From NCBI GenBank assembly GCA_026002855.1, contig BPGD01000001.1, positions 2,736,001 to 2,800,000 of the forward strand: 64,000 bases of DNA, in the 5' to 3' direction. This DNA is from Bryobacteraceae bacterium (GTDB taxonomy: Bacteria > Acidobacteriota > Terriglobia > Bryobacterales > Bryobacteraceae). The notes below the pieces were generated by a model, which was not told the origin of the DNA, searched no databases, and worked only from the letters and a program-made list of their open reading frames with translations. Position numbers and translations under genes: made by a program. Below are positions 1 through 64,000 of the stretch, one piece after another (the first letter of the stretch is position 1; each line of letters opens with the position of its first letter).

Positions 1-1
1 C

Positions 2-1438
2 GAGCAGTCATTTGAAAGCGAGATCTGGGGCGGGGGCCACGGCGTGTTTACCTACTACCTGATCAAGGGCATCGAGGGCGAGGCCGACGAAAACCGCGAC
101 GGAGTGGTCACCGCCGACGAGCTCGGCGAGTACGTGCGCGTCAACGTGCGCCGCGACACGCAGGCGCGCCAGAACCCGACGGCCGAGCGGGGCAGCTTCG
201 ATCCCAACATGATCCTCGCCTACAACCCGGCGCGGGCGCCGGCGGCGCCGCTTCAGCCGCCGAAGTTCGGCGCGCTGGTGATCGAGAGCAACATGGACGG
301 CGTCGAGGTCTTTGTCGACGGACGGAGCCAGGGCGTGGTGAACCGGGGCAAGCCGCTGCGGCTGCCGGGCATTACACCGGGCGTTCATGTCATTCAGGGC
401 GTGCGGATGGGCTACGAACCGGACGGGCCGCGCGAGGAGACCGTATATCCGGGGCAGGAGACGACGGTGACGCTGCGGATCGTGATTCCGCGCACCCGGA
501 AACGCTCGGCGGTGGATGCCTTCAACGAAGGCATGGAATATTACCAGAAAGGCTTTGAGAAAAATTATCTGAAAGCTGCGGAATTCTTCCAGAAAGCACT
601 GAGAGAAGACCCGAAATACAGCCAGGCGGCACTCTATCTGGGCCGTGTTTATCACGCGCTGTATGATCATGAAAAGGCGCGGAAGGCCTTCGAGCTGGCG
701 ATTTCCATCGACCCCGACTATGCCGAGGCGCAGGCCTCCTTCGGCGGAATGCTGCTCGATGTGGGCGATCTGGACGCCGCCATCCGCCACCTGACGGCGG
801 CCTGGCAGCGCGACCCGTCGAGCTCGCTCACGCCGGCGCTGCTGGCGCAGGCCTTCACGCGAAAAGGCGCCTACGAGGAGGGAGTGAAGTACGCGCGGGA
901 GGCGATCCGCCTGAATCCGGGCCACGCCGAGGCGCATTTCTGGCTGGCCGAGGCGATGCGCTTCAGCAAACGCTGCGCCGACGCGATTCCGGAATACCAG
1001 CAGTATCTGCGGCTGAGCGATTTCGATTCAAAGCTGGCGGGCAAGCTGAATTATTACGTGCTGGGCTACCTGGCCGGAGTGGGGCGGAAGAAGCGCGCGG
1101 CGCAGACCGACATCTGGCGCGAGCTCCAATTCATGGCCAATTTCGGCCTGTGCGACTGCGAGCGCGTCAGCCGGCGCTTCGACGCTGCCGCCGGCTGGTG
1201 CCAGCGGGCATTGCGGCTCGACCCCGGGGATCTGTATGCGCACTACGCGCTGGGACTGATTTTCACGGAAAAATTCAACGAATCGTCCTCGGCCGGGTAT
1301 CTTTCGGCGGCGCGCGCCCATTTTGAGAAAGTGATCGAGATCAATCCGGATACCGGCGAGGCCGAGCGGAGCAGGGCCTATCTGGCGCGGATCCAGCAGG
1401 TGGTGTCGCGGCTCAGCGCGCCGGGGGCCTCCCCTTGA
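2..1438 (+). CDS. Caspase-like / PEGA / TPR protein, 5' end outside window
   Basis: The frame is open from base 2, so the N-terminus lies outside the window. The first ~60 residues look like the last part of a caspase-family (peptidase C14) domain (WGGGHGVFTYYL), followed by an EF-hand-like loop (DENRDGVVTADEL). A PEGA-like beta domain follows (VIESNMDGVEVFVDGR), then several TPR units from about residue 175 to the end (for example the YLGRVYHALYDHEKARKAFE type). The caspase catalytic His/Cys would lie upstream and cannot be checked. PEGA and TPR regions usually mediate surface or protein contacts. It stands just before the secretion locus in the same direction, but a candidate promoter separates them, so membership of that operon is open. 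Confidence 0.75.
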   Translation, partial: EQSFESEIWGGGHGVFTYYLIKGIEGEADENRDGVVTADELGEYVRVNVRRDTQARQNPTAERGSFDPNMILAYNPARAPAAPLQPPKFGALVIESNMDGVEVFVDGRSQGVVNRGKPLRLPGITPGVHVIQGVRMGYEPDGPREETVYPGQETTVTLRIVIPRTRKRSAVDAFNEGMEYYQKGFEKNYLKAAEFFQKALREDPKYSQAALYLGRVYHALYDHEKARKAFELAISIDPDYAEAQASFGGMLLDVGDLDAAIRHLTAAWQRDPSSSLTPALLAQAFTRKGAYEEGVKYAREAIRLNPGHAEAHFWLAEAMRFSKRCADAIPEYQQYLRLSDFDSKLAGKLNYYVLGYLAGVGRKKRAAQTDIWRELQFMANFGLCDCERVSRRFDAAAGWCQRALRLDPGDLYAHYALGLIFTEKFNESSSAGYLSAARAHFEKVIEINPDTGEAERSRAYLARIQQVVSRLSAPGASP

Positions 1439-1455
1439 CTCCGGCGGAGGGGGTG

Positions 1456-1484
1456 ATGCAATAAAAGTGCACTTGGAATACAAT
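1456..1484 (+). promoter_or_regulatory. Candidate promoter for the secretion locus
   Basis: A consensus-like -10 box, TACAAT, lies at 1479-1484 in the only AT-richer stretch between the TPR gene and the FHA membrane protein. The matching -35 position (about 1456-1461) is a poor match. Transcription from here would leave a leader of about 25 bases with a strong AGGAGGAG site at 1501-1508. Confidence 0.35.
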
Positions 1485-1516
1485 CGCGTCAATGGCCTCG
1501 AGGAGGAGCGGCAAGG

Positions 1517-2461
1517 ATGAGCCTCTACCAGACGTTGTACTTCATGTCGCTGGCCGGAGGCTTCGCTGGTCTGTTGAGCTGGGCGCTGACGGCGCTGCTG
1601 TCGGCGACGATCCTTTCCAACCGCCCGGCGCTGGCGGACCTGACGGCGGCGGCGCTGCTGGGGTTGATCATCGGCCTGCTTACGGTCGCCTTCTCTGACA
1701 AGTGGTCGGGCAACCGCGTGGTTGGCCGCTACGTGCTGGCGGGCGGGGCCATCGGCCTGGTGGCGGGGCTGCTGGGCGGACTGGCGATGATCCCCATCAC
1801 CGAGAACCTGGGCCCGCAGATGCCGTTCCTGGCGCGGTTGCTGAGCTGGATGCTGGTGGGCAGCCTGATCGGACTGGGACTGGGGCTGCGGTGGGTGATG
1901 GCGAACAAGATGCGGGTGGTGCACGCCTGTCTGGGCGGGCTGATAGGAGGTGCGGTGGGCGGCTCGCTGTTCCACGTTCTCGGCAGCCGGATCCCGGACC
2001 TGACCCAGGCGCTCGGGTTCGTGCTGGTGGGCGTGGGCATCTGTTTTGGCGTTACCCTGGCCCCCATCCTGTTGCGGGACGGGCTGTTGAAGTTCGTCTC
2101 GAGCGGCGACGCGCGGGCGCAGGCCAAATTCGGCCGCAGCGGCAAGGAGTGGGAGATCCGTCAGGGCGACACGCTTCTGATCGGTTCACAGCCGCTGGAC
2201 CTGAACAAGACGGCGTTCGCGGTGGGCGTGCAGGTTTTCATTCCGGACGCGGCCATTGCGCCGCGGCACGCGATTCTGTTCGGCAAGGAAGGACGCTTCT
2301 ACATCGCCCGGCACCCGGACATCAACAATCCCCAGGGCCTGGCGCGATATGTCCTGCGCGTCCGGGGCCGCACGGTGACTACGTCCCAGGAGTTGCGGGC
2401 CGGCGACGACATCCTGGTCGGGCGCACGGCCATCAAGTTCATGACCAGGAAGGATGGCTGA
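1517..2461 (+). CDS. Six-TM membrane protein with C-terminal FHA-like domain
   Basis: A 314-residue protein. Residues ~5-190 contain about six Gly/Ala/Leu-rich membrane segments. Residues ~200-314 form a soluble beta-rich tail with FHA-like traits (GSQPLDL, IPDAAIAPRHAILF, then AGDDILVGRTAIKF). FHA domains bind phosphothreonine, and in known T6SS loci they link Ser/Thr phosphorylation to assembly. The start is set by AGGAGGAG eight bases upstream. It heads the plus-strand secretion locus and is followed 24 bases later by the VWA gene. With no TssL/TssM in view it is a candidate membrane anchor or regulator of the machine (inference). The FHA assignment is by pattern only. Confidence 0.7.
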   Translation: MSLYQTLYFMSLAGGFAGLLSWALTALLSATILSNRPALADLTAAALLGLIIGLLTVAFSDKWSGNRVVGRYVLAGGAIGLVAGLLGGLAMIPITENLGPQMPFLARLLSWMLVGSLIGLGLGLRWVMANKMRVVHACLGGLIGGAVGGSLFHVLGSRIPDLTQALGFVLVGVGICFGVTLAPILLRDGLLKFVSSGDARAQAKFGRSGKEWEIRQGDTLLIGSQPLDLNKTAFAVGVQVFIPDAAIAPRHAILFGKEGRFYIARHPDINNPQGLARYVLRVRGRTVTTSQELRAGDDILVGRTAIKFMTRKDG

Positions 2462-2485
2462 TTCAGCCTTGCGGAGGGGAATTCG

Positions 2486-3952
2486 ATGAATTCGACCAGG
2501 TTCGGGCCTGCGGCGGTCATGCTGGCCGCCATGCTGGCACCCGCAGTCGCGCAGAACCCGGGGCTGGACTTTGCCGAGCCGCTGAAGCTGGTCTCCTGCG
2601 AGCCCGCCTCAACAGTGCCCTGCTTCCGGATGAAGCTGAACCTCGTGGACGGGCGCGGCCAGCCCTACAATGCGCAGCTTCCGCCGCCGGAGCGGCTCGC
2701 CTCGCAGATCACGGTCAACATGGGCGGCCAGCAGATCCGGCCTTTTTACGCCTCGGCGGCGGGCGAGTCCGTGGCCAAGGTGCGCGGCCGCGCGGCGCTG
2801 ATCATTGTTGACATCTCCGGCAGCATGAAGAAGGTGCTGCCGACCGGGCAGACGCGGTTTGACGCGGCCAAGGCAGCGGTGCGAGGCTTCCTGGACCAGT
2901 TCGAGGAAGGGGCGGACCGGGTGGCGGTGGTGCCCTTCGAAAGCCATCTGGTGGAAGACCGGATCCGCTCGGCGGTGTTTGCCCGGACGCGCGCGGGGGC
3001 GCTTGGGCAGGTGGACGCGCTGCCGCAGCCGGAGATGCGCAACAACACGGCGCTGTTTTCGGCGGTGGTGTTTGGCATCGACACATTGAAGCGGGCGCTG
3101 CCAAGGATCGAGCAGGAGACCGGCGAATCGCCGGAAGCGATGGTGATCGTGCTCACTGACGGCAACAACGAGGTCCTGAAGGGCGACGACCTCGGGCTGC
3201 TCGCCGGCCCGGCGGGCATGGAGGAGGCGGCGCGGCATGTGAAGCAGGCGCCGTTTCCGGTGATCGCCATCGGCTTTGGCGAGCCGGGCGCGATCGACGA
3301 GGCCGCGCTGCGGCAGATCAGCACGAAATATTATCTGGCCAGCGATTTTGAAGGCCTGCGGCGCATCTTCACGTTTACCCGCACGTTTCTCAACAACCGC
3401 CTGGTGGCGACCTTTTCCTCGCCCTATCCGGACCGCGCCTCGCTGGCGGGTCAGAACCTGCCGGTGACGGCCGAGCTGACGCTGCCGAACGGGCAGGTGC
3501 TGAAGTCGCCGGAAATTGTGTGGTCGGCGCCGCAGATGGGCGTGCCGGTCTACGCGGGCAAGTGCACGCCGGACGAGATGAAGGCGGTGCTGGCGGCGCT
3601 GCCGGTGAGCGCGGGGTGGACGTCGATCGTTCGGCCGCTCGGAGTGTTCTGCGGGCTCGCGCTGTTGTTGCTCATCCTGTGGCACTGGGTGCCACGGCTG
3701 GTATGGCCGGAGCAGTACATTGGCGTGATGCCCGGCACGGGGCAGACGAAATGGGGCTCGCAGACGCGGATCGTCAACGGCGTCATCGCCGGGCGGCCCG
3801 CTCCGCCGGGCTTTCAGAAGGGACCCGGGGGGGTGGCGATGCCACCGCGGAGTGCCGCGGATGCCACCGTTGTCAATCCACAGGCCCATCGCGATTTCTC
3901 CCAGACGAGGCTCGGCAACCGCCAGGGGCCGGGCCCGAGGGGACCGTTCTAG
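2486..3952 (+). CDS. Exported VWA-domain protein with C-terminal membrane segment
   Basis: A 488-residue protein with an N-terminal signal peptide (residues ~1-22, ending near AVAQ). A von Willebrand factor A domain starts near residue 104 with an intact MIDAS motif D109-x-S111-x-S113, and VIVLTDGNNE further on fits the distal MIDAS strand. A transmembrane segment (FCGLALLLLILWHWV) lies near residues 388-403, followed by a ~85-residue basic/Pro-rich tail. The topology suggests an extracytoplasmic metal-dependent adhesion domain and a short cytoplasmic tail. VWA domains mediate protein-protein contacts. It sits between the FHA membrane protein and tssB in the same orientation, so a scaffold role for the secretion machine is plausible but not shown. 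The SD GGAGGGG precedes ATG 2486. Confidence 0.75.
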   Translation: MNSTRFGPAAVMLAAMLAPAVAQNPGLDFAEPLKLVSCEPASTVPCFRMKLNLVDGRGQPYNAQLPPPERLASQITVNMGGQQIRPFYASAAGESVAKVRGRAALIIVDISGSMKKVLPTGQTRFDAAKAAVRGFLDQFEEGADRVAVVPFESHLVEDRIRSAVFARTRAGALGQVDALPQPEMRNNTALFSAVVFGIDTLKRALPRIEQETGESPEAMVIVLTDGNNEVLKGDDLGLLAGPAGMEEAARHVKQAPFPVIAIGFGEPGAIDEAALRQISTKYYLASDFEGLRRIFTFTRTFLNNRLVATFSSPYPDRASLAGQNLPVTAELTLPNGQVLKSPEIVWSAPQMGVPVYAGKCTPDEMKAVLAALPVSAGWTSIVRPLGVFCGLALLLLILWHWVPRLVWPEQYIGVMPGTGQTKWGSQTRIVNGVIAGRPAPPGFQKGPGGVAMPPRSAADATVVNPQAHRDFSQTRLGNRQGPGPRGPF

Positions 3953-4033
3953 GCGGCGGCAGTTTCAGGCCGCAGCCCGGATGAAGTGTAGCAACGACTG
4001 CTGACTGGCAAGCCAGAGAGGAGACCAAAGCAG

Positions 4034-4540
4034 ATGCCGTTAGTCAAGGTGATTCGCAAGGGGGTCACGCCCTCGGTGCGAAAAGTGCCCACGTCCACCG
4101 CCGCCGTCATTCTGCCGATGACGGTAAACCGCGTCGGCAAGGAGGTGGCGTCGGAAAACGAAGAACCGGTCAAGATCGAGGACCTCAACGACGCGTTCGC
4201 GAAATTCAAGCCGGAGCTGAATTTCAAGGCGACCGCCGGACCGGAGGAGACCGAATTCCGCGCCGAATTCAAGTTCCGGTCAATGAAGGATTTCGACCCG
4301 GAGAACCTGCAAAAGAGGCAGGAATTCCGGGACGAGGACGGCAACGTCACCTATGCCCGCAACGACATTGCGGACCTGAAGGCCAACATCGATCTGCTGT
4401 ACCGGCTGAAGGACCGCTGGAAGCTGCCTGCCGTCCGCCGCGCCTGGAACAACCCGGAGCAGCGGGCGGAGATCATCCGCGCATTGGGCCGCCTGCGCGA
4501 GGAGTTGCAGAAGGTGGCCGCGAAAGGAGGGGCACAGTAA
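4034..4540 (+). CDS. tssB: T6SS-like contractile sheath small subunit TssB/VipA
   Basis: 168 residues, the usual TssB size. The N-terminus is basic, followed by TssB-like text (PVKIEDLNDAFAKFKPELNF) and a region typical of sheath small subunits (FRSMKDFDPENL; later NDIADLKANIDLLYRLKDRW). TssB pairs with TssC to form the contractile sheath around the Hcp tube. The gene ends directly against the ATG of tssC, with tssC's AAAGGAGG inside its 3' end, as expected for subunits made in equal amounts. The N-terminal ~40 residues diverge from Proteobacterial TssB. Confidence 0.85.
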   Translation: MPLVKVIRKGVTPSVRKVPTSTAAVILPMTVNRVGKEVASENEEPVKIEDLNDAFAKFKPELNFKATAGPEETEFRAEFKFRSMKDFDPENLQKRQEFRDEDGNVTYARNDIADLKANIDLLYRLKDRWKLPAVRRAWNNPEQRAEIIRALGRLREELQKVAAKGGAQ

Positions 4541-5872
4541 ATGGCTGAACTCGTCGAAACCCGTACGACGGCCGAGATTCTCGGCGAAAGCGCCGCAAGG
4601 GACCTGTTGCAGGAGATCTTTTCCGACCTGCATCCGGGCTTCATGGATGAAACCCGGACCATCGCCTCGATCTTCACGCCGCAGTCGGCAGCGGATTTTC
4701 TTAAGCAGCTCATGGATCTCGAGAACCTGCTCTCGGTGGAGGACACCTATGAGCAGACGGTGAAGAAGATCCAGGACCAGATCGACAAGGCGGAGGCGAT
4801 CCGCGACGAGCTGCTCGAGAAACTGTTCGCGCAGATCCGGCCGATCGAGCGCAGCTACCGCCAGATCCAGCTCTTCTTCGAGAACTCGAAGGTGATGGAC
4901 GGCAAGGTGCGCAAACCGGTGGAACTGTATGTGCTGAACGCCGACACGAAGGCGATGAAAGACGTCTTCTCGATGAACATCGCCGCCATCGAGAATTTCG
5001 TCCGCAAGCGGAACGACAATTTCAATTTCCGCGACGACATCTGCAACCTGGTTGTGCCCGGCTACGTGCCCCAGCCGGTGCGTGAGAAGTTCGAGGACAT
5101 CGCCAATCAGTGGGGCATGCTGCTGATCACGGATGTGGACGACGAGAAGTCGTTCCGCAATCTCGAGCGCAACTTCCTGCCGGGCGGCAAGTACGAGTTC
5201 ATGAAACGGCCCGAGGACCGCGCCGCGGCCGACGTCGTCTGCGCCGGCTATCTGATGGCGCGGCCGAAGCACTGGTTCGAGAAGACGGTGGACGGGGGCG
5301 ACGACCTCTACGTGCCGCCGTCGCTGGTCTTCGCGGGCGCGGTGGCGCGCGCCGATGACGGGCAGGGCATGGCGCAGGGCCCGGTGGGCTCGCGTTTCGG
5401 CCAGATCGTTGGCGTCGAGAAGGTGCGCTTCGAGCCGCTCATCGGCGAGATGGAGCACCTGTCGATGGAACGCCAGCTCATTCCGATCATCCGCGACGCC
5501 GACAACCATCTGTGCTTCTTCGGCTGCCGCACGCAGGCCGAAGACCCGCACGGGGTGCTGAAGTTCTTCACCAGCTACCGCATCCTGCGCTATCTGGAGC
5601 GCTGCTGCCGTCACTACCTGCTCCAGGTGGCCGGCCAGGTGCTGACGCGCGACTTCATGGAGGAAAGCATCGAGAAGCCGCTCAAGCGGCTGCTGGACGA
5701 GCAGGTGGAGCAGGGCACGATCCTTGGCTACGACCTGTTTGTGGACAAGGACTCCAACAAGCGGATGCAGGGCATCTGCGACATCAGCCTGAACGTGATG
5801 CCGACGGGTCCGGCGGAGACCTTCGTGCTGAAGATCGACACGCCGGAATTCGCCAAACAGGAGCAGAAGTAG
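4541..5872 (+). CDS. tssC: T6SS-like contractile sheath large subunit TssC/VipB
   Basis: 443 residues, close to the usual TssC length. An N-terminal helical part (residues 1-120) precedes the conserved sheath core, with NLVVPGYVPQPVREKFEDIA, a stretch around RPEDRAAADVVCAGYLMARPKHWFE, and the C-terminal FFTSYRILRYLERCCRHYLL region followed by the final beta strand (CDISLNVMPTGPAETFVLKI). It forms the sheath with TssB. Its start codon directly follows the tssB stop. The sequence looks closer to the Bacteroidota (T6SSiii) type than to Proteobacterial TssC; this is an impression to be tested by phylogeny. Confidence 0.88.
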   Translation: MAELVETRTTAEILGESAARDLLQEIFSDLHPGFMDETRTIASIFTPQSAADFLKQLMDLENLLSVEDTYEQTVKKIQDQIDKAEAIRDELLEKLFAQIRPIERSYRQIQLFFENSKVMDGKVRKPVELYVLNADTKAMKDVFSMNIAAIENFVRKRNDNFNFRDDICNLVVPGYVPQPVREKFEDIANQWGMLLITDVDDEKSFRNLERNFLPGGKYEFMKRPEDRAAADVVCAGYLMARPKHWFEKTVDGGDDLYVPPSLVFAGAVARADDGQGMAQGPVGSRFGQIVGVEKVRFEPLIGEMEHLSMERQLIPIIRDADNHLCFFGCRTQAEDPHGVLKFFTSYRILRYLERCCRHYLLQVAGQVLTRDFMEESIEKPLKRLLDEQVEQGTILGYDLFVDKDSNKRMQGICDISLNVMPTGPAETFVLKIDTPEFAKQEQK

Positions 5873-5905
5873 GGCAGGATTCCGTAATCAGGATGGAGCG
5901 AATCG

Positions 5906-6415
5906 GTGAGCGACGGACGCGAGCACATGGCCGGTTCGGCCGCCCGAAACCACGAAAAGACCGGCGGCAACGTGCCTGCGGGCAAGATGCCCCTGCCCGC
6001 AGGCGGCGATGCCGCGCGGAAGGCGGAGACCGACGGCGACCTCATCAACGAGGCGCACGGCATCCGCACCGCGCCGCGCGGGGAATACCGGAACTCGATG
6101 CAGCTCCATCTCCCGCGCGTGGTGGGGGCGAGGCTGGCCGGGCCGGCGGCGCCGCCGTCCGACCTCAGTGAGAGGAAGGCATCCGATTATCTCCCGCCCG
6201 ATCTGAAAGCGCGGCTGATCGCCGAAGGCAGGCTGACGCCGGAAGGCGACCCGGCGCCTGCCGCGGCGGCAGGAAGCGCAGTGAGAACCCAATCCGCCGG
6301 GGCCGCCCCGGCGGCCGCGCCCGCGGCGCAGCCGGCGGCTCCGCCAGCCCGGCAGCCCGAGCCGCTGGCGCGGCGGCTGCTCGGAAAACTGCTTGGATTT
6401 TTCGTCAGCAAATAG
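5906..6415 (+). CDS. Small Ala/Pro-rich protein between sheath and tube genes
   Basis: 169 residues from a GTG start; I do not recognise a family. The first ~115 residues are polar with a short conserved-looking block (DGDLINEAHGIRTAPRGEYR, then MQLHLPRVV). Residues ~115-150 are an Ala/Pro linker. The C-terminus is a short amphipathic, basic/hydrophobic helix (LARRLLGKLLGFFVSK). There is no signal peptide. It lies 33 bases after tssC and 15 bases before hcp1, so it belongs to the structural operon. The tail could be a membrane- or partner-docking helix (inference). Confidence 0.6.
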   Translation: MSDGREHMAGSAARNHEKTGGNVPAGKMPLPAGGDAARKAETDGDLINEAHGIRTAPRGEYRNSMQLHLPRVVGARLAGPAAPPSDLSERKASDYLPPDLKARLIAEGRLTPEGDPAPAAAAGSAVRTQSAGAAPAAAPAAQPAAPPARQPEPLARRLLGKLLGFFVSK

Positions 6416-6430
6416 AGGAGGAAGAGCTCG

Positions 6431-6913
6431 ATGGCCGCAACGCCTTACCGGTGCACCGTCACCATCGACGGCACGAAGTTCGACGCCGTGTCCACGTCCG
6501 TCCGCTTTCAGACGGACAAGGACCGCACGGGCATGCCCCAGATGGGCAGCCTGAACACGAAGATCCGCGTCATCGCCGATTTCCACGATGACAAGAACCT
6601 GCCGTTTTCGGCGCTGAAGAAGTTCTTCGATCTGGCCAATGTCGTCACGCGCGACAAGATCAAGGACATGAAGATCGAGTACTGGAAGGACGACACGCAC
6701 GAGGACGCGCTGGTCAGCTTCCAGTTCAAGGGCTGGATCAGCCGCTTCGAAACATCCAACCCGCACCCGCTTGGCCTGGCCGCCCTCAAGACGGAAGAGG
6801 AGTTCGCCAACAACCCGGCGGCGGCCTTCCCCAACCTGAACCATGTGCTGGTGCTGGACCTGGAGCCGACGCTCAGCCAGGAGAAGTTCAAAGACATCCA
6901 GATCAGCAAGTAG
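6431..6913 (+). CDS. hcp1: Hcp-like tube protein 1 (TssD)
   Basis: 160 residues in the small-beta-barrel Hcp/TssD pattern: TPYRCTVTIDGTKF at the N-terminus, KFFDLANVVTRDKIKD, WKDDTHEDAL, FKGWIS and a final beta strand. Hcp stacks into the inner tube propelled by the sheath. Its neighbour 39 bases downstream is a close paralogue; by hand about 85 of the first ~110 residues match. This copy carries an extra ~15-residue insert near residue 115 (roughly LAALKTEEEFANNPAA). GAGGAGGAAGAG precedes ATG 6431, a strong ribosome binding site as expected for a highly made tube protein. Confidence 0.85.
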   Translation: MAATPYRCTVTIDGTKFDAVSTSVRFQTDKDRTGMPQMGSLNTKIRVIADFHDDKNLPFSALKKFFDLANVVTRDKIKDMKIEYWKDDTHEDALVSFQFKGWISRFETSNPHPLGLAALKTEEEFANNPAAAFPNLNHVLVLDLEPTLSQEKFKDIQISK

Positions 6914-6952
6914 GAACCGGGCAGAAAGCAACTAGCGAGGAGGATAGAAACC

Positions 6953-7390
6953 ATGGCAACGCCGTATCGCTGCACCGTCACCATTGACGGAACGAAATTC
7001 GAAGCCGTGAGCGCGCAGGTGGTCTTTACCACCGACAAGGACAAGGCGGGGATGCCCGAGATGGGGAGCCTGAAGTCGCGCATCCGCGTGTGGGCGGATT
7101 TCCACGACGACAAGAACCTGCCCTATTCGAGTCTTCAGAAGTTCTTTGATCTGGCCAACGTGGTGACGCGCGACAAGATCAAGGACATCAAGATCGAATT
7201 CTGGAAGGACGACACGCACGAAGACGCCCTTTGCTGCTACAAATTCAAGGGCTGGATCTCGAACTATGAGGTCTCCAACCCGCCGGTGGAGATGACGCCT
7301 TCCGGCGAAGGGCTGAACCATATGCTGGTGATGGACCTCGAGCCGGTGATGAACCAGCAGAACTTCCAGGAGATCCAGTTCACCACCTAG
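6953..7390 (+). CDS. hcp2: Hcp-like tube protein 2 (TssD)
   Basis: 145 residues, a tandem paralogue of the preceding tube protein and lacking its ~15-residue loop insert. It keeps the same blocks (TPYRCTVTIDGTKF, ADFHDDKNLP, KFFDLANVVTRDKIKD, WKDDTHEDAL). A strong SD (GCGAGGAGGA) precedes the ATG. A perfect 11-bp hairpin follows its stop codon at 7403-7427, placed so that it could protect hcp mRNA or separate its output from tssE. Whether hcp1 and hcp2 make mixed or separate tubes cannot be told from sequence. Confidence 0.85.
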   Translation: MATPYRCTVTIDGTKFEAVSAQVVFTTDKDKAGMPEMGSLKSRIRVWADFHDDKNLPYSSLQKFFDLANVVTRDKIKDIKIEFWKDDTHEDALCCYKFKGWISNYEVSNPPVEMTPSGEGLNHMLVMDLEPVMNQQNFQEIQFTT

Positions 7391-7402
7391 AGCGACTGTG
7401 GC

Positions 7403-7427
7403 GGCGGAGGCCGTTGCGGCCTCCGCC
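7403..7427 (+). other. Perfect 11-bp intercistronic hairpin after hcp2
   Basis: GGCGGAGGCCG (7403-7413) pairs with CGGCCTCCGCC (7417-7427) around the loop TTG. There is no T-tract, so it is not a classical intrinsic terminator; mRNA stabilisation or attenuation is more likely. Confidence 0.65.
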
Positions 7428-7446
7428 GGTCGAAAGGAGGCGCGCC

Positions 7447-7806
7447 ATCACCTTCATCGCGTTCCCGCTCCGGCTGGAGAACGGCTTCCTGCGCCGCACC
7501 GGCGAAGTTGAGGCGGTGTTGCGCTTCATCGAGATGATGGCCCGCACCCCGGGCGGAAGCTGGCCCGGATGTCCGTCGTTCGGCGTGCGCCACCTGTTCG
7601 AGGCGATGCGGCTGCGGCCCGAGGGCCTGCGGCAGGCGGAGAAGGCCATCAACGACACGCTGGCCGATCTCGGTATCACCCGTTACCGCGTGAAGTCGAT
7701 CCAGAAGGAGCCGGGCCCGAACCCGGACGTCGATGTGTACACGGTGACGCTGGTTTCCACCGCTGATCCCGGCCAAACGTGGACCGCGCGGCTGGAAGGT
7801 GAGTGA
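7447..7806 (+). CDS. tssE: Baseplate subunit TssE (gp25-like), probable ATC start
   Basis: 119 residues if translation begins at ATC 7447. The gp25-like core starts at once (FIAFPLRLENGFLRR) and continues with a stretch around PGCPSFGVRHLFE and a closing strand (VDVYTVTLVST). TssE is the baseplate wedge protein that starts sheath polymerisation. A full-strength AAAGGAGG lies at 7433-7440, six bases before ATC 7447. No ATG, GTG or TTG follows it in frame near the family N-terminus. The only upstream in-frame candidate, TTG 7414, is upstream of that SD and is the loop of the preceding hairpin. A rare ATC start therefore fits best. The family call is firm; the start needs protein evidence. Confidence 0.75.
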   Translation: MTFIAFPLRLENGFLRRTGEVEAVLRFIEMMARTPGGSWPGCPSFGVRHLFEAMRLRPEGLRQAEKAINDTLADLGITRYRVKSIQKEPGPNPDVDVYTVTLVSTADPGQTWTARLEGE

Positions 7807-7844
7807 AGCCCGTCCAGGGAACCATTGCGAGGTACTGCTGACGC

Positions 7845-9545
7845 ATGCCCTATCAGAGAGCCACGGCGGTCGAAATCGACAGCAAGATGCGGGAGGATTT
7901 CCGCAAACGGCTGAAGGAGTATGGCGTCAGCGCGGAGAGCACGGATCCTGTGCTCGCCGTTTTGTTCCGGACGTTCGCCCAGCAGCTCGAAAACCTGTAC
8001 AGCGACACGGGCCGCATCCGGCTGGCGCTGCTCGACGAGCTCATCGCCGGCCTGGGCATCGAACCGCGCAAGGCGCGTCCTGCGCAGGCGGTGGTGCGGG
8101 TTCTCGGAGCGTCTTCGCCGGTGCATGTGGACGCCGGGGCCACGCTGCGCAGTCAGACGCCGACGGGCGAACGCTTCAACTTCAGCACGGACGCGCCGGT
8201 GACCGTTTCCGGCGCGCAGATCGTGCTGGGGGCCGCTTACGAGAAGGGCCAGCTCCGGCTGCTTGCCGGCGTGGAGATGCCCGAGCCGTTCCTGGCTGCC
8301 CGGCCGGCGCTCGATCCGGTGAAGGTGAACCTCGGGCCCAGCCCGGCGCTGTTTCTGGCGGTGGAGCCCGCCGGCAAGGAGCATCTGAGCGGACACAGTG
8401 TTTATTTCGACCTGACGCCGGACGCGCGCCCTGTGCAGGAAGCGCTGGCAGTGGAGACGTGGTGCCTGGCCGGGGCGCAGGGCGAATTTTCCGGCCCCGG
8501 CATTCTGCGGCCGCGCCCGGCCAACGCAGGCCTGAGGAGGCTGGAGTGGCTGGTCCGGCCGGCGGGCACGGCCAACGGCGCCGAGGAGGTCCAGGACAAG
8601 ACGCCGATGCTGCCGCCGGGTTTTTATGCGGGCCGCGTCTTTCTTCTGCCTGCCATTCCGCCGGAGCGGCAGTTTCTCTGCGCCGTGCCGCGGGGGCTGG
8701 AGGTGCCGCTGGGCCGGATCTTCGGACGCGAGGCGCAGTCTTTGTTTTCCAGGCCGCGGGCGTGGTTCCGCATCACGTTCCCGCGAGAGATCCCCCCGTT
8801 GCACACGGCCATTGGCGGCGTCTTCCTGCACGCGATCACCGCGTCCAATGTCGAATGCTTCAACCAGACGATCGTCTTCGAAAAGCATGGCACGGCCATT
8901 CCGATCAGCCGCGAAGGCGGCACGGACTGGCAACTGGTCTCTCCGCTGTCGCTGATCGGCGAAGACGACACGCCATATCTGGAGGAAACGGTACCGTCGA
9001 CCAATCCGCTGGCCGGACGTTACGCGATCCGCAACGGCCGCATTGAAATCACGCCGGCGAAGTGGCCCGACGGGCGGCCACAGTCGCTTGTGAATATCCG
9101 CGTCTGGATCAGCGCGGGCGAGGCCGCCAACCAGGTGGGGCCTGGGATGATCACATCGCTTGAGCTGCGGGGCGGCGGCGCCCTGCGGGTGCTGAACCCG
9201 ACGTCCGCGGCGGGTGGCACAAGCAGCGAGTCCTACGCCTCGGCGCAGGAGCGCTTCGCCGCCGCGCTGCTTTCGCGCGACCGAGTGGTGACGCGCGCCG
9301 ACCTGCTGGCGGTGGCACGGGCCTTTGACCGCCGCATCCGCGACGCGCGTGTCACATCGGTGGTGGAGCGCGTGGGCGGCGCGCTGCGGCGCGTCGAGCG
9401 CGTCACCGTCAGCCTGGTGCGCGAAGAGTTCACTGACCCCGACCTCGAGGCCGGCTATCTGCGGGACGAGTTGCAGGATCTGTTGGAGAAGCGCTTCCTG
9501 CACGACATCGGCCTGAGCGTCCGCACCGAGTGGATAGAACCATGA
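7845..9545 (+). CDS. tssF: T6SS-like baseplate subunit TssF
   Basis: 566 residues, the usual TssF range. The N-terminal helical part (TDPVLAVLFRTFAQQLENLYSDTGRIRLALLDELIAGL) matches the TssF opening and leads into the beta-rich wedge domain (VRVLGASSPVHVDAGATLRS). The C-terminal third is basic and contains the RVTSVVERVGGALRRVERV region. TssF and TssG form the baseplate wedge scaffold with TssE and TssK. Its TGA overlaps the ATG of tssG (ATGA at 9542-9545), which supports coupled synthesis. Confidence 0.82.
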   Translation: MPYQRATAVEIDSKMREDFRKRLKEYGVSAESTDPVLAVLFRTFAQQLENLYSDTGRIRLALLDELIAGLGIEPRKARPAQAVVRVLGASSPVHVDAGATLRSQTPTGERFNFSTDAPVTVSGAQIVLGAAYEKGQLRLLAGVEMPEPFLAARPALDPVKVNLGPSPALFLAVEPAGKEHLSGHSVYFDLTPDARPVQEALAVETWCLAGAQGEFSGPGILRPRPANAGLRRLEWLVRPAGTANGAEEVQDKTPMLPPGFYAGRVFLLPAIPPERQFLCAVPRGLEVPLGRIFGREAQSLFSRPRAWFRITFPREIPPLHTAIGGVFLHAITASNVECFNQTIVFEKHGTAIPISREGGTDWQLVSPLSLIGEDDTPYLEETVPSTNPLAGRYAIRNGRIEITPAKWPDGRPQSLVNIRVWISAGEAANQVGPGMITSLELRGGGALRVLNPTSAAGGTSSESYASAQERFAAALLSRDRVVTRADLLAVARAFDRRIRDARVTSVVERVGGALRRVERVTVSLVREEFTDPDLEAGYLRDELQDLLEKRFLHDIGLSVRTEWIEP

Positions 9546-10435
9546 GCCTGGTGATGCCCGATCTTGCCTCGAGCTTCCACGGATTCCACCACACGGTGGA
9601 CTCGGCGCTGGAGGTGCTGTCGAACATGGGCATCTCGGCGGGCCGGATCACGCTGGAAATGGACGGACCCGGATATCCGTCGCGCTGGGTGGTGGCGCAA
9701 TCGCCGCCGGCCGGTGCGCCGCTGGGGCCGGGCGACGCCATCCGGCTCCGCATCGCCGGACTGGGCTACTTCCATCACCTGCCGGTGGCGTTCTGGGACA
9801 CGGGCGGCGAAGCCGAGATCGGCACGCGCGAAATTGTCTCTGTCGTTGACGATCCGTTCCAGAAGGCCGCGCACTGGCTGAGGGAAGGCGCCCGGCTGTT
9901 TGACATCAGCGAGCGGAATCTCGACGCCTGTGCCCGATGGATCTCGCTGTTCGGACTGGATCCGGAGGTCTGGCCGCAGGAGCTGTGGTTCCGTCTGTCG
10001 CTGCTGCTGCCGAGCCTGCAATCGCTGGCCGGCAAGGAGCACGGCATCCGCTTTGCCCTGCAACTGCTGCTGGGGCTGCCGCTCGAAAAGATCCGTCGCA
10101 GGCCGCGCGTGCGCTATCTGGCCGAGGAAGACCTGAGCCTGCTCGGGGAGGCGCACAGCCGGCTCGGCGTCGACTTTGCGCTGGGCGATCATGTGGAGGA
10201 CCTGGCCCAGCTCGTGCTTGTCATCGGACCGGTTCCGCTGGAGACCTACTACCGGTTCCAGCAGGAAGACCAGCGGTATCTGCTCCACGCCACACTGTAT
10301 CTGGTCACGACGTGTCATCAGAAGTGGAGCGTCGAGTGGAGCGTGGCCGATCGCCGCCGCGCCCCGAGGCTGGGAGTGGAAGCGCTCAACTCCCGGCTCG
10401 GGCTGAATACGCATCTGGGTGCCTTGGCCGGGTGA
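9542..10435 (+). CDS. tssG: Baseplate subunit TssG with N-terminal PASTA-like domain
   Basis: 297 residues from ATG 9542, overlapping the tssF stop. Residues ~95-297 carry TssG traits: SRLGVDFALGDHVEDLAQ, VLVIGPVPLETYYRFQ and the terminal SRLGLNTHLG. Ahead of this, residues ~15-75 resemble a PASTA domain: SALEVLSNMGIS, then VVAQSPPAGAPLGPGDAIRL, which is the usual V-x-x-Q-x-P-x-x-G pattern. PASTA domains normally occur outside the cell on kinases and penicillin-binding proteins, so finding one on a cytoplasmic baseplate subunit is unusual. No signal peptide is seen. An alternative GTG start at 9530 adds only four residues. Confidence 0.78.
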   Translation: MSLVMPDLASSFHGFHHTVDSALEVLSNMGISAGRITLEMDGPGYPSRWVVAQSPPAGAPLGPGDAIRLRIAGLGYFHHLPVAFWDTGGEAEIGTREIVSVVDDPFQKAAHWLREGARLFDISERNLDACARWISLFGLDPEVWPQELWFRLSLLLPSLQSLAGKEHGIRFALQLLLGLPLEKIRRRPRVRYLAEEDLSLLGEAHSRLGVDFALGDHVEDLAQLVLVIGPVPLETYYRFQQEDQRYLLHATLYLVTTCHQKWSVEWSVADRRRAPRLGVEALNSRLGLNTHLGALAG

Positions 10436-10451
10436 GCGCCGGAGGAGTGAA

Positions 10452-12023
10452 ATGACGCCTGCCTATCTGCTGGTGAACATTGACGGCAACGACATCCACA
10501 CGCTGAGTAGAGACCTGGTCCTGGTGAGCGCGGAAATCGACATGGAGCTCAACGAGCACGGCTGGTGCCGCCTGGAATATCGCCAGACGCCCGACCGCCG
10601 CCCGCCGATCGAGGATCTCATCGGCCGTGAGATCGAAGTGTCCGGCGTACAGGAAGACGGCGTGAAGGTCACTCTCTTTGGGGGCGAGATCTACGAGGCG
10701 GATCTCCACTACGAGCCCGGCGGAGCGTACCGGCTGTTCCTTCGCGCGGCGACGCATACGATCCGGATGGACGTCGAACCCCACCACCGGTCGCATCCGC
10801 CGGCCACGTTCAGAAAGCTAGGCGAGCGGCAACTTGCGCACCGCGAGCTTTCCTTTTACGGCGACTTTGAGGATAAGGAGCCGCTCACTCTGGAACTCGG
10901 CTATCTCCAGTTGGGGGAAACCGATTTCGGCTTCCTGCGCCGCGTCGCGGACCGTTTCGGGCTGGGCTTCCGCAGCAAATCCGACGGGATCCTGTTTCTT
11001 GATCACTTCCTCGACGAGGGGACCCGGCTTGATTGGAGAACGGAGGGCAGTCTGATCGAGTTCCGCCTTTGCGGCAGGCTGGCATCCCATCACTGGAACG
11101 GCTGGACCTATGACCGCTCAAAGGCGGAGAGCGAGACATTGTTTCTCAGCAAGGACGAAGACCTGTTCGGCCCCGCAGCGGAACTGGCCGCCAGCGCGAG
11201 GAGCCAGTCAGACAGGAATCTGTGGATCGGCTATCTGGACCGGCCTTTTGTGTCCCGGAGCGCGAAGGCGATCGAGAACGAACTCGAACTTGAGTCCATG
11301 CGCCACGGGCAATCGAGGGTTTATGGCGTGGGGACCTCCCGGGAGGCGAAGCTCCGGCGCGGGTCGAAAGTCGCCATCGAAGGGCCGGTGGATTTCGCCG
11401 GCGACTGGGGTGTGTTGAGGGTCAGGCACCGGTGGAATCCCAGCGGTTACACCAATGAATTCCTGGTGTCCGCATCCACGAGGCCGCTGAGCTGGAAACG
11501 GCACGAGCCGCCGCGGTGGCCGGGGCTGATGCCGGCGCGTGTGGTCGAGCTGGGCGAAAAGGACCATGAAGGGTTCGTCAAGGTTCAGTTCCCGTGGGAA
11601 ACGACAGAGCCTTGGCTGTGGGTCCGGTTCCTCAGCCCATATGCGGGGCAGAACCGCGGCGTTTACTTCTCCCCCGAGGTGGGCGACGAGGTAATGGTTG
11701 GCTTCGAATTCGGCGACGCCAGCCGGCCGATCATCGTCGGAAGCTCGTGGAACGGCGTCGAGACGCCGCCGAGCGGCCCGGTGTATGGAGACGAATACCG
11801 GAACAACGACATCAAGCGGATCGCAACGAAGAGCGGCAACCGCCTTGTACTGGACGACAAGCAGGGCAGGGAGACGGTGGTTCTGGCCACGCCCCACCAT
11901 GTGCGCGTGTCGCTGTTCGACGGCGGCCAGAGACTGCTGCTGCAATCCGACGGTGACATACACATCCATGCGGGCGGGACGGTGCACATGAAGTGCGCGA
12001 AGTTCCTTCGCGAGATCGGCTGA
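10452..12023 (+). CDS. vgrG1: VgrG-like spike protein 1 (TssI)
   Basis: 523 residues. The gp27-like base region is at 1-350. A gp5-type OB-fold follows (ARVVELGEKDHEGFVKVQFP; VYFSPEVGDEVMVGFEFGD; PIIVGSSWNG), then a short beta tail (LLLQSDGDIHIHAGGTVHMK) ending in FLREIG. The family's usual long beta-helical needle is absent; the next gene, 11 bases on, encodes a needle-like protein instead. GGAGGAG precedes ATG 10452. VgrG forms the trimeric spike loaded on the Hcp tube. No C-terminal effector domain is fused. Confidence 0.88.
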   Translation: MTPAYLLVNIDGNDIHTLSRDLVLVSAEIDMELNEHGWCRLEYRQTPDRRPPIEDLIGREIEVSGVQEDGVKVTLFGGEIYEADLHYEPGGAYRLFLRAATHTIRMDVEPHHRSHPPATFRKLGERQLAHRELSFYGDFEDKEPLTLELGYLQLGETDFGFLRRVADRFGLGFRSKSDGILFLDHFLDEGTRLDWRTEGSLIEFRLCGRLASHHWNGWTYDRSKAESETLFLSKDEDLFGPAAELAASARSQSDRNLWIGYLDRPFVSRSAKAIENELELESMRHGQSRVYGVGTSREAKLRRGSKVAIEGPVDFAGDWGVLRVRHRWNPSGYTNEFLVSASTRPLSWKRHEPPRWPGLMPARVVELGEKDHEGFVKVQFPWETTEPWLWVRFLSPYAGQNRGVYFSPEVGDEVMVGFEFGDASRPIIVGSSWNGVETPPSGPVYGDEYRNNDIKRIATKSGNRLVLDDKQGRETVVLATPHHVRVSLFDGGQRLLLQSDGDIHIHAGGTVHMKCAKFLREIG

Positions 12024-12034
12024 GGAAGAGATGC

Positions 12035-12760
12035 ATGAAGGTATTTGACGGAACCAACAAGACCCCCACCAGGATCGACCTGAGCGGGGACTCTTTTTCT
12101 CCCAACATGGGTGCCCTGGTGGGCTCTTCCAACACGGAGGACGTGCTCAACCACGGGACGCTGAACCAGCTCGTGCAGGGCAACGTCACGCGCGTCTTCT
12201 GCGTCAACGAGACCATCACCGTGAGCGTGAACCAGACGCTCACGGTGGGCGCGAACCGCTCCGCCACCATCGGCGCCAACGACTCTCTCACCCTCGGAGC
12301 CAATCTCACGGAGATGGTGGGCGGCATAGTCAACCAGACTTATGGCGGCGGCCAGATCACCCTCTGCGCCGGTCCTCACACCCGGACCGATGTCGCTTCC
12401 AGCGTGTGGATGTGCCCCGGCGGCACGTTCATCAACAGCGGCGACCTCTACGAGACGAAGCTGACCAACTGCGCCGCGTACCTGTTCCAGCAGCAGAATG
12501 TGGCCACGGCAGTGGATGTGTTCGGGCTAAAGAGTGAAGTGGTGGTGGCGAAGAACAAGAGCGAAGCGATCCAGACCAAGCTCCAGAACCTCTCCAACAA
12601 GATGGTCGCCGGCCTCCGCAACACGGCCCAAGCCACTTGCATCGCCATCCATCTCATGCGCTCCGACATGACCGGCGCCCATCCGGAAGTCCGCGCCGTG
12701 CGGCCGGCGGTCGGCTGTGAAATCAGCGCGCCTCCATCATCCATACCGGGAGTCCAGTGA
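12035..12760 (+). CDS. T1: needle/tip-like protein of cassette 1
   Basis: 241 residues from ATG 12035 (SD GAGGAAGAG just upstream). The N-terminal ~45 residues share a motif with the other two T proteins (TPTRIDLSGDSFSPNMGALVG, cut here at its end). Residues ~55-100 are short beta-helix repeats, ITVSVNQTLTVGANRSATIG then NDSLTLGANLTEMVGG, like the needle repeats normally fused to VgrG. The C-terminal half is different and contains an Asn/Lys-rich helical stretch. It directly follows vgrG1 and probably extends the spike as a separate chain (inference). No PAAR motif is present. Confidence 0.6.
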   Translation: MKVFDGTNKTPTRIDLSGDSFSPNMGALVGSSNTEDVLNHGTLNQLVQGNVTRVFCVNETITVSVNQTLTVGANRSATIGANDSLTLGANLTEMVGGIVNQTYGGGQITLCAGPHTRTDVASSVWMCPGGTFINSGDLYETKLTNCAAYLFQQQNVATAVDVFGLKSEVVVAKNKSEAIQTKLQNLSNKMVAGLRNTAQATCIAIHLMRSDMTGAHPEVRAVRPAVGCEISAPPSSIPGVQ

Positions 12761-12764
12761 GCCT

Positions 12765-13661
12765 ATGACCGACTTCACGGAAGCCAGCCGCGACCAGGGA
12801 TCCCAGACACGAAACCCGTGGTGGCCTTTCCTCCGCGCCGACAGCCTCGTCGGCTCCTCCATGTTTTGGCTGCCCGTGTCGAACTTCCCTGTCCGCACCC
12901 AGGAGAAGCAGTGGCTGCTCGGGTTCTTTGCGCTGTTCACCGAGGGTTTGAAAAAGACGCTGGAATTCCGCCAGGAAAACTTCCTGAATTTCGATTATAT
13001 CTACCCGCACTTGCAGGACCTTTTCCTGCGCCACACCCTGGAATTCAATCCGGTCACCGGAATGCTCGTGGAGCCGTCGAAGCCGCCCTTCCGCCCGCCG
13101 AGCGAGGAGGAGCTCCGCGAAATCATGGAATCGGGCGACGCCTCGAAGATCCGCAACGCCCCCAAGAACATCGCCTACTGGCTGGCCAAGAAGAAGGGGC
13201 CCCGCCAGCTGGAGGTGTTCTTCGGCTACGGCGCCATGGTCTGCCTGTGGCTTCCGGTCACCGACGAGACACGCCCGCCCGACTTCCGCCTCCCGAAAAA
13301 GGCGCTCAAGAATCCTGCCTTTGCCGGACTCGACCTCGAGGCGGAAATCGAACTCACTTACTCGCTCCGGGATTCATTCCTGAGGAATAGCAAGCAGGTG
13401 TTTGTTCCTGATCTCGCCAGCGATCCCCAGTATGGCGGCATGCCTTTCGCCGTCCCTCTCCTCACACCGCAGGACATCTTTTACGCCCGCGGCGAGCAGC
13501 GGGAAGCATGGCTCCAGTTGTTCGGGGCTTACGCGGCGGAAAGCCGGGCGGATCAGGGCATTGTCCTCTGGGGGCTCAAAGAGATCGAACCGGTCATTCT
13601 GGAGTGCCTTGCTATCCTCCACGGACAGGACCTCAAATATCCCACTGTGCCGCAGCCATGA
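12765..13661 (+). CDS. A1: unrecognised cassette protein, family A
   Basis: 298 residues from ATG 12765; no known family recognised. It has no signal peptide or membrane segment, so it is probably cytoplasmic or delivered cargo. Residues shared with A2 and A3 are PFLRADSLVGSSMFWLPVSN with PVRTQEKQW near the N-terminus, a central hydrophobic block (FFGYGAMVCLWLPV), the LTPQDIFYARGEQREAW region and a C-terminal ES-x2-D-x-GIVLW motif. It starts 4 bases after T1 and overlaps B1 by four bases. It may be a T6SS adaptor, an effector, or a structural tip component; the sequence does not decide. Confidence 0.55.
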   Translation: MTDFTEASRDQGSQTRNPWWPFLRADSLVGSSMFWLPVSNFPVRTQEKQWLLGFFALFTEGLKKTLEFRQENFLNFDYIYPHLQDLFLRHTLEFNPVTGMLVEPSKPPFRPPSEEELREIMESGDASKIRNAPKNIAYWLAKKKGPRQLEVFFGYGAMVCLWLPVTDETRPPDFRLPKKALKNPAFAGLDLEAEIELTYSLRDSFLRNSKQVFVPDLASDPQYGGMPFAVPLLTPQDIFYARGEQREAWLQLFGAYAAESRADQGIVLWGLKEIEPVILECLAILHGQDLKYPTVPQP

Positions 13662-14452
13662 CGAAATTCCCCTGGCATCCCGCCGCGACCACGCTGCCCT
13701 CTCCCGAGGGCTGGGACCTCCATCTCCTTCGCTATCCAAAGGCGGTTCCGCTCGAAGACGCGGACCGCGCCCTGCTGCGCGGGATTCTCGATCGGCTGCT
13801 GGCTGAGACCGCGAAGGACTATCCCGGCTTTCACTCCTACGGGCTGGTTCAGTACAACCAGCTCAACCGCGGCAACGCGTACCACGTCATGGGGGACAAG
13901 TTCCTGGCCTGGGGGATGGACGCCGGCCTCGGCTACTGGCCGCACCGGGAGCCTCCCGCATTGTGGACCGAAGAGGATTTCACTGAACTCGACATCGGTG
14001 AAATGCCGCGGCCATTGATGCACCAGGTCTTCGGCATCAATAAGGGACTGCCCGCCATTCAGGAAGCCTTCGATCTGCTCGCCGGCCTTGGCCCCATGGT
14101 GTTCACTCTGTCCGAGGACTCGGTCCAGAAGGTGAAGGAACGCGCCACCGCCCTGTTCCGGCCGCTCATCGAGGAGCCGGCGCTGCGGATGTTCGCATAC
14201 TATTACCCGCTGCTGTGCACCGCGACGTACAACGCGAAGTATGCGGACAAGCTTGACGAGTGGACCTGCGGCATTCATTTCTTCCTCCGCGAAAGCCCCG
14301 AGGAAAACGGCATCTTCATCGCCTCCAGGCGCCCGCTCGAACGGGTCTGGAAGGCCACGGGCGCCGTCGAGTCCGCGCCCGGCGTCTGGACGTGGCCGGC
14401 CCAACCGCCGGAGAAGGCAAGAAAGCAGGATGGACCCGATGAACCCCAGTGA
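13658..14452 (+). CDS. B1: unrecognised cassette protein, family B
   Basis: 264 residues starting in the ATGA that ends A1. It shares with B2 and B3 a central PPALWTEEDFTELDIGEMPR block, a YYPLL-type stretch, and the C-terminal RESPEENGIFIASRRPLERV motif. The last motif also resembles the end of A2 (ESPEEQGIVIASSKP), so A and B look distantly related. No signal peptide, membrane segment or catalytic motif is visible. It overlaps the start of tssK by 14-23 bases depending on which tssK ATG is used, which places this cassette inside the structural operon. Confidence 0.55.
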   Translation: MTKFPWHPAATTLPSPEGWDLHLLRYPKAVPLEDADRALLRGILDRLLAETAKDYPGFHSYGLVQYNQLNRGNAYHVMGDKFLAWGMDAGLGYWPHREPPALWTEEDFTELDIGEMPRPLMHQVFGINKGLPAIQEAFDLLAGLGPMVFTLSEDSVQKVKERATALFRPLIEEPALRMFAYYYPLLCTATYNAKYADKLDEWTCGIHFFLRESPEENGIFIASRRPLERVWKATGAVESAPGVWTWPAQPPEKARKQDGPDEPQ

Positions 14453-16394
14453 TCTGAAACTCCGAAGCGTCAACTGGGAGCATGGCATGCTCCTCACGCC
14501 GGATCATTTTCTCCGGCAGGAACGCTATTTCGACTCCCTGTTTTTGTGGATCCTGCGTTACATGACCAACGCGCGGGGCCTGGTCGGCCCGGGCCCGCGC
14601 GTGCCCGAAAACGAGATCGGCGCAGCGCGTTACGATCCGGTGGTCAGCCTGCACGAGGACGAAGAGCAGCTCACGATCACCGTCTCCCAGTGCCGCGGCA
14701 TCACGGCTGCGGGCTGCATCATCGACATCGACCCCTCGAGCCCGGTTTCGCGAAGCTTCCCGAGGGCGGACCTGGAAGGAGTGCAGGAAGCGCCCGTCTA
14801 CATTCTGGCGACGCCGCACGAGAAGTCCCCGGCCGAAGGGGAAACGGACGAGTTCAACCCGCAGATGCAGACTGAGCGCCAGTGGGACTACCGCATCAGC
14901 CTCCAGCCTTCGGCCGACTCGATTCCCTACGCGTTGGCCGCCGCCCGCATCCGCCGCCAGCGCTACGGGGCCGGTTACGAAAAGGACCCGTCTTACATTC
15001 CGCCCTGCACGACCATGGCTTCTCACAGCGAACTGGCGGCAGGTTACCGCAAGATCGTCGAGGAGGTCACCTTCCTTGCCGAGCGGTACGCCGAGTTGCA
15101 CCGCGCGATGCGCGAGTACCTGATCCTCTTTACCGAGCGCGGCATCGAAACGGAGGTCGACACGCAGACGGTACAGTTCGTCGACCGCATGGTGGCCGCG
15201 CTTCAGGACGTCGTGTACGAGCTGCTCGATTACGCACAGCCGCCTCAGCGATTTTTCGGCGAGTTGCGCAAATTCCTGCACTCGGCGGCGGTGTATTTCG
15301 ATCTCACGCCCGGCTTGCAGACCTATTACGACACGCTCAAGGAAGTGGGCGAAACGGAATTCATCCAGCTCATCAACCAGCAGAAGCGGATTCTCAGAAT
15401 GACGCGCACCTGGCGGGTACAGGATGATCTCGGCGTTGAGGTGCGCTCGGCGCTGGCCTCGCTGGCGGCGTTGCAGCGGCTGGAGCGCGCGCTCGAGGGC
15501 AAGTACGTTGACTTCCGCGTCAGTCCGCAACTGGAGGCGATGAACTTCGTCTTCGACCGCGGCGGCAACGTGCTCTACAAGCTGGCGGCCAAGCCGAGCC
15601 GGGTGCAGGGTGTCGGCGACGACATGGTCACCTTCTTCAGCCAGCTCCGGCTGGAGGGCCGGGACAAATACCGGCTGATCCTTGTGGGCGAGCAGAACGC
15701 GACTTTCGAAAAAGGAACGCGAATTCCCGCGGAAATCCGCATCAATGAAGGCAGCGGTTTCCAGCGGGCGCCGCTGAACCTGGTGAGCGAGGCCGTCATC
15801 GACGGCCAGACCAATTTCGAGTTCGATTTCGAAGCGCCGGACGTGCCCACCATCACCGACGTCCGCGTGGCCGTGCCGGCGCACATTCCGATCCGCACCG
15901 CGCTGCTGTTTACGCGCCACCGCTTCTACGCGGGCCGAGCGCAGGAGCCTTCAGCGCGGCCGGTGCAGCCGATCGAGCGGGCGCCGGAGCAGGCGCCCGC
16001 GCCTCCGCCGCCCTACGCGGCGCCGCCGCAGGGCGCGCCGCCCTATGCCGCGCCTCCGGCGGCCGTTCCGCCTTACCAGCCGCAGCAGGGTGCGCCGCCG
16101 CCTCCCTATGGGTCGCCACCCCAGGCTCCGCCCTACGGGCCCCCGCGCGGCGCGCCTCCCCCGGCGGCGCCGCCCTTCCAGCCGCCGCCTCCGCCACCGC
16201 CGCCGGAGGAGCCGAAGCGCGGCGGGGCGCCGTGGGAGTTCTTCCGACGGGCCACGGGAGCGCCCCCGCCGCCGGAGCCGCCAGTGACGCCGCCCCAACC
16301 GCCGCCACGGCAGCCCGGTCCGCCGCGGCCTCGCTTCGACCAGGGTGAGGAACCGCCTCCGCCGCCGCCTCCACGCCGGCGAAGGCTCGAATAG
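14430..16394 (+). CDS. tssK: Baseplate adaptor TssK with long proline-rich tail
   Basis: 654 residues from ATG 14430 (ATG 14439 is also possible). Residues 1-~505 are TssK-like: VNWEHGMLLTPDHFLRQERY is the family's N-terminal signature, and the centre and C-terminal domain (ending LLFTRHRFYAG) follow. TssK normally ends near 450 residues and its C-terminal domain contacts the TssJLM membrane complex. Here ~150 residues of Pro/Ala/Tyr-rich tail follow (repeats like PPYAAPPQGAPPYAAPP), with one short globular-looking stretch (APWEFFRRATG), ending PPRRRRLE. No TssJLM gene is in the window, so the tail may serve a different anchor (inference). Confidence 0.85.
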   Translation: MDPMNPSDLKLRSVNWEHGMLLTPDHFLRQERYFDSLFLWILRYMTNARGLVGPGPRVPENEIGAARYDPVVSLHEDEEQLTITVSQCRGITAAGCIIDIDPSSPVSRSFPRADLEGVQEAPVYILATPHEKSPAEGETDEFNPQMQTERQWDYRISLQPSADSIPYALAAARIRRQRYGAGYEKDPSYIPPCTTMASHSELAAGYRKIVEEVTFLAERYAELHRAMREYLILFTERGIETEVDTQTVQFVDRMVAALQDVVYELLDYAQPPQRFFGELRKFLHSAAVYFDLTPGLQTYYDTLKEVGETEFIQLINQQKRILRMTRTWRVQDDLGVEVRSALASLAALQRLERALEGKYVDFRVSPQLEAMNFVFDRGGNVLYKLAAKPSRVQGVGDDMVTFFSQLRLEGRDKYRLILVGEQNATFEKGTRIPAEIRINEGSGFQRAPLNLVSEAVIDGQTNFEFDFEAPDVPTITDVRVAVPAHIPIRTALLFTRHRFYAGRAQEPSARPVQPIERAPEQAPAPPPPYAAPPQGAPPYAAPPAAVPPYQPQQGAPPPPYGSPPQAPPYGPPRGAPPPAAPPFQPPPPPPPPEEPKRGGAPWEFFRRATGAPPPPEPPVTPPQPPPRQPGPPRPRFDQGEEPPPPPPPRRRRLE

Positions 16395-16401
16395 GATTTT
16401 C

Positions 16402-16423
16402 GGGCCGCCCGGCGCGGCGGCCC
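16402..16423 (+). other. Perfect 8-bp GC hairpin between tssK and clpV
   Basis: GGGCCGCC (16402-16409) pairs with GGCGGCCC (16416-16423) across a six-base loop, just after the tssK stop. No T-tract follows, so termination is not indicated. Confidence 0.5.
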
Positions 16424-16480
16424 GTGCGGGAGCCTGAACTTCATCTGAACCGTTGCCCGAAACTTTCCAGGAGGAAGCCA

Positions 16481-19168
16481 GTGGCCATCAACCTCGACAA
16501 GATCTCGAACGAACTCGAGGACGCACTCGAACGTTCGCGCCTGCTCGCCGAGCAGCGAAAGCAGGCGCAGATCACTCCGCTGCACATGCTATACGTGCTG
16601 CTCGACGCCGAATCGCCGCTCGCCGCGGTGCTCGACAAGGCCGGCATTGCGGTCGACGCGCTGCTGGAAACCTTCGCCACGCGGCTCAACACCGAGCGCA
16701 ACGCTCCGCTGGAGCCTGGGCGCAGGCCCACGGCGAGCTCCGCGCTGCGCAATCTCATTGAGAAATCGTTTGAGATGATGGAGCGGCGCGGCGCCGAACG
16801 GGCCGAACCGATCGACTTCATCATGGCCGCGGTGGAATACGGCGAAGAGGCGCTCCGCGGCGACCTCCGCCAGAACGGCCTCACCCGGCAGGCGATTGAA
16901 AAGACCGTGGAGACGCGCGCCGAAATCGGCGAGACCCTGGGCGAAAAACAGGCCGGCCGTTCCATGCCCGGCGCCGTCCCCAAGGCGCTGACCGGCGGCA
17001 AGCTGCTCGAAAAGTACGGCCGCGACCTCACCGCCGCGGCCTCGCGCGGCGAGCTGATGCCGGTGATCGGCCGCGACGACGAGATCCGCCAGGTCATCCA
17101 GACCCTGTTGCGCAAGAGCAAGAACAATCCGGTGGTGGTGGGCGAGCCGGGCACGGGCAAGACGGCCATCGCCGAAGGACTGGCGCAGCGCATTGCCGCC
17201 GGCGACGTGCCCGAGTCGCTCAAGAAGTGCAAGGTGATCGCGCTCGATTTGACGGCGATGGTCGCCGGGGCGAAGTACCGCGGCGAGTTCGAGGAGCGTA
17301 TCAAGGGCGTGGTGGACGAAGTGCGCGCGCGGAAGGGCGAAATCATCCTGTTTCTGGATGAGCTGCACACGCTCGTCGGCGCCGGAGGCACCGAAGGCGG
17401 CATGGACGCGGCCAACATCCTGAAACCCGCGCTGGCGCGCGGCGAGCTGCGCTGCCTCGGCGCGACGACGTTCGATGAGTACCGGGAAAAGATCGAGAAG
17501 GACGGCGCGCTGGCCCGCCGCTTCGACGTGGTGCAGATCCGCGAGCCGAACGACGAGATGATGATGGTGATGCTGCGCGGGCTGCGGCCGCGCTTCGAGG
17601 CCTTCCACGGCGTCAAGCTCACCGACGATGCGCTTCAGGCGGCCATCAAGCTCAGCCGGCGTTACATCCGCGGCCGCTGGATGCCGGACAAGGCGATCGA
17701 CGTCATCGACCAGGCCTGCGCGCGCATCCGCATGCAGAAGGAATCCAAGCCGACGCACATCGACCAGAAGGAGCGCTTGCTGTTGCGCAAGAAGGCGGAG
17801 CTGGAAGCGCTGGAATCGTCGGCTTCCACGCCCGCCGCGCTGCGCGCCGTCGAGGCACTGCGCGCCGAGATTGCGGTGCTGGAGCCGCAGGTGACCCGGC
17901 TGGTCGAGGACTGGAACAGCCAGAAGAACGCCCTGGACATGTTGCAGAAGACGAAGCAGGCCATCCAGGAGCAGACGGCGGCGCTCGAAGCGGCCGAGAA
18001 GGCGGGCGACATCACCAAGGCGGCCGAGATCCGCTACGGGTCGCTGAAGTATCTGGAACAGCAGCTTGCCGACCTGGAAAAGCAGACCGCCGGCGTCTCG
18101 CTGGTTCCCGACACCGTGCTGCCCGAGCACGTGGCCGAGGTGATCGCCGACATGACGGGCATTCCGTCGAGCCGGATGATGGAGAGCGAACGGGAACGGC
18201 TGATGAAGCTGGAAGAGCGGCTCAAGGAGCGCGTCTTCGGGCAGGACGAGGCGGTGAACGCCGTGGCCGATGCGGCCCGCCGCATGCGCGCCGACCTTCA
18301 GCCCGGACGCAAACCGAACAGCTTCCTGTTTGTCGGCCCCACGGGCGTCGGCAAGACCGAGCTGGCCAAGGCGCTCGCCGAGGCGCTGTTTGATGACGAG
18401 AACGCGCTGATCCGGATCGACATGGGCGAGTACAAGGACAAGAGCTCGGTCTCCGGCCTCATCGGCAGCCGCCCGGGCCTGGTCGGCAGCGAGGAGGGCG
18501 GTTTTCTTACCGAACAGGTGCGGCGCAACCCATATTCGATCGTGTTGTTCGATGAGGTGGAGAAGGGCGCGCCGGAGATCCTGGACCTGCTGCTGGGCGT
18601 GCTCGACGAAGGCCGCCTCACCGATGCCAAGGGCCGCTTCTGCGATTTCTCGAACACGATCGTGCTGTTCACCTCGAACCTCGGAGTGCGCGAAGCGATC
18701 GAGGCCAGCGATGATCCGGAGGTGCAGAAGCAGGTGATCGTCGAGGTCGTGAAACGGAGCCTGCGGCCGGAGCTGTACAACCGCATCGGCCAGGTGATCA
18801 CCTTCAATCCGCTCACCGAGCGCGAGCTGGAGGCGATCGTGATGAAGAACTTCAATCAGGTGAAGAAGAAGCTGGCCGAGGATCGCGAGATCGGGCTTGA
18901 AATGACGCCGGCTGCGCTCGGCTACCTGGCCAGGGAGTCTTACGATCCGGCCTATGGCGCGCGGCCGGTGCAGCGCACGATGCAGCAGCTCGTGCTTTCG
19001 CCGTTGGCCAGCATTCTGCTGTCTGGCGAGGCCCAGGCCGGCCAGACGATCCGCATCGACTATGATCCGGGCGTCGAGAAGGTGATCGAAGGCGCCGAGG
19101 GAACCGAGCCGGTCACGGTGCGCGAAGGCGAGGGATTGACCTTCAGCGTGATTTCGGCGGATTCGTGA
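16481..19168 (+). CDS. clpV: ClpV-type AAA+ sheath-recycling ATPase (TssH)
   Basis: 895 residues from GTG 16481, set by AGGAGGAAG just upstream. An N-domain (1-150) is followed by AAA1 with Walker A GEPGTGKT at ~221-228 and Walker [17 protein letters not shown], a coiled middle domain (~400-540), and AAA2 with Walker A GPTGVGKT at ~619-626 and [10 protein letters not shown]. ClpV disassembles contracted TssBC sheaths. The middle domain is as long as in ClpB, so a ClpB chaperone is the alternative. The position between tssK and a FHA/vgrG2 block favours ClpV. Confidence 0.85.
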
Positions 19169-19192
19169 AAACGAAGGTCCCGCTGGCGGCGG

Positions 19193-19223
19193 ATTGAGTG
19201 CGCGAAATCCGTTATTGAGTGCG
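19193..19223 (+). repeat. Direct repeat ATTGAGTGCG x2, 21 bases apart
   Basis: ATTGAGTGCG occurs at 19193-19202 and 19214-19223, two helical turns apart, in the 90-base gap before the DUF1080/FHA gene. The spacing is operator-like, but no promoter boxes are clear. Confidence 0.4.
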
Positions 19224-19258
19224 GAGGCCGCCGGCGCGGGCCGGTACGAGGAACTGCA

Positions 19259-21328
19259 ATGAAACGGTGGATCGCCATTCCGGTTGCGGCGCTCCTTTTC
19301 GGGTGGCTGCCCGCACAGGTGCCGCCTCCTGAAGAGGGCTGGATCGTGCTTCACGACGGCGAGTCGCATTTCGGGTGGACGCCTGCGGGCGCCGCCTGGG
19401 CGGCGGCGCGGGGCGTTCTCGTGGCCGAGGGCGGTGCCGGACAGTTGCGGTCGAACACGCCCTTTGGCGATTTTCTGCTGCGCTTTGAGATCCGCGCCGA
19501 AAAGAACGCCTCCGGGGCGCTCTATGTGCGCGCTGCGCGAGACGGAAATCCGAAGGAGACCGGGTACGGAATCGAATTTTCTGCGCTCGCATCCACGGCG
19601 TGGACGCCAGTGGAAATCGAGGCCGTCGGCGGGGGTGTGGGTGTGCGCGCCGGCGGGCGGATGATTGACCATTCGACGACGCCTGTGGCCCCGGCGGGTT
19701 TTTTCATCCTCGATGCACGGGGCGGCGGGCGCGTGGAGATCCGCAACATGCGTCTGCGGCTGCTGAAGCCGGATCTCCTGTTCAACGGAACGGACCTTTC
19801 CGGATGGAAATCCACCGGGGAGCCGGCGAAACAGAAGAGCGGGCTGGGCCGGCTGTTCGGCGGGGGCAAGCCGAAAGAGGCGAAGTGGACAGTGGTGCGC
19901 GGCATGATTCACGGCTCGGACGGCCCCGGGCAACTGGAGTCGCTGCTCCAGTTCGGCGATTTCATCTTCCAGGCCGACGTTCGTATCAACTCGAAGCGCG
20001 CGGACCAGCGGCGCCGTTACGCGATTCTGTTCCGCGGCGACCCGGGCCAGTTGGGTTCGGGCTATGAGGTGAACATCCAGCCGGGCGCGACCGGAGCGCT
20101 GATGGGCCTGACCACCGCCCGCCGCAACATCGGTGCGGCGAACCAGTTCGTCACCGTCACGATTGCCGCACATGGACGTCACATCCAGGTGTGGGCCGAT
20201 GGCGTCGCCGTGACCGATTTCAATGATGCGCGCCCTGAAGGCACGAATCCCAAAAAGGACGCGCGCAGCACACCCGGCGTCATCGCCTTTTACACGCCGG
20301 AAGATGACGCCGATATCGACATCCGCAACGTCCGCGCCGTGCAGCTTCCGAAGACGTTCGGGCTCGGGCCGAAGAAGCAGGAGATCACTGTCCTGCCCCA
20401 GGCGCCCGTGGCGCCCGCAATTCCCTCGCTGCCTGCCGCGGCGCCAGCCGCTCCGGACACCGGCGCCGCCGCGCTGCAACAGCAGCTCCAGCAGCAGCAG
20501 CTCGCCCAGATGAAGCAGGAGCAGCGCACGCAGCAGGAGGCGATGCTGTTACAGCAGGCGCTGCGGACGCAGGATCCGGCGCAGCAGATTGCCATCTTCG
20601 ACCAGATCCTCGCCATCAACCCGAACAACCAGGTTGCTTTCAATGGCCGCAAGGAGGCGATGGCGAAGCTGGAAGAGCAGCAACGGCGCGAAGCGGAAAA
20701 GGCCGCAGCCAGCTCGCAGCAGGAGCAGGCCGAGCAGCAGAAGCAGATGACGCTGGCGCAGAGCATCCAGGCTGCCGAGGCCGCGTTTCTGGCCGGCAAC
20801 CTGCTGGCGGCGGAGAAGGCGCTGAATGCGGCCGAGCGCATTGCCCCGGACAACCCGCAGGTCCAGGCGCTGCGCTCCAGGCTGAACTACGCGAATCAGC
20901 GCCGTTCCTCGATCCTGGCCATCGGCGCCGCCGGCGTGGGCACGGGCTGCATTGCGCTGCTGGCCTGGATCTTCGCGGCCCGGCGGCGGCGCGACCCGTA
21001 TATCGAGGTCATCGCCGGCCTGGACAAGGGCAAGCGGTTCAACATCGACAAGGAAGTGGTCATGGTCGGCGCCATTCCCGAAGATGGAGGGACGAAAAAC
21101 GACATCGTTCTGCGCGATGCGGAGCGCATGATTTCGCGCTTCCATGCGCGTTTTCACTGGAAAGACGGAAAGCTTTATATTGTCGACACGAACAGCTATA
21201 ACGGGACGTTTGTCGACAAGAAGCGCCTTGAGCCCGGCAAGCCGGTGCTGCTCAAAGGAGGATCGAGGGTCACTTTCGCCGGCACTTGCACGGTGAAAGT
21301 CGGCTTCGAGAGGCGGAAGAAGAAATAG
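19259..21328 (+). CDS. Exported protein with two DUF1080-like domains and a cytoplasmic FHA domain
   Basis: 689 residues. A signal peptide or anchor (residues 1-20) precedes two concanavalin-like DUF1080 (3-keto-disaccharide hydrolase fold) domains, at ~22-165 (EEGWIVLHDGE) and ~170-365 (LLFNGTDLSGWK). A Gln-rich coiled stretch and a short TPR-like region follow (~400-560). A transmembrane segment lies near 567-580 and a canonical FHA domain occupies ~583-685 (ISRFHARFHWKDG, TNSYNGTFVDKKRL). The likely topology is sugar-binding fold outside and phosphothreonine reader inside. It lies between clpV and vgrG2 in the secretion locus, so it may be a membrane-spanning regulator. Enzymatic activity is not supported by visible catalytic residues. 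Confidence 0.75.
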   Translation: MKRWIAIPVAALLFGWLPAQVPPPEEGWIVLHDGESHFGWTPAGAAWAAARGVLVAEGGAGQLRSNTPFGDFLLRFEIRAEKNASGALYVRAARDGNPKETGYGIEFSALASTAWTPVEIEAVGGGVGVRAGGRMIDHSTTPVAPAGFFILDARGGGRVEIRNMRLRLLKPDLLFNGTDLSGWKSTGEPAKQKSGLGRLFGGGKPKEAKWTVVRGMIHGSDGPGQLESLLQFGDFIFQADVRINSKRADQRRRYAILFRGDPGQLGSGYEVNIQPGATGALMGLTTARRNIGAANQFVTVTIAAHGRHIQVWADGVAVTDFNDARPEGTNPKKDARSTPGVIAFYTPEDDADIDIRNVRAVQLPKTFGLGPKKQEITVLPQAPVAPAIPSLPAAAPAAPDTGAAALQQQLQQQQLAQMKQEQRTQQEAMLLQQALRTQDPAQQIAIFDQILAINPNNQVAFNGRKEAMAKLEEQQRREAEKAAASSQQEQAEQQKQMTLAQSIQAAEAAFLAGNLLAAEKALNAAERIAPDNPQVQALRSRLNYANQRRSSILAIGAAGVGTGCIALLAWIFAARRRRDPYIEVIAGLDKGKRFNIDKEVVMVGAIPEDGGTKNDIVLRDAERMISRFHARFHWKDGKLYIVDTNSYNGTFVDKKRLEPGKPVLLKGGSRVTFAGTCTVKVGFERRKKK

Positions 21329-21333
21329 CGCCG

Positions 21334-21355
21334 GCGCCGGGCGGCGGCCCGGCGC
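21334..21355 (+). other. Perfect 9-bp tetraloop hairpin before vgrG2
   Basis: GCGCCGGGC (21334-21342) pairs with GCCCGGCGC (21347-21355) around a GGCG tetraloop, in the 49-base gap between the FHA gene and vgrG2. No T-tract follows. It could separate output of cassette 2 from the structural genes. Confidence 0.55.
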
Positions 21356-21377
21356 GGCGGCGGCAGGAGATGCGAGG

Positions 21378-23009
21378 ATGCGCCCAGCCTATCTGAAGGT
21401 GCTGATTGACGGGAAGGAACCGGAAGACATTGACATGGTGGAGGCGGCCATCGTCCACCAGCTCAACCGGCATCCCTCCTGCACCGTCCGGTACCGCCAG
21501 CTTCCGGCGACACGGCGGCCGTTTGAACCAGACATCGGCCTCGGCATGAAGGTCGTCGGCGTGAGTGAAGCCGGAGCGGAGATCACGCTGTTTGACGGCC
21601 TTGTCCGCGGAGTCGAAACCGAATATGAAATGTCCGGTGGCTGCAACCTGGTGTATCACGGAACCGGGCATTCATTTCTGCTGGATGTGGAGCGCAAATC
21701 GAGGACATTCATCAAAAAATCCGCGAAGGACATCGTCGGGAAGCTGCTTGGGAAGGCGGCCGGAGAGCTGCGGATCCAGAGCGGACCGCTCCACGTCGTG
21801 CAATACGGCGAGACGGACTGGAGCCTCGCGCACCGCCTTGCCGACCGCTTCGGCTGCTTCCTGCGCGTGCGGGGCGACAGAGTGGACGTGCTCGACGGAT
21901 TCCAGCCTGCGGCCACGTCAGTTACCTGGCGCGAGGAGGGCGGGCTGGCCCTTTTCCGCACGCTCGGCTGGATTTACGCCGCCGCGATTCACGGAGTGAA
22001 TTACGACCGCGCCGAGGCCTCCAGCCGGCATCTGAAAAACGTAAGCTCAGAACCGCCGGACACGGGCGCGCTCGGTCCGTTGCGGCAGGCCGTCCAGAAA
22101 GGCTCGAAGGAGAACGGCCTGACGGACGCCCTCTATGACAAGTTCCTCTCCGGCGATCATTCCCGTTTCGAGGACGAACTCAGGTTGGAAGCGGCCCGCC
22201 GGCGGCTGCATTCCTGCGTCGCTTATGGGGAATCGAAAAATGCCGAGGTCGCCGTGGGCGATAAGATCGAAATCGCCGGTGAGATTGAGACGGCCGGCAC
22301 GTATGGCGTGTATCGGCTCGAACACCGCTGGGTGCTCGCTTCCGGTTATACGAACCGGTTCTGGTGCATGCCATTCGAGAAATATCTCGACGAGACACGG
22401 CCGGCGCCGTCGGTAGTTCGCGAGATGCCGCTGGCCGCCCCGGCGCCACTGCCCACGGCCGCTACGCCTCCCCTGCCGCCGCAGCCTTCAATGCCCGGGC
22501 GCAGTTACGGAGTCTGTGTGGCGCGGGTGCTGGACAATGTCGATCCCAAGGACGCCGCCCGCATCCGGGTGCAGTTCCCGTGGGAGGACAACAACGAAAG
22601 CCATTGGGCGCCGGTCGTCACGCCGCACGCCGGCGCCGGCCGTGGCATTTATTTCATCCCGGAGATCGGGGATGAAGTGCTGGTCGCCTTTGAACAGGGC
22701 GACCCGAACCGCCCGATTGTCCTCGGCTCGCTCTGGAACGGCAACGACCAGCCGCCCAATGACGGGCTGCACGGGGACGAGCAGGGCAACAACGACATCA
22801 AGCGGATTGTCACCAAGAGCGGCAACCGCATCGTGATGGACGACATCGACGGCAAGGAGACCATCGTTGTCGCCACGCCGGAACATATCCGCGTCTCGAT
22901 GTTTGAAGGAGACCAGACGCTGCTGATTCATTCCGACGGCGACATCAACATTCACGCCGGCGGCACGGTTCACATCCGCTGCAAGCAGTTCCTGCGCGAA
23001 GTGGGCTAG
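21378..23009 (+). CDS. vgrG2: VgrG-like spike protein 2 (TssI)
   Basis: 543 residues with the same layout as vgrG1: a gp27-like base, then a Pro/Ala-rich linker (~340-370) not present in vgrG1, an OB-fold (RIRVQFPWEDNNE; YFIPEIGDEVLVAFEQGD; PIVLGSLWNG), and a closely similar end (SDGDINIHAGGTVHIR, then FLREVG). The last ~100 residues are far better conserved between the two VgrGs than the N-terminal half. It again lacks a fused needle, which is supplied by the next gene, T2. It starts the second spike cassette. Confidence 0.88.
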   Translation: MRPAYLKVLIDGKEPEDIDMVEAAIVHQLNRHPSCTVRYRQLPATRRPFEPDIGLGMKVVGVSEAGAEITLFDGLVRGVETEYEMSGGCNLVYHGTGHSFLLDVERKSRTFIKKSAKDIVGKLLGKAAGELRIQSGPLHVVQYGETDWSLAHRLADRFGCFLRVRGDRVDVLDGFQPAATSVTWREEGGLALFRTLGWIYAAAIHGVNYDRAEASSRHLKNVSSEPPDTGALGPLRQAVQKGSKENGLTDALYDKFLSGDHSRFEDELRLEAARRRLHSCVAYGESKNAEVAVGDKIEIAGEIETAGTYGVYRLEHRWVLASGYTNRFWCMPFEKYLDETRPAPSVVREMPLAAPAPLPTAATPPLPPQPSMPGRSYGVCVARVLDNVDPKDAARIRVQFPWEDNNESHWAPVVTPHAGAGRGIYFIPEIGDEVLVAFEQGDPNRPIVLGSLWNGNDQPPNDGLHGDEQGNNDIKRIVTKSGNRIVMDDIDGKETIVVATPEHIRVSMFEGDQTLLIHSDGDINIHAGGTVHIRCKQFLREVG

Positions 23010-23041
23010 GACAGCGGCCAACAACAATGGAGGAAATTCGC

Positions 23042-23743
23042 ATGGGAACGTTCGACGCCCGGACGAAAACCAGGACACGCGTCAGCATCGGCGAGGACGC
23101 CTGGAAGCCCAATATGGGCATGCTGGGGCCTGGCTCGCCGGAAGAGGATATTCTGATTCACGGTACGCGCCGGATCATCATTCAGAAGGACCTTCTTAGC
23201 ACGGTGATGGGCAGCCGGACGTACAAGACTCTCCAGAACTTCAGTTGCACCGTTGTCCAGAACCGGACGCTGATGGAGCTGAAACTGTCCCGCACGACCC
23301 TGTACAATTTCACCCACATCGTGATCGGACCCACCAACATCAATTACATCGGGCCGTCCATGTATAACTTTGTCGCACCGCTTGTGGAGATCCACGTCTC
23401 TCCGCGCAGCCTGTCCGAACCCGCAGTCCGCATGGAGCAGGTGCAACAGGCCATTCAGAATGCGCTGGACGAGAACTGGTACGGCCTCACCACAAAGGAA
23501 GCCTATGTCTTCAAGTTGGAAGCGACAGGGATGAGCGCTACAACCCTGTTTTTTGGCACTGAGCTGAACGGCGGCAAAGCGATCGCCTCGCTGACCGAAG
23601 ACCAGACGCTTCTCTTCAAGGACACGAAAAACCCGGCCGATTTCTCCATCCAGGCAGTTAAAAATACCGTGGGCGCACTGAAGACGACAACAAAAACAAC
23701 GATTGACGCTCTTAAATTTGCGGCGAATTCCATCTCTTTCTAG
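23042..23743 (+). CDS. T2: needle/tip-like protein of cassette 2
   Basis: 233 residues from ATG 23042 (SD GGAGGAAA just before; ATG 23027 lies on the SD and is less likely). The N-terminus carries the shared T motif (TRTRVSIGEDAWKPNMGMLG) and an HGT-x-R-I-I-I-Q-K step. Beta-repeat text follows (VVQNRTLMELKLSRTTLYNF) and a helical C-terminal part ends ALKFAANSISF, matched by ALKMAANSYAM in T3. It follows vgrG2 by 32 bases. The role as spike extension is inferred from order and repeat pattern. Confidence 0.6.
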   Translation: MGTFDARTKTRTRVSIGEDAWKPNMGMLGPGSPEEDILIHGTRRIIIQKDLLSTVMGSRTYKTLQNFSCTVVQNRTLMELKLSRTTLYNFTHIVIGPTNINYIGPSMYNFVAPLVEIHVSPRSLSEPAVRMEQVQQAIQNALDENWYGLTTKEAYVFKLEATGMSATTLFFGTELNGGKAIASLTEDQTLLFKDTKNPADFSIQAVKNTVGALKTTTKTTIDALKFAANSISF

Positions 23744-23756
23744 AAAAGGATTGTTC

Positions 23757-24632
23757 ATGCAGAGGAGAGACAATCCCTTAAAGCCCTGGATCCGCGCCGA
23801 GAGCGAGACCCGGTTCGGACTCTACTGGGCGGGCGTGTCCACGACACCCTGGCGCGAACAGGAGAAGCGGTGGTTTTCGCGTTTTCTGCTTCTGTTCACC
23901 CAGTCGGCCGCCGCAGACAGTCTCCTGCCGTGTTTTTTTCTCGAAACACGGGCGATCCATCAGTATTGCCTGAAGCGTTTCCTGCGGGAGTCGCTGGAAT
24001 ACAGAGTGATGACGGTGCTCTCGCGCCGGCCCTGGGAGCCGCTTCCGGAAGAGCTTCCCGCCGAAGAAGCGGAAGCGTTGCGGCGGCAGGAAAAACCTTT
24101 CGCGCTTGAAAATTATCTCTATGGTCTCGCCCGCTGGTTTCGGAATTTTCCTGCGGAAAAGGTGATTCCCTCCTATTGTGGGCTCGGCGGCGTAACGATG
24201 CTCTTCGTTCTGCCGGATCCGGCCACGACGCCACCCCCTGTGGACTTCCCGCCCGGGGTCAAGAAGAGCCCGCACTTCCGGGAGCTCTTCACCCGCGGCA
24301 ATCCTGTGGATGACCTTAAGTACCTGCTGCTGTTAAGGCACAAGGGCCTTGCCGCGCTGAAGCTGGCATTTGGCCGCGGCGTGGAAGACAGCCTGATGTA
24401 TCAGGCCGTGCCAGTGCTGATTCCGCGGCTCCGATCCCAGGACTTCTTTTCGCTGGACCAGCCGGTGCTCGACGCTCTTTTCGGGGCATCGCCCATTTAT
24501 CTGGCGGAGAGCCCGGAAGAGCAGGGTATCGTGATCGCCTCCAGCAAGCCGATAGACGATCGGCTCGCCAGCCTCGTCGACACCGTGAACCAGCAGTTGG
24601 CCGCTGAAGAGAGGGAAGGGCGCATCCAGTGA
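23757..24632 (+). CDS. A2: unrecognised cassette protein, family A
   Basis: 291 residues from ATG 23757 (AAAAGGA upstream). Family A blocks are PWIRAESETRFGLYWAGVST with PWREQEKRW, then YCGLGGVTMLFVLP, PVLIPRLRSQDFFSLDQPVLD, and the end motif AESPEEQGIVIASSKPIDD. No signal peptide, transmembrane segment or catalytic motif is seen. It follows T2 and overlaps B2 by four bases (GTGA). Function unknown. The strict T-A-B order repeated three times argues for a fixed complex with the spike. Confidence 0.55.
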   Translation: MQRRDNPLKPWIRAESETRFGLYWAGVSTTPWREQEKRWFSRFLLLFTQSAAADSLLPCFFLETRAIHQYCLKRFLRESLEYRVMTVLSRRPWEPLPEELPAEEAEALRRQEKPFALENYLYGLARWFRNFPAEKVIPSYCGLGGVTMLFVLPDPATTPPPVDFPPGVKKSPHFRELFTRGNPVDDLKYLLLLRHKGLAALKLAFGRGVEDSLMYQAVPVLIPRLRSQDFFSLDQPVLDALFGASPIYLAESPEEQGIVIASSKPIDDRLASLVDTVNQQLAAEEREGRIQ

Positions 24633-25411
24633 GCGAAGCCACCGGTCATTCTTTGGAACAAAGCCCGCTGTTTCTCGAGATCCGGGGGCCGGAAGCAGGC
24701 TTCCATCGCTATCTGGTTCGCTGCGGCCGGTTCCCGCTGGCGCCGACGGTGCTACATCGGTGGCTGGGGCTGTATGCCAGGCTGAGACCGCTGCTCTTTC
24801 CCCCGGAAACACGGCCAGCCATAGTTATCCAGATGTGGCACCTGCACCATCAGGACGGGGCCTCCGTGCTGAGCCGGAACGGGCGCGCCTGGATGCCTGG
24901 CTTCGGCGGCGGAGTGTGGCTGGACGAGCCGCCGCCCCGGCTCTGGACCCCGGAGGATTTCATGAATATTGGCCCCGGGGAGATGCTTCCGCCGCCGGTG
25001 CTAACGGCGATTCATCTTGGGGCGGAAGAACTGGATTACGAACACGCCTGGATGCAGTTGGGCGGCCGCGGCTGCTATATGGAATTCTCCGTCAGCGGAA
25101 GCGTGCCGGCGTTTTTTGAAGCGCAGGCGGCCTTGTACCGGGAATGGATCGAGGAGCCGATGATTGCCTCGCTACCGTTCTTCGTTCCGCTGATCAAGGG
25201 CTCCAGCTTCGGCTCGCCGTTGTTTGCCATGCGCGAAAGACACGCCGCGCCGATTGTCACTTACATCCGCGAGAGCGCTGAAGACGAGGGGTTGCTGATT
25301 CTGACCAGAGAGAGTTTGGACCGGGTTTTTCAATCATCCTTCCGCATGGTGCCGTGGGCAAGTCCCGTACCGGATGTAAACATCTTCCTGCTCCAGGGTG
25401 AAAAAACCTGA
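24629..25411 (+). CDS. B2: unrecognised cassette protein, family B
   Basis: 260 residues from a GTG that overlaps the A2 stop (GTGA). Shared family B blocks are RLWTPEDFMNIGPGEMLPPP, YREWIEEPMIASLPFFVPLI and the closing IRESAEDEGLLILTRESLDR. It is similar to B3 along most of its length and more distant from B1. No targeting signal is seen. It ends cassette 2; a 158-base gap then precedes cassette 3. Confidence 0.55.
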   Translation: MSEATGHSLEQSPLFLEIRGPEAGFHRYLVRCGRFPLAPTVLHRWLGLYARLRPLLFPPETRPAIVIQMWHLHHQDGASVLSRNGRAWMPGFGGGVWLDEPPPRLWTPEDFMNIGPGEMLPPPVLTAIHLGAEELDYEHAWMQLGGRGCYMEFSVSGSVPAFFEAQAALYREWIEEPMIASLPFFVPLIKGSSFGSPLFAMRERHAAPIVTYIRESAEDEGLLILTRESLDRVFQSSFRMVPWASPVPDVNIFLLQGEKT

Positions 25412-25461
25412 CCTTCTACGGGGGGCAACGCTGACTGTGGGGATTCCCGGCGCGGACTGCG

Positions 25462-25472
25462 TATCATATATT
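25462..25472 (+). promoter_or_regulatory. AT-rich promoter-like spot before cassette 3
   Basis: The gap 25412-25569 holds no gene. TATCATATATT at 25462-25472 is the only AT-rich island in it and could contain a -10 box, but no -35 box matches. T3 has its own SD (GGGAGGTG) just before ATG 25570. Confidence 0.25.
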
Positions 25473-25569
25473 GGACGCGCCAGCCATGCCTCTGCCAGAG
25501 GGTTGGCCGGATCCTACAGGACCGAAAGCCGCTTGCCAAGGGCATGCTGTCTGGCGCGGGAGGTGATGC

Positions 25570-26259
25570 ATGCCTGTTTTCGACGGAAAAACCAGGGTTA
25601 TAACTCGGGTCTCGATTGAAAAAGACGCATGGCGGGCGCACATGGGCATTCTGTCGCGGGGGGGCTCGCCTCCCGAGCGCGCCCTGGTCCATGGCGACCG
25701 CGAACTGAGAGTCGAAGGCAACCAGAAAAGCGTCGTCAATAAGAACCGGACGCTGATAACCGTGCAGAATTACACCTGCATCGTCCGTGGCGACAGACGG
25801 CTGTCCGAATTGGGCAATCTAAACCACCTGACGGTCGGGAGGGTCATGCGGACCGTCACCGGACCGTCACTCATCAATCACATCGGCATTGTGAACGCGA
25901 CGTATGTCCAGACAGTGACGGAAGTCCACTGTTCGCCCCGCAACATCAGCGAGCCTACCACCTGGTTTGAGAGCGTGCAGCAGGCCCTCAAGCAGTACAA
26001 CATCAATCTCGATGCCTGCTTTGCCAACATCTTCCTCACCGTAACAGATGTCAACCTGAAGGCCAGTGCATTCGGGCTCACCGTTCTGGGGTATGAAGAT
26101 ACCAAGATAGATCTCAAGAAGGAAGACGCCAAGGTGGTCATCAACGCCTATTCTTACACCCAGATCGTATCCGTTCGCGCCAACATCACCGCTCTCTTCC
26201 TTTCCAGCGGCACCACGGTTTCCGCCCTGAAGATGGCAGCGAACTCCTACGCGATGTGA
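25570..26259 (+). CDS. T3: needle/tip-like protein of cassette 3
   Basis: 229 residues. It carries the shared T start (TRVITRVSIEKDAWRAHMGI), a repeat-rich middle (KNRTLITVQNYTCIVRGDRR, then LNHLTVGRVMRTVTGPSL), an ISEP element also present in T2 as LSEP, and the end ALKMAANSYAM. No vgrG precedes it, so it must use VgrG1, VgrG2 or a VgrG encoded elsewhere if it is a spike extension. A gap of 158 bases separates it from B2. Confidence 0.58.
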   Translation: MPVFDGKTRVITRVSIEKDAWRAHMGILSRGGSPPERALVHGDRELRVEGNQKSVVNKNRTLITVQNYTCIVRGDRRLSELGNLNHLTVGRVMRTVTGPSLINHIGIVNATYVQTVTEVHCSPRNISEPTTWFESVQQALKQYNINLDACFANIFLTVTDVNLKASAFGLTVLGYEDTKIDLKKEDAKVVINAYSYTQIVSVRANITALFLSSGTTVSALKMAANSYAM

Positions 26260-26272
26260 CCGGGGGCAGGCG

Positions 26273-27160
26273 ATGTCGCATTTCAACCTCAGCATGCCGG
26301 TGGAATTCCGGCTCAGGCCATGGGTTCGCGCGGAAACACTCGAATGGCCCGATCTGTTCTGGACGCCGGTGTCCGGCCTCCCCGTGCGCACGGTGGAGAG
26401 GCATTGGGAGAGCGAATTTCTCTGCACGCTCGTGGATCATCTCGCAGCAGACGGCCTCAGCCCCTGCTGGTTTCTGGATGCCGGAATTCTTCAGGGTCCG
26501 CTTCAGGATGCGTTTCTGTCGGAGGCCGCCACCCTGGCTCCCCTGCCCGGATATTGCCGCCATCTCTGGGATCTCCCGCCGGGCGCGGTGGATCCGGCAG
26601 AGCTCGATGCCATCCGGCAGGGGAGGCGGCCTTTCTCCTATGAACTGTTCGCCCGCGGGCTGGCCTTCTGGGTGGACCCGCCCGATTCCGCCGCTTTCTG
26701 CCTTCGCTATGGCGGCTACGGGGGACTGACCGTCCTGTTCGCGGCGCCAGCACCGCAGCCGGATCCCCTGGCTGCTTTTCCGCCCGCCATCTTCGAAAAT
26801 CCGTTCCTCAAGCAGATCGCTCCCGGCAGAGATTTACGCAGGGAGTTCCGGCAGACGCAGCGCGTTGGAGATCCGCGGATGGCGACGATCCAAAAAGAAT
26901 TTCTCAGAGGTTGGGAAGGATTGCCACATTGCGAAAAGGCCCTTTTTGTCGTGCCGAAGCTGAAAAGCCTCGACTTTTTCGCCAATGAGCGCCAGGCGCT
27001 CGGGGCCCTGCTTCAGGTGGCGCCCGTCTGCTTCTTCGAGAGCCATCAGGATGGCGGATTTCTGCTGGTTTCGGCGGGGCCGTTTTCCACACGTCTGGCA
27101 GAAATCATGGCTGAGGTGCGCGCCCGCCTGGACACGAAAGCAACGGAGGAGGCGCAATGA
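26273..27160 (+). CDS. A3: unrecognised cassette protein, family A
   Basis: 295 residues. Family A blocks are RPWVRAETLEWPDLFWTPVS with PVRTVERHW, RYGGYGGLTVLFAAP, ALFVVPKLKSLDFFANERQA and a divergent end motif FFESHQDGGFLLVSAGP. No signal peptide or membrane segment is found. It follows T3 by 13 bases and overlaps B3 by four (ATGA). Function unknown. Confidence 0.55.
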   Translation: MSHFNLSMPVEFRLRPWVRAETLEWPDLFWTPVSGLPVRTVERHWESEFLCTLVDHLAADGLSPCWFLDAGILQGPLQDAFLSEAATLAPLPGYCRHLWDLPPGAVDPAELDAIRQGRRPFSYELFARGLAFWVDPPDSAAFCLRYGGYGGLTVLFAAPAPQPDPLAAFPPAIFENPFLKQIAPGRDLRREFRQTQRVGDPRMATIQKEFLRGWEGLPHCEKALFVVPKLKSLDFFANERQALGALLQVAPVCFFESHQDGGFLLVSAGPFSTRLAEIMAEVRARLDTKATEEAQ

Positions 27161-27924
27161 CCTCATCAACCTCACTGTCCCTGCTGGTTCGTCCACGTGC
27201 GGCGGGGTGGCATCGTGCACTGCTTCGCCCTTCGGCATGGCCGGTATCCCGGTCTCTTATGGCCGTCTGGCGTGACGTCTGCGCCGAATTGCAGGCGAGG
27301 CTGTTCGACGATCCGTCGCGCGTCATCGCCGGACTCCAGATGTGGCGTCTCCATGTGGGCGGGACTGCGGATACTCTGAGCCGGAAAGCGCGCGAATGGG
27401 CGCCGGAAATCGGTGTGGGGGTCTGGCTCGACCAGCCTCCGCCGACCCTGTGGACGGAGGAGGAATTTCTCAAAAACCCGCCGGGCGTTCCGATGCGTCC
27501 CCCGATGTACCAGTTCGTCCGGGTCGCGCCCGCCGACAGGGACTACCTCGCAGTCTGGCGCGAGGTTGGCGGAAATGGCTGCTGGCTGGCGTTTTCCGTC
27601 CAGTCGGACCCGGATGGATTCGTGATGACGGAGGCCGCCGCCTACAAGGCCTGGATCGAAGAGCCCTCCATTGAGGCCTATGACCTTTTTGTACCGTTGC
27701 TGAAGCTGGATTCTTCAGAAAGCCCGCTATTTGCTGACCGAAGCCGGCATCTGGCCGGAGTGACCCGTTATGTCCGCGAAAGCGATGAAGACAGGGGACT
27801 GGTGATTTATTCTGACGCTCCCGTCGAACCTGTGTTCGAATCGCTGGCAAGGCTCGTGCCGGCAGGCCATGCAGCGGGCGGTGCCGCCTACACGGTAGTC
27901 CCGGATCCGGAAACCCGGCCGTAG
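27157..27924 (+). CDS. B3: unrecognised cassette protein, family B
   Basis: 255 residues from ATG 27157 inside the A3 stop. Family B blocks are PPTLWTEEEFLKNPPG, YKAWIEEPSIEAYDLFVPLL and the end motif VRESDEDRGLVIYSDAPVEP. It is closest to B2, which suggests that cassettes 2 and 3 arose by duplication more recently than cassette 1. It is the last gene of the secretion locus; the ECF sigma gene follows 87 bases later. Confidence 0.55.
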   Translation: MTSSTSLSLLVRPRAAGWHRALLRPSAWPVSRSLMAVWRDVCAELQARLFDDPSRVIAGLQMWRLHVGGTADTLSRKAREWAPEIGVGVWLDQPPPTLWTEEEFLKNPPGVPMRPPMYQFVRVAPADRDYLAVWREVGGNGCWLAFSVQSDPDGFVMTEAAAYKAWIEEPSIEAYDLFVPLLKLDSSESPLFADRSRHLAGVTRYVRESDEDRGLVIYSDAPVEPVFESLARLVPAGHAAGGAAYTVVPDPETRP

Positions 27925-27967
27925 ATCCGCGCGCGGCCGCAGCTGTGGCGGTATGATGATTCGATAA

Positions 27968-27994
27968 GCGAGGCGCTCGCCTGGGGCGCCTCGC
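27968..27994 (+). promoter_or_regulatory. 9-bp hairpin in the leader of the ECF sigma gene
   Basis: GCGAGGCGC (27968-27976) pairs perfectly with GCGCCTCGC (27986-27994), immediately before the SD AAAGGA (27995-28000). A -10-like TATGAT lies at 27952-27957. The hairpin could modulate access to the SD or help terminate the upstream operon; there is no T-tract. Confidence 0.4.
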
Positions 27995-28011
27995 AAAGGA
28001 TTTCACGCGCC

Positions 28012-28569
28012 GTGCCGGAAGAATCAGTCACCCAGCTTCTTGAACGCGTCCGCCAGGGCGATGGCAACGCCGTCAATGCGCTCATGCCGCTCGTCTACAC
28101 CGAGCTGCGCCGGCTGGCCCACTCATATCTGGGCGGCTCGAACCGCGACCGCACGCTCCAGGCCACGGCTCTCGTCAACGAAGCCTACATCAAGCTGGTG
28201 GAGAGCGAGGCGCGCAACATCCAGAACCGCACTCACTTCTTCGCCCTCGCCGCGCGTGTCATGCGGCAGATCCTCATTGATTACGCCCGCTCGAAGGCGG
28301 CCCAGAAGCGCGGCGGCGGCGCCGAGAAGCTTCCCCTGCGGGAGGAGGTTGTCTCACTCGACGACGACGCCGACCAGGTGCTCGCCATCCACGAGGCGCT
28401 GGAACGGCTGGCCCGGCACGATCCGATGAAGGCGCGCCTCGTGGAGATGCGTTTCTTTGGCGGCATGACCGCCGAGGAGGCGGCCGAGGCCACCGGACTC
28501 ACGCCCGCCCAGGTCTACCGCGAGCTGCGGCTGGCGCAGGCGTGGCTGCACAAGGAGCTCTCCGCTTGA
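28012..28569 (+). CDS. ECF-type RNA polymerase sigma factor (Acidobacterial type)
   Basis: 185 residues from GTG 28012 (SD AAAGGA). Sigma region 2 (TALVNEAYIKLVESE; FFALAARVMRQILIDYAR) and region 4 helix-turn-helix (FFGGMTAEEAAEATGLTPAQVYRELRLA, quoted here only by its ends FFGGM and YRELR) are both present. It belongs to the ECF group often paired with Ser/Thr kinases in Acidobacteria and Planctomycetes. The stop overlaps the kinase TTG start, so the two are made together. No anti-sigma factor is adjacent; the kinase probably takes that role (known for the group, inferred here). Whether it drives the upstream secretion locus is unknown. Confidence 0.85.
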   Translation: MPEESVTQLLERVRQGDGNAVNALMPLVYTELRRLAHSYLGGSNRDRTLQATALVNEAYIKLVESEARNIQNRTHFFALAARVMRQILIDYARSKAAQKRGGGAEKLPLREEVVSLDDDADQVLAIHEALERLARHDPMKARLVEMRFFGGMTAEEAAEATGLTPAQVYRELRLAQAWLHKELSA

Positions 28570-31073
28570 GCCCCGAGCTTGAGCGACTCTTCCACGAAAT
28601 CGCCGACCTGGACCCGGAAGCACGCCGCCGCTGGCTCGACGAGCATTGCCCCGATCCTTTGCTCCGCGCAGAGGTGGAAAAGCTGGCTGAATTCGACTCG
28701 GGAGCCGAAGAATTTCTGCGCCGGCCGGTGCTGAAACTCGCGGCCGAGATTCAGCCGCCGCCTTCGGCGCCGCGCGAACAGGTGGGGCCCTGGCGGCTGG
28801 TGCGCCCCATCGGCCGCGGCGGCATGGGCACCGTGTACGAAGCCGAGCGGCTGGACGGCGAAGTGCTCCAACGGGCGGCCATCAAGTTCGTTCCGCTCGC
28901 AATGCGTTCTCCGGCGGTACTCGAAAGCTTCCGCCAGGAGCGGCAGATTCTGGCCGACCTGAACCACCCGAACATCTGCCGCCTCATCGACGCGGGCACA
29001 ACCGTGGACGGCTCGCCGTACCTCGTCATGGAACTGATCGAGGGCATCCCCGTTGACGAGTGGTGCCGCAGGCAGAAGCTGGGCGTGCGGCAGATCGTCG
29101 AACTGTTTCTCAAGGTCTGCGCGGCCGTCTCGCACGCACACCGCCATCTGGTGATCCACCGCGACCTGAAGCCCTCCAACATCCTTGTCACTGCGGAAGG
29201 CGAGCCGAAGCTGCTTGACTTCGGCATCGCGAAACTGCTGAGCACGGCGGCGCCAAGCGGCGCCACCACGCTGCGCGCCATGACGCCGGACTTCGCCAGC
29301 CCCGAACAGATCGAGGGCCGGCCCATGAATACGGCCAGCGACATCTTCAGCCTGGGCTGCGTGCTTTACGCGCTGCTCACCGGAGAGCCGCCGCGGCGCG
29401 ATCTCAACCAGGCCCGCTCCATCACGCTGCCGCGCGCCTCCAGCCGCCGGCCCGAGCTCCGCGGTGACCTCGACAATATCCTGAACAAATGTTTGCAGCC
29501 GGAGCCGGAGCGCCGCTATGCCTCCGTGGAGAAGCTGGAAGAGGACCTGCGGAACTGGCTCTCTGACCGGCCCGTCTCGGCCACGGGCGATTCGTGGTCT
29601 TATGTCGCCTGGCGATTTCTGCGTCGCCACCGCTGGAAGGCGGCCGCCGCAGCAGCGCTGGTCATTTCAATTCTGGCCGGCTCGGCCGCCTCCATGTATC
29701 AGGCGCGCCGCGCCGAGCGGCGCTTCCAGCAGCTCCGTCAGCTCGCCGGCGATTTTCTTTTCCAGTTCGAACAACAGATCCGTGACATCGCCGGCGCCAC
29801 GCGGGCCCGTCAATTCGTTGTTCGCACGGCCATCGATTACCTGGAGCGGCTCGCATCCGAAGCGAAAGGAGACTCCGATCTGTTGTTCGACCTCGCCAGC
29901 GCCTACCGGCGAATCAGCGAGATCCAGTATGACCCCGCGGCCAGCAGCCTGGGCGACCTTGCCGGCGCCATGGAGAGCCTGAGGCGGGCGCAGCAACTGC
30001 TGGACGCGGTCCCAGGCGGCGACCTCCGGCTGCGCGAAGAGCGCGTCCGCCTGCTGGTGCGCCAAAGCGAGGTGTTTGAGGGCAGCGGCCGGCTGGACGA
30101 ATCGCTGGACCGGGCCATCCAGGCGCAACGGCTGGCCGACGAGCTGCTTCGGGAAGATGCCCAGAACGACGCGTCGCGCCGCCTTGGGTCGCTCGCCAGT
30201 GCGCGGGCGGCGCGGGCGTGGCGCAGGCGCGGCAACCTGGATGAAGCACAGCGCGCCATCGAACGCGCGATATCTCTCGACCGGCTGGCGCAGACCCATG
30301 ATCTCAGCCTCGACACGGCGCTGCGGCTGGCCGCGGACCTTCGCCTGCTGGCGCGGATCCACGAAGGCCGCGGCGATTATGAATCCGCCATTGCCGTGCA
30401 GCGCGAGGCCAACGACGTGCTCGAAAAACAGCGCCTGCTGACGCCATCCAGTGCGGCGCTGGAGCGCAACGTGATGGTGGGCCAATCGCTGCTCGGCTCG
30501 CTGCTGCTTTACGGACCTCCCTCGAATGAAAGCGAGGCCCGGCGGCTGCTGGAAAGCGCCTGGTGGATCGCCGAACGGCGAGCCGCCGCCGACGTGGCCG
30601 ACGTGCGCGCGCAGCTCGACTTGCAGGCCACGGCCATTCGCTATGCGGCGGCGCTGGTCGGAACCCGGTACTGGCAGCGGGGGGAGGCGGTGCTCGAGGC
30701 GGCGCTCGCCTCCGCCCGCCGGATTCTCTCCAACGACCCCGGCCACCGCCAGGCGCGGCTCAATGCCGCGATGGCGGAGGTGTGGCTGGCACAGTCAGCG
30801 GCCGCTCGCGGCGAGAGCGCGGATGCTGTCGCCCACCGGCGCAGAGCGGCAGCGGCCTACGAGCAGCTGTTGTACGAGTCGCCGAATGATCCCGACGTGC
30901 TCACGCCGTATTTATCCAATGCGGCGGCGCTGGTGCCGCTGTTGGAACCGGGACAACGGGCCGGCTGGTGCCGCAGCGCGCTGGAGAGTCACGCGGACCG
31001 GGCGGGCGGGGCGCTGGTGGACCCGGAAGTGTCCCGGGCGCTGGAGAGGCTGCGGGAGGCGTGCGCCCGTTGA
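28566..31073 (+). CDS. Membrane Ser/Thr kinase with C-terminal helical repeats
   Basis: 835 residues from TTG 28566, which overlaps the sigma stop and is preceded by AAGGAG at 28551-28556; an upstream GTG 28542 lies before this SD. The kinase domain (~75-340) is intact: GRGGMGTVYEAE loop, K107, HRDLKPSNIL, DFGIAKLL, and a SPEQIEG activation-segment end. A transmembrane segment follows (~360-378), then about 450 residues of TPR-like helices, likely outside the membrane. Hanks-type kinases of this layout signal to their ECF partner. It is also a candidate source of the phosphothreonine read by the FHA proteins of the secretion locus (inference). Confidence 0.85.
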   Translation: MSPELERLFHEIADLDPEARRRWLDEHCPDPLLRAEVEKLAEFDSGAEEFLRRPVLKLAAEIQPPPSAPREQVGPWRLVRPIGRGGMGTVYEAERLDGEVLQRAAIKFVPLAMRSPAVLESFRQERQILADLNHPNICRLIDAGTTVDGSPYLVMELIEGIPVDEWCRRQKLGVRQIVELFLKVCAAVSHAHRHLVIHRDLKPSNILVTAEGEPKLLDFGIAKLLSTAAPSGATTLRAMTPDFASPEQIEGRPMNTASDIFSLGCVLYALLTGEPPRRDLNQARSITLPRASSRRPELRGDLDNILNKCLQPEPERRYASVEKLEEDLRNWLSDRPVSATGDSWSYVAWRFLRRHRWKAAAAAALVISILAGSAASMYQARRAERRFQQLRQLAGDFLFQFEQQIRDIAGATRARQFVVRTAIDYLERLASEAKGDSDLLFDLASAYRRISEIQYDPAASSLGDLAGAMESLRRAQQLLDAVPGGDLRLREERVRLLVRQSEVFEGSGRLDESLDRAIQAQRLADELLREDAQNDASRRLGSLASARAARAWRRRGNLDEAQRAIERAISLDRLAQTHDLSLDTALRLAADLRLLARIHEGRGDYESAIAVQREANDVLEKQRLLTPSSAALERNVMVGQSLLGSLLLYGPPSNESEARRLLESAWWIAERRAAADVADVRAQLDLQATAIRYAAALVGTRYWQRGEAVLEAALASARRILSNDPGHRQARLNAAMAEVWLAQSAAARGESADAVAHRRRAAAAYEQLLYESPNDPDVLTPYLSNAAALVPLLEPGQRAGWCRSALESHADRAGGALVDPEVSRALERLREACAR

Positions 31074-31092
31074 AGAGGCGCGCCGGGGCGCG

Positions 31093-31899
31093 TCAGAGGA
31101 GGCCGAGCCCGGCCTCGATCTCAGCCATCCGTTCGCGGATGTACAGCACGAGGTCGTCAGCGTCAGCCGAAACATTTTCGTCCGATTCTGACTGGATCAC
31201 CGCAAACCCGGAGGCCGTCGCCAGGCGGCAGCAGGAGGCGGTGAGGGCCGCATCCGGATCTTCGTCAGTCAGCGTGCGGAGGTTCGCGGCGTGGTGCGCT
31301 GCGGCCGCATCGGCGAGCCGCTTCGGCAGGCGGTGGCGCGCCATGGCCAGGGCTCCGGCCTCGGCATGCGTCATCGAGAAACAGGACAGCTCGAGGGAAA
31401 GGCAGGCTTCCGGCCCGTCCGCCTGCTCGACCAGTTTCGAATAGGCCTCGGGCGCGCAGACGAGGAAGACCAGACGGCCGATGTCATGCAGCAGGCCCGC
31501 CGTGTAATCTTCCATCGCGTCGCTGCCCGCGTCCATGGCGAAATCGGCGGCGAGAATCGCCGTCGCCAGGCTGTGCCTCCAGATGCGACGCGCCAGCGGA
31601 AGACGCGCGACAGGACGGAACATCTGCCGCACGCCATAGGTGAGCACGAGCGCGCGCAGCCGGTCGATGCCAATGAGGTTGACGGCAACCAGCAGGCTGG
31701 ACACCTCGCCGCGCCTGCCGTAGAGCGCCGAGTTGGCCATTCGCAGTACCTGGGCCGCCAGTGCCGGGTCCTCGCTGAGACGCAGGCTGAGCCGCCGGAA
31801 GCTCTGGACTTCGCCGTTCAGCTCCTCCAGCAGCCGGGCCACCACCGGACTGAACGGAGGCAGCGCGTCCAGCCGCACCGGGATCTGCTGGGACGTCAT
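31093..31899 (-). CDS. HDOD domain signalling protein
   Basis: 268 residues covering an HDOD domain: PPFSPVVARLLEELNGEVQS, the SEDPALAAQVLRMANSALYG core, LVAVNLIGIDRLRALVLTYG, and the HD-like HDIGRL. HDOD proteins are HD-GYP relatives that lack phosphodiesterase activity and act in signalling or stress control. It is convergent with the kinase gene (19-base gap) and divergent from the helicase. No other output domain is attached. Confidence 0.85.
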   Translation of the reverse strand: MTSQQIPVRLDALPPFSPVVARLLEELNGEVQSFRRLSLRLSEDPALAAQVLRMANSALYGRRGEVSSLLVAVNLIGIDRLRALVLTYGVRQMFRPVARLPLARRIWRHSLATAILAADFAMDAGSDAMEDYTAGLLHDIGRLVFLVCAPEAYSKLVEQADGPEACLSLELSCFSMTHAEAGALAMARHRLPKRLADAAAAHHAANLRTLTDEDPDAALTASCCRLATASGFAVIQSESDENVSADADDLVLYIRERMAEIEAGLGLL

Positions 31900-31976
31900 G
31901 GAACGGTCTCTCCGCCCTCCAGCCTACTTATCGGCCGCCGCCCCGGCCGCGTGAACGGAAGTGGCCGGGGGCATCT

Positions 31977-31982
31977 TACACT
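31977..31982 (+). promoter_or_regulatory. Possible -10 box of the helicase gene
   Basis: TACACT at 31977-31982 lies 13 bases before the TTG start of the DinG-like gene, so the transcript would have a very short leader. No good -35 is seen. Confidence 0.3.
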
Positions 31983-31995
31983 GGAATCGGAAGCC

Positions 31996-33981
31996 TTGTC
32001 TGCGCCGTTCACTGTCAGGAAGTTCTTTTCGCGTTCGGGCCCCCTCGCGCGCGCCCACCCGAACTACGAGTTCCGGCAGGGCCAGATCGAGATGGCGCTC
32101 GCGGTGGAGGCGGCGCTGGCTGAAAAGCGCCACCAGATTGTGGAAGCCGGCACCGGCACGGGCAAGACGCTCGCCTATCTGGTTCCGGCCATTCTCTCCG
32201 GCAAGCGGGTCGTCATCTCCACCGGTACAAAGAACCTCCAGGAGCAGATCTTCTACAAGGACATCCCGTTCCTGGCGCAGTTCTTCCCTGGCGGCATCAA
32301 GGCCTGCTACATGAAAGGCCGCAGCAATTACGCCTGCCGGCAGAAGATCTACGACGCCGAGCGCGAGCCCATTTTGTCTGGCCTCGAAGAGGTGAGCGAC
32401 TTCGCCATCATCCGCGAGTGGGAAAAGACCACGGACACGGGCGACCGCTCCTCCATCCCGAACCTGCCGGACTCCTCCACTGCCTGGGCCAAGCTCGACG
32501 CCCGCGCCGAGCTCTGCACCGGCCAGCGATGCCCGTCCTTCGACCGCTGCTTCATCACGCTGATGCACCAGCGGGCGCAGGAGTCCGACATCATCATCGT
32601 CAATCACCATCTTTTTTTCGCGGATATCGCAGTCAAAGACAGCGAATTCGGGGCAATTCTTCCGGAGTATTCCGCTGTCATCTTCGATGAGGCGCACGAA
32701 CTGGAGGACGTCGCCGGCCAGTATTTCGGCATCAGCATTTCCTGGAACCAGGTGGAAGACCTGCGCCGCGACATCGCCGCCGTGGCCCGGCGCAAGAACT
32801 TTTTCACGCGCGATCTCGAGCAGATGACCAGGCTTCTGGCCGAGCATGCCGAGAAGTTTTTCCTCCTGTTCCCGCAGGAAGAAGGCCGCTCCGGTTTCGG
32901 CGCCCACAAGGAATTTCTCCGCCGGCATGGCGAAGCGTACCGGCGGCTGCTGTCCACGCTGGATCTGCTGGCCGCGCACCTGTCGCTGGTCAAGGACGCG
33001 CCGGACGAGCTCGTTCCGCTGGTGCGGCGGCTGAAGGCCCAGAAAGAGACGCTGGAGCGGTACATGGAGGCCGCCGCCCCGGACTACGTCTATTGGGTGG
33101 AACGGCGGGGCCGCAACGTGACGCTCCAGGCGACGCCGGTCAACGTGAGTTCGCTGCTCCGCGAGAAGGTCTTCAGCGTGATTCCGACGGTCATCCTGAC
33201 GAGCGCCACGCTGGCCGTTGGCGGCACGTTCGACTACGTGAAAGACAGGCTTGGACTGGACGGCGCGCGCGAGCTGATCGTGCCCAGCCACTTTGATTAC
33301 GCCAGTCAGGCGCTGCTCTACGTGCCGCCCCACCTGCCCGACGTGCGAAACGAGGCCTTCGTGCGCGCCGCCGCCGACGAGGTTCGCGAAGTGCTCCGGC
33401 ACAGCCGGGGCCGCGCCTTCGTCCTCTTCACCAGCTATCAGCAGATGCGCCAGATCTACGAGCGCGTCGCGCCGGCGCTCGATTATCCGGTGCTGATTCA
33501 GGGCGCCGCGCCGCAGCGCGTGCTGCTGGAGCAGTTCCGCTCCACGCCCCATTCGGTGTTGTTTGCCACTTCTTCCTTCTGGCAGGGGGTCGACGTGCAG
33601 GGCGAGCAGCTTTCCTGCGTCATCATCGACCGGCTGCCGTTTGCGGTGCCGAACGATCCCATCGTCGAGGCGCGCGTGCGCGCCATCCAGCAGGCCGGCG
33701 GCAACGCCTTTTACGAATACCAGGTGCCGCAGGCGGCCATCGCGTTGAAACAGGGGTTCGGGAGGCTGATCCGCTCGGCGACCGACCGCGGCGTGCTGGT
33801 GCTGCTCGACAACCGCATCCTGCGCAACGCGTATGGGAAGGTCTTTCTGAACTCGCTGCCGCCCTACCGTCTGACGACCCGCATCGAGGATGTCGAGCGC
33901 TTCTTCGAGCAGCCGACAACGGCATCGCAGACGGGAACCAGCCGGGGCGATGGCGGGCCGGCACTGACCCCCGTTGACTGA
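31996..33981 (+). CDS. DinG/XPD-family ATP-dependent helicase
   Basis: 661 residues from TTG 31996, the first in-frame start next to the family N-terminus; the frame stays open far upstream, but that part is antisense to the HDOD gene. Walker A is AGTGTGKT at 51-58. An Fe-S type cysteine set is present (C104, C114, C174, C179, C185, of which four are probably ligands). Walker B is VIFDEAHELED. C-terminal helicase motifs include FATSSFWQGVDVQGE and the QGFGRLIRS motif VI. DinG-type helicases unwind 5'-3', including R-loops and G-quadruplexes. It lacks an exonuclease domain. Confidence 0.85.
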   Translation: MSAPFTVRKFFSRSGPLARAHPNYEFRQGQIEMALAVEAALAEKRHQIVEAGTGTGKTLAYLVPAILSGKRVVISTGTKNLQEQIFYKDIPFLAQFFPGGIKACYMKGRSNYACRQKIYDAEREPILSGLEEVSDFAIIREWEKTTDTGDRSSIPNLPDSSTAWAKLDARAELCTGQRCPSFDRCFITLMHQRAQESDIIIVNHHLFFADIAVKDSEFGAILPEYSAVIFDEAHELEDVAGQYFGISISWNQVEDLRRDIAAVARRKNFFTRDLEQMTRLLAEHAEKFFLLFPQEEGRSGFGAHKEFLRRHGEAYRRLLSTLDLLAAHLSLVKDAPDELVPLVRRLKAQKETLERYMEAAAPDYVYWVERRGRNVTLQATPVNVSSLLREKVFSVIPTVILTSATLAVGGTFDYVKDRLGLDGARELIVPSHFDYASQALLYVPPHLPDVRNEAFVRAAADEVREVLRHSRGRAFVLFTSYQQMRQIYERVAPALDYPVLIQGAAPQRVLLEQFRSTPHSVLFATSSFWQGVDVQGEQLSCVIIDRLPFAVPNDPIVEARVRAIQQAGGNAFYEYQVPQAAIALKQGFGRLIRSATDRGVLVLLDNRILRNAYGKVFLNSLPPYRLTTRIEDVERFFEQPTTASQTGTSRGDGGPALTPVD

Positions 33982-34074
33982 TGCCGCAAGCGCGGATTTT
34001 GCCCTTCGCGCGTGCCGGCGGCCAGGAGAAACTTCTCGTCACTGCCGCCCCGGATTGGCTGCTGCCACCGGCCG

Positions 34075-34452
34075 TTATTTCTGATGTGCAAGCTGATGCT
34101 GTCGGCAATAGCGCGAACCCGGCAGCGCCGCGCGGCTGCACCGCTTGCCCGAATTCGTGATGGCGGCGCAGCGCACCACCGGGGGCTTGCGGTCCGGCGC
34201 GTCCGGTGTCGATTCGGTCGGCTGTTTCAGCGCGTCGTAAGTGGGCCTGTTCTGCAACGCCCCGCGCTGTTCGGCCAGAGCGCGCAACAACGCCTCCAGA
34301 CGCGATTCCACGGCAGCTACCTGAGCTTTGAGCTGCGTGAGTTCTTCGATCAGCGTGTTGATGCGCTCCGCCTCGGCGGGCGCGGACGCGGCGGGCGGAT
34401 CCGCAAGGGCGCGGATCGACAGCAACACCAGCACCAGCCAGCGGCGGGACAC
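34075..34452 (-). CDS. Small secreted protein with Cys/His tail (DUF5763-like)
   Basis: 125 residues: signal peptide (~1-17), a coiled-coil (INTLIEELTQLKAQVAAVES), a polar linker, and a C-terminal Cys/His motif RCAAITNSGKRCSRAALPGS followed by RYCRQH. This C-x-A-x-T-x2-G-x2-C...YC-x2-H pattern is the short zinc-finger-like DUF5763 signature. A periplasmic coiled-coil carrying it suggests an oligomer with a small metal-binding or disulfide tip. Function unknown. It stands alone between the helicase and the ALDH gene. Confidence 0.65.
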   Translation of the reverse strand: MSRRWLVLVLLSIRALADPPAASAPAEAERINTLIEELTQLKAQVAAVESRLEALLRALAEQRGALQNRPTYDALKQPTESTPDAPDRKPPVVRCAAITNSGKRCSRAALPGSRYCRQHQLAHQK

Positions 34453-34486
34453 GGCATTAAGTAGTGCCCCGCGGCCGCCATTTTTC

Positions 34487-36007
34487 TCACAGTTCGAAGC
34501 GGATGCCCTGGGCCAGCGGCAGATGCCGCGACCAGTTGATGGTGACGGTCTGGCGGCGCATGTATGCCTTCCAGGCGTCCGAGCCGGCCTCGCGGCCGCC
34601 GCCGGTCTCCTTTTCGCCGCCGAAGGCGCCGCCGATTTCGGCGCCGGAGGTGCCGATGTTAACGTTGGCGATGCCGCAATCGGACCCGCGGGCCGAGAGG
34701 AACGTCTCGGCGGCGATCAGGTTGCGGGTGAAGATGGCGCTGGAGAGGCCCTGCGGCACGTTGTTGTGCCACTCGATGGCCTGTTCCAGATCCTCATACT
34801 CGATGAGGTAAAGGATCGGCGCGAAGATCTCCTCCTTCAGGATCGGCATCTCCGGCCGCGCACGGACCAGCGCGGGTTCGACGAAATAGCCTTCACGCTC
34901 TAGCCGGCGGCCGCCGAAGATCACTTCGCCGCCCTGTTGGCGCACGCGCTCCAGCCCGTCCATCATCTCGTCGACGGCCGCGGCGTTGACGAGCGGCCCC
35001 ATGAGAATGTGCGGGTCCAGCGGATCGCCGATACGGATTTGTGAATACGCGTTGACCAGACGCGCCGTGAATTCTGCGGCGATCTGCCGGTGCAGGAACA
35101 GGCGCCGGATCGTCGTACAGCGCTGGCCGGCGGTGCCCACTGCCCCAAACAGCACGGCCCGCAGCGCCAGGTCCAGGTCGGCGTCCGGTTCAATGAGAAC
35201 GCCATTGTTGCCGCCGAGCTCGAGAATCGTCCGGCCCAGCCGTTTGCCGACCACCTCGGCCACGCGATAGCCCATCTGGCAGCTCCCGGTGGCGCTGATG
35301 AGCGGGACGCGGCGGTCGGCCAGCAGCCGCTCGCCGACGCTCGACCCGCGGCCGATGACCAGCGTAAAGACGCCCGCCCAGCCGTTCTCCTCAAGAACCT
35401 TTTGGCAGATCCGCTGCACCGCGATGGCGCACAGGGGCGTCTCCGAGCTGGGCTTCCAGATCACCGTGTCTCCGCAAACGGCGGCGATAAAGGCGTTCCA
35501 GCTCCACACAGCCACCGGGAAGTTGAAGGCTGAGATGACGCCCACCGGGCCGAGCGGGTGCCACTGCTCGTACATGCGGTGCTGCGGACGCTCGCTCTGC
35601 ATGGTAAGCCCGTAAAGCTGCCGGGAAAGGCCGGTGGCGAAGTCCGCCATGTCGATCATCTCCTGCACTTCGCCAAGGCCCTCGGCGAGGATCTTGCCCA
35701 TCTCGAGCGACACCAGCGCGCCAAGATCCTGCTTGTGCTCGCGCAGCGCAAGTCCGATCTGGCGGATGATTTCGCCACGCTTGGGAGCCGGATGCATGCG
35801 CCAGCGCAGGAACGTCTCATGCGCCTCGGCGGCCACCCGCTCGTAATCATCGGCAGAAGCCATGGCCACGCGGGCCAGCGGTTTGCCCGTCGTAGGATTG
35901 ATGCTGGCCAGCTCGCCGCCGGAGGGGTGTTCCATCCAGCCCGCGCCGCAGGCGCCGGAATTCATCTCGCCGATGCCCAGCCGGTTCAGGATCTCCTGAG
36001 GATTCAT
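34487..36007 (-). CDS. ALDH7-type aldehyde dehydrogenase (aminoadipate-semialdehyde type)
   Basis: 506 residues from ATG 36007 (SD GGAGG), the normal length for the family; longer versions run past the promoter. Catalytic residues are E263 (ILELGGNN) and C297 (GTAGQRCTTIRR). ALDH7/antiquitin signatures are clear: TSGAEIGGAFGGEKETGGGR and SDAWKAYMRRQTVTINW. The family oxidises alpha-aminoadipic semialdehyde / piperideine-6-carboxylate in lysine catabolism (pcd, amaB). No other lysine-degradation gene is adjacent, so the substrate is inferred from family only. Confidence 0.85.
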   Translation of the reverse strand: MNPQEILNRLGIGEMNSGACGAGWMEHPSGGELASINPTTGKPLARVAMASADDYERVAAEAHETFLRWRMHPAPKRGEIIRQIGLALREHKQDLGALVSLEMGKILAEGLGEVQEMIDMADFATGLSRQLYGLTMQSERPQHRMYEQWHPLGPVGVISAFNFPVAVWSWNAFIAAVCGDTVIWKPSSETPLCAIAVQRICQKVLEENGWAGVFTLVIGRGSSVGERLLADRRVPLISATGSCQMGYRVAEVVGKRLGRTILELGGNNGVLIEPDADLDLALRAVLFGAVGTAGQRCTTIRRLFLHRQIAAEFTARLVNAYSQIRIGDPLDPHILMGPLVNAAAVDEMMDGLERVRQQGGEVIFGGRRLEREGYFVEPALVRARPEMPILKEEIFAPILYLIEYEDLEQAIEWHNNVPQGLSSAIFTRNLIAAETFLSARGSDCGIANVNIGTSGAEIGGAFGGEKETGGGREAGSDAWKAYMRRQTVTINWSRHLPLAQGIRFEL

Positions 36008-36025
36008 TCGAGCCTCCGGCTCACC

Positions 36026-36031
36026 ATTGTA
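36026..36031 (-). promoter_or_regulatory. -10 box of the ALDH gene
   Basis: Minus-strand TACAAT at 36031-36026 lies 18 bases before the ATG, leaving a short leader that includes the SD. The -35 is weak. Confidence 0.4.
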
Positions 36032-36073
36032 TGCCCCGGTGGACCGGGACAGCCATGCGGGTCCCAGTCGTTT

Positions 36074-36079
36074 TAAAAT
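36074..36079 (+). promoter_or_regulatory. Possible -10 box of the rhodanese gene
   Basis: TAAAAT at 36074-36079 in an otherwise GC-rich gap, about 60 bases upstream of the rhodanese ATG. No clear -35. Confidence 0.3.
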
Positions 36080-36138
36080 AGACCCGTTGTCCTCGCCGCC
36101 CGGAGCCAGGACGCGCTTCCGGCACACCTGGAATTCCG

Positions 36139-36486
36139 ATGATGACGAACGAATCTGTTCTTGCCATGGAGATCACGCCCGATCAGGCCGCGCAGCTTCT
36201 CGCGGAAGGGAAAGCCACGCTGATCGATGTGCGCGAGCCGCATGAGTATCTGCTGGCCCGCATCGAAGGCGCCGAGCTGATTCCGATGCACATGGTGCCT
36301 GAGCGGCTCCAGGACCTGGAAGCCGCGGCCGACGAGAAACTGTTGATCGTGTACTGTCACCACGGCATACGAAGCCTCAGCGTGGTGGAGTGGCTGCGCC
36401 GGCAGGGCGTGGAGCAGTGCGTGTCGCTGATCGGCGGCATCGACCTGTGGAGCCGCCAGATCGACCCGACTGTGCCCCGCTACTGA
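36139..36486 (+). CDS. Single-domain rhodanese-like sulfurtransferase
   Basis: 115 residues forming one rhodanese domain: [31 protein letters not shown] and the active-site loop YC73HHGIRS. The catalytic Cys is present, so sulfur transfer is possible. Single-domain rhodaneses handle persulfide sulfur for Fe-S, thiolation or sulfide detoxification. It lies ~550 bases upstream of the isc operon with a tRNA gene between. Initiation at ATG 36139 or the adjacent ATG 36142 cannot be separated. Confidence 0.85.
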
Positions 36487-36524
36487 AGCGCCCGGCAGCG
36501 CCCGGGAGTCCCGCAGGTGGGCAA

Positions 36525-36533
36525 TGTTACACT
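36525..36533 (+). promoter_or_regulatory. Extended -10 promoter for tRNA-Ser
   Basis: TGTTACACT at 36525-36533 is an extended -10 (TG-n-TACACT), ending 43 bases before the tRNA 5' end. Confidence 0.45.
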
Positions 36534-36576
36534 GAAAAAGAAACGCACGCGCTGCGCCTGCCTTCCTAGCGAATCC

Positions 36577-36666
36577 GGAGAGGTGGCCGAGTGGTTGAAG
36601 GCGCACGCTTGGAAAGCGTGTATACGGGAAACCGTATCGCGGGTTCGAATCCCGCCCTCTCCGCCA
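36577..36666 (+). tRNA. tRNA-Ser (anticodon GGA), CCA encoded
   Basis: A 90-base class II tRNA. The acceptor GGAGAGG (36577-36583) pairs with CCTCTCC (36656-36662), followed by discriminator G and encoded CCA (36664-36666). The anticodon stem-loop CACGCTTGGAAAGCGTG gives anticodon GGA (Ser UCC/UCU). A long variable arm (TACGGGAAACCGTA) and a normal T arm (GGGTTCGAATCCC) confirm tRNA-Ser. Confidence 0.96.
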
Positions 36667-36972
36667 CGATTCTTCATTTTCGTTGAGATCGCTCAATCAT
36701 TGGTGGAGTGATCCCGGTCGCGGCGAACTCGCCGGTTTCCACTCAAGGCTCCGGCCAGCGGACTGCGGCCCCCGCACCCGGCGTTGCCAGAAAAGCCGGT
36801 TCGATCCCGCCCTCGGGCCGTTCGTCCCGCTCGCCCTGCGGGCGAGCTTCAATTGCCACTCAGAAGCGCACCCGAAGCAGCTAGAAGGGCCGCAAGACCT
36901 CGCGGATTCAAAGCGCTTGTGCGTCCAGAGTTGACGCCGGGGCGCCCGCCGGCTACGCTCGCCCTATCATCC
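36667..36972 (+). other. Intergenic region after tRNA-Ser: no gene, tRNA-end-like copy and a hairpin
   Basis: No credible gene. GGTTCGATCCCGCCCTC at 36798-36814 repeats the tRNA T-arm/acceptor stretch GGTTCGAATCCCGCCCTC (36642-36659) with one base missing. A perfect 8-bp hairpin, GCTCGCCC-TGC-GGGCGAGC, lies at 36829-36847 and could end the tRNA transcript. Sequence around 36850-36915 looks like a decayed dispersed repeat (weak). Confidence 0.5.
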
Positions 36973-37001
36973 TTGACCGAATTGGTCCTGGATGGTATAG
37001 T
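36973..37001 (+). promoter_or_regulatory. Sigma70-type promoter of the isc operon
   Basis: -35 TTGACC at 36973-36978, 17-base spacer, -10 TATAGT at 36996-37001, giving a start near 37008 and a ~30-base leader to iscR. Confidence 0.75.
36975..36990 (+). promoter_or_regulatory. Operator copy 1 (Rrf2-type, overlaps -35)
   Basis: GACCGAATTGGTCCTG, with near-palindromic core GACCGAATTGGTC, overlaps the -35 box. The same 16 bases recur at 37010-37025. The likely ligand is the adjacent Rrf2 regulator. Confidence 0.7.
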
Positions 37002-37009
37002 CAGAAGTG

Positions 37010-37025
37010 GACCGAATTGGTCCTG
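37010..37025 (+). promoter_or_regulatory. Operator copy 2 (Rrf2-type, over transcription start)
   Basis: Identical 16-base copy of the upstream site, 35 bases downstream, placed over the predicted start of transcription. Binding at both sites would block the promoter. Confidence 0.7.
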
Positions 37026-37038
37026 AATTGAGCGTGGC

Positions 37039-37497
37039 ATGCTGAAGCTGACCAAGAAGGCCGACTACGGGTTGATCAGTCTGAAGCACATCGCCGTGTA
37101 TGGCAAGGATCGGCCGGCCAGCGCGAAGGAGATGGCAGAGGCGTACGGCATCCCTGTGCCCATCCTCTCCAAGGTTCTCCAGCGGCTGGTGCGTGAGGGG
37201 TTCCTCGTGTCGGAGCCCGGCGCGAATGGCGGTTACCGGCTGGCGCGCGACGCATCGCGCATTACCGCGCTCGAAGTGATCCGCGCCATCGACGGCCCGG
37301 TGTTGCTCACCAATTGCTTCAGCGGCCACGGCGACTGCTGCATCTCCGATCTGTGCAACGTGCGCGAGCCTCTGCGGCGCGTGCACGAGCGAATCCAGCA
37401 GGTTCTGGAAAGCATCACAATAGCGGACCTGAGCGATGAGGCGAATGCCGCCGAGGGCTCGGGGCGCAGAGGCGGTCTGACGGTCCTTTCCGGTTAA
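37039..37497 (+). CDS. iscR: IscR-like Rrf2-family Fe-S regulator
   Basis: 152 residues. An Rrf2 winged helix opens the protein (LTKKADYGLISLKHIA; SAKEMAEAYGIPVPILSKVL; GANGGYRLARDASRITALEV). A cluster-binding loop has C93, C100, C101 and C106 (TNCFSGHGDCCISDLC), spaced close to the IscR C-x5-C-x5-C pattern. It probably senses Fe-S status and represses its own operon through the two identical operators in its promoter. It is the first gene of isc, 27 bases before iscS. SufR- or RirA-like function is the alternative; the operon context favours IscR. Confidence 0.85.
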   Translation: MLKLTKKADYGLISLKHIAVYGKDRPASAKEMAEAYGIPVPILSKVLQRLVREGFLVSEPGANGGYRLARDASRITALEVIRAIDGPVLLTNCFSGHGDCCISDLCNVREPLRRVHERIQQVLESITIADLSDEANAAEGSGRRGGLTVLSG

Positions 37498-37524
37498 GGC
37501 GGGAGAGAGAAGAGGAAAAAGGCC

Positions 37525-38742
37525 ATGTTAAAGTTCCCGATTTATCTCGATTATCATGCGACGACACCCGTTGACGAGCGCGTGCTCGAGGCCATGCTGC
37601 CCTATTTCCGCGAGCATTTCGGCAACGCGGCCAGCCGCAACCACAGCTTCGGCTGGGTGGCCGAAGAGGCGGTGGAGAAGGCGCGCAAGCAGGTGGCCGC
37701 GCTGATCAACGCCTCGCCGAAGGAGATCGTGTTCACCAGCGGCGCCACCGAGTCCAATAACCTCGCCATCAAGGGCGTGGCCGAGATGTATGCCGAGAAG
37801 GGCAACCACATCATCACGGCGGCCACCGAGCACAAATCCGTGCTCGATACCTGCAAGCGGCTCGAGAAGCGCGGCTTCCGGGTCACCTACCTGCCGGTGC
37901 GGCCCGACGGGCTGATCGATCTCGACCAGTTGCGCGACTCGATCACGGATCGCACGATTCTGGTCTCGATCATGTATGGCAACAACGAGATCGGCACGGT
38001 GCAGGACATTCGGGCCATCGGCCAGATCTGCCACGAAAAGGGCGTGCTGTTCCACACCGATGGCACGCAGGCGGCCGGCAAGATCCCGGTGGACGTCATC
38101 GCCGACAACATCGACCTGATGTCGTTCACCGCACATAAGATGTACGGGCCGAAGGGTGTGGGCGCGCTTTATGTGCGCCGCAAGAATCCGCGCGTGCAGC
38201 TCGTCGCCCAGATCGACGGCGGCGGCCACGAGCGCGGCATGCGTTCCGGGACCCTCAACGTGCCCGGCATTGTCGGCTTCGGCAAGGCGGCCGAGTTGTG
38301 CCAGCAGTTGATGCCCGAGGAGATGCCGCGGCTCCAGCGGCTGCGCGACAAGCTGAAGGACGGCATCCTGGCCCAGCTTGACGCGGTTTACATCAACGGC
38401 ACGATGGAGCGGCGGCTGCCGCACAACCTCAACATGAGCTTCGCCTACGTGGAGGGCGAAAGCCTGCTGATGGGCATCAACGACATTGCCGTCAGCTCCG
38501 GCTCGGCCTGCACGTCGGCGACGCTTGAGCCGAGCTACGTGCTGAAGGCGCTCGGCGCCGGCGACGACCTGGCGCACTCCTCCATCCGCTTCGGGCTGGG
38601 CCGCTTCACCACCGAAGAGGAGATCGACTACACGATCGGCAAGGTGGTGGAAGTGGTGAGGAAGCTGCGCGAGCTGTCGCCGCTGTACGAGATGGTGCAA
38701 GAAGGGGTGGACCTGACCAAAGTGGAGTGGTCGGCGCACTGA
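37525..38742 (+). CDS. iscS: Cysteine desulfurase IscS
   Basis: 405 residues. The PLP lysine is K205 ([12 protein letters not shown]) and the catalytic cysteine C329 sits in [20 protein letters not shown]; both are intact. The N-terminus ([20 protein letters not shown]) and the long loop place it with IscS/NifS group I. It releases sulfur from cysteine for cluster assembly on IscU, encoded next. Confidence 0.93.
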
Positions 38743-38799
38743 GGCGCCCGCGCGCCGGCAGGCAGTACGAAATTTACCTCATGAGGGGAATGAAAAACG

Positions 38800-39210
38800 A
38801 TGGCATACAGCGAAAAAGTTCTGGATCATTACAATAACCCGCGCAACGTCGGGAGCCTGGACAAGAACGATCCCAACGTGGGTACGGGACTGGTCGGGGC
38901 GCCGGAATGCGGCGACGTGATGAAGCTTCAGATCAAGGTGAACCCCGAGACGGGCATCATTGAAGATGCCAAGTTCAAGACGTTCGGCTGCGGATCGGCG
39001 ATCGCGAGCTCTTCGCTGGCCACTGAGCTGATCAAGGGCAAGACGATCGACGAGGCGATGCAGTTGAAGAACACGGTGATCGTCAACGAGCTCAGCCTGC
39101 CGCCGGTGAAGATCCACTGTTCGGTGCTCGCCGAGGACGCCATCAAGGCGGCCATCGAGGACTACCGGAAGAAGGCCGCGACTCGCGAAACGGCGGCGCA
39201 GTCGGCGTAA
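38800..39210 (+). CDS. iscU: Fe-S cluster scaffold IscU
   Basis: 136 residues. The three ligand cysteines C37, C64 and C107 and the lability aspartate D39 are present (PECGD; FGCGSAIASS; KIHCS). The chaperone-recognition motif LPPVK lies at 100-104. IscU builds the cluster with sulfur from IscS and hands it on with help from HscA/HscB. Confidence 0.93.
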   Translation: MAYSEKVLDHYNNPRNVGSLDKNDPNVGTGLVGAPECGDVMKLQIKVNPETGIIEDAKFKTFGCGSAIASSSLATELIKGKTIDEAMQLKNTVIVNELSLPPVKIHCSVLAEDAIKAAIEDYRKKAATRETAAQSA

Positions 39211-39256
39211 TCTGGGAGCAGGGGCGGATGCCCCACACAGGCGAGAGTTCTTTGCC

Positions 39257-39586
39257 ATGCCGGAAATCCACGTAACACCGAAAGCGGTGCAAAAGATCCG
39301 CGAGGCCTTCGCCAAGCAGGGCGTGCAGGGTGGCGGCCTACGCCTGGGCGTCCAGGGCGGCGGCTGCTCGGGCCTGAGCTATCTGTTCCGCTATGAGCCC
39401 AGGCCTCGGCCGTCCGATCACATCTTCCGCTTCGACGACGTGGAGATCTACATCGATCCGAAGAGCATGATCTTCCTCGATGGCATGACGCTCGATTACA
39501 AGGAATCGCTCATGCACTCGGGCTTTGCGTTCGACAATCCCCATGCGACGAAGAGCTGCGGGTGCGGAACGTCGTTTTCGGCCTGA
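39257..39586 (+). CDS. iscA: A-type Fe-S carrier IscA
   Basis: 109 residues with the A-type cysteine set C37, C101 and C103 (GVQGGGCSGLSY; SCGCGTSFS). It delivers clusters or iron to client proteins. Its TGA overlaps the ATG of hscB (TGATG at 39584-39588), showing translational coupling. Confidence 0.92.
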   Translation: MPEIHVTPKAVQKIREAFAKQGVQGGGLRLGVQGGGCSGLSYLFRYEPRPRPSDHIFRFDDVEIYIDPKSMIFLDGMTLDYKESLMHSGFAFDNPHATKSCGCGTSFSA

Positions 39587-40224
39587 TGGCACACGTGCAC
39601 GATTGCTGGCATTGTGGGGCAAAAGACGCGGCGAGCCTGTTCTGCCGCTATTGCAACACAATTCAGGCGCCCACGCCGGATTATTACGAGTTTTTCGACC
39701 TGCCCCGGCGCCTGGCGCTCGACCCTGAAGATCTCAAGAACCGCTATTACTCGCTGAGCCGCCTGCTTCACCCGGACCGATACACGCGCCGCTCGGAGCA
39801 GGAGCGCCGCTTTTCGCTCGAGGCATCCTCGATCCTGAACGACGCCTATCGCGTGCTGCGCGATCCCATCCTGCGGGCCGAGTACGTCCTGCGGGAGGAA
39901 GGTTTCCCTGTCGGCGACCAGCGGAATAAGGACGTGCCGCCGGAACTGCTCGAAGAAGTGTTCGAGCTGAACATGGCGCTCGACGAACTCCGCAGTGGAG
40001 ACCTTGACGTGCTGCCGCAACTGGAATCCTGGCGGCGCCGTTTCCTTGAAATGCTCGCAGGGATTGATGCGGAGCTCGAAGAGCTGTTCCGCCGGCATGA
40101 CGCAGCCGAGGGCGGCCAGCGCCGAAGAGTGCTCGAGCAGATCCGCGCCGTGCTGAACCGCCGCCGCTACATCAGCAATCTGGTCCAGGAAGTGGACAAA
40201 CAGCTCGCCGCCCGCAACGCCTGA
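39586..40224 (+). CDS. hscB: J-domain co-chaperone HscB with N-terminal zinc-binding motif
   Basis: 212 residues from ATG 39586. C7, C10, C20 and C23 form a C-x2-C...C-x2-C zinc motif (CWHCG...CRYC), then a J domain with HPD at 62-64 and the HscB C-terminal helical domain. HscB stimulates HscA and presents IscU. Most bacterial HscB proteins lack the zinc motif, which is known in eukaryotic HSC20. Start chosen because of the overlap with iscA; an ATG 24 bases upstream lies inside iscA. Confidence 0.9.
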
Positions 40225-40246
40225 GGGTGGGGAATTTTGGGTATCC

Positions 40247-42100
40247 ATGAGTACTTTTCAGATTGATTTTTCATCCGCGCAGCGCAGGCGCATCATTGGC
40301 ATCGACCTGGGCACCACGAATTCGCTGGCGGCCTTCATGGATCTGACCGGACCGGAGATCATCCCCGGCCCCGACGGCAGCCGGATGGTGCCGAGCATCG
40401 TGAGCCTGGCCGACGACGGTTCGTTCATCGTCGGCGAGCCGGCGCGCCGCCTGCTGATCGACCGTCCGGACCGGACTGTCTACTCGGTGAAGCGCCTGAT
40501 GGGCCGCGGCCGCGCCGACGTTGAGGAAGAGCTGAGGCTGTTCCCTTTCCGCATTGCCGAAGACAGCGAGCAGGTCATCCGCCTGAAGCTGGGCGACCGG
40601 ACGTTTACGCCGCCCGAAATCTCGGCGCAGATTCTCAGGGAGCTCAAGCGGCGGGCGGAGGCGTACCTGGGCGAGGAAGTAACGCAGGCGGTGATCACGG
40701 TGCCTGCCTACTTCAACGACGCGCAGCGGCAGGCGACGCGCGACGCGGGCCGCATCGCCGGCCTCGAGGTGCTGCGCCTGGTCAACGAGCCGACGGCGGC
40801 CTCGCTCGCCTACGGCCTGGACAAGCGCCGGGAGGGCATCATCGCCGTCTACGACCTGGGCGGCGGCACGTTTGACATCTCGATTCTGCGGCTGCACGAG
40901 GGCATCTTCGAAGTGCTGGCCACCAATGGCGACACGCACCTCGGCGGCGATGATATTGACAACCGCCTCCTCTCGATCGCGCTCGAAGACATCGCCAGCG
41001 AATGGGGCGAGGACCTGTCGCACAACGGCGAAGCGGTGCAGACGATCCGCCAGGCGGTGATCCGCGCCAAGGAAGAGCTTTCGTTCCGGCCCGTCACCGT
41101 GATCGACATTGAATACCGCGGCCGGCGCTACCAGCGCGAGCTGCGGCGCGAGCTGTTTGAGAATCTCATCCGCGACATTGTCGAGCGCACGCTCGGTCCC
41201 TGCCGGCAGGCGATGCGCGACGCCGGGCTCGAGCCGGAGCAGATCGACGAGGTCGTGCTGGTGGGCGGCTCGACCCGCATCCCGATGGTCCGCCGCGCGG
41301 TGGAGACACTGTTCAAGGCCAGGCCGCATTCCGAGCTGAACCCGGACGAGGTGGTCGCGCTTGGGGCGGCAGTGCAGGCGGCCATCCTGTCGGGCGAGGT
41401 CCAGGACAAGCTGCTGCTCGACGTCACCCCGCTTTCGCTGGGCATCGAGACGATGGGCGGCGTGGTGAGCAAACTCATCCACCGGAATTCGACGATTCCG
41501 GCCTCGGCCACGGAAGTCTTTACGACGTCCGTGGACGGACAGCGCAACGTGCTCATTCACGTGGTGCAGGGCGAGCGCGAGCTGGCCAGGGACTGCCGGT
41601 CGCTGGCGCGCTTCGAACTGAAGGATCTGGAGCCGCTGCCCGCCGGCATGGCGCGCATCGAGGTGCGCTTCCTTATCGATGCCAACGGCATCCTCAGCGT
41701 CACCGCACGCGACCTGCGCAGCGGCAAGGAGCAGACGGTCGAGGTGAAGCCGAGCTATGGGCTCACCGAGGAGCAGGTGGAGGCGATGATCCGCGAATCC
41801 TACGAGAAGGCGGAAGAGGACCTGCGGGAGCGCCAGGTGCGCGAGGCGCGCGTTGAAGCCGACAACATCCTTGCCGCAGTGGAGAAGGCACGCATGAGCG
41901 ATGCCTGGCTGGAACTGACCGACGAGGAGCGCGCCGCCATTGACGGCGCCATCAACGAGCTCCAGATGGTCTATCACTCCAGCGACCACCATCTGATCCG
42001 CGGCGCCATCGAAAAGCTGGACAACGCCACGCGCAGGCTGGCCGAGACCATGATGAACACGGCCGTGCGCGAAGCGCTCAAAGGCACGAAGATCGACTGA
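40247..42100 (+). CDS. hscA: Fe-S assembly Hsp70 chaperone HscA
   Basis: 617 residues, the HscA length. ATPase motifs are present: [49 protein letters not shown] and [16 protein letters not shown]. The substrate-binding domain and lid follow. In this operon it acts on the IscU LPPVK motif. Confidence 0.92.
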
Positions 42101-42114
42101 CAGGGTTGCCGGTC

Positions 42115-42321
42115 ATGAAGTGGAACGATTTCGAAGACATCGCCATCGCGCTCCATGAGGCGCATCCGGACATCGACCCGCTGACGGTCCGCTTCACCGA
42201 CCTGCACCGGATGGTGACCGAGCTCCCCGATTTTGACGATGACCCGATGGCGTCCAACGAGGCCAAGCTCGAGGCCATCCAGATGGCGTGGTACGAGGAG
42301 TGGAAAGAGAACCAGGGCTGA
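42115..42321 (+). CDS. iscX: IscX (YfhJ) regulator of cysteine desulfurase
   Basis: 68 residues from ATG 42115: WNDFEDIAIALHEAHPDIDP, RFTDLHRMVTELPDF, the typical acidic IscX with the closing MAWYEEWKENQ. IscX binds iron and IscS and moderates cluster assembly. It closes the operon; E. coli has fdx between hscA and iscX, and here it is missing. Confidence 0.92.
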   Translation: MKWNDFEDIAIALHEAHPDIDPLTVRFTDLHRMVTELPDFDDDPMASNEAKLEAIQMAWYEEWKENQG

Positions 42322-42326
42322 AAAGG

Positions 42327-42904
42327 TCAGCGCCGCGCCGCCGCCTGATCCGTCTGCGCTCTCACCAGCGCGGCAAGCGACCCCGGCGCGGTAGCCGAAA
42401 CCTCCAGCACAATGGCGATTTGAAGCACCCGGCGGCGGCGGACCTCTTCCACCAGTCCTGACCGCACCTCCCACACCCTCGGTTTTCCCGTTGCCGTGTC
42501 TGCGTCCAGCGCGGGCGCCCACCTTTCGCCGCGCTGTTCCAGCGGCCCACTTCGTCGATGAAGACCGCATCGGCACGGTTGATGCGCTCTCTGGCGAGAG
42601 CGGCGCGTCCGGCGACGATCGTCTCCGGGAGGAAACGGGAGCCGCGGCCTGAATCGGACGGCCCGTTGCCACCGCGTTCCGCCAGTGGAAGCCGCTCGCC
42701 GGCATCCAGGATCAGGAGATCGAATCGCGGCCTCCGCCCATGGTCGAAATCACCGGGCGAGAGGATGCCGGCGACGCGCACTCCGGCGGCCGCCAGGTGG
42801 CGGGCGGTGGCTTCGAGTCACGTTGTCTTGCCGGCCCCTTTCGCGCCAGTGAGCAGGATGTACGGCGCGCCGGGAACAAAGCCAGGACAAAAGGAGCGGC
42901 AGGG
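42327..42904 (-). pseudogene. Broken P-loop NTPase (THEP1/DUF2478-like)
   Basis: Reading minus-strand, a P-loop NTPase is recognisable in pieces. APYILLTGAKGAGKTT (Walker A) is followed at once by an in-frame TGA at 42818-42820, then LEATARHLAAAGVRVAGILS continues to ADAVFIDEVG (Walker B). There one base is missing near 42549; the neighbouring frame continues sensibly, PLEQRGERWAPALDADTA, and runs to a stop at 42327. No start codon is found in the first frame; a hydrophobic piece in another frame (from 42935) might be the lost N-terminus. Two independent lesions make this a pseudogene rather than a gene; sequencing error is the alternative. Bases 42905-43024 show nothing further. Confidence 0.6.
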
Positions 42905-43024
42905 TCAGCCCGATCCACAGGCGCGGCCCGGCCATTCGGCGGCGTTACCAGCCTCTGCCGCCGAATACGACACCGGCCAGACCGGCGCCAGTCCGAAAGC
43001 CTGAACTGACAGTCGCTTTCAGCG

Positions 43025-43052
43025 CTTGTTCCCGCGCGATTCTTCGTTTAAT
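43025..43052 (+). promoter_or_regulatory. Candidate promoter of the CsgG-like gene
   Basis: TTGTTC at 43025-43030 and TTTAAT at 43047-43052 with 16 bases between them. The leader would contain GGAGGAGA at 43089-43096. Confidence 0.35.
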
Positions 43053-43102
43053 CTGATGGGAGCTTCCCTGCAACAGGAAGCGCAAAGTGGAGGAGAGTGT
43101 CC

Positions 43103-44071
43103 ATGATCTGCAAGCAATTTGCGGCGGCTGCCCTGGTTCTCTGTTTTTCGCTGGCACAGGGACAGACGGCGCAGAAGAAGCGGGTGGCGGTGCTGAACTT
43201 CGACTATGGCACCGTCCGCAGCGGTGTAGCGGCAATCTTCGGTACGGACCTCGATGTCGGCACAGGCATCAGCGACATGCTGGTGGAAGAACTGGTCAAG
43301 GGCGGTGCTTATTCAGTGATTGAGCGCAAGGCCCTGGACAAATTGCTGGCCGAGCAGAACTTCTCTAACAGCGACCGCGCCGACCCGGCGACGGCGGCGC
43401 GGATCGGCCGACTGCTCGGCGTGGACGCAATCATTGTTGGTTCGATCACGCAGTTCGGTCGTGACGACCGCCAGGTGGGTCTGGGCGGCTTCGGGCGCAG
43501 CCTCGGCAGGTACGGGCTGGGCGGTACCAGCGTGCGCAGCGCCAAGGCGGTAGTCGCAGTGACGGCGCGGCTGGTCAACGTGGAGACCGGCGAGATTCTC
43601 GCAGTGGCTACGGGCAACGGAGAGTCCAAGCGCAGCGGCACGTCGCTGCTCGGCGCTGGCGGCGGCGGCGGATCGGCCGGCGGCGGCGTCATGGACATGC
43701 GGAGCACGAATTTCGCCAACACCATCCTTGGCGAAGCGACGCGGCAGGCCGTGGGGCAACTGGCGCAGCAGCTTACTGCCAATGCGTCGAGGATCGAAGT
43801 GAAGGCGCGCCCGGTGGAGGGGCTGGTGGCGGACATCAGCGGCAATACGCTCGTCATCAACATCGGTACCCGCGTCGGCGTACGGCCGGGAATGACGCTG
43901 AGCGTGCGGCGCGTGGGCCGGGAAATCAAGGATCCGGCCACCGGGCGGGTCATCCGGCGCGTGGAGCAGACGCTGGGCACGCTCACCATCACGGAGGCCG
44001 ATGAGGAATCGGCGGTAGGAACATTCACTGGGAACGTGATGCCGAAGGTCGGCGACACAGTGAAGAACTGA
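43103..44071 (+). CDS. Exported CsgG/HfaB-family protein
   Basis: 322 residues from ATG 43103, set by GGAGGAGA; a GTG at 43097 sits directly against that SD. Signal peptide ~1-21. The CsgG-like domain follows: KKRVAVLNFDYGTVRSGVAA, GISDMLVEELVKGGAYSVIE and the LGVDAIIVGSITQFG strand, with a Gly-rich loop and LVNVETGEILAVATG. The C-terminal ~100 residues are a beta domain (GNTLVINIGTRVGVRPGMTL). CsgG forms curli export pores, but no curli gene is near, and a lipobox is not evident, so it is a relative with an unknown role. The downstream Ser/Thr kinase is 27 bases away and probably co-transcribed. Confidence 0.75.
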   Translation: MICKQFAAAALVLCFSLAQGQTAQKKRVAVLNFDYGTVRSGVAAIFGTDLDVGTGISDMLVEELVKGGAYSVIERKALDKLLAEQNFSNSDRADPATAARIGRLLGVDAIIVGSITQFGRDDRQVGLGGFGRSLGRYGLGGTSVRSAKAVVAVTARLVNVETGEILAVATGNGESKRSGTSLLGAGGGGGSAGGGVMDMRSTNFANTILGEATRQAVGQLAQQLTANASRIEVKARPVEGLVADISGNTLVINIGTRVGVRPGMTLSVRRVGREIKDPATGRVIRRVEQTLGTLTITEADEESAVGTFTGNVMPKVGDTVKN

Positions 44072-44098
44072 GGCGGCACGGCGCCGCGAGGAGGAGCG

Positions 44099-45766
44099 AT
44101 GAATTATCAGCCGGGAGACCGCATTGGCGACTACGAAGTGCTGGCCGTGCTGGGCGCGGGCGGCATGGGCAAGGTGTACAAGGTCCGCAACGTGATTTCG
44201 GACCGCGTGGAAGCGATGAAGATTCTGCTGCCGAACCTGGCCGAGAATCCCGAGCTCGGCGAACGGTTCGTGCGCGAGATCAAGTTGCAGGCGACGCTGA
44301 ATCATCCCAACATCGCCGCACTGCACACGGCGCTGCACCATGAGAACCAGTTGCTGATGCTGATGGAATTTGTCGACGGCATCACGCTGGACGAGCTGGT
44401 GCGCGGGGGGCCGCTGCGGCTCGAAGAAGCCATCGACTACATTGCCCAGGTGTGCGACGCGCTGGCCTATGCGCACTCGAAGGGGATCATCCACCGCGAC
44501 CTGAAGCCCTCGAACATGATGCTGACGCCGGAAGGCACCGTGAAGCTGCTCGACTTTGGCATTGCGAAGTTCGCGCAGGACCGGTCGATGACGAAGACGG
44601 GCTTTCTGGTGGGCTCCCTGCCGTACATCTCGCCGGAGCAGATCGAGGGTCTGCCGGACATTGACGAGCGTACCGACATCTACTCGCTGGGCATCACGCT
44701 CTACCAGCTTGTGACGGGACGCGTGCCCTTTGAGGCCGACAGCGAATACTCGCTGATGCGGAAGCACCTTCAGGAGATGCCGGTGCCGCCCGTACAGATC
44801 ATGCCGGACGTGCCGCAGGCGCTCAACGACATCATCCTGATGGCGATTGAAAAGGACCGCAACCGGCGGTTCCAGTCTGCGGCGGCGATGGGTGCGGCCC
44901 TGCGGAGCCTGGGCGCCAGCCTGGGAATGACGGTGCGATCCCAGGCGGCCTCCTTTGCGGCCACGCCGCCGCCGACGACGCCGGTGCCACAGGCGACGCC
45001 AGAGCAGGCGTGGGGCGTGCCGCCCCCGGCAGCCGTTCCGGCGCCGCGCAAGCATTCCAACCGCGGACTATACATCGTGCTGGGATCCGTGGTGACCGTC
45101 GCCGTGCTCGTGGTCGCGGCCACGCAGTTGCCACGCTACTTCGGAGCGCGCGCCGGCGGAGGAACACCGGCTGGCGCGGCCTCACCCGTGGTGGAAGAGA
45201 AGACGCCTGAACCCGCTCCGAAGGAGAGTGCGCAGGAACCCGCCGCGGCGCAGCCCGCTCCGGTGGAATCGACGCCCGCACAGGCGGCCACCTCCGGCGG
45301 CGAGGCGGGAAAAACCGCGAGCCATTCAGAAGAGGCCAGAAGCCCGGCGGAGGCGAGGGGGCGGGAGGCGCAGCCGCGCGTGCAGCCTCCACCCCCGCCA
45401 GCACCGGCGCGGCCGGCGGCGGAGGAGAGGACGACAGCAGAGCCCCAGGTGGCGCAGCCCCAGGCGATGCCTGAGTCCGCTCCGCCGGCGCGCGACGAAA
45501 GGGCGCTGAGCGAACTGCGCGAGCAGCTCATGCTGCTGGGCGCGCGCGTCAACGCCGTGCAGGCGAGCCTGAACCGCCTGAAACAGGAGCAGGCGCGCAT
45601 GGGGCTCGGGCTTCGGGGCGACATCGCGGCGGCGGCGCAGCGGATGGAGTTTTACATGGACGAGGCGGAAGCCGCCATCAAACGCGGAGACGCGGCGGCG
45701 GCGAAGCGTCATCTGGAGAACGCCGACCGGGAGACAACGCGGCTGGAACGCTTCCTTGGCCGCTGA
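44099..45766 (+). CDS. Membrane Ser/Thr protein kinase
   Basis: 555 residues. The kinase domain (~12-275) has GAGGMGKVYK, K41, HRDLKPSNMM, DFGIAKFAQ and the SPEQIEG segment, all intact. A transmembrane segment at ~323-340 is followed by a Pro/Ala/Glu-rich linker (~350-465) and a C-terminal coiled-coil region (RALSELREQLMLLGARVNAV). No PASTA or TPR sensor is seen. It is convergent with mqnE (6-base gap) and follows the CsgG-like gene in the same direction. Confidence 0.87.
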   Translation: MNYQPGDRIGDYEVLAVLGAGGMGKVYKVRNVISDRVEAMKILLPNLAENPELGERFVREIKLQATLNHPNIAALHTALHHENQLLMLMEFVDGITLDELVRGGPLRLEEAIDYIAQVCDALAYAHSKGIIHRDLKPSNMMLTPEGTVKLLDFGIAKFAQDRSMTKTGFLVGSLPYISPEQIEGLPDIDERTDIYSLGITLYQLVTGRVPFEADSEYSLMRKHLQEMPVPPVQIMPDVPQALNDIILMAIEKDRNRRFQSAAAMGAALRSLGASLGMTVRSQAASFAATPPPTTPVPQATPEQAWGVPPPAAVPAPRKHSNRGLYIVLGSVVTVAVLVVAATQLPRYFGARAGGGTPAGAASPVVEEKTPEPAPKESAQEPAAAQPAPVESTPAQAATSGGEAGKTASHSEEARSPAEARGREAQPRVQPPPPPAPARPAAEERTTAEPQVAQPQAMPESAPPARDERALSELREQLMLLGARVNAVQASLNRLKQEQARMGLGLRGDIAAAAQRMEFYMDEAEAAIKRGDAAAAKRHLENADRETTRLERFLGR

Positions 45767-45772
45767 TCCGTT

Positions 45773-46906
45773 TCAAACAAGAATCGCGAAAGACGTTTCG
45801 CTGCGCTCCACGCGCCGGTACTCGGTGTCACGCTCCACGGGTTCGCGCCCGGCCATGCGGATCAGGCGAAGGAGCTCGGAGCGGCGCAGGCCCTGGCTGG
45901 TGGTGGCGCCGGCGTCGTGGTAGATGCGCTCCTCGATGACGGTTCCGTCGATATCGTCGGCGCCGAAGCGTTGGGCAATCTGCGCGATCTTGGGCGTCAT
46001 CATCACCCAGTAGGCCTTGATGTGCGGGATATTGTCGAGAAGGAGCCGCGCGATGGCGATGTTCTTGAGGTCGGCGAAGCCGGTGGTGGCCGGCAGGTGC
46101 TCGAGCGGCGTATTGTCGGGATGGAAGGCCAGCGGGATGAAGGTGACGAAGCCGCCGGTCTCGTCCTGAAGGGCCCGCAGCCGCAGCAGATGATCGACGC
46201 GGTCCTCTTCCGTCTCGATGTGGCCGTAAAGCATCGTGCAGTTGGATCGGATGCCCATGCGGTGGGCGGTGCGGGCCACCTCCAGCCACTCGTCGCCGTT
46301 GATCTTGTGGTCGCAGATGATGCGGCGGACGCGCTCGGCAAAGATCTCCGCGCCGCCGCCGGGCATCGAGTCCATGCCGGCTTCGCGCAGCCGCCGGAGG
46401 ACCTCTTCAATGGAGAGGCGGAAGCGGCGGGCGAGATAGGCGACCTCAACCATGGTGAAGGCCTTCAGGTGGATCTGCGGGAAGCGCTGTTTGATGCCGC
46501 GCAGCATCTCGCAGTACCAGTCGACGGTGAGCTCCGGGTGAAGCCCGCCGACGATGTGCAGTTCGGTGATGCCCTGGGCAGCGCCCTCGGCGGCGCGCGC
46601 CCACACCTGTTCGAGTGACATCGTGTAAGCGTTCGGGTCCCGGGCCTTCTTGCCAAAGGCGCAGAGCTTGCAGGAGGCGACGCAGACGTCGGTCGGATTG
46701 ATGTGCCGGTTGACGTTGAAGTAGGTGACGTTGCCGTGCATCCGCTCGCGCACGAGATTGGCCATGTAACCGATGGCGAGCAGGTCGTGCGAGCGGTAAA
46801 GCAGGACGCCGTCGTCGAAGTCGAGCCGCTCCTGCCGCTGGACCTTTTCGAGGATGGGCACGAGCCGCGCGTCTTCAAAGACGGGGGTCGAAAGAAGAGT
46901 GGTCAT
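45773..46906 (-). CDS. mqnE: Aminofutalosine synthase MqnE (radical SAM)
   Basis: 377 residues from ATG 46906. The radical SAM cysteines are C75, C79 and C82 (CVASCKLCAFG). The sequence follows MqnE: YFNVNRHINPTDVC, GITELHIVGGLHPE, a MDSMPGGGAEIF loop, and TFIPLAFHPDNTPLEHL. MqnE makes 6-amino-6-deoxyfutalosine in the futalosine route to menaquinone. It overlaps the stop of the upstream UbiA gene (TGATG), so the pair is coupled. MqnC is the main alternative; the GGAEIF region supports MqnE. Confidence 0.85.
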   Translation of the reverse strand: MTTLLSTPVFEDARLVPILEKVQRQERLDFDDGVLLYRSHDLLAIGYMANLVRERMHGNVTYFNVNRHINPTDVCVASCKLCAFGKKARDPNAYTMSLEQVWARAAEGAAQGITELHIVGGLHPELTVDWYCEMLRGIKQRFPQIHLKAFTMVEVAYLARRFRLSIEEVLRRLREAGMDSMPGGGAEIFAERVRRIICDHKINGDEWLEVARTAHRMGIRSNCTMLYGHIETEEDRVDHLLRLRALQDETGGFVTFIPLAFHPDNTPLEHLPATTGFADLKNIAIARLLLDNIPHIKAYWVMMTPKIAQIAQRFGADDIDGTVIEERIYHDAGATTSQGLRRSELLRLIRMAGREPVERDTEYRRVERSETSFAILV

Positions 46907-47856
46907 CACGATTGCGCTCCCCGCGCGAACAGAAGGATGTCAGAAGCCCAGAAGACAAAGAATAACACGCCAATCCAGCCGTTCACGGTGAAGAAGGCGG
47001 CGTCGACGCGCGACAGGTCGTCGGCGCGCACGAGGCGGTGCTCCCAGGCGAGCAGCGCCGCGGTGACGGCAACGCCCGCCCAGGCCGCGGGGCCTGCATG
47101 GAACGACCGGGCCAGCAGGACGAGCGAGGCGGCCATGCCCGCGTGAAACAGTCGCGCCAGCATCAGGGCGCGCGCGATGCCGAGACGTGCCGGCAGGCTG
47201 AAGAGCCCCTCGCGGCGGTCGAATTCGTAGTCCTGGCAGGAATAGATCACGTCGAAGCCGGCGGTCCACAGGGTCACCGCGAGCGTTAACCAAAGGATGC
47301 GCGGGTCGAGCGAGCCGGTCATCGCGATCCACGCGGCCGCCGGCGCGATGCCCAGCGAAAAGCCGAGCACGAGGTGAGAGAGGGACGTGAAGCGCTTGGT
47401 CCAGGAGTAGAAGAAGACAATGGCCAGCGCGAGCGGCGCCAACTGGAGGCAGAGACGGTTCAGCATGGCCGCGCCGAACAGAAACACGAGCGACGAAATG
47501 AAGGTGAAGCCCCAGGCGAAAGCCCGCGAGAGCAGTCCGGCGGGCAAATGGCGGTTGCGCGTGCGCGGATTGCGAGCGTCGATGTCGGCGTCGAGGATGC
47601 GGTTGAAGGCCATCGCCGCCGAGCGCGCCGAGACCATGCAGACAAGGATCCAGCCGAGCTTCCACCAGACCCGGGGAGCCGGCATCGCCGAAGTGCGCCA
47701 GGCCAGCAGGGCGGAGGTCAGCGCAAAGGGCAGCGCAAAGATGGAGTGCTCGAACCGGATCATTTCGAGCGTGAGCACAAAACGGCGCCACAAACGGGCC
47801 AGCGGGCTGGGAACATTAGCGGCCGTGTGCATGGGCGGCGGCAATTCCTCTACCAT
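46906..47856 (-). CDS. UbiA-family prenyltransferase (MqnP-like)
   Basis: 316 residues from ATG 47856 (ATG 47832 also possible). UbiA Asp-rich motifs are NRILDADIDARNPRTRNR and DVIYSCQDYEFDRREGLFS, among about eight membrane segments. It attaches the polyprenyl chain to the menaquinone head-group precursor. Coupling to mqnE supports a role in the futalosine route (mqnP). The start is only 9 bases from the divergent DUF192 gene, so their control regions overlap. Confidence 0.82.
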   Translation of the reverse strand: MVEELPPPMHTAANVPSPLARLWRRFVLTLEMIRFEHSIFALPFALTSALLAWRTSAMPAPRVWWKLGWILVCMVSARSAAMAFNRILDADIDARNPRTRNRHLPAGLLSRAFAWGFTFISSLVFLFGAAMLNRLCLQLAPLALAIVFFYSWTKRFTSLSHLVLGFSLGIAPAAAWIAMTGSLDPRILWLTLAVTLWTAGFDVIYSCQDYEFDRREGLFSLPARLGIARALMLARLFHAGMAASLVLLARSFHAGPAAWAGVAVTAALLAWEHRLVRADDLSRVDAAFFTVNGWIGVLFFVFWASDILLFARGAQS

Positions 47857-47864
47857 TTTAGGAG

Positions 47865-48323
47865 ATGCGCACATTGGCCCTGTGGATGGCGGTGCTGGCG
47901 CTCGGTTTTGCGGCCTGTGGCGGCCCCGGCACGGCAATGAAGCCGGAGGAATACTACACGATTCCACTGCGTTTCCCGAACGGAAAGACGATCCGCGTGG
48001 AACAGCTTTCGGATCCGCGGGACATCCAGCGCGGGATGATGTTCCGCGAGGAGCTGCGGGAAGACCGGGGGATGCTCTTTTATCACGGAAAGCCCGGCTA
48101 CTACTCGTACTGGATGTATCAGGTGAGGATTCCGTTGGACATCATCTGGCTGGACTCGCGGAAGCGGATCGTTCAGGTGGTCCACGGGGCGCCGCCGTGC
48201 CCCGGGCCACAGGAGAAGTGCCCGGTTTACGGCGGCGGCTATGAGGCGCAGTACGTGCTGGAGGTGCGCGCCGGAACGGCCCGGGCCAACGGCCTGAGGC
48301 CCGGGGTGCAGCTCGAGTTCTGA
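47865..48323 (+). CDS. DUF192 lipoprotein
   Basis: 152 residues. N-terminal hydrophobic segment with a lipobox-like FAAC (C18). DUF192 core: RDIQRGMMFREELREDRGML, the YWMYQVRIPLDIIWLD strand and YVLEVRAG at the end. DUF192 proteins are small exported beta proteins without a settled function. Divergent from ubiA; followed by larB 24 bases later. Confidence 0.82.
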   Translation: MRTLALWMAVLALGFAACGGPGTAMKPEEYYTIPLRFPNGKTIRVEQLSDPRDIQRGMMFREELREDRGMLFYHGKPGYYSYWMYQVRIPLDIIWLDSRKRIVQVVHGAPPCPGPQEKCPVYGGGYEAQYVLEVRAGTARANGLRPGVQLEF

Positions 48324-48347
48324 GCGCGACGTTCGCGAGGGGTGACG

Positions 48348-49094
48348 ATGGACAGGGAGCAGCTAAAAAGTCTGTTTGAGCAGGTGCGCAGCGGCCAGGT
48401 GGACATCGACGAGGCGATTGAGCGCGTCCGCCACATGCCATTCGAGCGGCTCGGCTACGCGACCGTGGACCATCATCGCGCCATCCGGGTCGGACTGCCG
48501 GAGGTGATCTTCGGCAAGGGCAAAACGGTGGAACAGACCCTGGGCATCGCCACGCGCCTGCTGGAGCGGGCCTCCAACCTGCTGGTGACGCGCACGACCG
48601 AGGCGGTCTACGAGGCGCTGCGGGCACAGTACCCCGAAGCCGAGTATTTCCCGCTTTCGGGCGCGCTCCGCGTCTGGCGCGACCGGAAAATTCTGGGCAA
48701 GGGGCGGCTGCTGGTGGTGAGCGCCGGCACGACGGATTTGCCGGTGGCCGAAGAGGCCGTGGTCACGGCAGAAGTGATGGGCAATGAGGTGGAACAGGTT
48801 CACGACGTGGGGGTGGCAGGGATCCACCGGCTGCTCGGGCACTACGACCGGCTGAAGGAAGCGCGGGTCATCGTGGTCTGCGCCGGAATGGAAGGCGCGC
48901 TGCCGAGCGCGGTGGGAGGCATGGTGAGCTGTCCGGTGATTGCCGTGCCGACCAGCGTGGGCTACGGCGCCAGCTTCCATGGCCTGGCAGCGTTGCTCGG
49001 CATGCTGAACAGTTGCGCCAGCAACGTGGCGGTGGTCAACATCGACAACGGATTCGGCGGCGGCTATGTCGCCAGCCTCATCAACCGGCTCTGA
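48348..49094 (+). CDS. larB: LarB-type AIR carboxylase (nickel-pincer cofactor)
   Basis: 248 residues from ATG 48348. The short N-terminal domain ([20 protein letters not shown]) and the PurE-like catalytic domain ([54 protein letters not shown]) match LarB, which carboxylates nicotinic acid adenine dinucleotide in making the nickel-pincer cofactor. larC, larE and a lactate-racemase-type enzyme are not in the window, so a role in that pathway is inferred from the family. Confidence 0.88.
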
Positions 49095-49099
49095 GCCGG
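49085..49099 (+). terminator. Small dyad at the convergent end of larB
   Basis: CCGGCT-CTG-AGCCGG at 49085-49099 spans the larB stop and lies between convergent genes. The stem is 6 bp with a short loop and no T-run. Confidence 0.25.
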
Positions 49100-49101
49100 C
49101 T

Positions 49102-49485
49102 TCAGACGGCGGCTTTCAGCACGCCCGCCTTGAGTGGTTCGGCGAAGACGTAAATGCCGAACAGGGGCTTCTGGTCGCCGCGGCCCCACCGGTTCACTTT
49201 CCACTCGGCGCGGAGGAATTTCACGTCTGGATGATTGCGGAGGTCGAGGACTCGGGAATAAACGCCGCAATAAAACTTCTGGGGGAAGGCCAGCAACGGC
49301 CTGGCCGGCCACTGAACGCCGTCGACCGAGCCGTTGATCATGAGGTCCAGGCTTTCCTGTTCGATGATCCGGTGAATGCCGAGGGTCACTGTCAGCAGGC
49401 CGCCGGCGGCAGAGCCGAGCTCCAGCACGGGGCCATGGCCGTTTTCGCGGATTTCTGTTTCGGGGACGAGGAACGCAGGCAGCAT
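49102..49485 (-). CDS. Conserved-looking small protein, function unknown
   Basis: 127 residues from ATG 49485 (SD GAGGGA six bases upstream; a TTG start adds nine residues). Beta-rich with no signal peptide: LVPETEIRENGHGPVLELGS, SVDGVQWPARPLLAFPQKFY, LRAEWKVNRWGRGDQKPLF. I do not recognise the family. It is the last gene of the minus-strand run, 63 bases after the aminotransferase. Confidence 0.6.
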   Translation of the reverse strand: MLPAFLVPETEIRENGHGPVLELGSAAGGLLTVTLGIHRIIEQESLDLMINGSVDGVQWPARPLLAFPQKFYCGVYSRVLDLRNHPDVKFLRAEWKVNRWGRGDQKPLFGIYVFAEPLKAGVLKAAV

Positions 49486-49548
49486 CGGAATTCCCTCGTG
49501 TTCGGTTGTCAAGTGGCCTCGGTTGGCGCTTCCGCCAGGACGGAAGCG

Positions 49549-50727
49549 TCACAATCGGCGGAGCCCTTCGCAAAGTAGTCGGCCCGCTTTCTCTAGCGTC
49601 TCATATTTTTTGCAGAAACAGAAGCGGATCCAGCCTGCGCCGTCGCTCTTCTGGCGGAAGAAGCTGCTTCCGGGCACGGCCGCCACCCGGACCTGTTCCA
49701 CCATCCGGCGGCAAAGCTCATCGCCGTCGCGGAAGCCAGCCGGGCGGATGTCCGCCATCACGTAATAGGCGCCCTCGGGCATGTGAAATGCGAACCCGGC
49801 CTCGCGCAGCGCCTCCGTCAGTATCTCCCGCCGTTTCGCATAAGCCGCTTTGAGCTCAATGAAATAGGCGTCCGGCAACCGCAGCGCCGCCGCCGCAGCG
49901 TGCTGGAGCGGGGCGGGCGCGCCGACGGTGAGGAAGTCGTGCACCTTGCGGATGGCGGCGGTGATCGCCGGCGGGGCGATCACCCAACCAACGCGCCATC
50001 CGGTCACCGAAAACGTTTTGGACACTGAGTTGACCAGGATGGTGCGGTCGCGCACCCACGGAAGGGCAGCCATCGGAATGTGAGCGGCGCCATCGTAGAC
50101 AATGTGTTCGTAGATTTCGTCCGTAATACAAAGAACATCAAATTCAATGCAGAGGCCGGAAATCTGCATCAATTCGTCCGCCGTGAACAATTTTCCCGTC
50201 GGATTATGCGGATTATTGACGATAATGGCCCTGGTTTTTGGAGAAAACGCCGCCCGCAATTCTGCCAGATCAAAGGTCCAGTCCGGCGGATGCAGCGGGA
50301 CGTATCGGCGGACGGCGCCGCAGAGGTCGGCGTCGGGGCCGTAATTCTCGTAGAACGGCTCGAAGAGAATGACCTCGTCGCCCGGGTTCACGGTGGCCAG
50401 CAGGGATGCGATCATGCCCTCGGTGGAGCCGCAGACGACGGTGATTTCCGTTTCGGGATCGACTTCCATGCCGTAGAAGCGGCGGCAGGCCTCGGCAATT
50501 GCCTCCCGCATCGGCGCGGCGCCCCAGGTAACAGCGTACTGGTTGATGTCAGAGGCGATGGCCTCCGCGGCGGCCCGCTTCACGGGTTCGGGTGCAGGAA
50601 AGTCCGGAAAGCCCTGGGCGAGGTTGACCGCGCCATGACGCAGCGCCAGGCGGGTCATCTCGCGGATGACGCTTTCCGTAAAGCCGGCCGTACGCACGGC
50701 CTGGAAGCGGTCAGCGGGACCGGCCAC
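49549..50727 (-). CDS. Class I/II PLP aminotransferase
   Basis: 392 residues from GTG 50727 (SD AGGAGG eight bases upstream). PLP lysine motif SVSKTFSVTGWRVGW is intact; NNPHNPTGKLF and DEIYEHIVYDG are typical. The sequence resembles KAT/methionine-aminotransferase (YbdL-like) enzymes. The exact amino donor cannot be assigned. Overlaps the transglycosylase gene end by 17 bases. Confidence 0.85.
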   Translation of the reverse strand: MAGPADRFQAVRTAGFTESVIREMTRLALRHGAVNLAQGFPDFPAPEPVKRAAAEAIASDINQYAVTWGAAPMREAIAEACRRFYGMEVDPETEITVVCGSTEGMIASLLATVNPGDEVILFEPFYENYGPDADLCGAVRRYVPLHPPDWTFDLAELRAAFSPKTRAIIVNNPHNPTGKLFTADELMQISGLCIEFDVLCITDEIYEHIVYDGAAHIPMAALPWVRDRTILVNSVSKTFSVTGWRVGWVIAPPAITAAIRKVHDFLTVGAPAPLQHAAAAALRLPDAYFIELKAAYAKRREILTEALREAGFAFHMPEGAYYVMADIRPAGFRDGDELCRRMVEQVRVAAVPGSSFFRQKSDGAGWIRFCFCKKYETLEKAGRLLCEGLRRL

Positions 50728-52951
50728 GACGAGAGCCTCCTTTCCTGTATGCAGCGGAAGCTTTCTTCGCCGCTCTTTCCGGGGAGCGTGGCCCGGTGGC
50801 AGGCACTGCCTTTTGCCGTGCAGGGGACTGCCTGGCCCCGTAAAGCCAGCGGTAGATGTCGAGGTTTCTCAGCACGAGTTGCACATAGTCGCGCGTCTGG
50901 GCAAAGGGGATCGTCTCAGTGAATTCGGCGGGCTCCCGGAACTCGCCCCAGCCGAGCCACACGGGCACACGCGTGGGACCGGCATTGTAGGCGGCCAATG
51001 CGGCTTCCATCTTTCCCTGATGCTGCTCCAGGAGTCTGGACAGATAGTAAGTGCCGATTGCCACATTGACGCCGGGGCGGTGGAGCGCACGCGGGGTCAC
51101 CGCGCCGAGCTTCAACTTTCGACCAAGCTGGCGCCCGGCGGCAGGCATCACCTGCATCAGTCCGATGGCGCCGGCGCTGGAGACCGCTTCGGGGTCGAAT
51201 TCCGACTCCTGCCGGATGAGCGCCGCCACCAGCAGTGGATCCAGATTATGCCGGCGGGCGTGCTGCTCAATCAGAGAGCGGTACGGGAATGGAAACGCGA
51301 GCTCCCAGAATCGGCGCGGAGCGGCTTCCCGGGGTAGCCACAGATATTCCGGCACGGTGCCTCGAATGTGGCGGACGGCCGCTCCAAACGCGGCCCGCTG
51401 GCTGGCGATGGCGGCCAGCTCCATCGCCAGCGCATAGCGGGAAGCGCCGTTGCGGACCCCGAAGCGCAGCTCGATCTCAGCCCAGGTCCCCAGAGCTGCA
51501 GAGGCGAGCGTGCGCGCGCGCTGGATTCGCCAGCGGGCCTCCTCATCGGGGGTGAAGTCCGCCGTACGCGGCCGCGGAGGCCACAGGATGGAGGCGAGGA
51601 AGCGCCGCGCGGCCGCCGCGTCCCCGGCTTCGGCGGATGAGGGCCGGGGCCGGCCGGCCGCCAGCGCAGCGTAAAAATAGTTGGGAAAACGCGCGCGTAA
51701 TTCAGAGTAATATACGGCAGCGGCGGCGGAATTCCCCTTTTCTTCTTCAATGTTTCCCAGATAATACAGCGCTGCTCCGGCACGGTCAGAGCCGGGGAAT
51801 CGCCGCAGATGTTCGCGGAGGAGCTCTTCCGCCCCGCTGCGGCGATCCAGCCAGGCGCGCCAGACGACCTTCCAGTGGCAGGCCGCTGCTTCCGGCGCCT
51901 GAGGGAACGAGTCGGCACAGGCGCGAAACAGGGGCGCGTATCCTGCCGCTTCATTTCTGATGAGGTAAGAGTTTCCGGCCTGAATGAGCGATTTAAGCGT
52001 CCATTCGGAGGCTGGGGCCCGGCGGCGCAGGTCTTCGAGGGCGGCCATCATGCTGCCGGCGTCATCGAGGCGGCGGTGGCAGAGCAGGATGTAGTACAGG
52101 CGTTCGGCGTCGGCCTCTGGCGAGGCGGGCCGCAGGGCCTGGAGAGCGGACAGCGCCTCGTGCGTCCGCCGCTCGTGATAGAGCATGGCGGCGGCACGGA
52201 CGGCAGCGATTTCCCGCACCGCCGCGGAGGCCGCTTCGTTGGTCAACGCCAGCCACTCCTCACGGGCGGCCGGATGGCGGCCCGCCTTGCCCAATCTTTC
52301 AGCGCGCTCCATCCGCAGTTCATCGGGGGGAGGCGAAATGGCGAGGGAGGGGTCGCGCGCGAGCGCGGCCAGCGCATCAGACGCCGCGGCCGCTTCGGGC
52401 GCCAGCGGATGCAGACACCAGACCCGCTGGTATAGCGCGGCAGCACGGGCCTTCTCTCCAAGCGCTTCCCGCGCCCGCGCGGCTGTCATCGTCGCCTGCG
52501 GCTCGGGCAACTGCTCCGGCGGCACGCGCTCCAGCATGGCCAGTGCTTCCCGGTAGCGCCCGGCGTGGATCAGGGCATCGGCTCCGAGCACGGCGGCGCG
52601 GCCGGCCACGGAGGAGGGGTAGCGGGTCTGCCAGACGGGCGCGAGGGCACGAGCGGCCTCCTCGTACCGCTGCGCGGCGGACAGCGCCTGGGCCCGCCAA
52701 TAGGCGAGGAAATCGGCGATTTGCGGATGCCGCGCGGCGAGCGCGGCCAGGCGGGCAGCGGCCCCCGGCTCTCCCCGGGTCGCGGCGGCCACAGCGGCAG
52801 CCAATTCAGAGGGCGCCTTCGGCGGCGCCTCCGCGGGAACGGGTTGCCCCGCCGCAAGGGCCACGGCGGCCGCGCAGAGCAACGCGGCCGCTCCCGGCGC
52901 CTCAGGCCAGCGGACCCGGATAGTCCGGCCCAAGAACGGCGGGATCGTCAT
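50711..52951 (-). CDS. Soluble lytic transglycosylase (Slt-type)
   Basis: 746 residues from ATG 52951. A signal peptide (~20-40, after a basic start) and a long TPR-like alpha superhelix precede a C-terminal SLT domain: DPLLVAALIRQESEFDPEAV with the catalytic Glu in RQESEF, then SSAGAIGLMQVMP and AYNAGPTRVPVW. It cleaves peptidoglycan to 1,6-anhydro products. The start overlaps the end of the GAF-like gene by 50 bases; an SD-like GAGGA is ten bases before the ATG. A later TTG start is possible. Confidence 0.87.
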   Translation of the reverse strand: MTIPPFLGRTIRVRWPEAPGAAALLCAAAVALAAGQPVPAEAPPKAPSELAAAVAAATRGEPGAAARLAALAARHPQIADFLAYWRAQALSAAQRYEEAARALAPVWQTRYPSSVAGRAAVLGADALIHAGRYREALAMLERVPPEQLPEPQATMTAARAREALGEKARAAALYQRVWCLHPLAPEAAAASDALAALARDPSLAISPPPDELRMERAERLGKAGRHPAAREEWLALTNEAASAAVREIAAVRAAAMLYHERRTHEALSALQALRPASPEADAERLYYILLCHRRLDDAGSMMAALEDLRRRAPASEWTLKSLIQAGNSYLIRNEAAGYAPLFRACADSFPQAPEAAACHWKVVWRAWLDRRSGAEELLREHLRRFPGSDRAGAALYYLGNIEEEKGNSAAAAVYYSELRARFPNYFYAALAAGRPRPSSAEAGDAAAARRFLASILWPPRPRTADFTPDEEARWRIQRARTLASAALGTWAEIELRFGVRNGASRYALAMELAAIASQRAAFGAAVRHIRGTVPEYLWLPREAAPRRFWELAFPFPYRSLIEQHARRHNLDPLLVAALIRQESEFDPEAVSSAGAIGLMQVMPAAGRQLGRKLKLGAVTPRALHRPGVNVAIGTYYLSRLLEQHQGKMEAALAAYNAGPTRVPVWLGWGEFREPAEFTETIPFAQTRDYVQLVLRNLDIYRWLYGARQSPARQKAVPATGPRSPERAAKKASAAYRKGGSRRGRSR

Positions 52952-54053
52952 TGGCGAGAGTCCTCAGAAATTCCAGGTGAAGATAGTCGATCATCGACGG
53001 TACGCGCATGAATTCGTGCTGGAATTGTGCGCGGCTGCGGTCCATTTCTTCCTTCAGCAGGGCGTAAATGTTTCGGATTTCCCGCCCTTCGCGGACTTTT
53101 TTCGCGTGATACAGACGGATTTCAGCCACCCGGACGCGGGCGAAACGCTGCGCCCGCGCATGGATCTCCTGTTCTTCGCGCGGCAGCGAGGACCATTCCG
53201 GGGGTTCCTGCTGTCCCGCCGCAGGGGCGGCAGCGATCACCGCCGGTGCTGGCGCAGCGGGCAGGATAGGGATGACCGGAGCGCGGGCAGGCTGTGCTTC
53301 GCCGCTCGCCTGAAGCGCTTCCAGCGCCGGTCCCGCCATCCCGGTGACCACTTCGAGCAGGTTCAGATCCACGGGCGCCTCTCCGCTCTCCACATAGAGC
53401 ACGGCGGCCACCTTCCGGCTGCCTTCCCGTGCTCCGGTGATGATCGGCAGCAGGCAGATCCGCTTGTCGTCGGCGCCGTCGAGCGCCTCGCTGAGCTCGG
53501 CGCTGAGCTCGCTGGCGGAGGCCATGCTGATGACGGCGTCCATGGTTTCCAGCACGTTCCGGAATGCCGGCGCCTCAGTGAGCGGGACGGGAAACTCCGG
53601 CCGCCGGGGCAGCTCGAATCCGGCGGCGGCGCGATGGTCCTCGTATTGAATGCGTTTGCCGGCGATGCTGAACAGGACGACGCGCGGCGCGAAGTGGAAC
53701 GCGCCATCCAGCAGCGCGGCGGCCCACTCGGCGGCGTTCGAGGCCTGATGCAGCCGGCGCGCCACCTGGTTCAACCGTTCGCCGAGCGCCCGGACCGCGC
53801 CGGAGGCGGCGCGGTCCAGCTCCTGCTCGACACGCGCCGCCACGCGGCGTTCCAGCTCCTGCTCAAAGGCTTCGCGGAAGGCGGCAAAGCGCTCCTCCAG
53901 CGCGCGCTGAAGGTGCTCCCGCCATCCCCGTTCAAGGAGCTCCTGCACGGATTCAATGTGGAGCTGCCAGGCGGCGGCGATCTGCTCCTCGGCGGTGAGC
54001 CGCTCCTGTTCAAACAAATCCTGTCCGATCTGTTGCGGCGTAGGGTTGTCCAT
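52902..54053 (-). CDS. Coiled-coil protein with GAF-like domain
   Basis: 383 residues. The first ~120 residues are a charged helical/coiled region (ERFAAFREAFEQELERRVAA). Residues ~120-255 resemble a GAF domain by pattern (VVLFSIAGKRIQYEDHRAAA; KVAAVLYVESGEAPVDLNLL). A Pro/Ala linker and a helical C-terminus follow. GAF domains bind small ligands, but no output domain is attached. Its 3' end overlaps the transglycosylase. Confidence 0.55.
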   Translation of the reverse strand: MDNPTPQQIGQDLFEQERLTAEEQIAAAWQLHIESVQELLERGWREHLQRALEERFAAFREAFEQELERRVAARVEQELDRAASGAVRALGERLNQVARRLHQASNAAEWAAALLDGAFHFAPRVVLFSIAGKRIQYEDHRAAAGFELPRRPEFPVPLTEAPAFRNVLETMDAVISMASASELSAELSEALDGADDKRICLLPIITGAREGSRKVAAVLYVESGEAPVDLNLLEVVTGMAGPALEALQASGEAQPARAPVIPILPAAPAPAVIAAAPAAGQQEPPEWSSLPREEQEIHARAQRFARVRVAEIRLYHAKKVREGREIRNIYALLKEEMDRSRAQFQHEFMRVPSMIDYLHLEFLRTLANDDPAVLGPDYPGPLA

Positions 54054-54095
54054 GAGGGTTTTCCGATGCCTGCTGAAGAGCAGTGTATCGCGGCT

Positions 54096-56462
54096 TCAGC
54101 GCGCGGCGGGCGCGGGAGCAGGCGGCCAGAGCGGCCCTTCCCAGATGGCCGCCGGCGACGTCCAGCCGATCCGGAGCACGCCAGCCGGCGAAGCGTGGCC
54201 GCGGCCGCTCCAGAAACGCCCGTCCATCCAGAAGGAGATCTGGGAGAACCGCCAGGGATCCTGCACGCGGCCGCCGTCATATTCCAGCGAGGCGTGAACC
54301 TGCCGCGCGATTCCCTCCGGTAGGCTGAGCGCCGGCGAAGCGAACTCGGCCCATGCGGTCACGCCGGTCTCCATGCCTGGTCCCAGCGCGGCGGCGCGGG
54401 CTTCCAGCTCCGCGTCCGCCCACGCGCCGCCGGGCAAGGCGCCGGAAGCGACGGCCCGCAGCCGATAACGCGTGGGCGACCGCTCGATCAGTGCCTGTGC
54501 CTGCCCCTGGAGGACAAACCCGTTCCAGCGGGCCGAGAGGCTTTCGAAATGAACAGATGTCGCGCGCCAGGCAAAACGCGACCGCACGTCGTGAAACTCC
54601 TGGCGGCCAAGCACCAGCGTCTCGGCCCGAAGCGAACCACCGACCCGCAAATCGCGCAGCCACGCGGGCGGCGGCGGGGGACGGCGGCGCAGCGTGCGCT
54701 CCAGAAACGACGGCTGCGGAGGCAGCGCCGCCTCAAACAACCGGTCCAGATCTGTGCCATCGAGACGCCTGGCCTCGATCTGGACCTCCGCCTGCACCAG
54801 ACTCCTGGGGTCACGCCGTGCCGTAACACGGAAAGCGGAGTTGCCGAATCGGCCTTCCGCCTGTCGCAGCTTCCAGGCAGCGCCGTCGAGATCCACGACC
54901 GCCCTTTCCAGTGCCACCGGCACGCGGAACCCGGGCGGCGCGCAACGAGCCGCGACCAGCGAGAGCTGCCCGCTCCATTGCGCAGGCTTCAGGGGCTCGG
55001 CAAGCGGGAACTCGCGGACAAAGCCGACGTGCCCGCTCCAGACTCCCGCGTGGCAGGCGTGAACCAGCGGCGCCGGTCCCAGCCCCGGCAGTGAGTTCAG
55101 GGCCCCGTTCAGCTCGCGGACCGCCATTCTACCACTGCGAAGGACAAACTCCAGCCGGCGCCCGGCAGGATCCCAGGCGCCGGTGAGTTCGGCTTCGGCT
55201 CCGCCGGGAGATTCGACCTGGGCATGTTCCAGCAGAAAACGGTCCGCCTCAAGCCGGACCAGCGCATCCCGGGCCCTGACCGGAGGGCTATTGCCCAGGC
55301 GGACCAGTGCCTCCGGCACGCGGATTTCGCCATGCGAAGGCGCGGCCGTGGCGAAGACAGCCGAACCGGAAACCGCGGCGTCGACGCGGAGACCCTCCGG
55401 CGTTTCGATGCCCAGCCTGTGGCACAGGTCGAGCAGCGCTTCGGCAGGCAATGATTCAAACGAAACGGACGCATTCCACCGGGGCAGGGAAAGCAGCCCC
55501 TCGCCCCGGAGACTTACCTGAATCGGCAGCGCCTTCCTGCCCTTGCCGGGCGGACCGGAAGACAGATCAAGCGCCTGCCGGTCCAGGTCAAGCCGCCCTT
55601 CAAACGGAAGCTCGTAATTCTGTCCGCGGAGACCAAAGAAGGCGGGCCGTTCGATTTCCTCCACTTCGAGCGTGCCGCGGACCCGAAAATCGTGATAAGG
55701 GCCGTCGAGAAACGCCCGCGCCGAAAAACGCCCCTGGAGGCCAAGATCGCGTCCGGCCAGCAGGAGCAGAAGTTCGCTGATGGAGCTCCGCTGGAGCGAA
55801 ACATCGACGGAAAACCTGCCGCCGCCGGGGCCGGGCGTCCAGCGGCCGGCGCCGGAAAAGCGGCCGAAGCCCTGTTCGGAGCGGTCCGTGCGCGCGGGCG
55901 AGGCTTCGTAGCGCCAGCGGAACTCGCCGGCCGGGCGGGAAGCGGGCTCCAGATCGAGGTCAACCCCATTCAGGAAGTAGGCGGATTTCTGGACTCCCTC
56001 ACGGAAATTGATGCGGCTTTCCCGCAGTGAAAATTCAGGAATAATGCCGTATTTGCCGGAACGTGAAATCGCTTTTTGAAGGAAGGAGACGAGGTTGAAA
56101 CCGGCATGACCGGAGCGGGCCAGGTTGACACTGGCGCCGAGGAGGCGGATCGCGGACGGCGCGATCCTGCCGTTGAACAACGCGCCCAGACTCAGCGAGG
56201 CCCGCAGTTCGTCGGCATAGAGAAAGGGCTCGAGGCCAAAGGCCGGATCTTCGGCGACCACAACCTGATATGCCACCAGCGAGGGAACGGGGAAAAGCGC
56301 GCCCCGCACTTCGCTGAATTCGATTTTCCTCGAAAGCGAATTTTCCAGGGCGCGGCGAAAGGGATCGGCCAGCCAGGGCGTGCGGACAAAGGGAACCCCG
56401 GCGGCCAGCGCCGCCAGAGCGAAGAGGGCGGCAATGGGCCAAAACCATCGCCGGTCTCTCAC
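54096..56462 (-). CDS. AsmA-like membrane-anchored protein
   Basis: 788 residues from GTG 56462, overlapping the mobA-like stop (GTGA). One N-terminal membrane anchor (~10-27) and a long repetitive beta-rich body fit the AsmA/YhdP-like bridge proteins (VRTPWLADPFRRALENSLSR, then KIEFSEVRGALFPVPSL, at the start). These proteins span or line the periplasm and have been linked to lipid transport and envelope integrity. Homology is by overall pattern, so an AsmA-type name is cautious. Confidence 0.7.
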   Translation of the reverse strand: MRDRRWFWPIAALFALAALAAGVPFVRTPWLADPFRRALENSLSRKIEFSEVRGALFPVPSLVAYQVVVAEDPAFGLEPFLYADELRASLSLGALFNGRIAPSAIRLLGASVNLARSGHAGFNLVSFLQKAISRSGKYGIIPEFSLRESRINFREGVQKSAYFLNGVDLDLEPASRPAGEFRWRYEASPARTDRSEQGFGRFSGAGRWTPGPGGGRFSVDVSLQRSSISELLLLLAGRDLGLQGRFSARAFLDGPYHDFRVRGTLEVEEIERPAFFGLRGQNYELPFEGRLDLDRQALDLSSGPPGKGRKALPIQVSLRGEGLLSLPRWNASVSFESLPAEALLDLCHRLGIETPEGLRVDAAVSGSAVFATAAPSHGEIRVPEALVRLGNSPPVRARDALVRLEADRFLLEHAQVESPGGAEAELTGAWDPAGRRLEFVLRSGRMAVRELNGALNSLPGLGPAPLVHACHAGVWSGHVGFVREFPLAEPLKPAQWSGQLSLVAARCAPPGFRVPVALERAVVDLDGAAWKLRQAEGRFGNSAFRVTARRDPRSLVQAEVQIEARRLDGTDLDRLFEAALPPQPSFLERTLRRRPPPPPAWLRDLRVGGSLRAETLVLGRQEFHDVRSRFAWRATSVHFESLSARWNGFVLQGQAQALIERSPTRYRLRAVASGALPGGAWADAELEARAAALGPGMETGVTAWAEFASPALSLPEGIARQVHASLEYDGGRVQDPWRFSQISFWMDGRFWSGRGHASPAGVLRIGWTSPAAIWEGPLWPPAPAPAAR

Positions 56463-57052
56463 GGAAGATCCTCCCCGGTCAGGCGCCGGAACGCTTCCGG
56501 CGTGTCAATATCGAGAATCGCGGCCTCGTCGTCCGTTTCGATGAAGCACCGGCGCGACCGGCGGATGAGGTCACGGGCCGAGGCCTGCGGCGGCAGAGCA
56601 AGCAACGCCGCTTCCATCCTGGCCGCAGCCAGCACCGGGTGCCCATGCGCGCCCCGTACACTGGGTTGCCAGAAGTCCGCCGCTGCCGGGTCGAAGGCGT
56701 CGAGCAACACTGACAGCGTCTCCGGCCGGACACCGGGCGAATCGACCGGCGTAAAGAAGAACGCCTCCGTGTCCGGACACAGCGCCCGCAGGCCGCACTG
56801 AAGGGAGGACAACTGGCCCTGGTCGGGGCGCGGGTTCAGTACGAGCACTGCCTCGTCAGCGCGCCGCAACGAAGCGCCGATCCTCTCCGCGTCGTGTCCG
56901 AGTACGCAGATGACCCGCCCGCCAGCGGAGCGAAAGAGGGCGATCTGGCGGTCCAGGAAGGTCTCGCCCTGGTATTCGAGCAGCGGCTTGGGGCGCCCCA
57001 TGCGGCTGGAGGCGCCGCCCGCCAGCAGGATCGCGCTCCATCGGGGCTTCAC
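56459..57052 (-). CDS. MobA/MocA-like nucleotidyltransferase
   Basis: 197 residues from GTG 57052, overlapping the xdhC stop. The nucleotide-binding signature AILLAGGASSRMGRPKPLLE is followed by FFFTPVDSPGVRP. Proteins of this type next to xdhC usually add CMP or GMP to molybdenum cofactor for xanthine-dehydrogenase-family enzymes (mocA/mobA). No molybdoenzyme gene is in the window. Confidence 0.8.
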   Translation of the reverse strand: MKPRWSAILLAGGASSRMGRPKPLLEYQGETFLDRQIALFRSAGGRVICVLGHDAERIGASLRRADEAVLVLNPRPDQGQLSSLQCGLRALCPDTEAFFFTPVDSPGVRPETLSVLLDAFDPAAADFWQPSVRGAHGHPVLAAARMEAALLALPPQASARDLIRRSRRCFIETDDEAAILDIDTPEAFRRLTGEDLP

Positions 57053-57897
57053 TTGCGGATCGCTTCCGGCAGGCTCTCGCCGAGGACGCTCATCGACAGG
57101 GCGCGCCAGTTGGATGCGGCGCGGCGGCGCACGGCGATCATCTCCGCGGCCACGCTGACGGCGATCTCCTCGGGCGTCACCGCGCCGATGTCCAGCCCCA
57201 TTGGGGCGTGCACGCGGCGAAACTGCTCCGGATCCATGCCTTCCCGAACCAGCTCCCGCACGACGCTGATGACCTTGCGGCGGCTGCCGATCATGGCGAC
57301 GTAGGCGGCAGGCGTGGTGGCGGCCCAGCGCAACACGCGCATGTCGTCGCGGTGGCCGCGGGTGACGATGATCAGATAACTGGTTGAATTCACCGGCAAT
57401 TTCGGAAAAATTTCCTCGTAATTGCCGGCGATGATTTCATCCGCGTCAGGAAAACGTTCGCGGTTGGCAAAGGACTCGCGGTCGTCAATGACGGTGACGG
57501 AGAAGCCGAGCATGGAGCAGAGCCGGGCAAGGCTTTTCGAAATGTGGCCGGCGCCGAACAGGAACGCCTGCGGCAGCGGCTCCACCGGTTCGATGTAGAT
57601 TTCCAATTGCCCTCCGCAGATCAGCCCGTTGTCGTAGGCGGCGTCCTCAGCCAGCGAGAAGGCGAGCAGCCTCGGCCTGCCCGAGTCCATTACCTCGCGC
57701 GCCGTCTGCCACACTTCGGCTTCCACGCAGCCGCCGCCAATGGTGCCGGTGAAGGTGCCGTCGTCGCGCACGAGAATCTTCGCGCCCGGGTAGCTGGGAA
57801 TGGAGCCGTTCACCTTCACGATGGTGGCGAGCGCCCCTTTGCGTCCGCAGCGGCGCAGGCGGACTACTTCCTCGTAGATGTCCATCGCAACATTCAT
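57049..57897 (-). CDS. xdhC: XdhC-family molybdenum cofactor chaperone
   Basis: 282 residues from ATG 57897. XdhC N-terminal part (LATIVKVNGSIPSYPGAKIL; TIGGGCVEAEVW) and Rossmann-like C-terminal domain (FLFGAGHISKSLARL; YVAMIGSRRKVISVVRELV). XdhC inserts sulfurated cofactor into xanthine dehydrogenase-type enzymes. It is the first gene of a minus-strand run with overlapping starts and stops. Confidence 0.88.
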   Translation of the reverse strand: MNVAMDIYEEVVRLRRCGRKGALATIVKVNGSIPSYPGAKILVRDDGTFTGTIGGGCVEAEVWQTAREVMDSGRPRLLAFSLAEDAAYDNGLICGGQLEIYIEPVEPLPQAFLFGAGHISKSLARLCSMLGFSVTVIDDRESFANRERFPDADEIIAGNYEEIFPKLPVNSTSYLIIVTRGHRDDMRVLRWAATTPAAYVAMIGSRRKVISVVRELVREGMDPEQFRRVHAPMGLDIGAVTPEEIAVSVAAEMIAVRRRAASNWRALSMSVLGESLPEAIRK

Positions 57898-57936
57898 TGT
57901 ACCCGCGCGCCGCGGGAGGGTCCCTGGCGGCAGTGC

Positions 57937-57942
57937 TATCAT
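57937..57942 (+). promoter_or_regulatory. Extended -10 directly before the HAD gene (leaderless)
   Basis: TGC-TATCAT ends at 57942, eight bases before the ATG at 57951, so the mRNA would begin at or next to the start codon. Confidence 0.4.
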
Positions 57943-57950
57943 GACGGCGA

Positions 57951-58628
57951 ATGTTCGAAAACCTGCGGGTCGCGCTCGGCCTGGCATTTCTTTTCGACAT
58001 GGACGGCGTGCTGATCGAGTCCACGGGCATCCACACCCGGGCCTGGGAAGAGTACCTGGCCCGGCACGGCATTCCGTCGGCGGGCGTGATGGAGAAGATG
58101 CTCGGCAAGCGGAACGACCAGATCGTCCGCGTGCTTTGGGGCCCGGAGATCAGCGAGGACGAGGTGTTCCGCCACGGGGCGGAAAAGGAGCGGCTTTATC
58201 GCGAGCTGATGGCGCCGGTGTTCGAGCAGCATGTCGTGCGCGGCGTCCGCGAATTTGTCCGCGCCGCTCACGCCGCCGGCGTGCCTTGCGCGTTGGCGAC
58301 CAACGCCGAACCGGAAAACGTTGACTTCGTGCTCGACGGCACGGGGCTGCGCGGCTGCTTCCACGCCATCGTGGACGGACACCAGGCGAAGCGCCCGAAA
58401 CCGGATCCGGAGGTCTTTCTGACGGCCGCCCAGCGGCTCGGCGTTTCGCCGCCGAACTGCATCATCTTTGAGGACTCGCCCGGCGGGCTGGAGGCGGCGC
58501 GCGCCTCCGGCGCCCGCGTGGTGGCGGTGCTGACCACGCTCGAAGAAGCGCCGGCGGCGGACCTGGCCGTGCGGGACTTTCTGGACCCATCGCTGCTGCC
58601 ATGGCTATCCCGGCAGACACCCCGCTGA
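57951..58628 (+). CDS. HAD-superfamily phosphatase/phosphomutase
   Basis: 225 residues with HAD motifs: FLFDMDGVLIESTG (nucleophile Asp), ALATNAEPENVDFV, AKRPKPDPEVF and IIFEDSPGGLEAARASG. The pattern is closest to beta-phosphoglucomutase / sugar-phosphatase types. Substrate unknown. Overlaps the next gene by 28 bases. Confidence 0.85.
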   Translation: MFENLRVALGLAFLFDMDGVLIESTGIHTRAWEEYLARHGIPSAGVMEKMLGKRNDQIVRVLWGPEISEDEVFRHGAEKERLYRELMAPVFEQHVVRGVREFVRAAHAAGVPCALATNAEPENVDFVLDGTGLRGCFHAIVDGHQAKRPKPDPEVFLTAAQRLGVSPPNCIIFEDSPGGLEAARASGARVVAVLTTLEEAPAADLAVRDFLDPSLLPWLSRQTPR

Positions 58629-60037
58629 CGGCGACGGCGCTCGCCACCGCACTGGTCTCCATCGGCCTCGCGTCGCTTGTCTGGCAGCGCAGGGTGGCGC
58701 GGCTCGAAAGGCTCCGCCGCCAGATCACCGCCATCCGGCAGGTGAGCCGCCAGGTGCTGCGGGCTCCGGACGAAGCGTCAGCGGCGGCGCTGATGGAGGA
58801 GGAGTTGCGCCGGATCCTAGCCGACCGCAGCCTGAAGGTGGCCATCGGAAGGCCCGGGAGCAGCGCAAAACGTGGTTTCCTGCCTCCGTATCACCTGCGT
58901 TTTCCCATGAATCCACAGGAAAATCCGCAGGACTTTCTCGAGATCTGGCACTCGAATGAGCGCGGCTTTTCACAGGAAATCCGCGAAGCGCTCGAAGACC
59001 TCGCCCAGCATGCAGCCACCGCCGCCGAAATGCGCAGCCAGCGCGCCTTCCGCGAGCAGATGGCGCGGACCGAACAGCTCGCCGCCACGGGCCTGCTCCT
59101 TTCGGCCATCGCTCAGGACCTCCGGGAACCGCTCGAAGCGATCCTGCGCGAGGCGAGGGCGCGTAAGCTCGAATCGCTGGCCCCGGAGGCGGAGACGGCG
59201 CTGAAGCTTGTGGAGCGGTTGGCTGGCCACGGCGGCCGCGTCGTTGCCCGCATGGCCGTGTTTGATCTGAATGAATTGCTGCGCCGTCTGTGCGGGTTCC
59301 GCGAACGCGCGTGGCATCTGATGCAGATGGATGTCCGCATCGAGGCCGCCGCGGTGCCGCTGAGCGTGCGGGGTCCGGAAGCCATGGTCGAGGAAGCGCT
59401 GCTTGGCCTCATCGTGATCGCCGAGCAGTCGCAGCAGGGGCGTGAAGGTCCCCGCCTCTGCCTTGAGGCTGCCGCGGAAGACGACCGGGCCGTGGTGAGG
59501 CTGTCCTGGCCGGCGGATGCCGGCGTGTTTCCGCCGCCCATTGAGGAAGGGCTGGCCGCGTGCCGGAATCTGCTGCGCAGTTGCGGGGCTGGTCTGGAAG
59601 AAGAGCACGCGGAAGGACAGGTGCGGCTGCGTGCCGTGTTCCGCCTGGTGAGCGAACCGGCCGAGGAACGGCCGCGCGAGCCGCAACGGGCCCCGTCGCG
59701 GCCGCTGACGCTGCTGCTTGTACATCCGCAGCCGGAGACGCTGCGGCCGCTGATCCGGGCGCTGGCGGAGCGTCACCACCGCGTCGTGCCCGCAGTGGAC
59801 GCGGTGCAGGCTCTCGATATGGCCGCCCGGCTGCGGTTCGACGCCGTGTTCGCCGCGCCGGCCGGGACGGATCTCGATTGGATCGACTTCGCCGAGCGGA
59901 TGAGTCAGCACGCGCCCGTGGTGGGATGGCTTTCCTCCGGCGGACGCCCGGGCCCTCCGGGCGTGCCCATGCTGCCGCTGACGCCGGCCGGCCACGAGCT
60001 TGATGTATGCCTCGAATCGCTGGAAGCAACCCGATGA
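58601..60037 (+). CDS. Histidine-kinase-like protein with lost catalytic residues
   Basis: 478 residues. N-terminal membrane segment (~10-27), a GAF-like region, then a HisKA-like helix in which the phospho-acceptor His is replaced by Gln: LLLSAIAQ172DLREPLEAIL. A partial ATPase-like region lacks recognisable N and G boxes. The C-terminal ~115 residues look like a receiver domain (LTLLLVHPQPETLRPLIRAL; LRFDAVFAAPAGTDLDWIDF) in which the acidic pair and phospho-acceptor Asp appear to be missing. It is therefore likely a non-catalytic signalling scaffold or a decayed hybrid kinase. Confidence 0.65.
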   Translation: MAIPADTPLTATALATALVSIGLASLVWQRRVARLERLRRQITAIRQVSRQVLRAPDEASAAALMEEELRRILADRSLKVAIGRPGSSAKRGFLPPYHLRFPMNPQENPQDFLEIWHSNERGFSQEIREALEDLAQHAATAAEMRSQRAFREQMARTEQLAATGLLLSAIAQDLREPLEAILREARARKLESLAPEAETALKLVERLAGHGGRVVARMAVFDLNELLRRLCGFRERAWHLMQMDVRIEAAAVPLSVRGPEAMVEEALLGLIVIAEQSQQGREGPRLCLEAAAEDDRAVVRLSWPADAGVFPPPIEEGLAACRNLLRSCGAGLEEEHAEGQVRLRAVFRLVSEPAEERPREPQRAPSRPLTLLLVHPQPETLRPLIRALAERHHRVVPAVDAVQALDMAARLRFDAVFAAPAGTDLDWIDFAERMSQHAPVVGWLSSGGRPGPPGVPMLPLTPAGHELDVCLESLEATR

Positions 60038-60075
60038 GCCGCCGCTCCATCCCACCGGTTATGAGGAGGTTTCCG

Positions 60076-60573
60076 ATGCCGATTGCCTGCGCGCTTCTGC
60101 TTCTCCTGCTGGCGGTGCCCGCTCCACTGGCCGCGCAAGGCTCGAAGAAATACGCCGGGCCGCGGCCGGAAAAGGCTGACGTGCCTTATCTTCTCCACGC
60201 CTCAAAACTGATCGAGCTGGAAAAGAGCACGGCCGCCGAGTCAAAGACCAATGAGGGCACCCTGTACACCGTCTCCGGCGCAGAGAGCCCGGTGAAGACG
60301 CCCGTGCCCGAGCCGATCTTCCTTTTCAAGGCAGACCGTCTGAACCCGGACCGGCTGACGCTCTACCGGATGACGGTGCGCGGCGGCAGCCGTACCCTGT
60401 TCTTTCCTGAAAGGGGGCGGCGCCGCAAAGACGGCCCCCGGCCCGTCTTTGTGCTGGTGACGATGCTCGAGCCGGGCCTGTATCGGGTGGAGGTTAACGA
60501 GCCGCTGGAAGACGGCGAGTATTGCCTTTCACCGGAAGGGTCAAACGACGTCTTCTGCTTCAGTGAATACTGA
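60076..60573 (+). CDS. Small exported protein of unknown function
   Basis: 165 residues from ATG 60076, set by GAGGAGG six bases upstream. Signal peptide ~1-22 (IACALLLLLLAVPAPLAAQG). The mature part is beta-rich (KADVPYLLHASKLIELEKST; PRPVFVLVTMLEPGLYRVEV). I do not recognise the family. Lies 38 bases after the kinase-like gene in the same direction. Confidence 0.65.
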   Translation: MPIACALLLLLLAVPAPLAAQGSKKYAGPRPEKADVPYLLHASKLIELEKSTAAESKTNEGTLYTVSGAESPVKTPVPEPIFLFKADRLNPDRLTLYRMTVRGGSRTLFFPERGRRRKDGPRPVFVLVTMLEPGLYRVEVNEPLEDGEYCLSPEGSNDVFCFSEY

Positions 60574-60594
60574 AGCCTCCCGCCCGCCGCGACG

Positions 60595-60600
60595 TACAAT
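60595..60600 (+). promoter_or_regulatory. -10 box TACAAT abutting the TTG start of the membrane glycosyltransferase
   Basis: TACAAT at 60595-60600 is six bases before TTG 60607, which suggests a leaderless transcript. No SD or ATG in frame is available. Confidence 0.35.
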
Positions 60601-60606
60601 GATGCC

Positions 60607-62754
60607 TTGCACCCGCTGATCGGAATTGTCCTCGGAGGACTCCTGCCACTGGCCGCGGCGCTGGGCCTGGGCCGCGCCGCCTGGCGCGGACGCGCACCCC
60701 ACTGGACGCTCGAGCTGGCCTCCGGCTCCGCGCTGCTCTCCACGTTGCTGTTTGCGCTGCTGGCTGCCGGAGCGGCTTACTCTGCGGCCGTGCTTCCGCT
60801 CTGCGTGGCGTGCGCCTTGCCGCTTCTGGCCCGGCGGCCGGCCCTGCCCTCCCTGCGCGTCCCGTTGTGGATGGCCGCTCTGGTGGCTGTTTACGCGGCC
60901 TATTATCTGGTGCATGCGCTGGCGCCGGAGATCCAGCCTGACGCGGCCGGATATCATCTGGGACTCGTGGCAGACTGGGCGCGGCACCACCGCATGCCAG
61001 CGCGCACCGGATTCTACGAAATGCTGCCGCTCGGGCTGGAAACGCTCTTTTATCCGGCGTATCTGGCGGGCGGCCCCAGCGCGGCCAGGCTGGTTCATTT
61101 CGGATATTTTTTCGCAACGATTCCGTTGTTCCTATGGATCGGGAGAAAATTAAACGTCGATTCCCGGGCATCCCTGGCCGCAGCCGGCCTGTATTTTTTC
61201 ACGCCCGTGGCTGGAATTTCCGGCTCCTGCACCTATAATGATGCGGCTGAAGTCTTTTTTTCGCTGGCGGCATTCGGCCTCCTTCTGGAGGCCAGGGAAG
61301 GGAAGTCGAGCGCGCTTTTTCATGCCGGGCTGTCGGCGGGCTTTGCCTATGCCGTGAAGATGACCGGCGCTGTCGTCGCCGCAGGCGCCGCAGCATGGGC
61401 CGCGTTGCGGCACGGCCGCCGCGGCCTGGCGCTGACGGCGGCCGGAGTCCTTCTGGCGGCCGGCGCCTGGCCGGCGCGCAACCTGATCCTTGTGGGCAAT
61501 CCGGTGGCTCCTCTTGGGAACCGCATTTTTCCGAATGACCATTTTCACGCAGCCAGCGAAGAACATCTCTCGCGCACGCTGGCCAGCTACGGGGGGCTTC
61601 GCTGGCGCGAGGCGCCCGGGGAACTCGCCTTGGGCGGCGCGCGGCTCCAGGGGCTGATCGGGCCGGCGCTCATTCTGCTTCCGCTCGCGCTGCTTGCCCT
61701 GCGGCGGCCCCAGGGGCGGTTCGTGTTGCTGGCAGGCGCCGTTCTCCTGGCGCCCTGGCTGCGCAACATCGGGGCGCGCTTTCTGATGCCGGCCCTGCCA
61801 GTGCTGTTCCTCGCCATCGCCCTGTGGGCGCGTCCTCGCTGGATGCAGACGCTTTTTGCCGTTCAGGCCTTGGTCTGTTCGCCCTGGGTGGTAGAGACAT
61901 ACGCTGACCGGCTCGCCTGGCGTCTGCACGGACTTCCATGGAAGGCAGCGCTGCGGCTGGAGCCTGAAATGACATATCTGCGGCAGCATCTGTACGAGTA
62001 CAGCTTTGTCGAGAAGGCTGCTCCACACATTGGCCGCGACGGGCTGCTGGACCTGTACGGGCTGCCCTATGCTTACCTGGAGACGGTACCGCTGGGGCCG
62101 CTTTCCTCGGCGCGGTTCGACAACGCGGCGATGGCGCTCCAGAGCGCGCTGGGGCCTCGGCCGGAGCGGATCGCAGTGCTCAGGGCCGAGGCGGCCGGGC
62201 GGTTTGTGCGCGCCGTCCGCGTGCGTCTGGAGGCGGACTGGCCAGGCCTGTGGTCCATCGAGGAGATCAGGCTCGAATGGCGCTCTCGCCGCATCCCGGT
62301 CTCCACCCTCTGGCTCCTGAATGCCCGGCCCAACGCGGGCGATGCGTGGCTCGCCCTGGACGGCAACCCGGCCACACGGTGGTTCACCTGGGACGACGCC
62401 CGCGCAGGCGCCTGGTGGGAACTGCGTTTCGCGCGGCCGCGCCCGCTGGATGCCATCGTGATCCGCACGCTGGACGCACAGCCACGGCCGCCGGTGTCGC
62501 TGCGGGTGCAGACGCTCGACCGCCGATGGGAGGATCTCACGGCGGGACTGGAGAGGACGGCAGTGGAACGCCGCCTCTGGCGGAAGCAAGCCGTGCGCTT
62601 CCTCCAGTCGCTCGGGATCCGCTGGATTGCGGTTGCGACGTGGTCGGACGGCTACGGCGCCATCGGGCGCTCCATGATGTCGCTGCCGGCGGCCTGGGGC
62701 GTCGAGCCCGTGCTGGTTGAAAAGGGAATCGTGCTGTTCCGAATCCGCGATTAA
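60607..62754 (+). CDS. Membrane glycosyltransferase (GT39/ArnT-like) with discoidin-like tail
   Basis: 715 residues from TTG 60607; no in-frame ATG is near. About ten membrane segments run from residue 1 to ~430, with an Asp-containing loop after the third (EIQPDAAGYHLGLVADWARH) that resembles the GT39 catalytic loop. The C-terminal ~180 residues are soluble and contain an F5/8-type C (discoidin/CBM32) pattern: LDGNPATRWFTWDDARAGAW, then WELRFARPRPLDAIVIRT. GT39 enzymes transfer sugar from a lipid carrier on the outer membrane face. The tail may bind the acceptor or glycan. Substrate unknown. Confidence 0.7.
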   Translation: MHPLIGIVLGGLLPLAAALGLGRAAWRGRAPHWTLELASGSALLSTLLFALLAAGAAYSAAVLPLCVACALPLLARRPALPSLRVPLWMAALVAVYAAYYLVHALAPEIQPDAAGYHLGLVADWARHHRMPARTGFYEMLPLGLETLFYPAYLAGGPSAARLVHFGYFFATIPLFLWIGRKLNVDSRASLAAAGLYFFTPVAGISGSCTYNDAAEVFFSLAAFGLLLEAREGKSSALFHAGLSAGFAYAVKMTGAVVAAGAAAWAALRHGRRGLALTAAGVLLAAGAWPARNLILVGNPVAPLGNRIFPNDHFHAASEEHLSRTLASYGGLRWREAPGELALGGARLQGLIGPALILLPLALLALRRPQGRFVLLAGAVLLAPWLRNIGARFLMPALPVLFLAIALWARPRWMQTLFAVQALVCSPWVVETYADRLAWRLHGLPWKAALRLEPEMTYLRQHLYEYSFVEKAAPHIGRDGLLDLYGLPYAYLETVPLGPLSSARFDNAAMALQSALGPRPERIAVLRAEAAGRFVRAVRVRLEADWPGLWSIEEIRLEWRSRRIPVSTLWLLNARPNAGDAWLALDGNPATRWFTWDDARAGAWWELRFARPRPLDAIVIRTLDAQPRPPVSLRVQTLDRRWEDLTAGLERTAVERRLWRKQAVRFLQSLGIRWIAVATWSDGYGAIGRSMMSLPAAWGVEPVLVEKGIVLFRIRD

Positions 62755-63749
62755 CCCGGCCCGGAGGCAAGGCGTGCGGCGATGGCGTCGGCGATCCGCT
62801 CCCCGTGGAAGCGCCCGTTTTCGATGAAGATCTCGTTGGTGTGCATGCCGGCGACGATCACCCCGGCCAGGTACACTCCGGGCCGCTCGCTTTCGAGCGT
62901 CTCAGGATTCACCCGCGGCCGCTGCGTCTCCGGATCGAAAAGGATGCCGTGGCGCGAAAGAAATTCCGTGTCAGGATGATAGCCCGTCAGGGCAAAAACG
63001 AAATCATTTTTGATCGTTACCGGGCCACCTGGCGTCGATAAAACGACGGAATCAGGCAAAATTTCCTGCACCGTTGTCCGGAAATACGCCCTGATTTCCC
63101 CGTTCTTGATGCGGTTTTCTATGTCCGGGCGGATCCAGTACTTGATGCTGTCGCTGAGACGCTCGCGGCGGTGGACCAGCGTGACCCGCGCGCCGGCCCG
63201 GTACAGCTCCAGGGCGGCAATGGCGGCGGAGTTCTTTCCGCCGACCACGAGGACGTCCTGGTCAAAGCAGGAATAAGGTTCGCGGTAGTAGTGGGTCACC
63301 TTGGGCAGCTCCTCGCCGGGCACGCCGAGCAGATTGGGGCGGTCATAGTAGCCGGTGGCGAGGACGACGAAGCGGCTCAGATACTCGTGCTCGCGCCCGA
63401 AGCGGTCCCGGGTGCGGACAAGGAAGGCTCCTGGGCTTCCCTCGAAGCCGAGCACAGGCTCGTACTGATGAATGTCCAGATCGTAGGACTGCGCCACGCG
63501 CCGGTAGTACTTAAGCGCCTCGATGCGCACCGGCTTCTCGCCCAGGCAGGTCATCGGAATGCCGCCGATCTCGAGCAGCTCGGGCGTCGTAAAGAAGACC
63601 ATGTTGGTCGGATAGTTGACCAGTGAGTTGGTGACGCAGCCCTTGTCATAAAGACGCGCGCGCAGCCCTCGCTTCTTGAGTTCGATGCCGCAGGCGAGCC
63701 CGGTGGGGCCTGCGCCCACGACGATCGCATCGAGCACGTCCGCCTGCAT
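62751..63749 (-). CDS. ypdA: YpdA-type FAD/NADPH reductase (bacillithiol disulfide reductase family)
   Basis: 332 residues with FAD motif VVGAGPTGLACGIELKKRG and NAD(P)H motif VVGGKNSAAIAALELYRAG; VNYPTNMVFFTTPELLEIGG and the closing GVIVAGMHTNEIFIENGRFH match YpdA/Bdr. This enzyme reduces bacillithiol disulfide. It lies 7 bases after the end of alaS, in the same direction, and converges with the glycosyltransferase (stops overlap by four bases). Confidence 0.85.
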   Translation of the reverse strand: MQADVLDAIVVGAGPTGLACGIELKKRGLRARLYDKGCVTNSLVNYPTNMVFFTTPELLEIGGIPMTCLGEKPVRIEALKYYRRVAQSYDLDIHQYEPVLGFEGSPGAFLVRTRDRFGREHEYLSRFVVLATGYYDRPNLLGVPGEELPKVTHYYREPYSCFDQDVLVVGGKNSAAIAALELYRAGARVTLVHRRERLSDSIKYWIRPDIENRIKNGEIRAYFRTTVQEILPDSVVLSTPGGPVTIKNDFVFALTGYHPDTEFLSRHGILFDPETQRPRVNPETLESERPGVYLAGVIVAGMHTNEIFIENGRFHGERIADAIAARLASGPG

Positions 63750-63756
63750 TCCTGCC

Positions 63757-64000
63757 TCAGAGCATCGACTCGACCGAGGAGTAAACGGAGGCGAGCGCCG
63801 CAGGCAGCGCCGCCACGTCCCGCCCGCCGGCTTCGGCGAGGTCAGGCCGGCCGCCGCCGCGGCCGCCGAGCGCCTGCGCCACCTGGCCGACCAGTTTGCC
63901 CGCGTGGACCTTCGCGGTGAGATCCTTTGTGACCGCGCAGACCAATGAGACCTGTCCGTCGGAGGGCGAGGCGAGAACGATGACGGCGGACTTCCAGCGG
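63757..64000 (-). CDS. alaS: Alanyl-tRNA synthetase, C-terminal end only
   Basis: The last ~80 residues of the protein; the rest lies outside the window. The frame stays open to the edge. The DHHA1-type end of AlaRS is recognisable: [16 protein letters not shown] and the Gly-rich [15 protein letters not shown]. It probably shares a transcript with ypdA. Confidence 0.88.

Follow-up and report, generated by a model that had tools for sequence, protein, structure and literature searches.

PASTA domains usually form the extracytoplasmic part of a kinase or of a penicillin-binding protein (PBP), and they are known as sensors of the cell wall. What, then, would such a domain do at the beginning of TssG, a wedge protein of the baseplate of the type VI secretion system (T6SS)? 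The question is raised by a T6SS locus of a Bryobacteraceae bacterium, contained in the 64,000-nucleotide stretch of DNA that was analysed as a whole (the window), in which a sequence-only reading had claimed a PASTA pattern at positions 9542-9770 and had favoured wedge contacts over sensing as its function. The ATG of tssG at 9542 overlaps the stop codon of the upstream tssF (7845..9545), and the gene and its parts are the following:

9542..10435, + strand: tssG coding sequence, 297 amino acids (open reading frame list and Pfam/TIGRFAM matches)
9548..9763, + strand: PASTA domain of TssG, residues ~3-74 (Pfam PF03793, homologues and fold match)
9764..9880, + strand: linker of TssG, residues 75-113 (most strongly conserved region in the family; low pLDDT)
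9881..10420, + strand: wedge core of TssG, residues 114-293 (PF06996 and phage/CIS wedge fold matches)

The PASTA limits thus fall inside the span claimed at the outset, and the residues quoted for the pattern are present in the open reading frame. In the Pfam search of the window protein, PF03793 matches residues 18-72 with 23.4 bits against a cut-off of 23.2 (E 6e-5), a score that, taken alone, is borderline. When the whole genome was searched for PASTA in six frames, the same site scored 26.6 bits (E 2.4e-5) and was one of two sites at E<=0.001, the other belonging to a penicillin-binding-protein-like protein (39.2 bits). The TssG family itself (PF06996) covers residues 167-293 only, with 38.8 bits for a cut-off of 24.6 (E 8.4e-10), and the cut-off of the TssG equivalog TIGR03347 is missed (41.4 vs 143.3 bits), which makes the protein a diverged TssG relative. 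A hydropathy scan finds no membrane-like segment in it, and the PASTA domain is present in a single copy, fused to a structural wedge protein.

Evidence from the family is broader. In an aligned set of 23 homologues, drawn from Bryobacteraceae and Acidobacteriaceae, Pfam recognizes TssG in 23/23 and PASTA at E<=0.01 in 19/23, the best value being 9.5e-8. Rerun singly, L029 (0.024), L033 (0.09) and L006 (0.14) give weak PASTA matches, while L053, which lies outside this set, is not matched at E<=1. Ten residues, specifically M5, P6, H17, S21, A22, L26, R35, Q53, P55 and L69, are invariant in 17/17 family sequences, and V51 and G58 are kept in 16/17. Three of them, H17, S21 and R35, are not known to belong to the usual PASTA signature and may form a contact patch of the domain. 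Moreover, a profile built on the first 76 residues of 17 family members reaches best domain scores of 30.9, 25.0 and 19.0 bits with the genuine PASTA proteins L011, L012 and L060, and only 7.3 bits with a fourth, the PBP L001; among the controls, the best of 2000 shuffles scores 7.5 bits and the best of 11 ordinary TssG proteins 3.3 bits. In the first search of the phylum, the N-terminal part of the window TssG was 46 and 40 % identical to L011 and L012, respectively.

The predicted structure points in the same direction. An AlphaFold2 model of the window TssG, built on nine sequences, has a mean pLDDT of 65.7, with ten-residue means of 63-89 over residues 1-70 and values under 50 at residues 75-117. 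Its N-terminal elements (H19-28, E36-40, E49-54, E67-72) describe an alpha-helix packed on three strands. In VIA, residues 1-77 match the PASTA domain of the kinase StkP (5nod) with Z 10.5 and an rmsd of 2.2 over 69 residues, and that of PknB (5e12) with Z 9.6; the eleven top matches of the model are all PASTA domains (Z 10.5 to 7.5). Foldseek lists PASTA matches at probability 1.00, yet their E-values start at 0.03, and no match of any kind reaches E<=0.001. Against the sequences of solved structures, phmmer found no relative of TssG and a profile search gave PASTA chains at E 0.066 or worse. As for the remainder of the protein, residues 114-270 of the model match wedge proteins of phiCD508, Mu and a Streptomyces system with Z 7.4 to 6.0, values at which a resemblance can still arise by chance. 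Taken together, the PASTA fold at the N-terminus and the wedge-protein matches behind it divide TssG into a PASTA domain, a linker and a wedge core. The linker has the highest mean pairwise identity of the family (0.579 at residues 75-113, as compared with 0.471 for PASTA and 0.436 for residues 166-293) and yet is modelled poorly, an indication that its folding may depend on a partner.

With Pfam, the family and the predicted fold in agreement, it can be considered confirmed, at the level of sequence comparison and structure prediction, that TssG begins with a true PASTA domain. Signature and alpha plus three-strand fold are those of the PASTA domains of Ser/Thr kinases and PBPs, such as StkP and PknB, from which the domain of TssG differs in being a single copy, free of a membrane-like segment and fused to a wedge protein. 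It also departs from the extracytoplasmic setting of the kinases and PBPs, which is usual for the fold and not required by it.

Which role could the domain then play? In our best explanation, to which we give an even chance, PASTA would work in the cytosol, as a clamp on the stem of the (TssF)2-TssG wedge. TssG would stay in the cytosol, from which it would follow that its PASTA domain does not read the cell wall. The place of the domain would be the N-terminal wedge stem, close to the sheath initiator and to the first ring of the sheath; as a small and rigid clamp, it would tie wedge stem, sheath ring and initiator together, a job done in phage and eCIS baseplates by gp53/BW4, a wedge protein with a LysM fold. 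This role rests on position and on the analogy with LysM. With regard to position, the wedge of enteroaggregative E. coli (EAEC) has an N-terminal stem that touches TssC and is expected to meet TssE, and two C-terminal TssG loops that hold TssK (PMC6300606). In that structure only TssG residues 122-365 are assigned, so that the place of the N-domain is itself deduced. With regard to analogy, three further studies place a LysM domain among the sheath initiators and the wedge bundle of phage A-1(L) (PMC10966104), call the LysM-fold BW4 universally conserved in phage baseplates (PMC10811340) and, in a cryo-EM study, list TssG against gp7/gp53 (PMC5813253). A PASTA domain at the N-terminus of TssG would seem well placed for a gp53/BW4-type job. 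The LysM wedge protein (T4 gp53, BW4) is likewise a small fold of cell-wall-binding type in a contractile baseplate; in contrast to the PASTA of TssG, its fold is an unrelated one, and it either forms a protein by itself or is fused with further baseplate components. The N-terminal domain of TssG does not match LysM: PASTA is found instead, both in Pfam and among the fold matches listed. By analogy, the same place and the same job are proposed for the two domains. The preference for wedge contacts over sensing expressed in the sequence-only reading fits the absence of a membrane-like segment and the location of PASTA at the place of the ordinary N-domain, the contacts themselves being putative; as a whole, that reading of the TssG N-terminus is partly supported.

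A different role could be proposed from the genes around tssG:

1517..2461, + strand: multi-pass membrane protein with a weak C-terminal FHA match, candidate anchor (hydropathy; FHA E 0.039, below cut-off)
2486..3952, + strand: VWA protein with one membrane segment, candidate anchor (PF00092 E 2.5e-12; hydropathy)
4034..4540, + strand: TssB, sheath (PF05591 E 7.4e-6)
4541..5872, + strand: TssC, sheath (PF17541 E 4.6e-29)
6431..6913 and 6953..7390, + strand: two Hcp-like tube proteins (position; pair kept in related loci)
7414..7806, + strand: TssE-like protein, sheath initiator (position and length only; no Pfam match above cut-off)
7845..9545, + strand: TssF-like wedge protein (position; weak TIGR02243 and Baseplate_J)
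14427..16394, + strand: TssK, start codon uncertain (PF05936 E 1e-7; 15/15 loci)
16484..19168, + strand: ClpV-like ATPase (named by eye from the translation; conserved in loci)
19259..21328, + strand: 3-keto-disaccharide hydrolase/TPR/FHA protein with one membrane segment, candidate anchor (Pfam; hydropathy)

The members of the cluster named by Pfam are TssB, TssC, TssG, TssK, VgrG and VWA, and TssE, Hcp and ClpV were named from their position, from their length or by eye. No Pfam family is matched at E<=0.05 by the Hcp-like pair; the TssF-like protein matches TIGR02243 (eCIS-type, E 1.7e-5) and Baseplate_J (E 0.009), both below cut-off, and does not match the ordinary TssF family at E<=0.1. 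Across 15 loci the order is multi-pass/FHA protein, VWA protein, TssB, TssC, two Hcp-like proteins, TssE-like protein, TssF, TssG, TssK, ClpV and FHA protein. TssE-like protein, TssF, TssG and TssK are present in 15/15 loci, the multi-pass/FHA protein in 10/15, VWA in 11/15, ClpV in 13/15 and the FHA/hydrolase protein in 12/15, the missing ones lying beyond the end of the sequence at those loci.

TssM (PF06761) and TssL (PF09850), the pair of type i systems, are absent from the complete genome of the window, in a search in which the E. coli control was matched. TssL was sought in the window genome only, TssM also more widely, in 13 of the 19 genomes carrying full-length homologues plus G260, a genome from another class, and it was found in 3 of these 14: in two of them, G590 and G521, an additional TssG of the ordinary kind is encoded 15 and 13 kb away from it, respectively, and in the third (G657) it is on a different contig from the PASTA-TssG. 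TssN gave no match in a search in which no control genome matched either. The segment 1517-21328 is thus a T6SS cluster in a genome free of TssM and TssL, and the conserved membrane proteins of the cluster, FHA and VWA, are candidates for the anchor.

Under these circumstances, PASTA might bind the cytosolic part of an unusual FHA/VWA membrane anchor and so replace the missing TssM/TssL contacts. The lack of TssM and TssL in the window genome, the placing of TssM beside an ordinary TssG in two of its three occurrences and the presence of FHA and VWA membrane genes wherever the DNA of a locus reaches would all suit such docking. Nevertheless, in Bacteroidota the anchor is met by TssK and not by TssG (PMC10781749), and TssK accompanies TssG in all 15 loci here; the EAEC structure, in turn, would put the TssG N-terminus on the sheath side of the wedge (PMC6300606). 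Docking is judged unlikely, and less likely than the clamp.

Another alternative concerns the origin of the domain. The window protein shares with TssG (PF06996, TIGR03347; EAEC 6n38, 6giy) the C-terminal core, the place after tssF and the presence of TssK, and differs from ordinary TssG in the missed TIGR03347 cut-off and in having PASTA in place of the N-domain. None of the 11 ordinary TssG proteins of the phylum, all of which match TssG, contains PASTA at E<=1, and 20 further ones, taken from 24 listed loci with a C-terminal match only, carry the ordinary N-terminal motif when inspected by eye. Instead of a normal TssG N-domain fold devoid of PASTA matches, which would have refuted the sequence-only reading, the window protein offers PASTA in Pfam, in its homologues and in the model, and the idea that an ordinary N-domain had been misread as PASTA is largely rejected by the Pfam result, by the ceiling of 3.3 bits with the N-terminal profile and by the 20 proteins read by eye. 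In hhalign, the PASTA-TssG and ordinary Acidobacteriota TssG families are joined at 98.9 %, and PASTA lines up with the ordinary N-domain, no long insertion being needed, so that PASTA appears to replace that domain, the alignment being weak over this part because few residues agree there.

It could be argued instead that all TssG proteins have an N-domain distantly akin to PASTA in its fold, and that a recognizable PASTA sequence was kept or regained in this lineage with no exchange at all. A model of an ordinary TssG, which resembles 6n38_G and 6giy_C, has helix, strand, strand and strand near its N-terminus (H30-40, E59-62, E73-77, E85-88), that is, the same order as the model of the PASTA-TssG, and a 'GL..LP' motif follows the N-domain in both families. 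The lack of PASTA matches and the low profile scores of the 11 ordinary proteins speak against such an old kinship, as does the absence of PASTA chains from the 50 matches listed for the ordinary model, a result of little weight since its VIA matches mainly span residues 190-339 and barely cover the N-domain. Old kinship is kept as a rival on account of the like order of helix and strands, and is regarded as rather improbable.

Still less probable is that PASTA recognizes muropeptides, or some other small ligand, and modulates the assembly or firing of the baseplate. PASTA domains of kinases do bind muropeptides (e.g. PMC3145798), but TssG is without a membrane-like segment, T6SS baseplates are cytosolic and a single copy is carried by a structural protein; ligand sensing, too, is less likely than the clamp. 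Finally, an accidental likeness of a segment rich in proline and glycine, to which the margin of 0.2 bits over the Pfam cut-off and the weak Foldseek E-values could be ascribed, is hardly credible and was discarded in view of the family-wide matches, the invariant signature, the fold and the shuffle control.

How far does the PASTA-TssG arrangement extend? Full-length homologues number 20 matches in 19/399 genomes of the class, with any match in 51/399. At the level of the phylum they occur in 6/396 genomes, with any match in 49, of which 40 have the C-terminal part only and 2 the N-terminal part only. A pattern search of the species collection, which reaches close relatives, returned 15 loci, partly from the same genomes. 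In L022 (DYJN01000050.1), the cluster is ~72-95 % identical to that of the window. In G260, which belongs to another class of Acidobacteriota, both parts of TssG are found in one frame (L019, 355 aa, 24 % identical), with PASTA at E 7.9e-4 and 19.8 bits, below cut-off; among 41 genomes of its own class, the only relative is L019 itself. Near this PASTA-like TssG, at ~4255-14895 of contig C20 (L095), lie far diverged ClpV-, TssB-, TssC-, VgrG- and TssF-like genes. Beyond Acidobacteriota, coverage consisted of the pattern scan of the species collection and of plasmid and viral records: the plasmid records gave no match at 1e-3, and the search of viral contigs led to nothing. In these searches PASTA-TssG was found in T6SS of soil Acidobacteriota.

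Of the known T6SS types, type iii of Bacteroidota invites comparison, given that TssC of the window falls in PF17541, presumably the Bacteroidota type of TssC, and that TssM and TssL were not found. Furthermore, TssR of type iii is an envelope protein with a VWA-like domain (PMC10781749), and the window cluster also has a VWA membrane protein; its other membrane genes set it apart from type iii. All these elements may be combined, tentatively and with more doubt than conviction, in a separate TssJLM-free T6SS of Acidobacteriota, in which the ordinary N-domain of TssG would have given way to PASTA, PASTA would do a LysM-type clamp job and the machine would be held by an undescribed FHA/VWA membrane anchor. 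If true, contractile baseplates would have taken up a cell-wall-binding fold for a second time. A PASTA domain built firmly into a baseplate protein of the cytosol would be an example of this fold serving as a structural part. At the sequence level, PASTA-TssG also makes it possible to recognize a T6SS lineage that lacks the known membrane anchor, and both the function of the TssG N-domain and the anchoring of such systems become testable by one domain deletion. No paper naming 'PASTA domain' and 'TssG' together was found in the open literature, subscription journals being outside the search; a T6SS island of Salmonella includes a separate PASTA protein, among open reading frames not linked to T6SS (PMC2907695).

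Some further features of the window cluster can be mentioned. Three cargo-like cassettes, at 10452-14452, 21378-25411 and 25570-27924, each consist of a VgrG/spike-like protein followed by two Pfam-less proteins, and the one between tssG and tssK is shared with L020 and L022 and absent from the other 13 loci. TssK (14427-16394) ends in a long proline-rich tail, and in the protein at 19259-21328 a single chain carries a C-terminal FHA domain and a membrane segment together with a 3-keto-disaccharide hydrolase domain and a TPR match.
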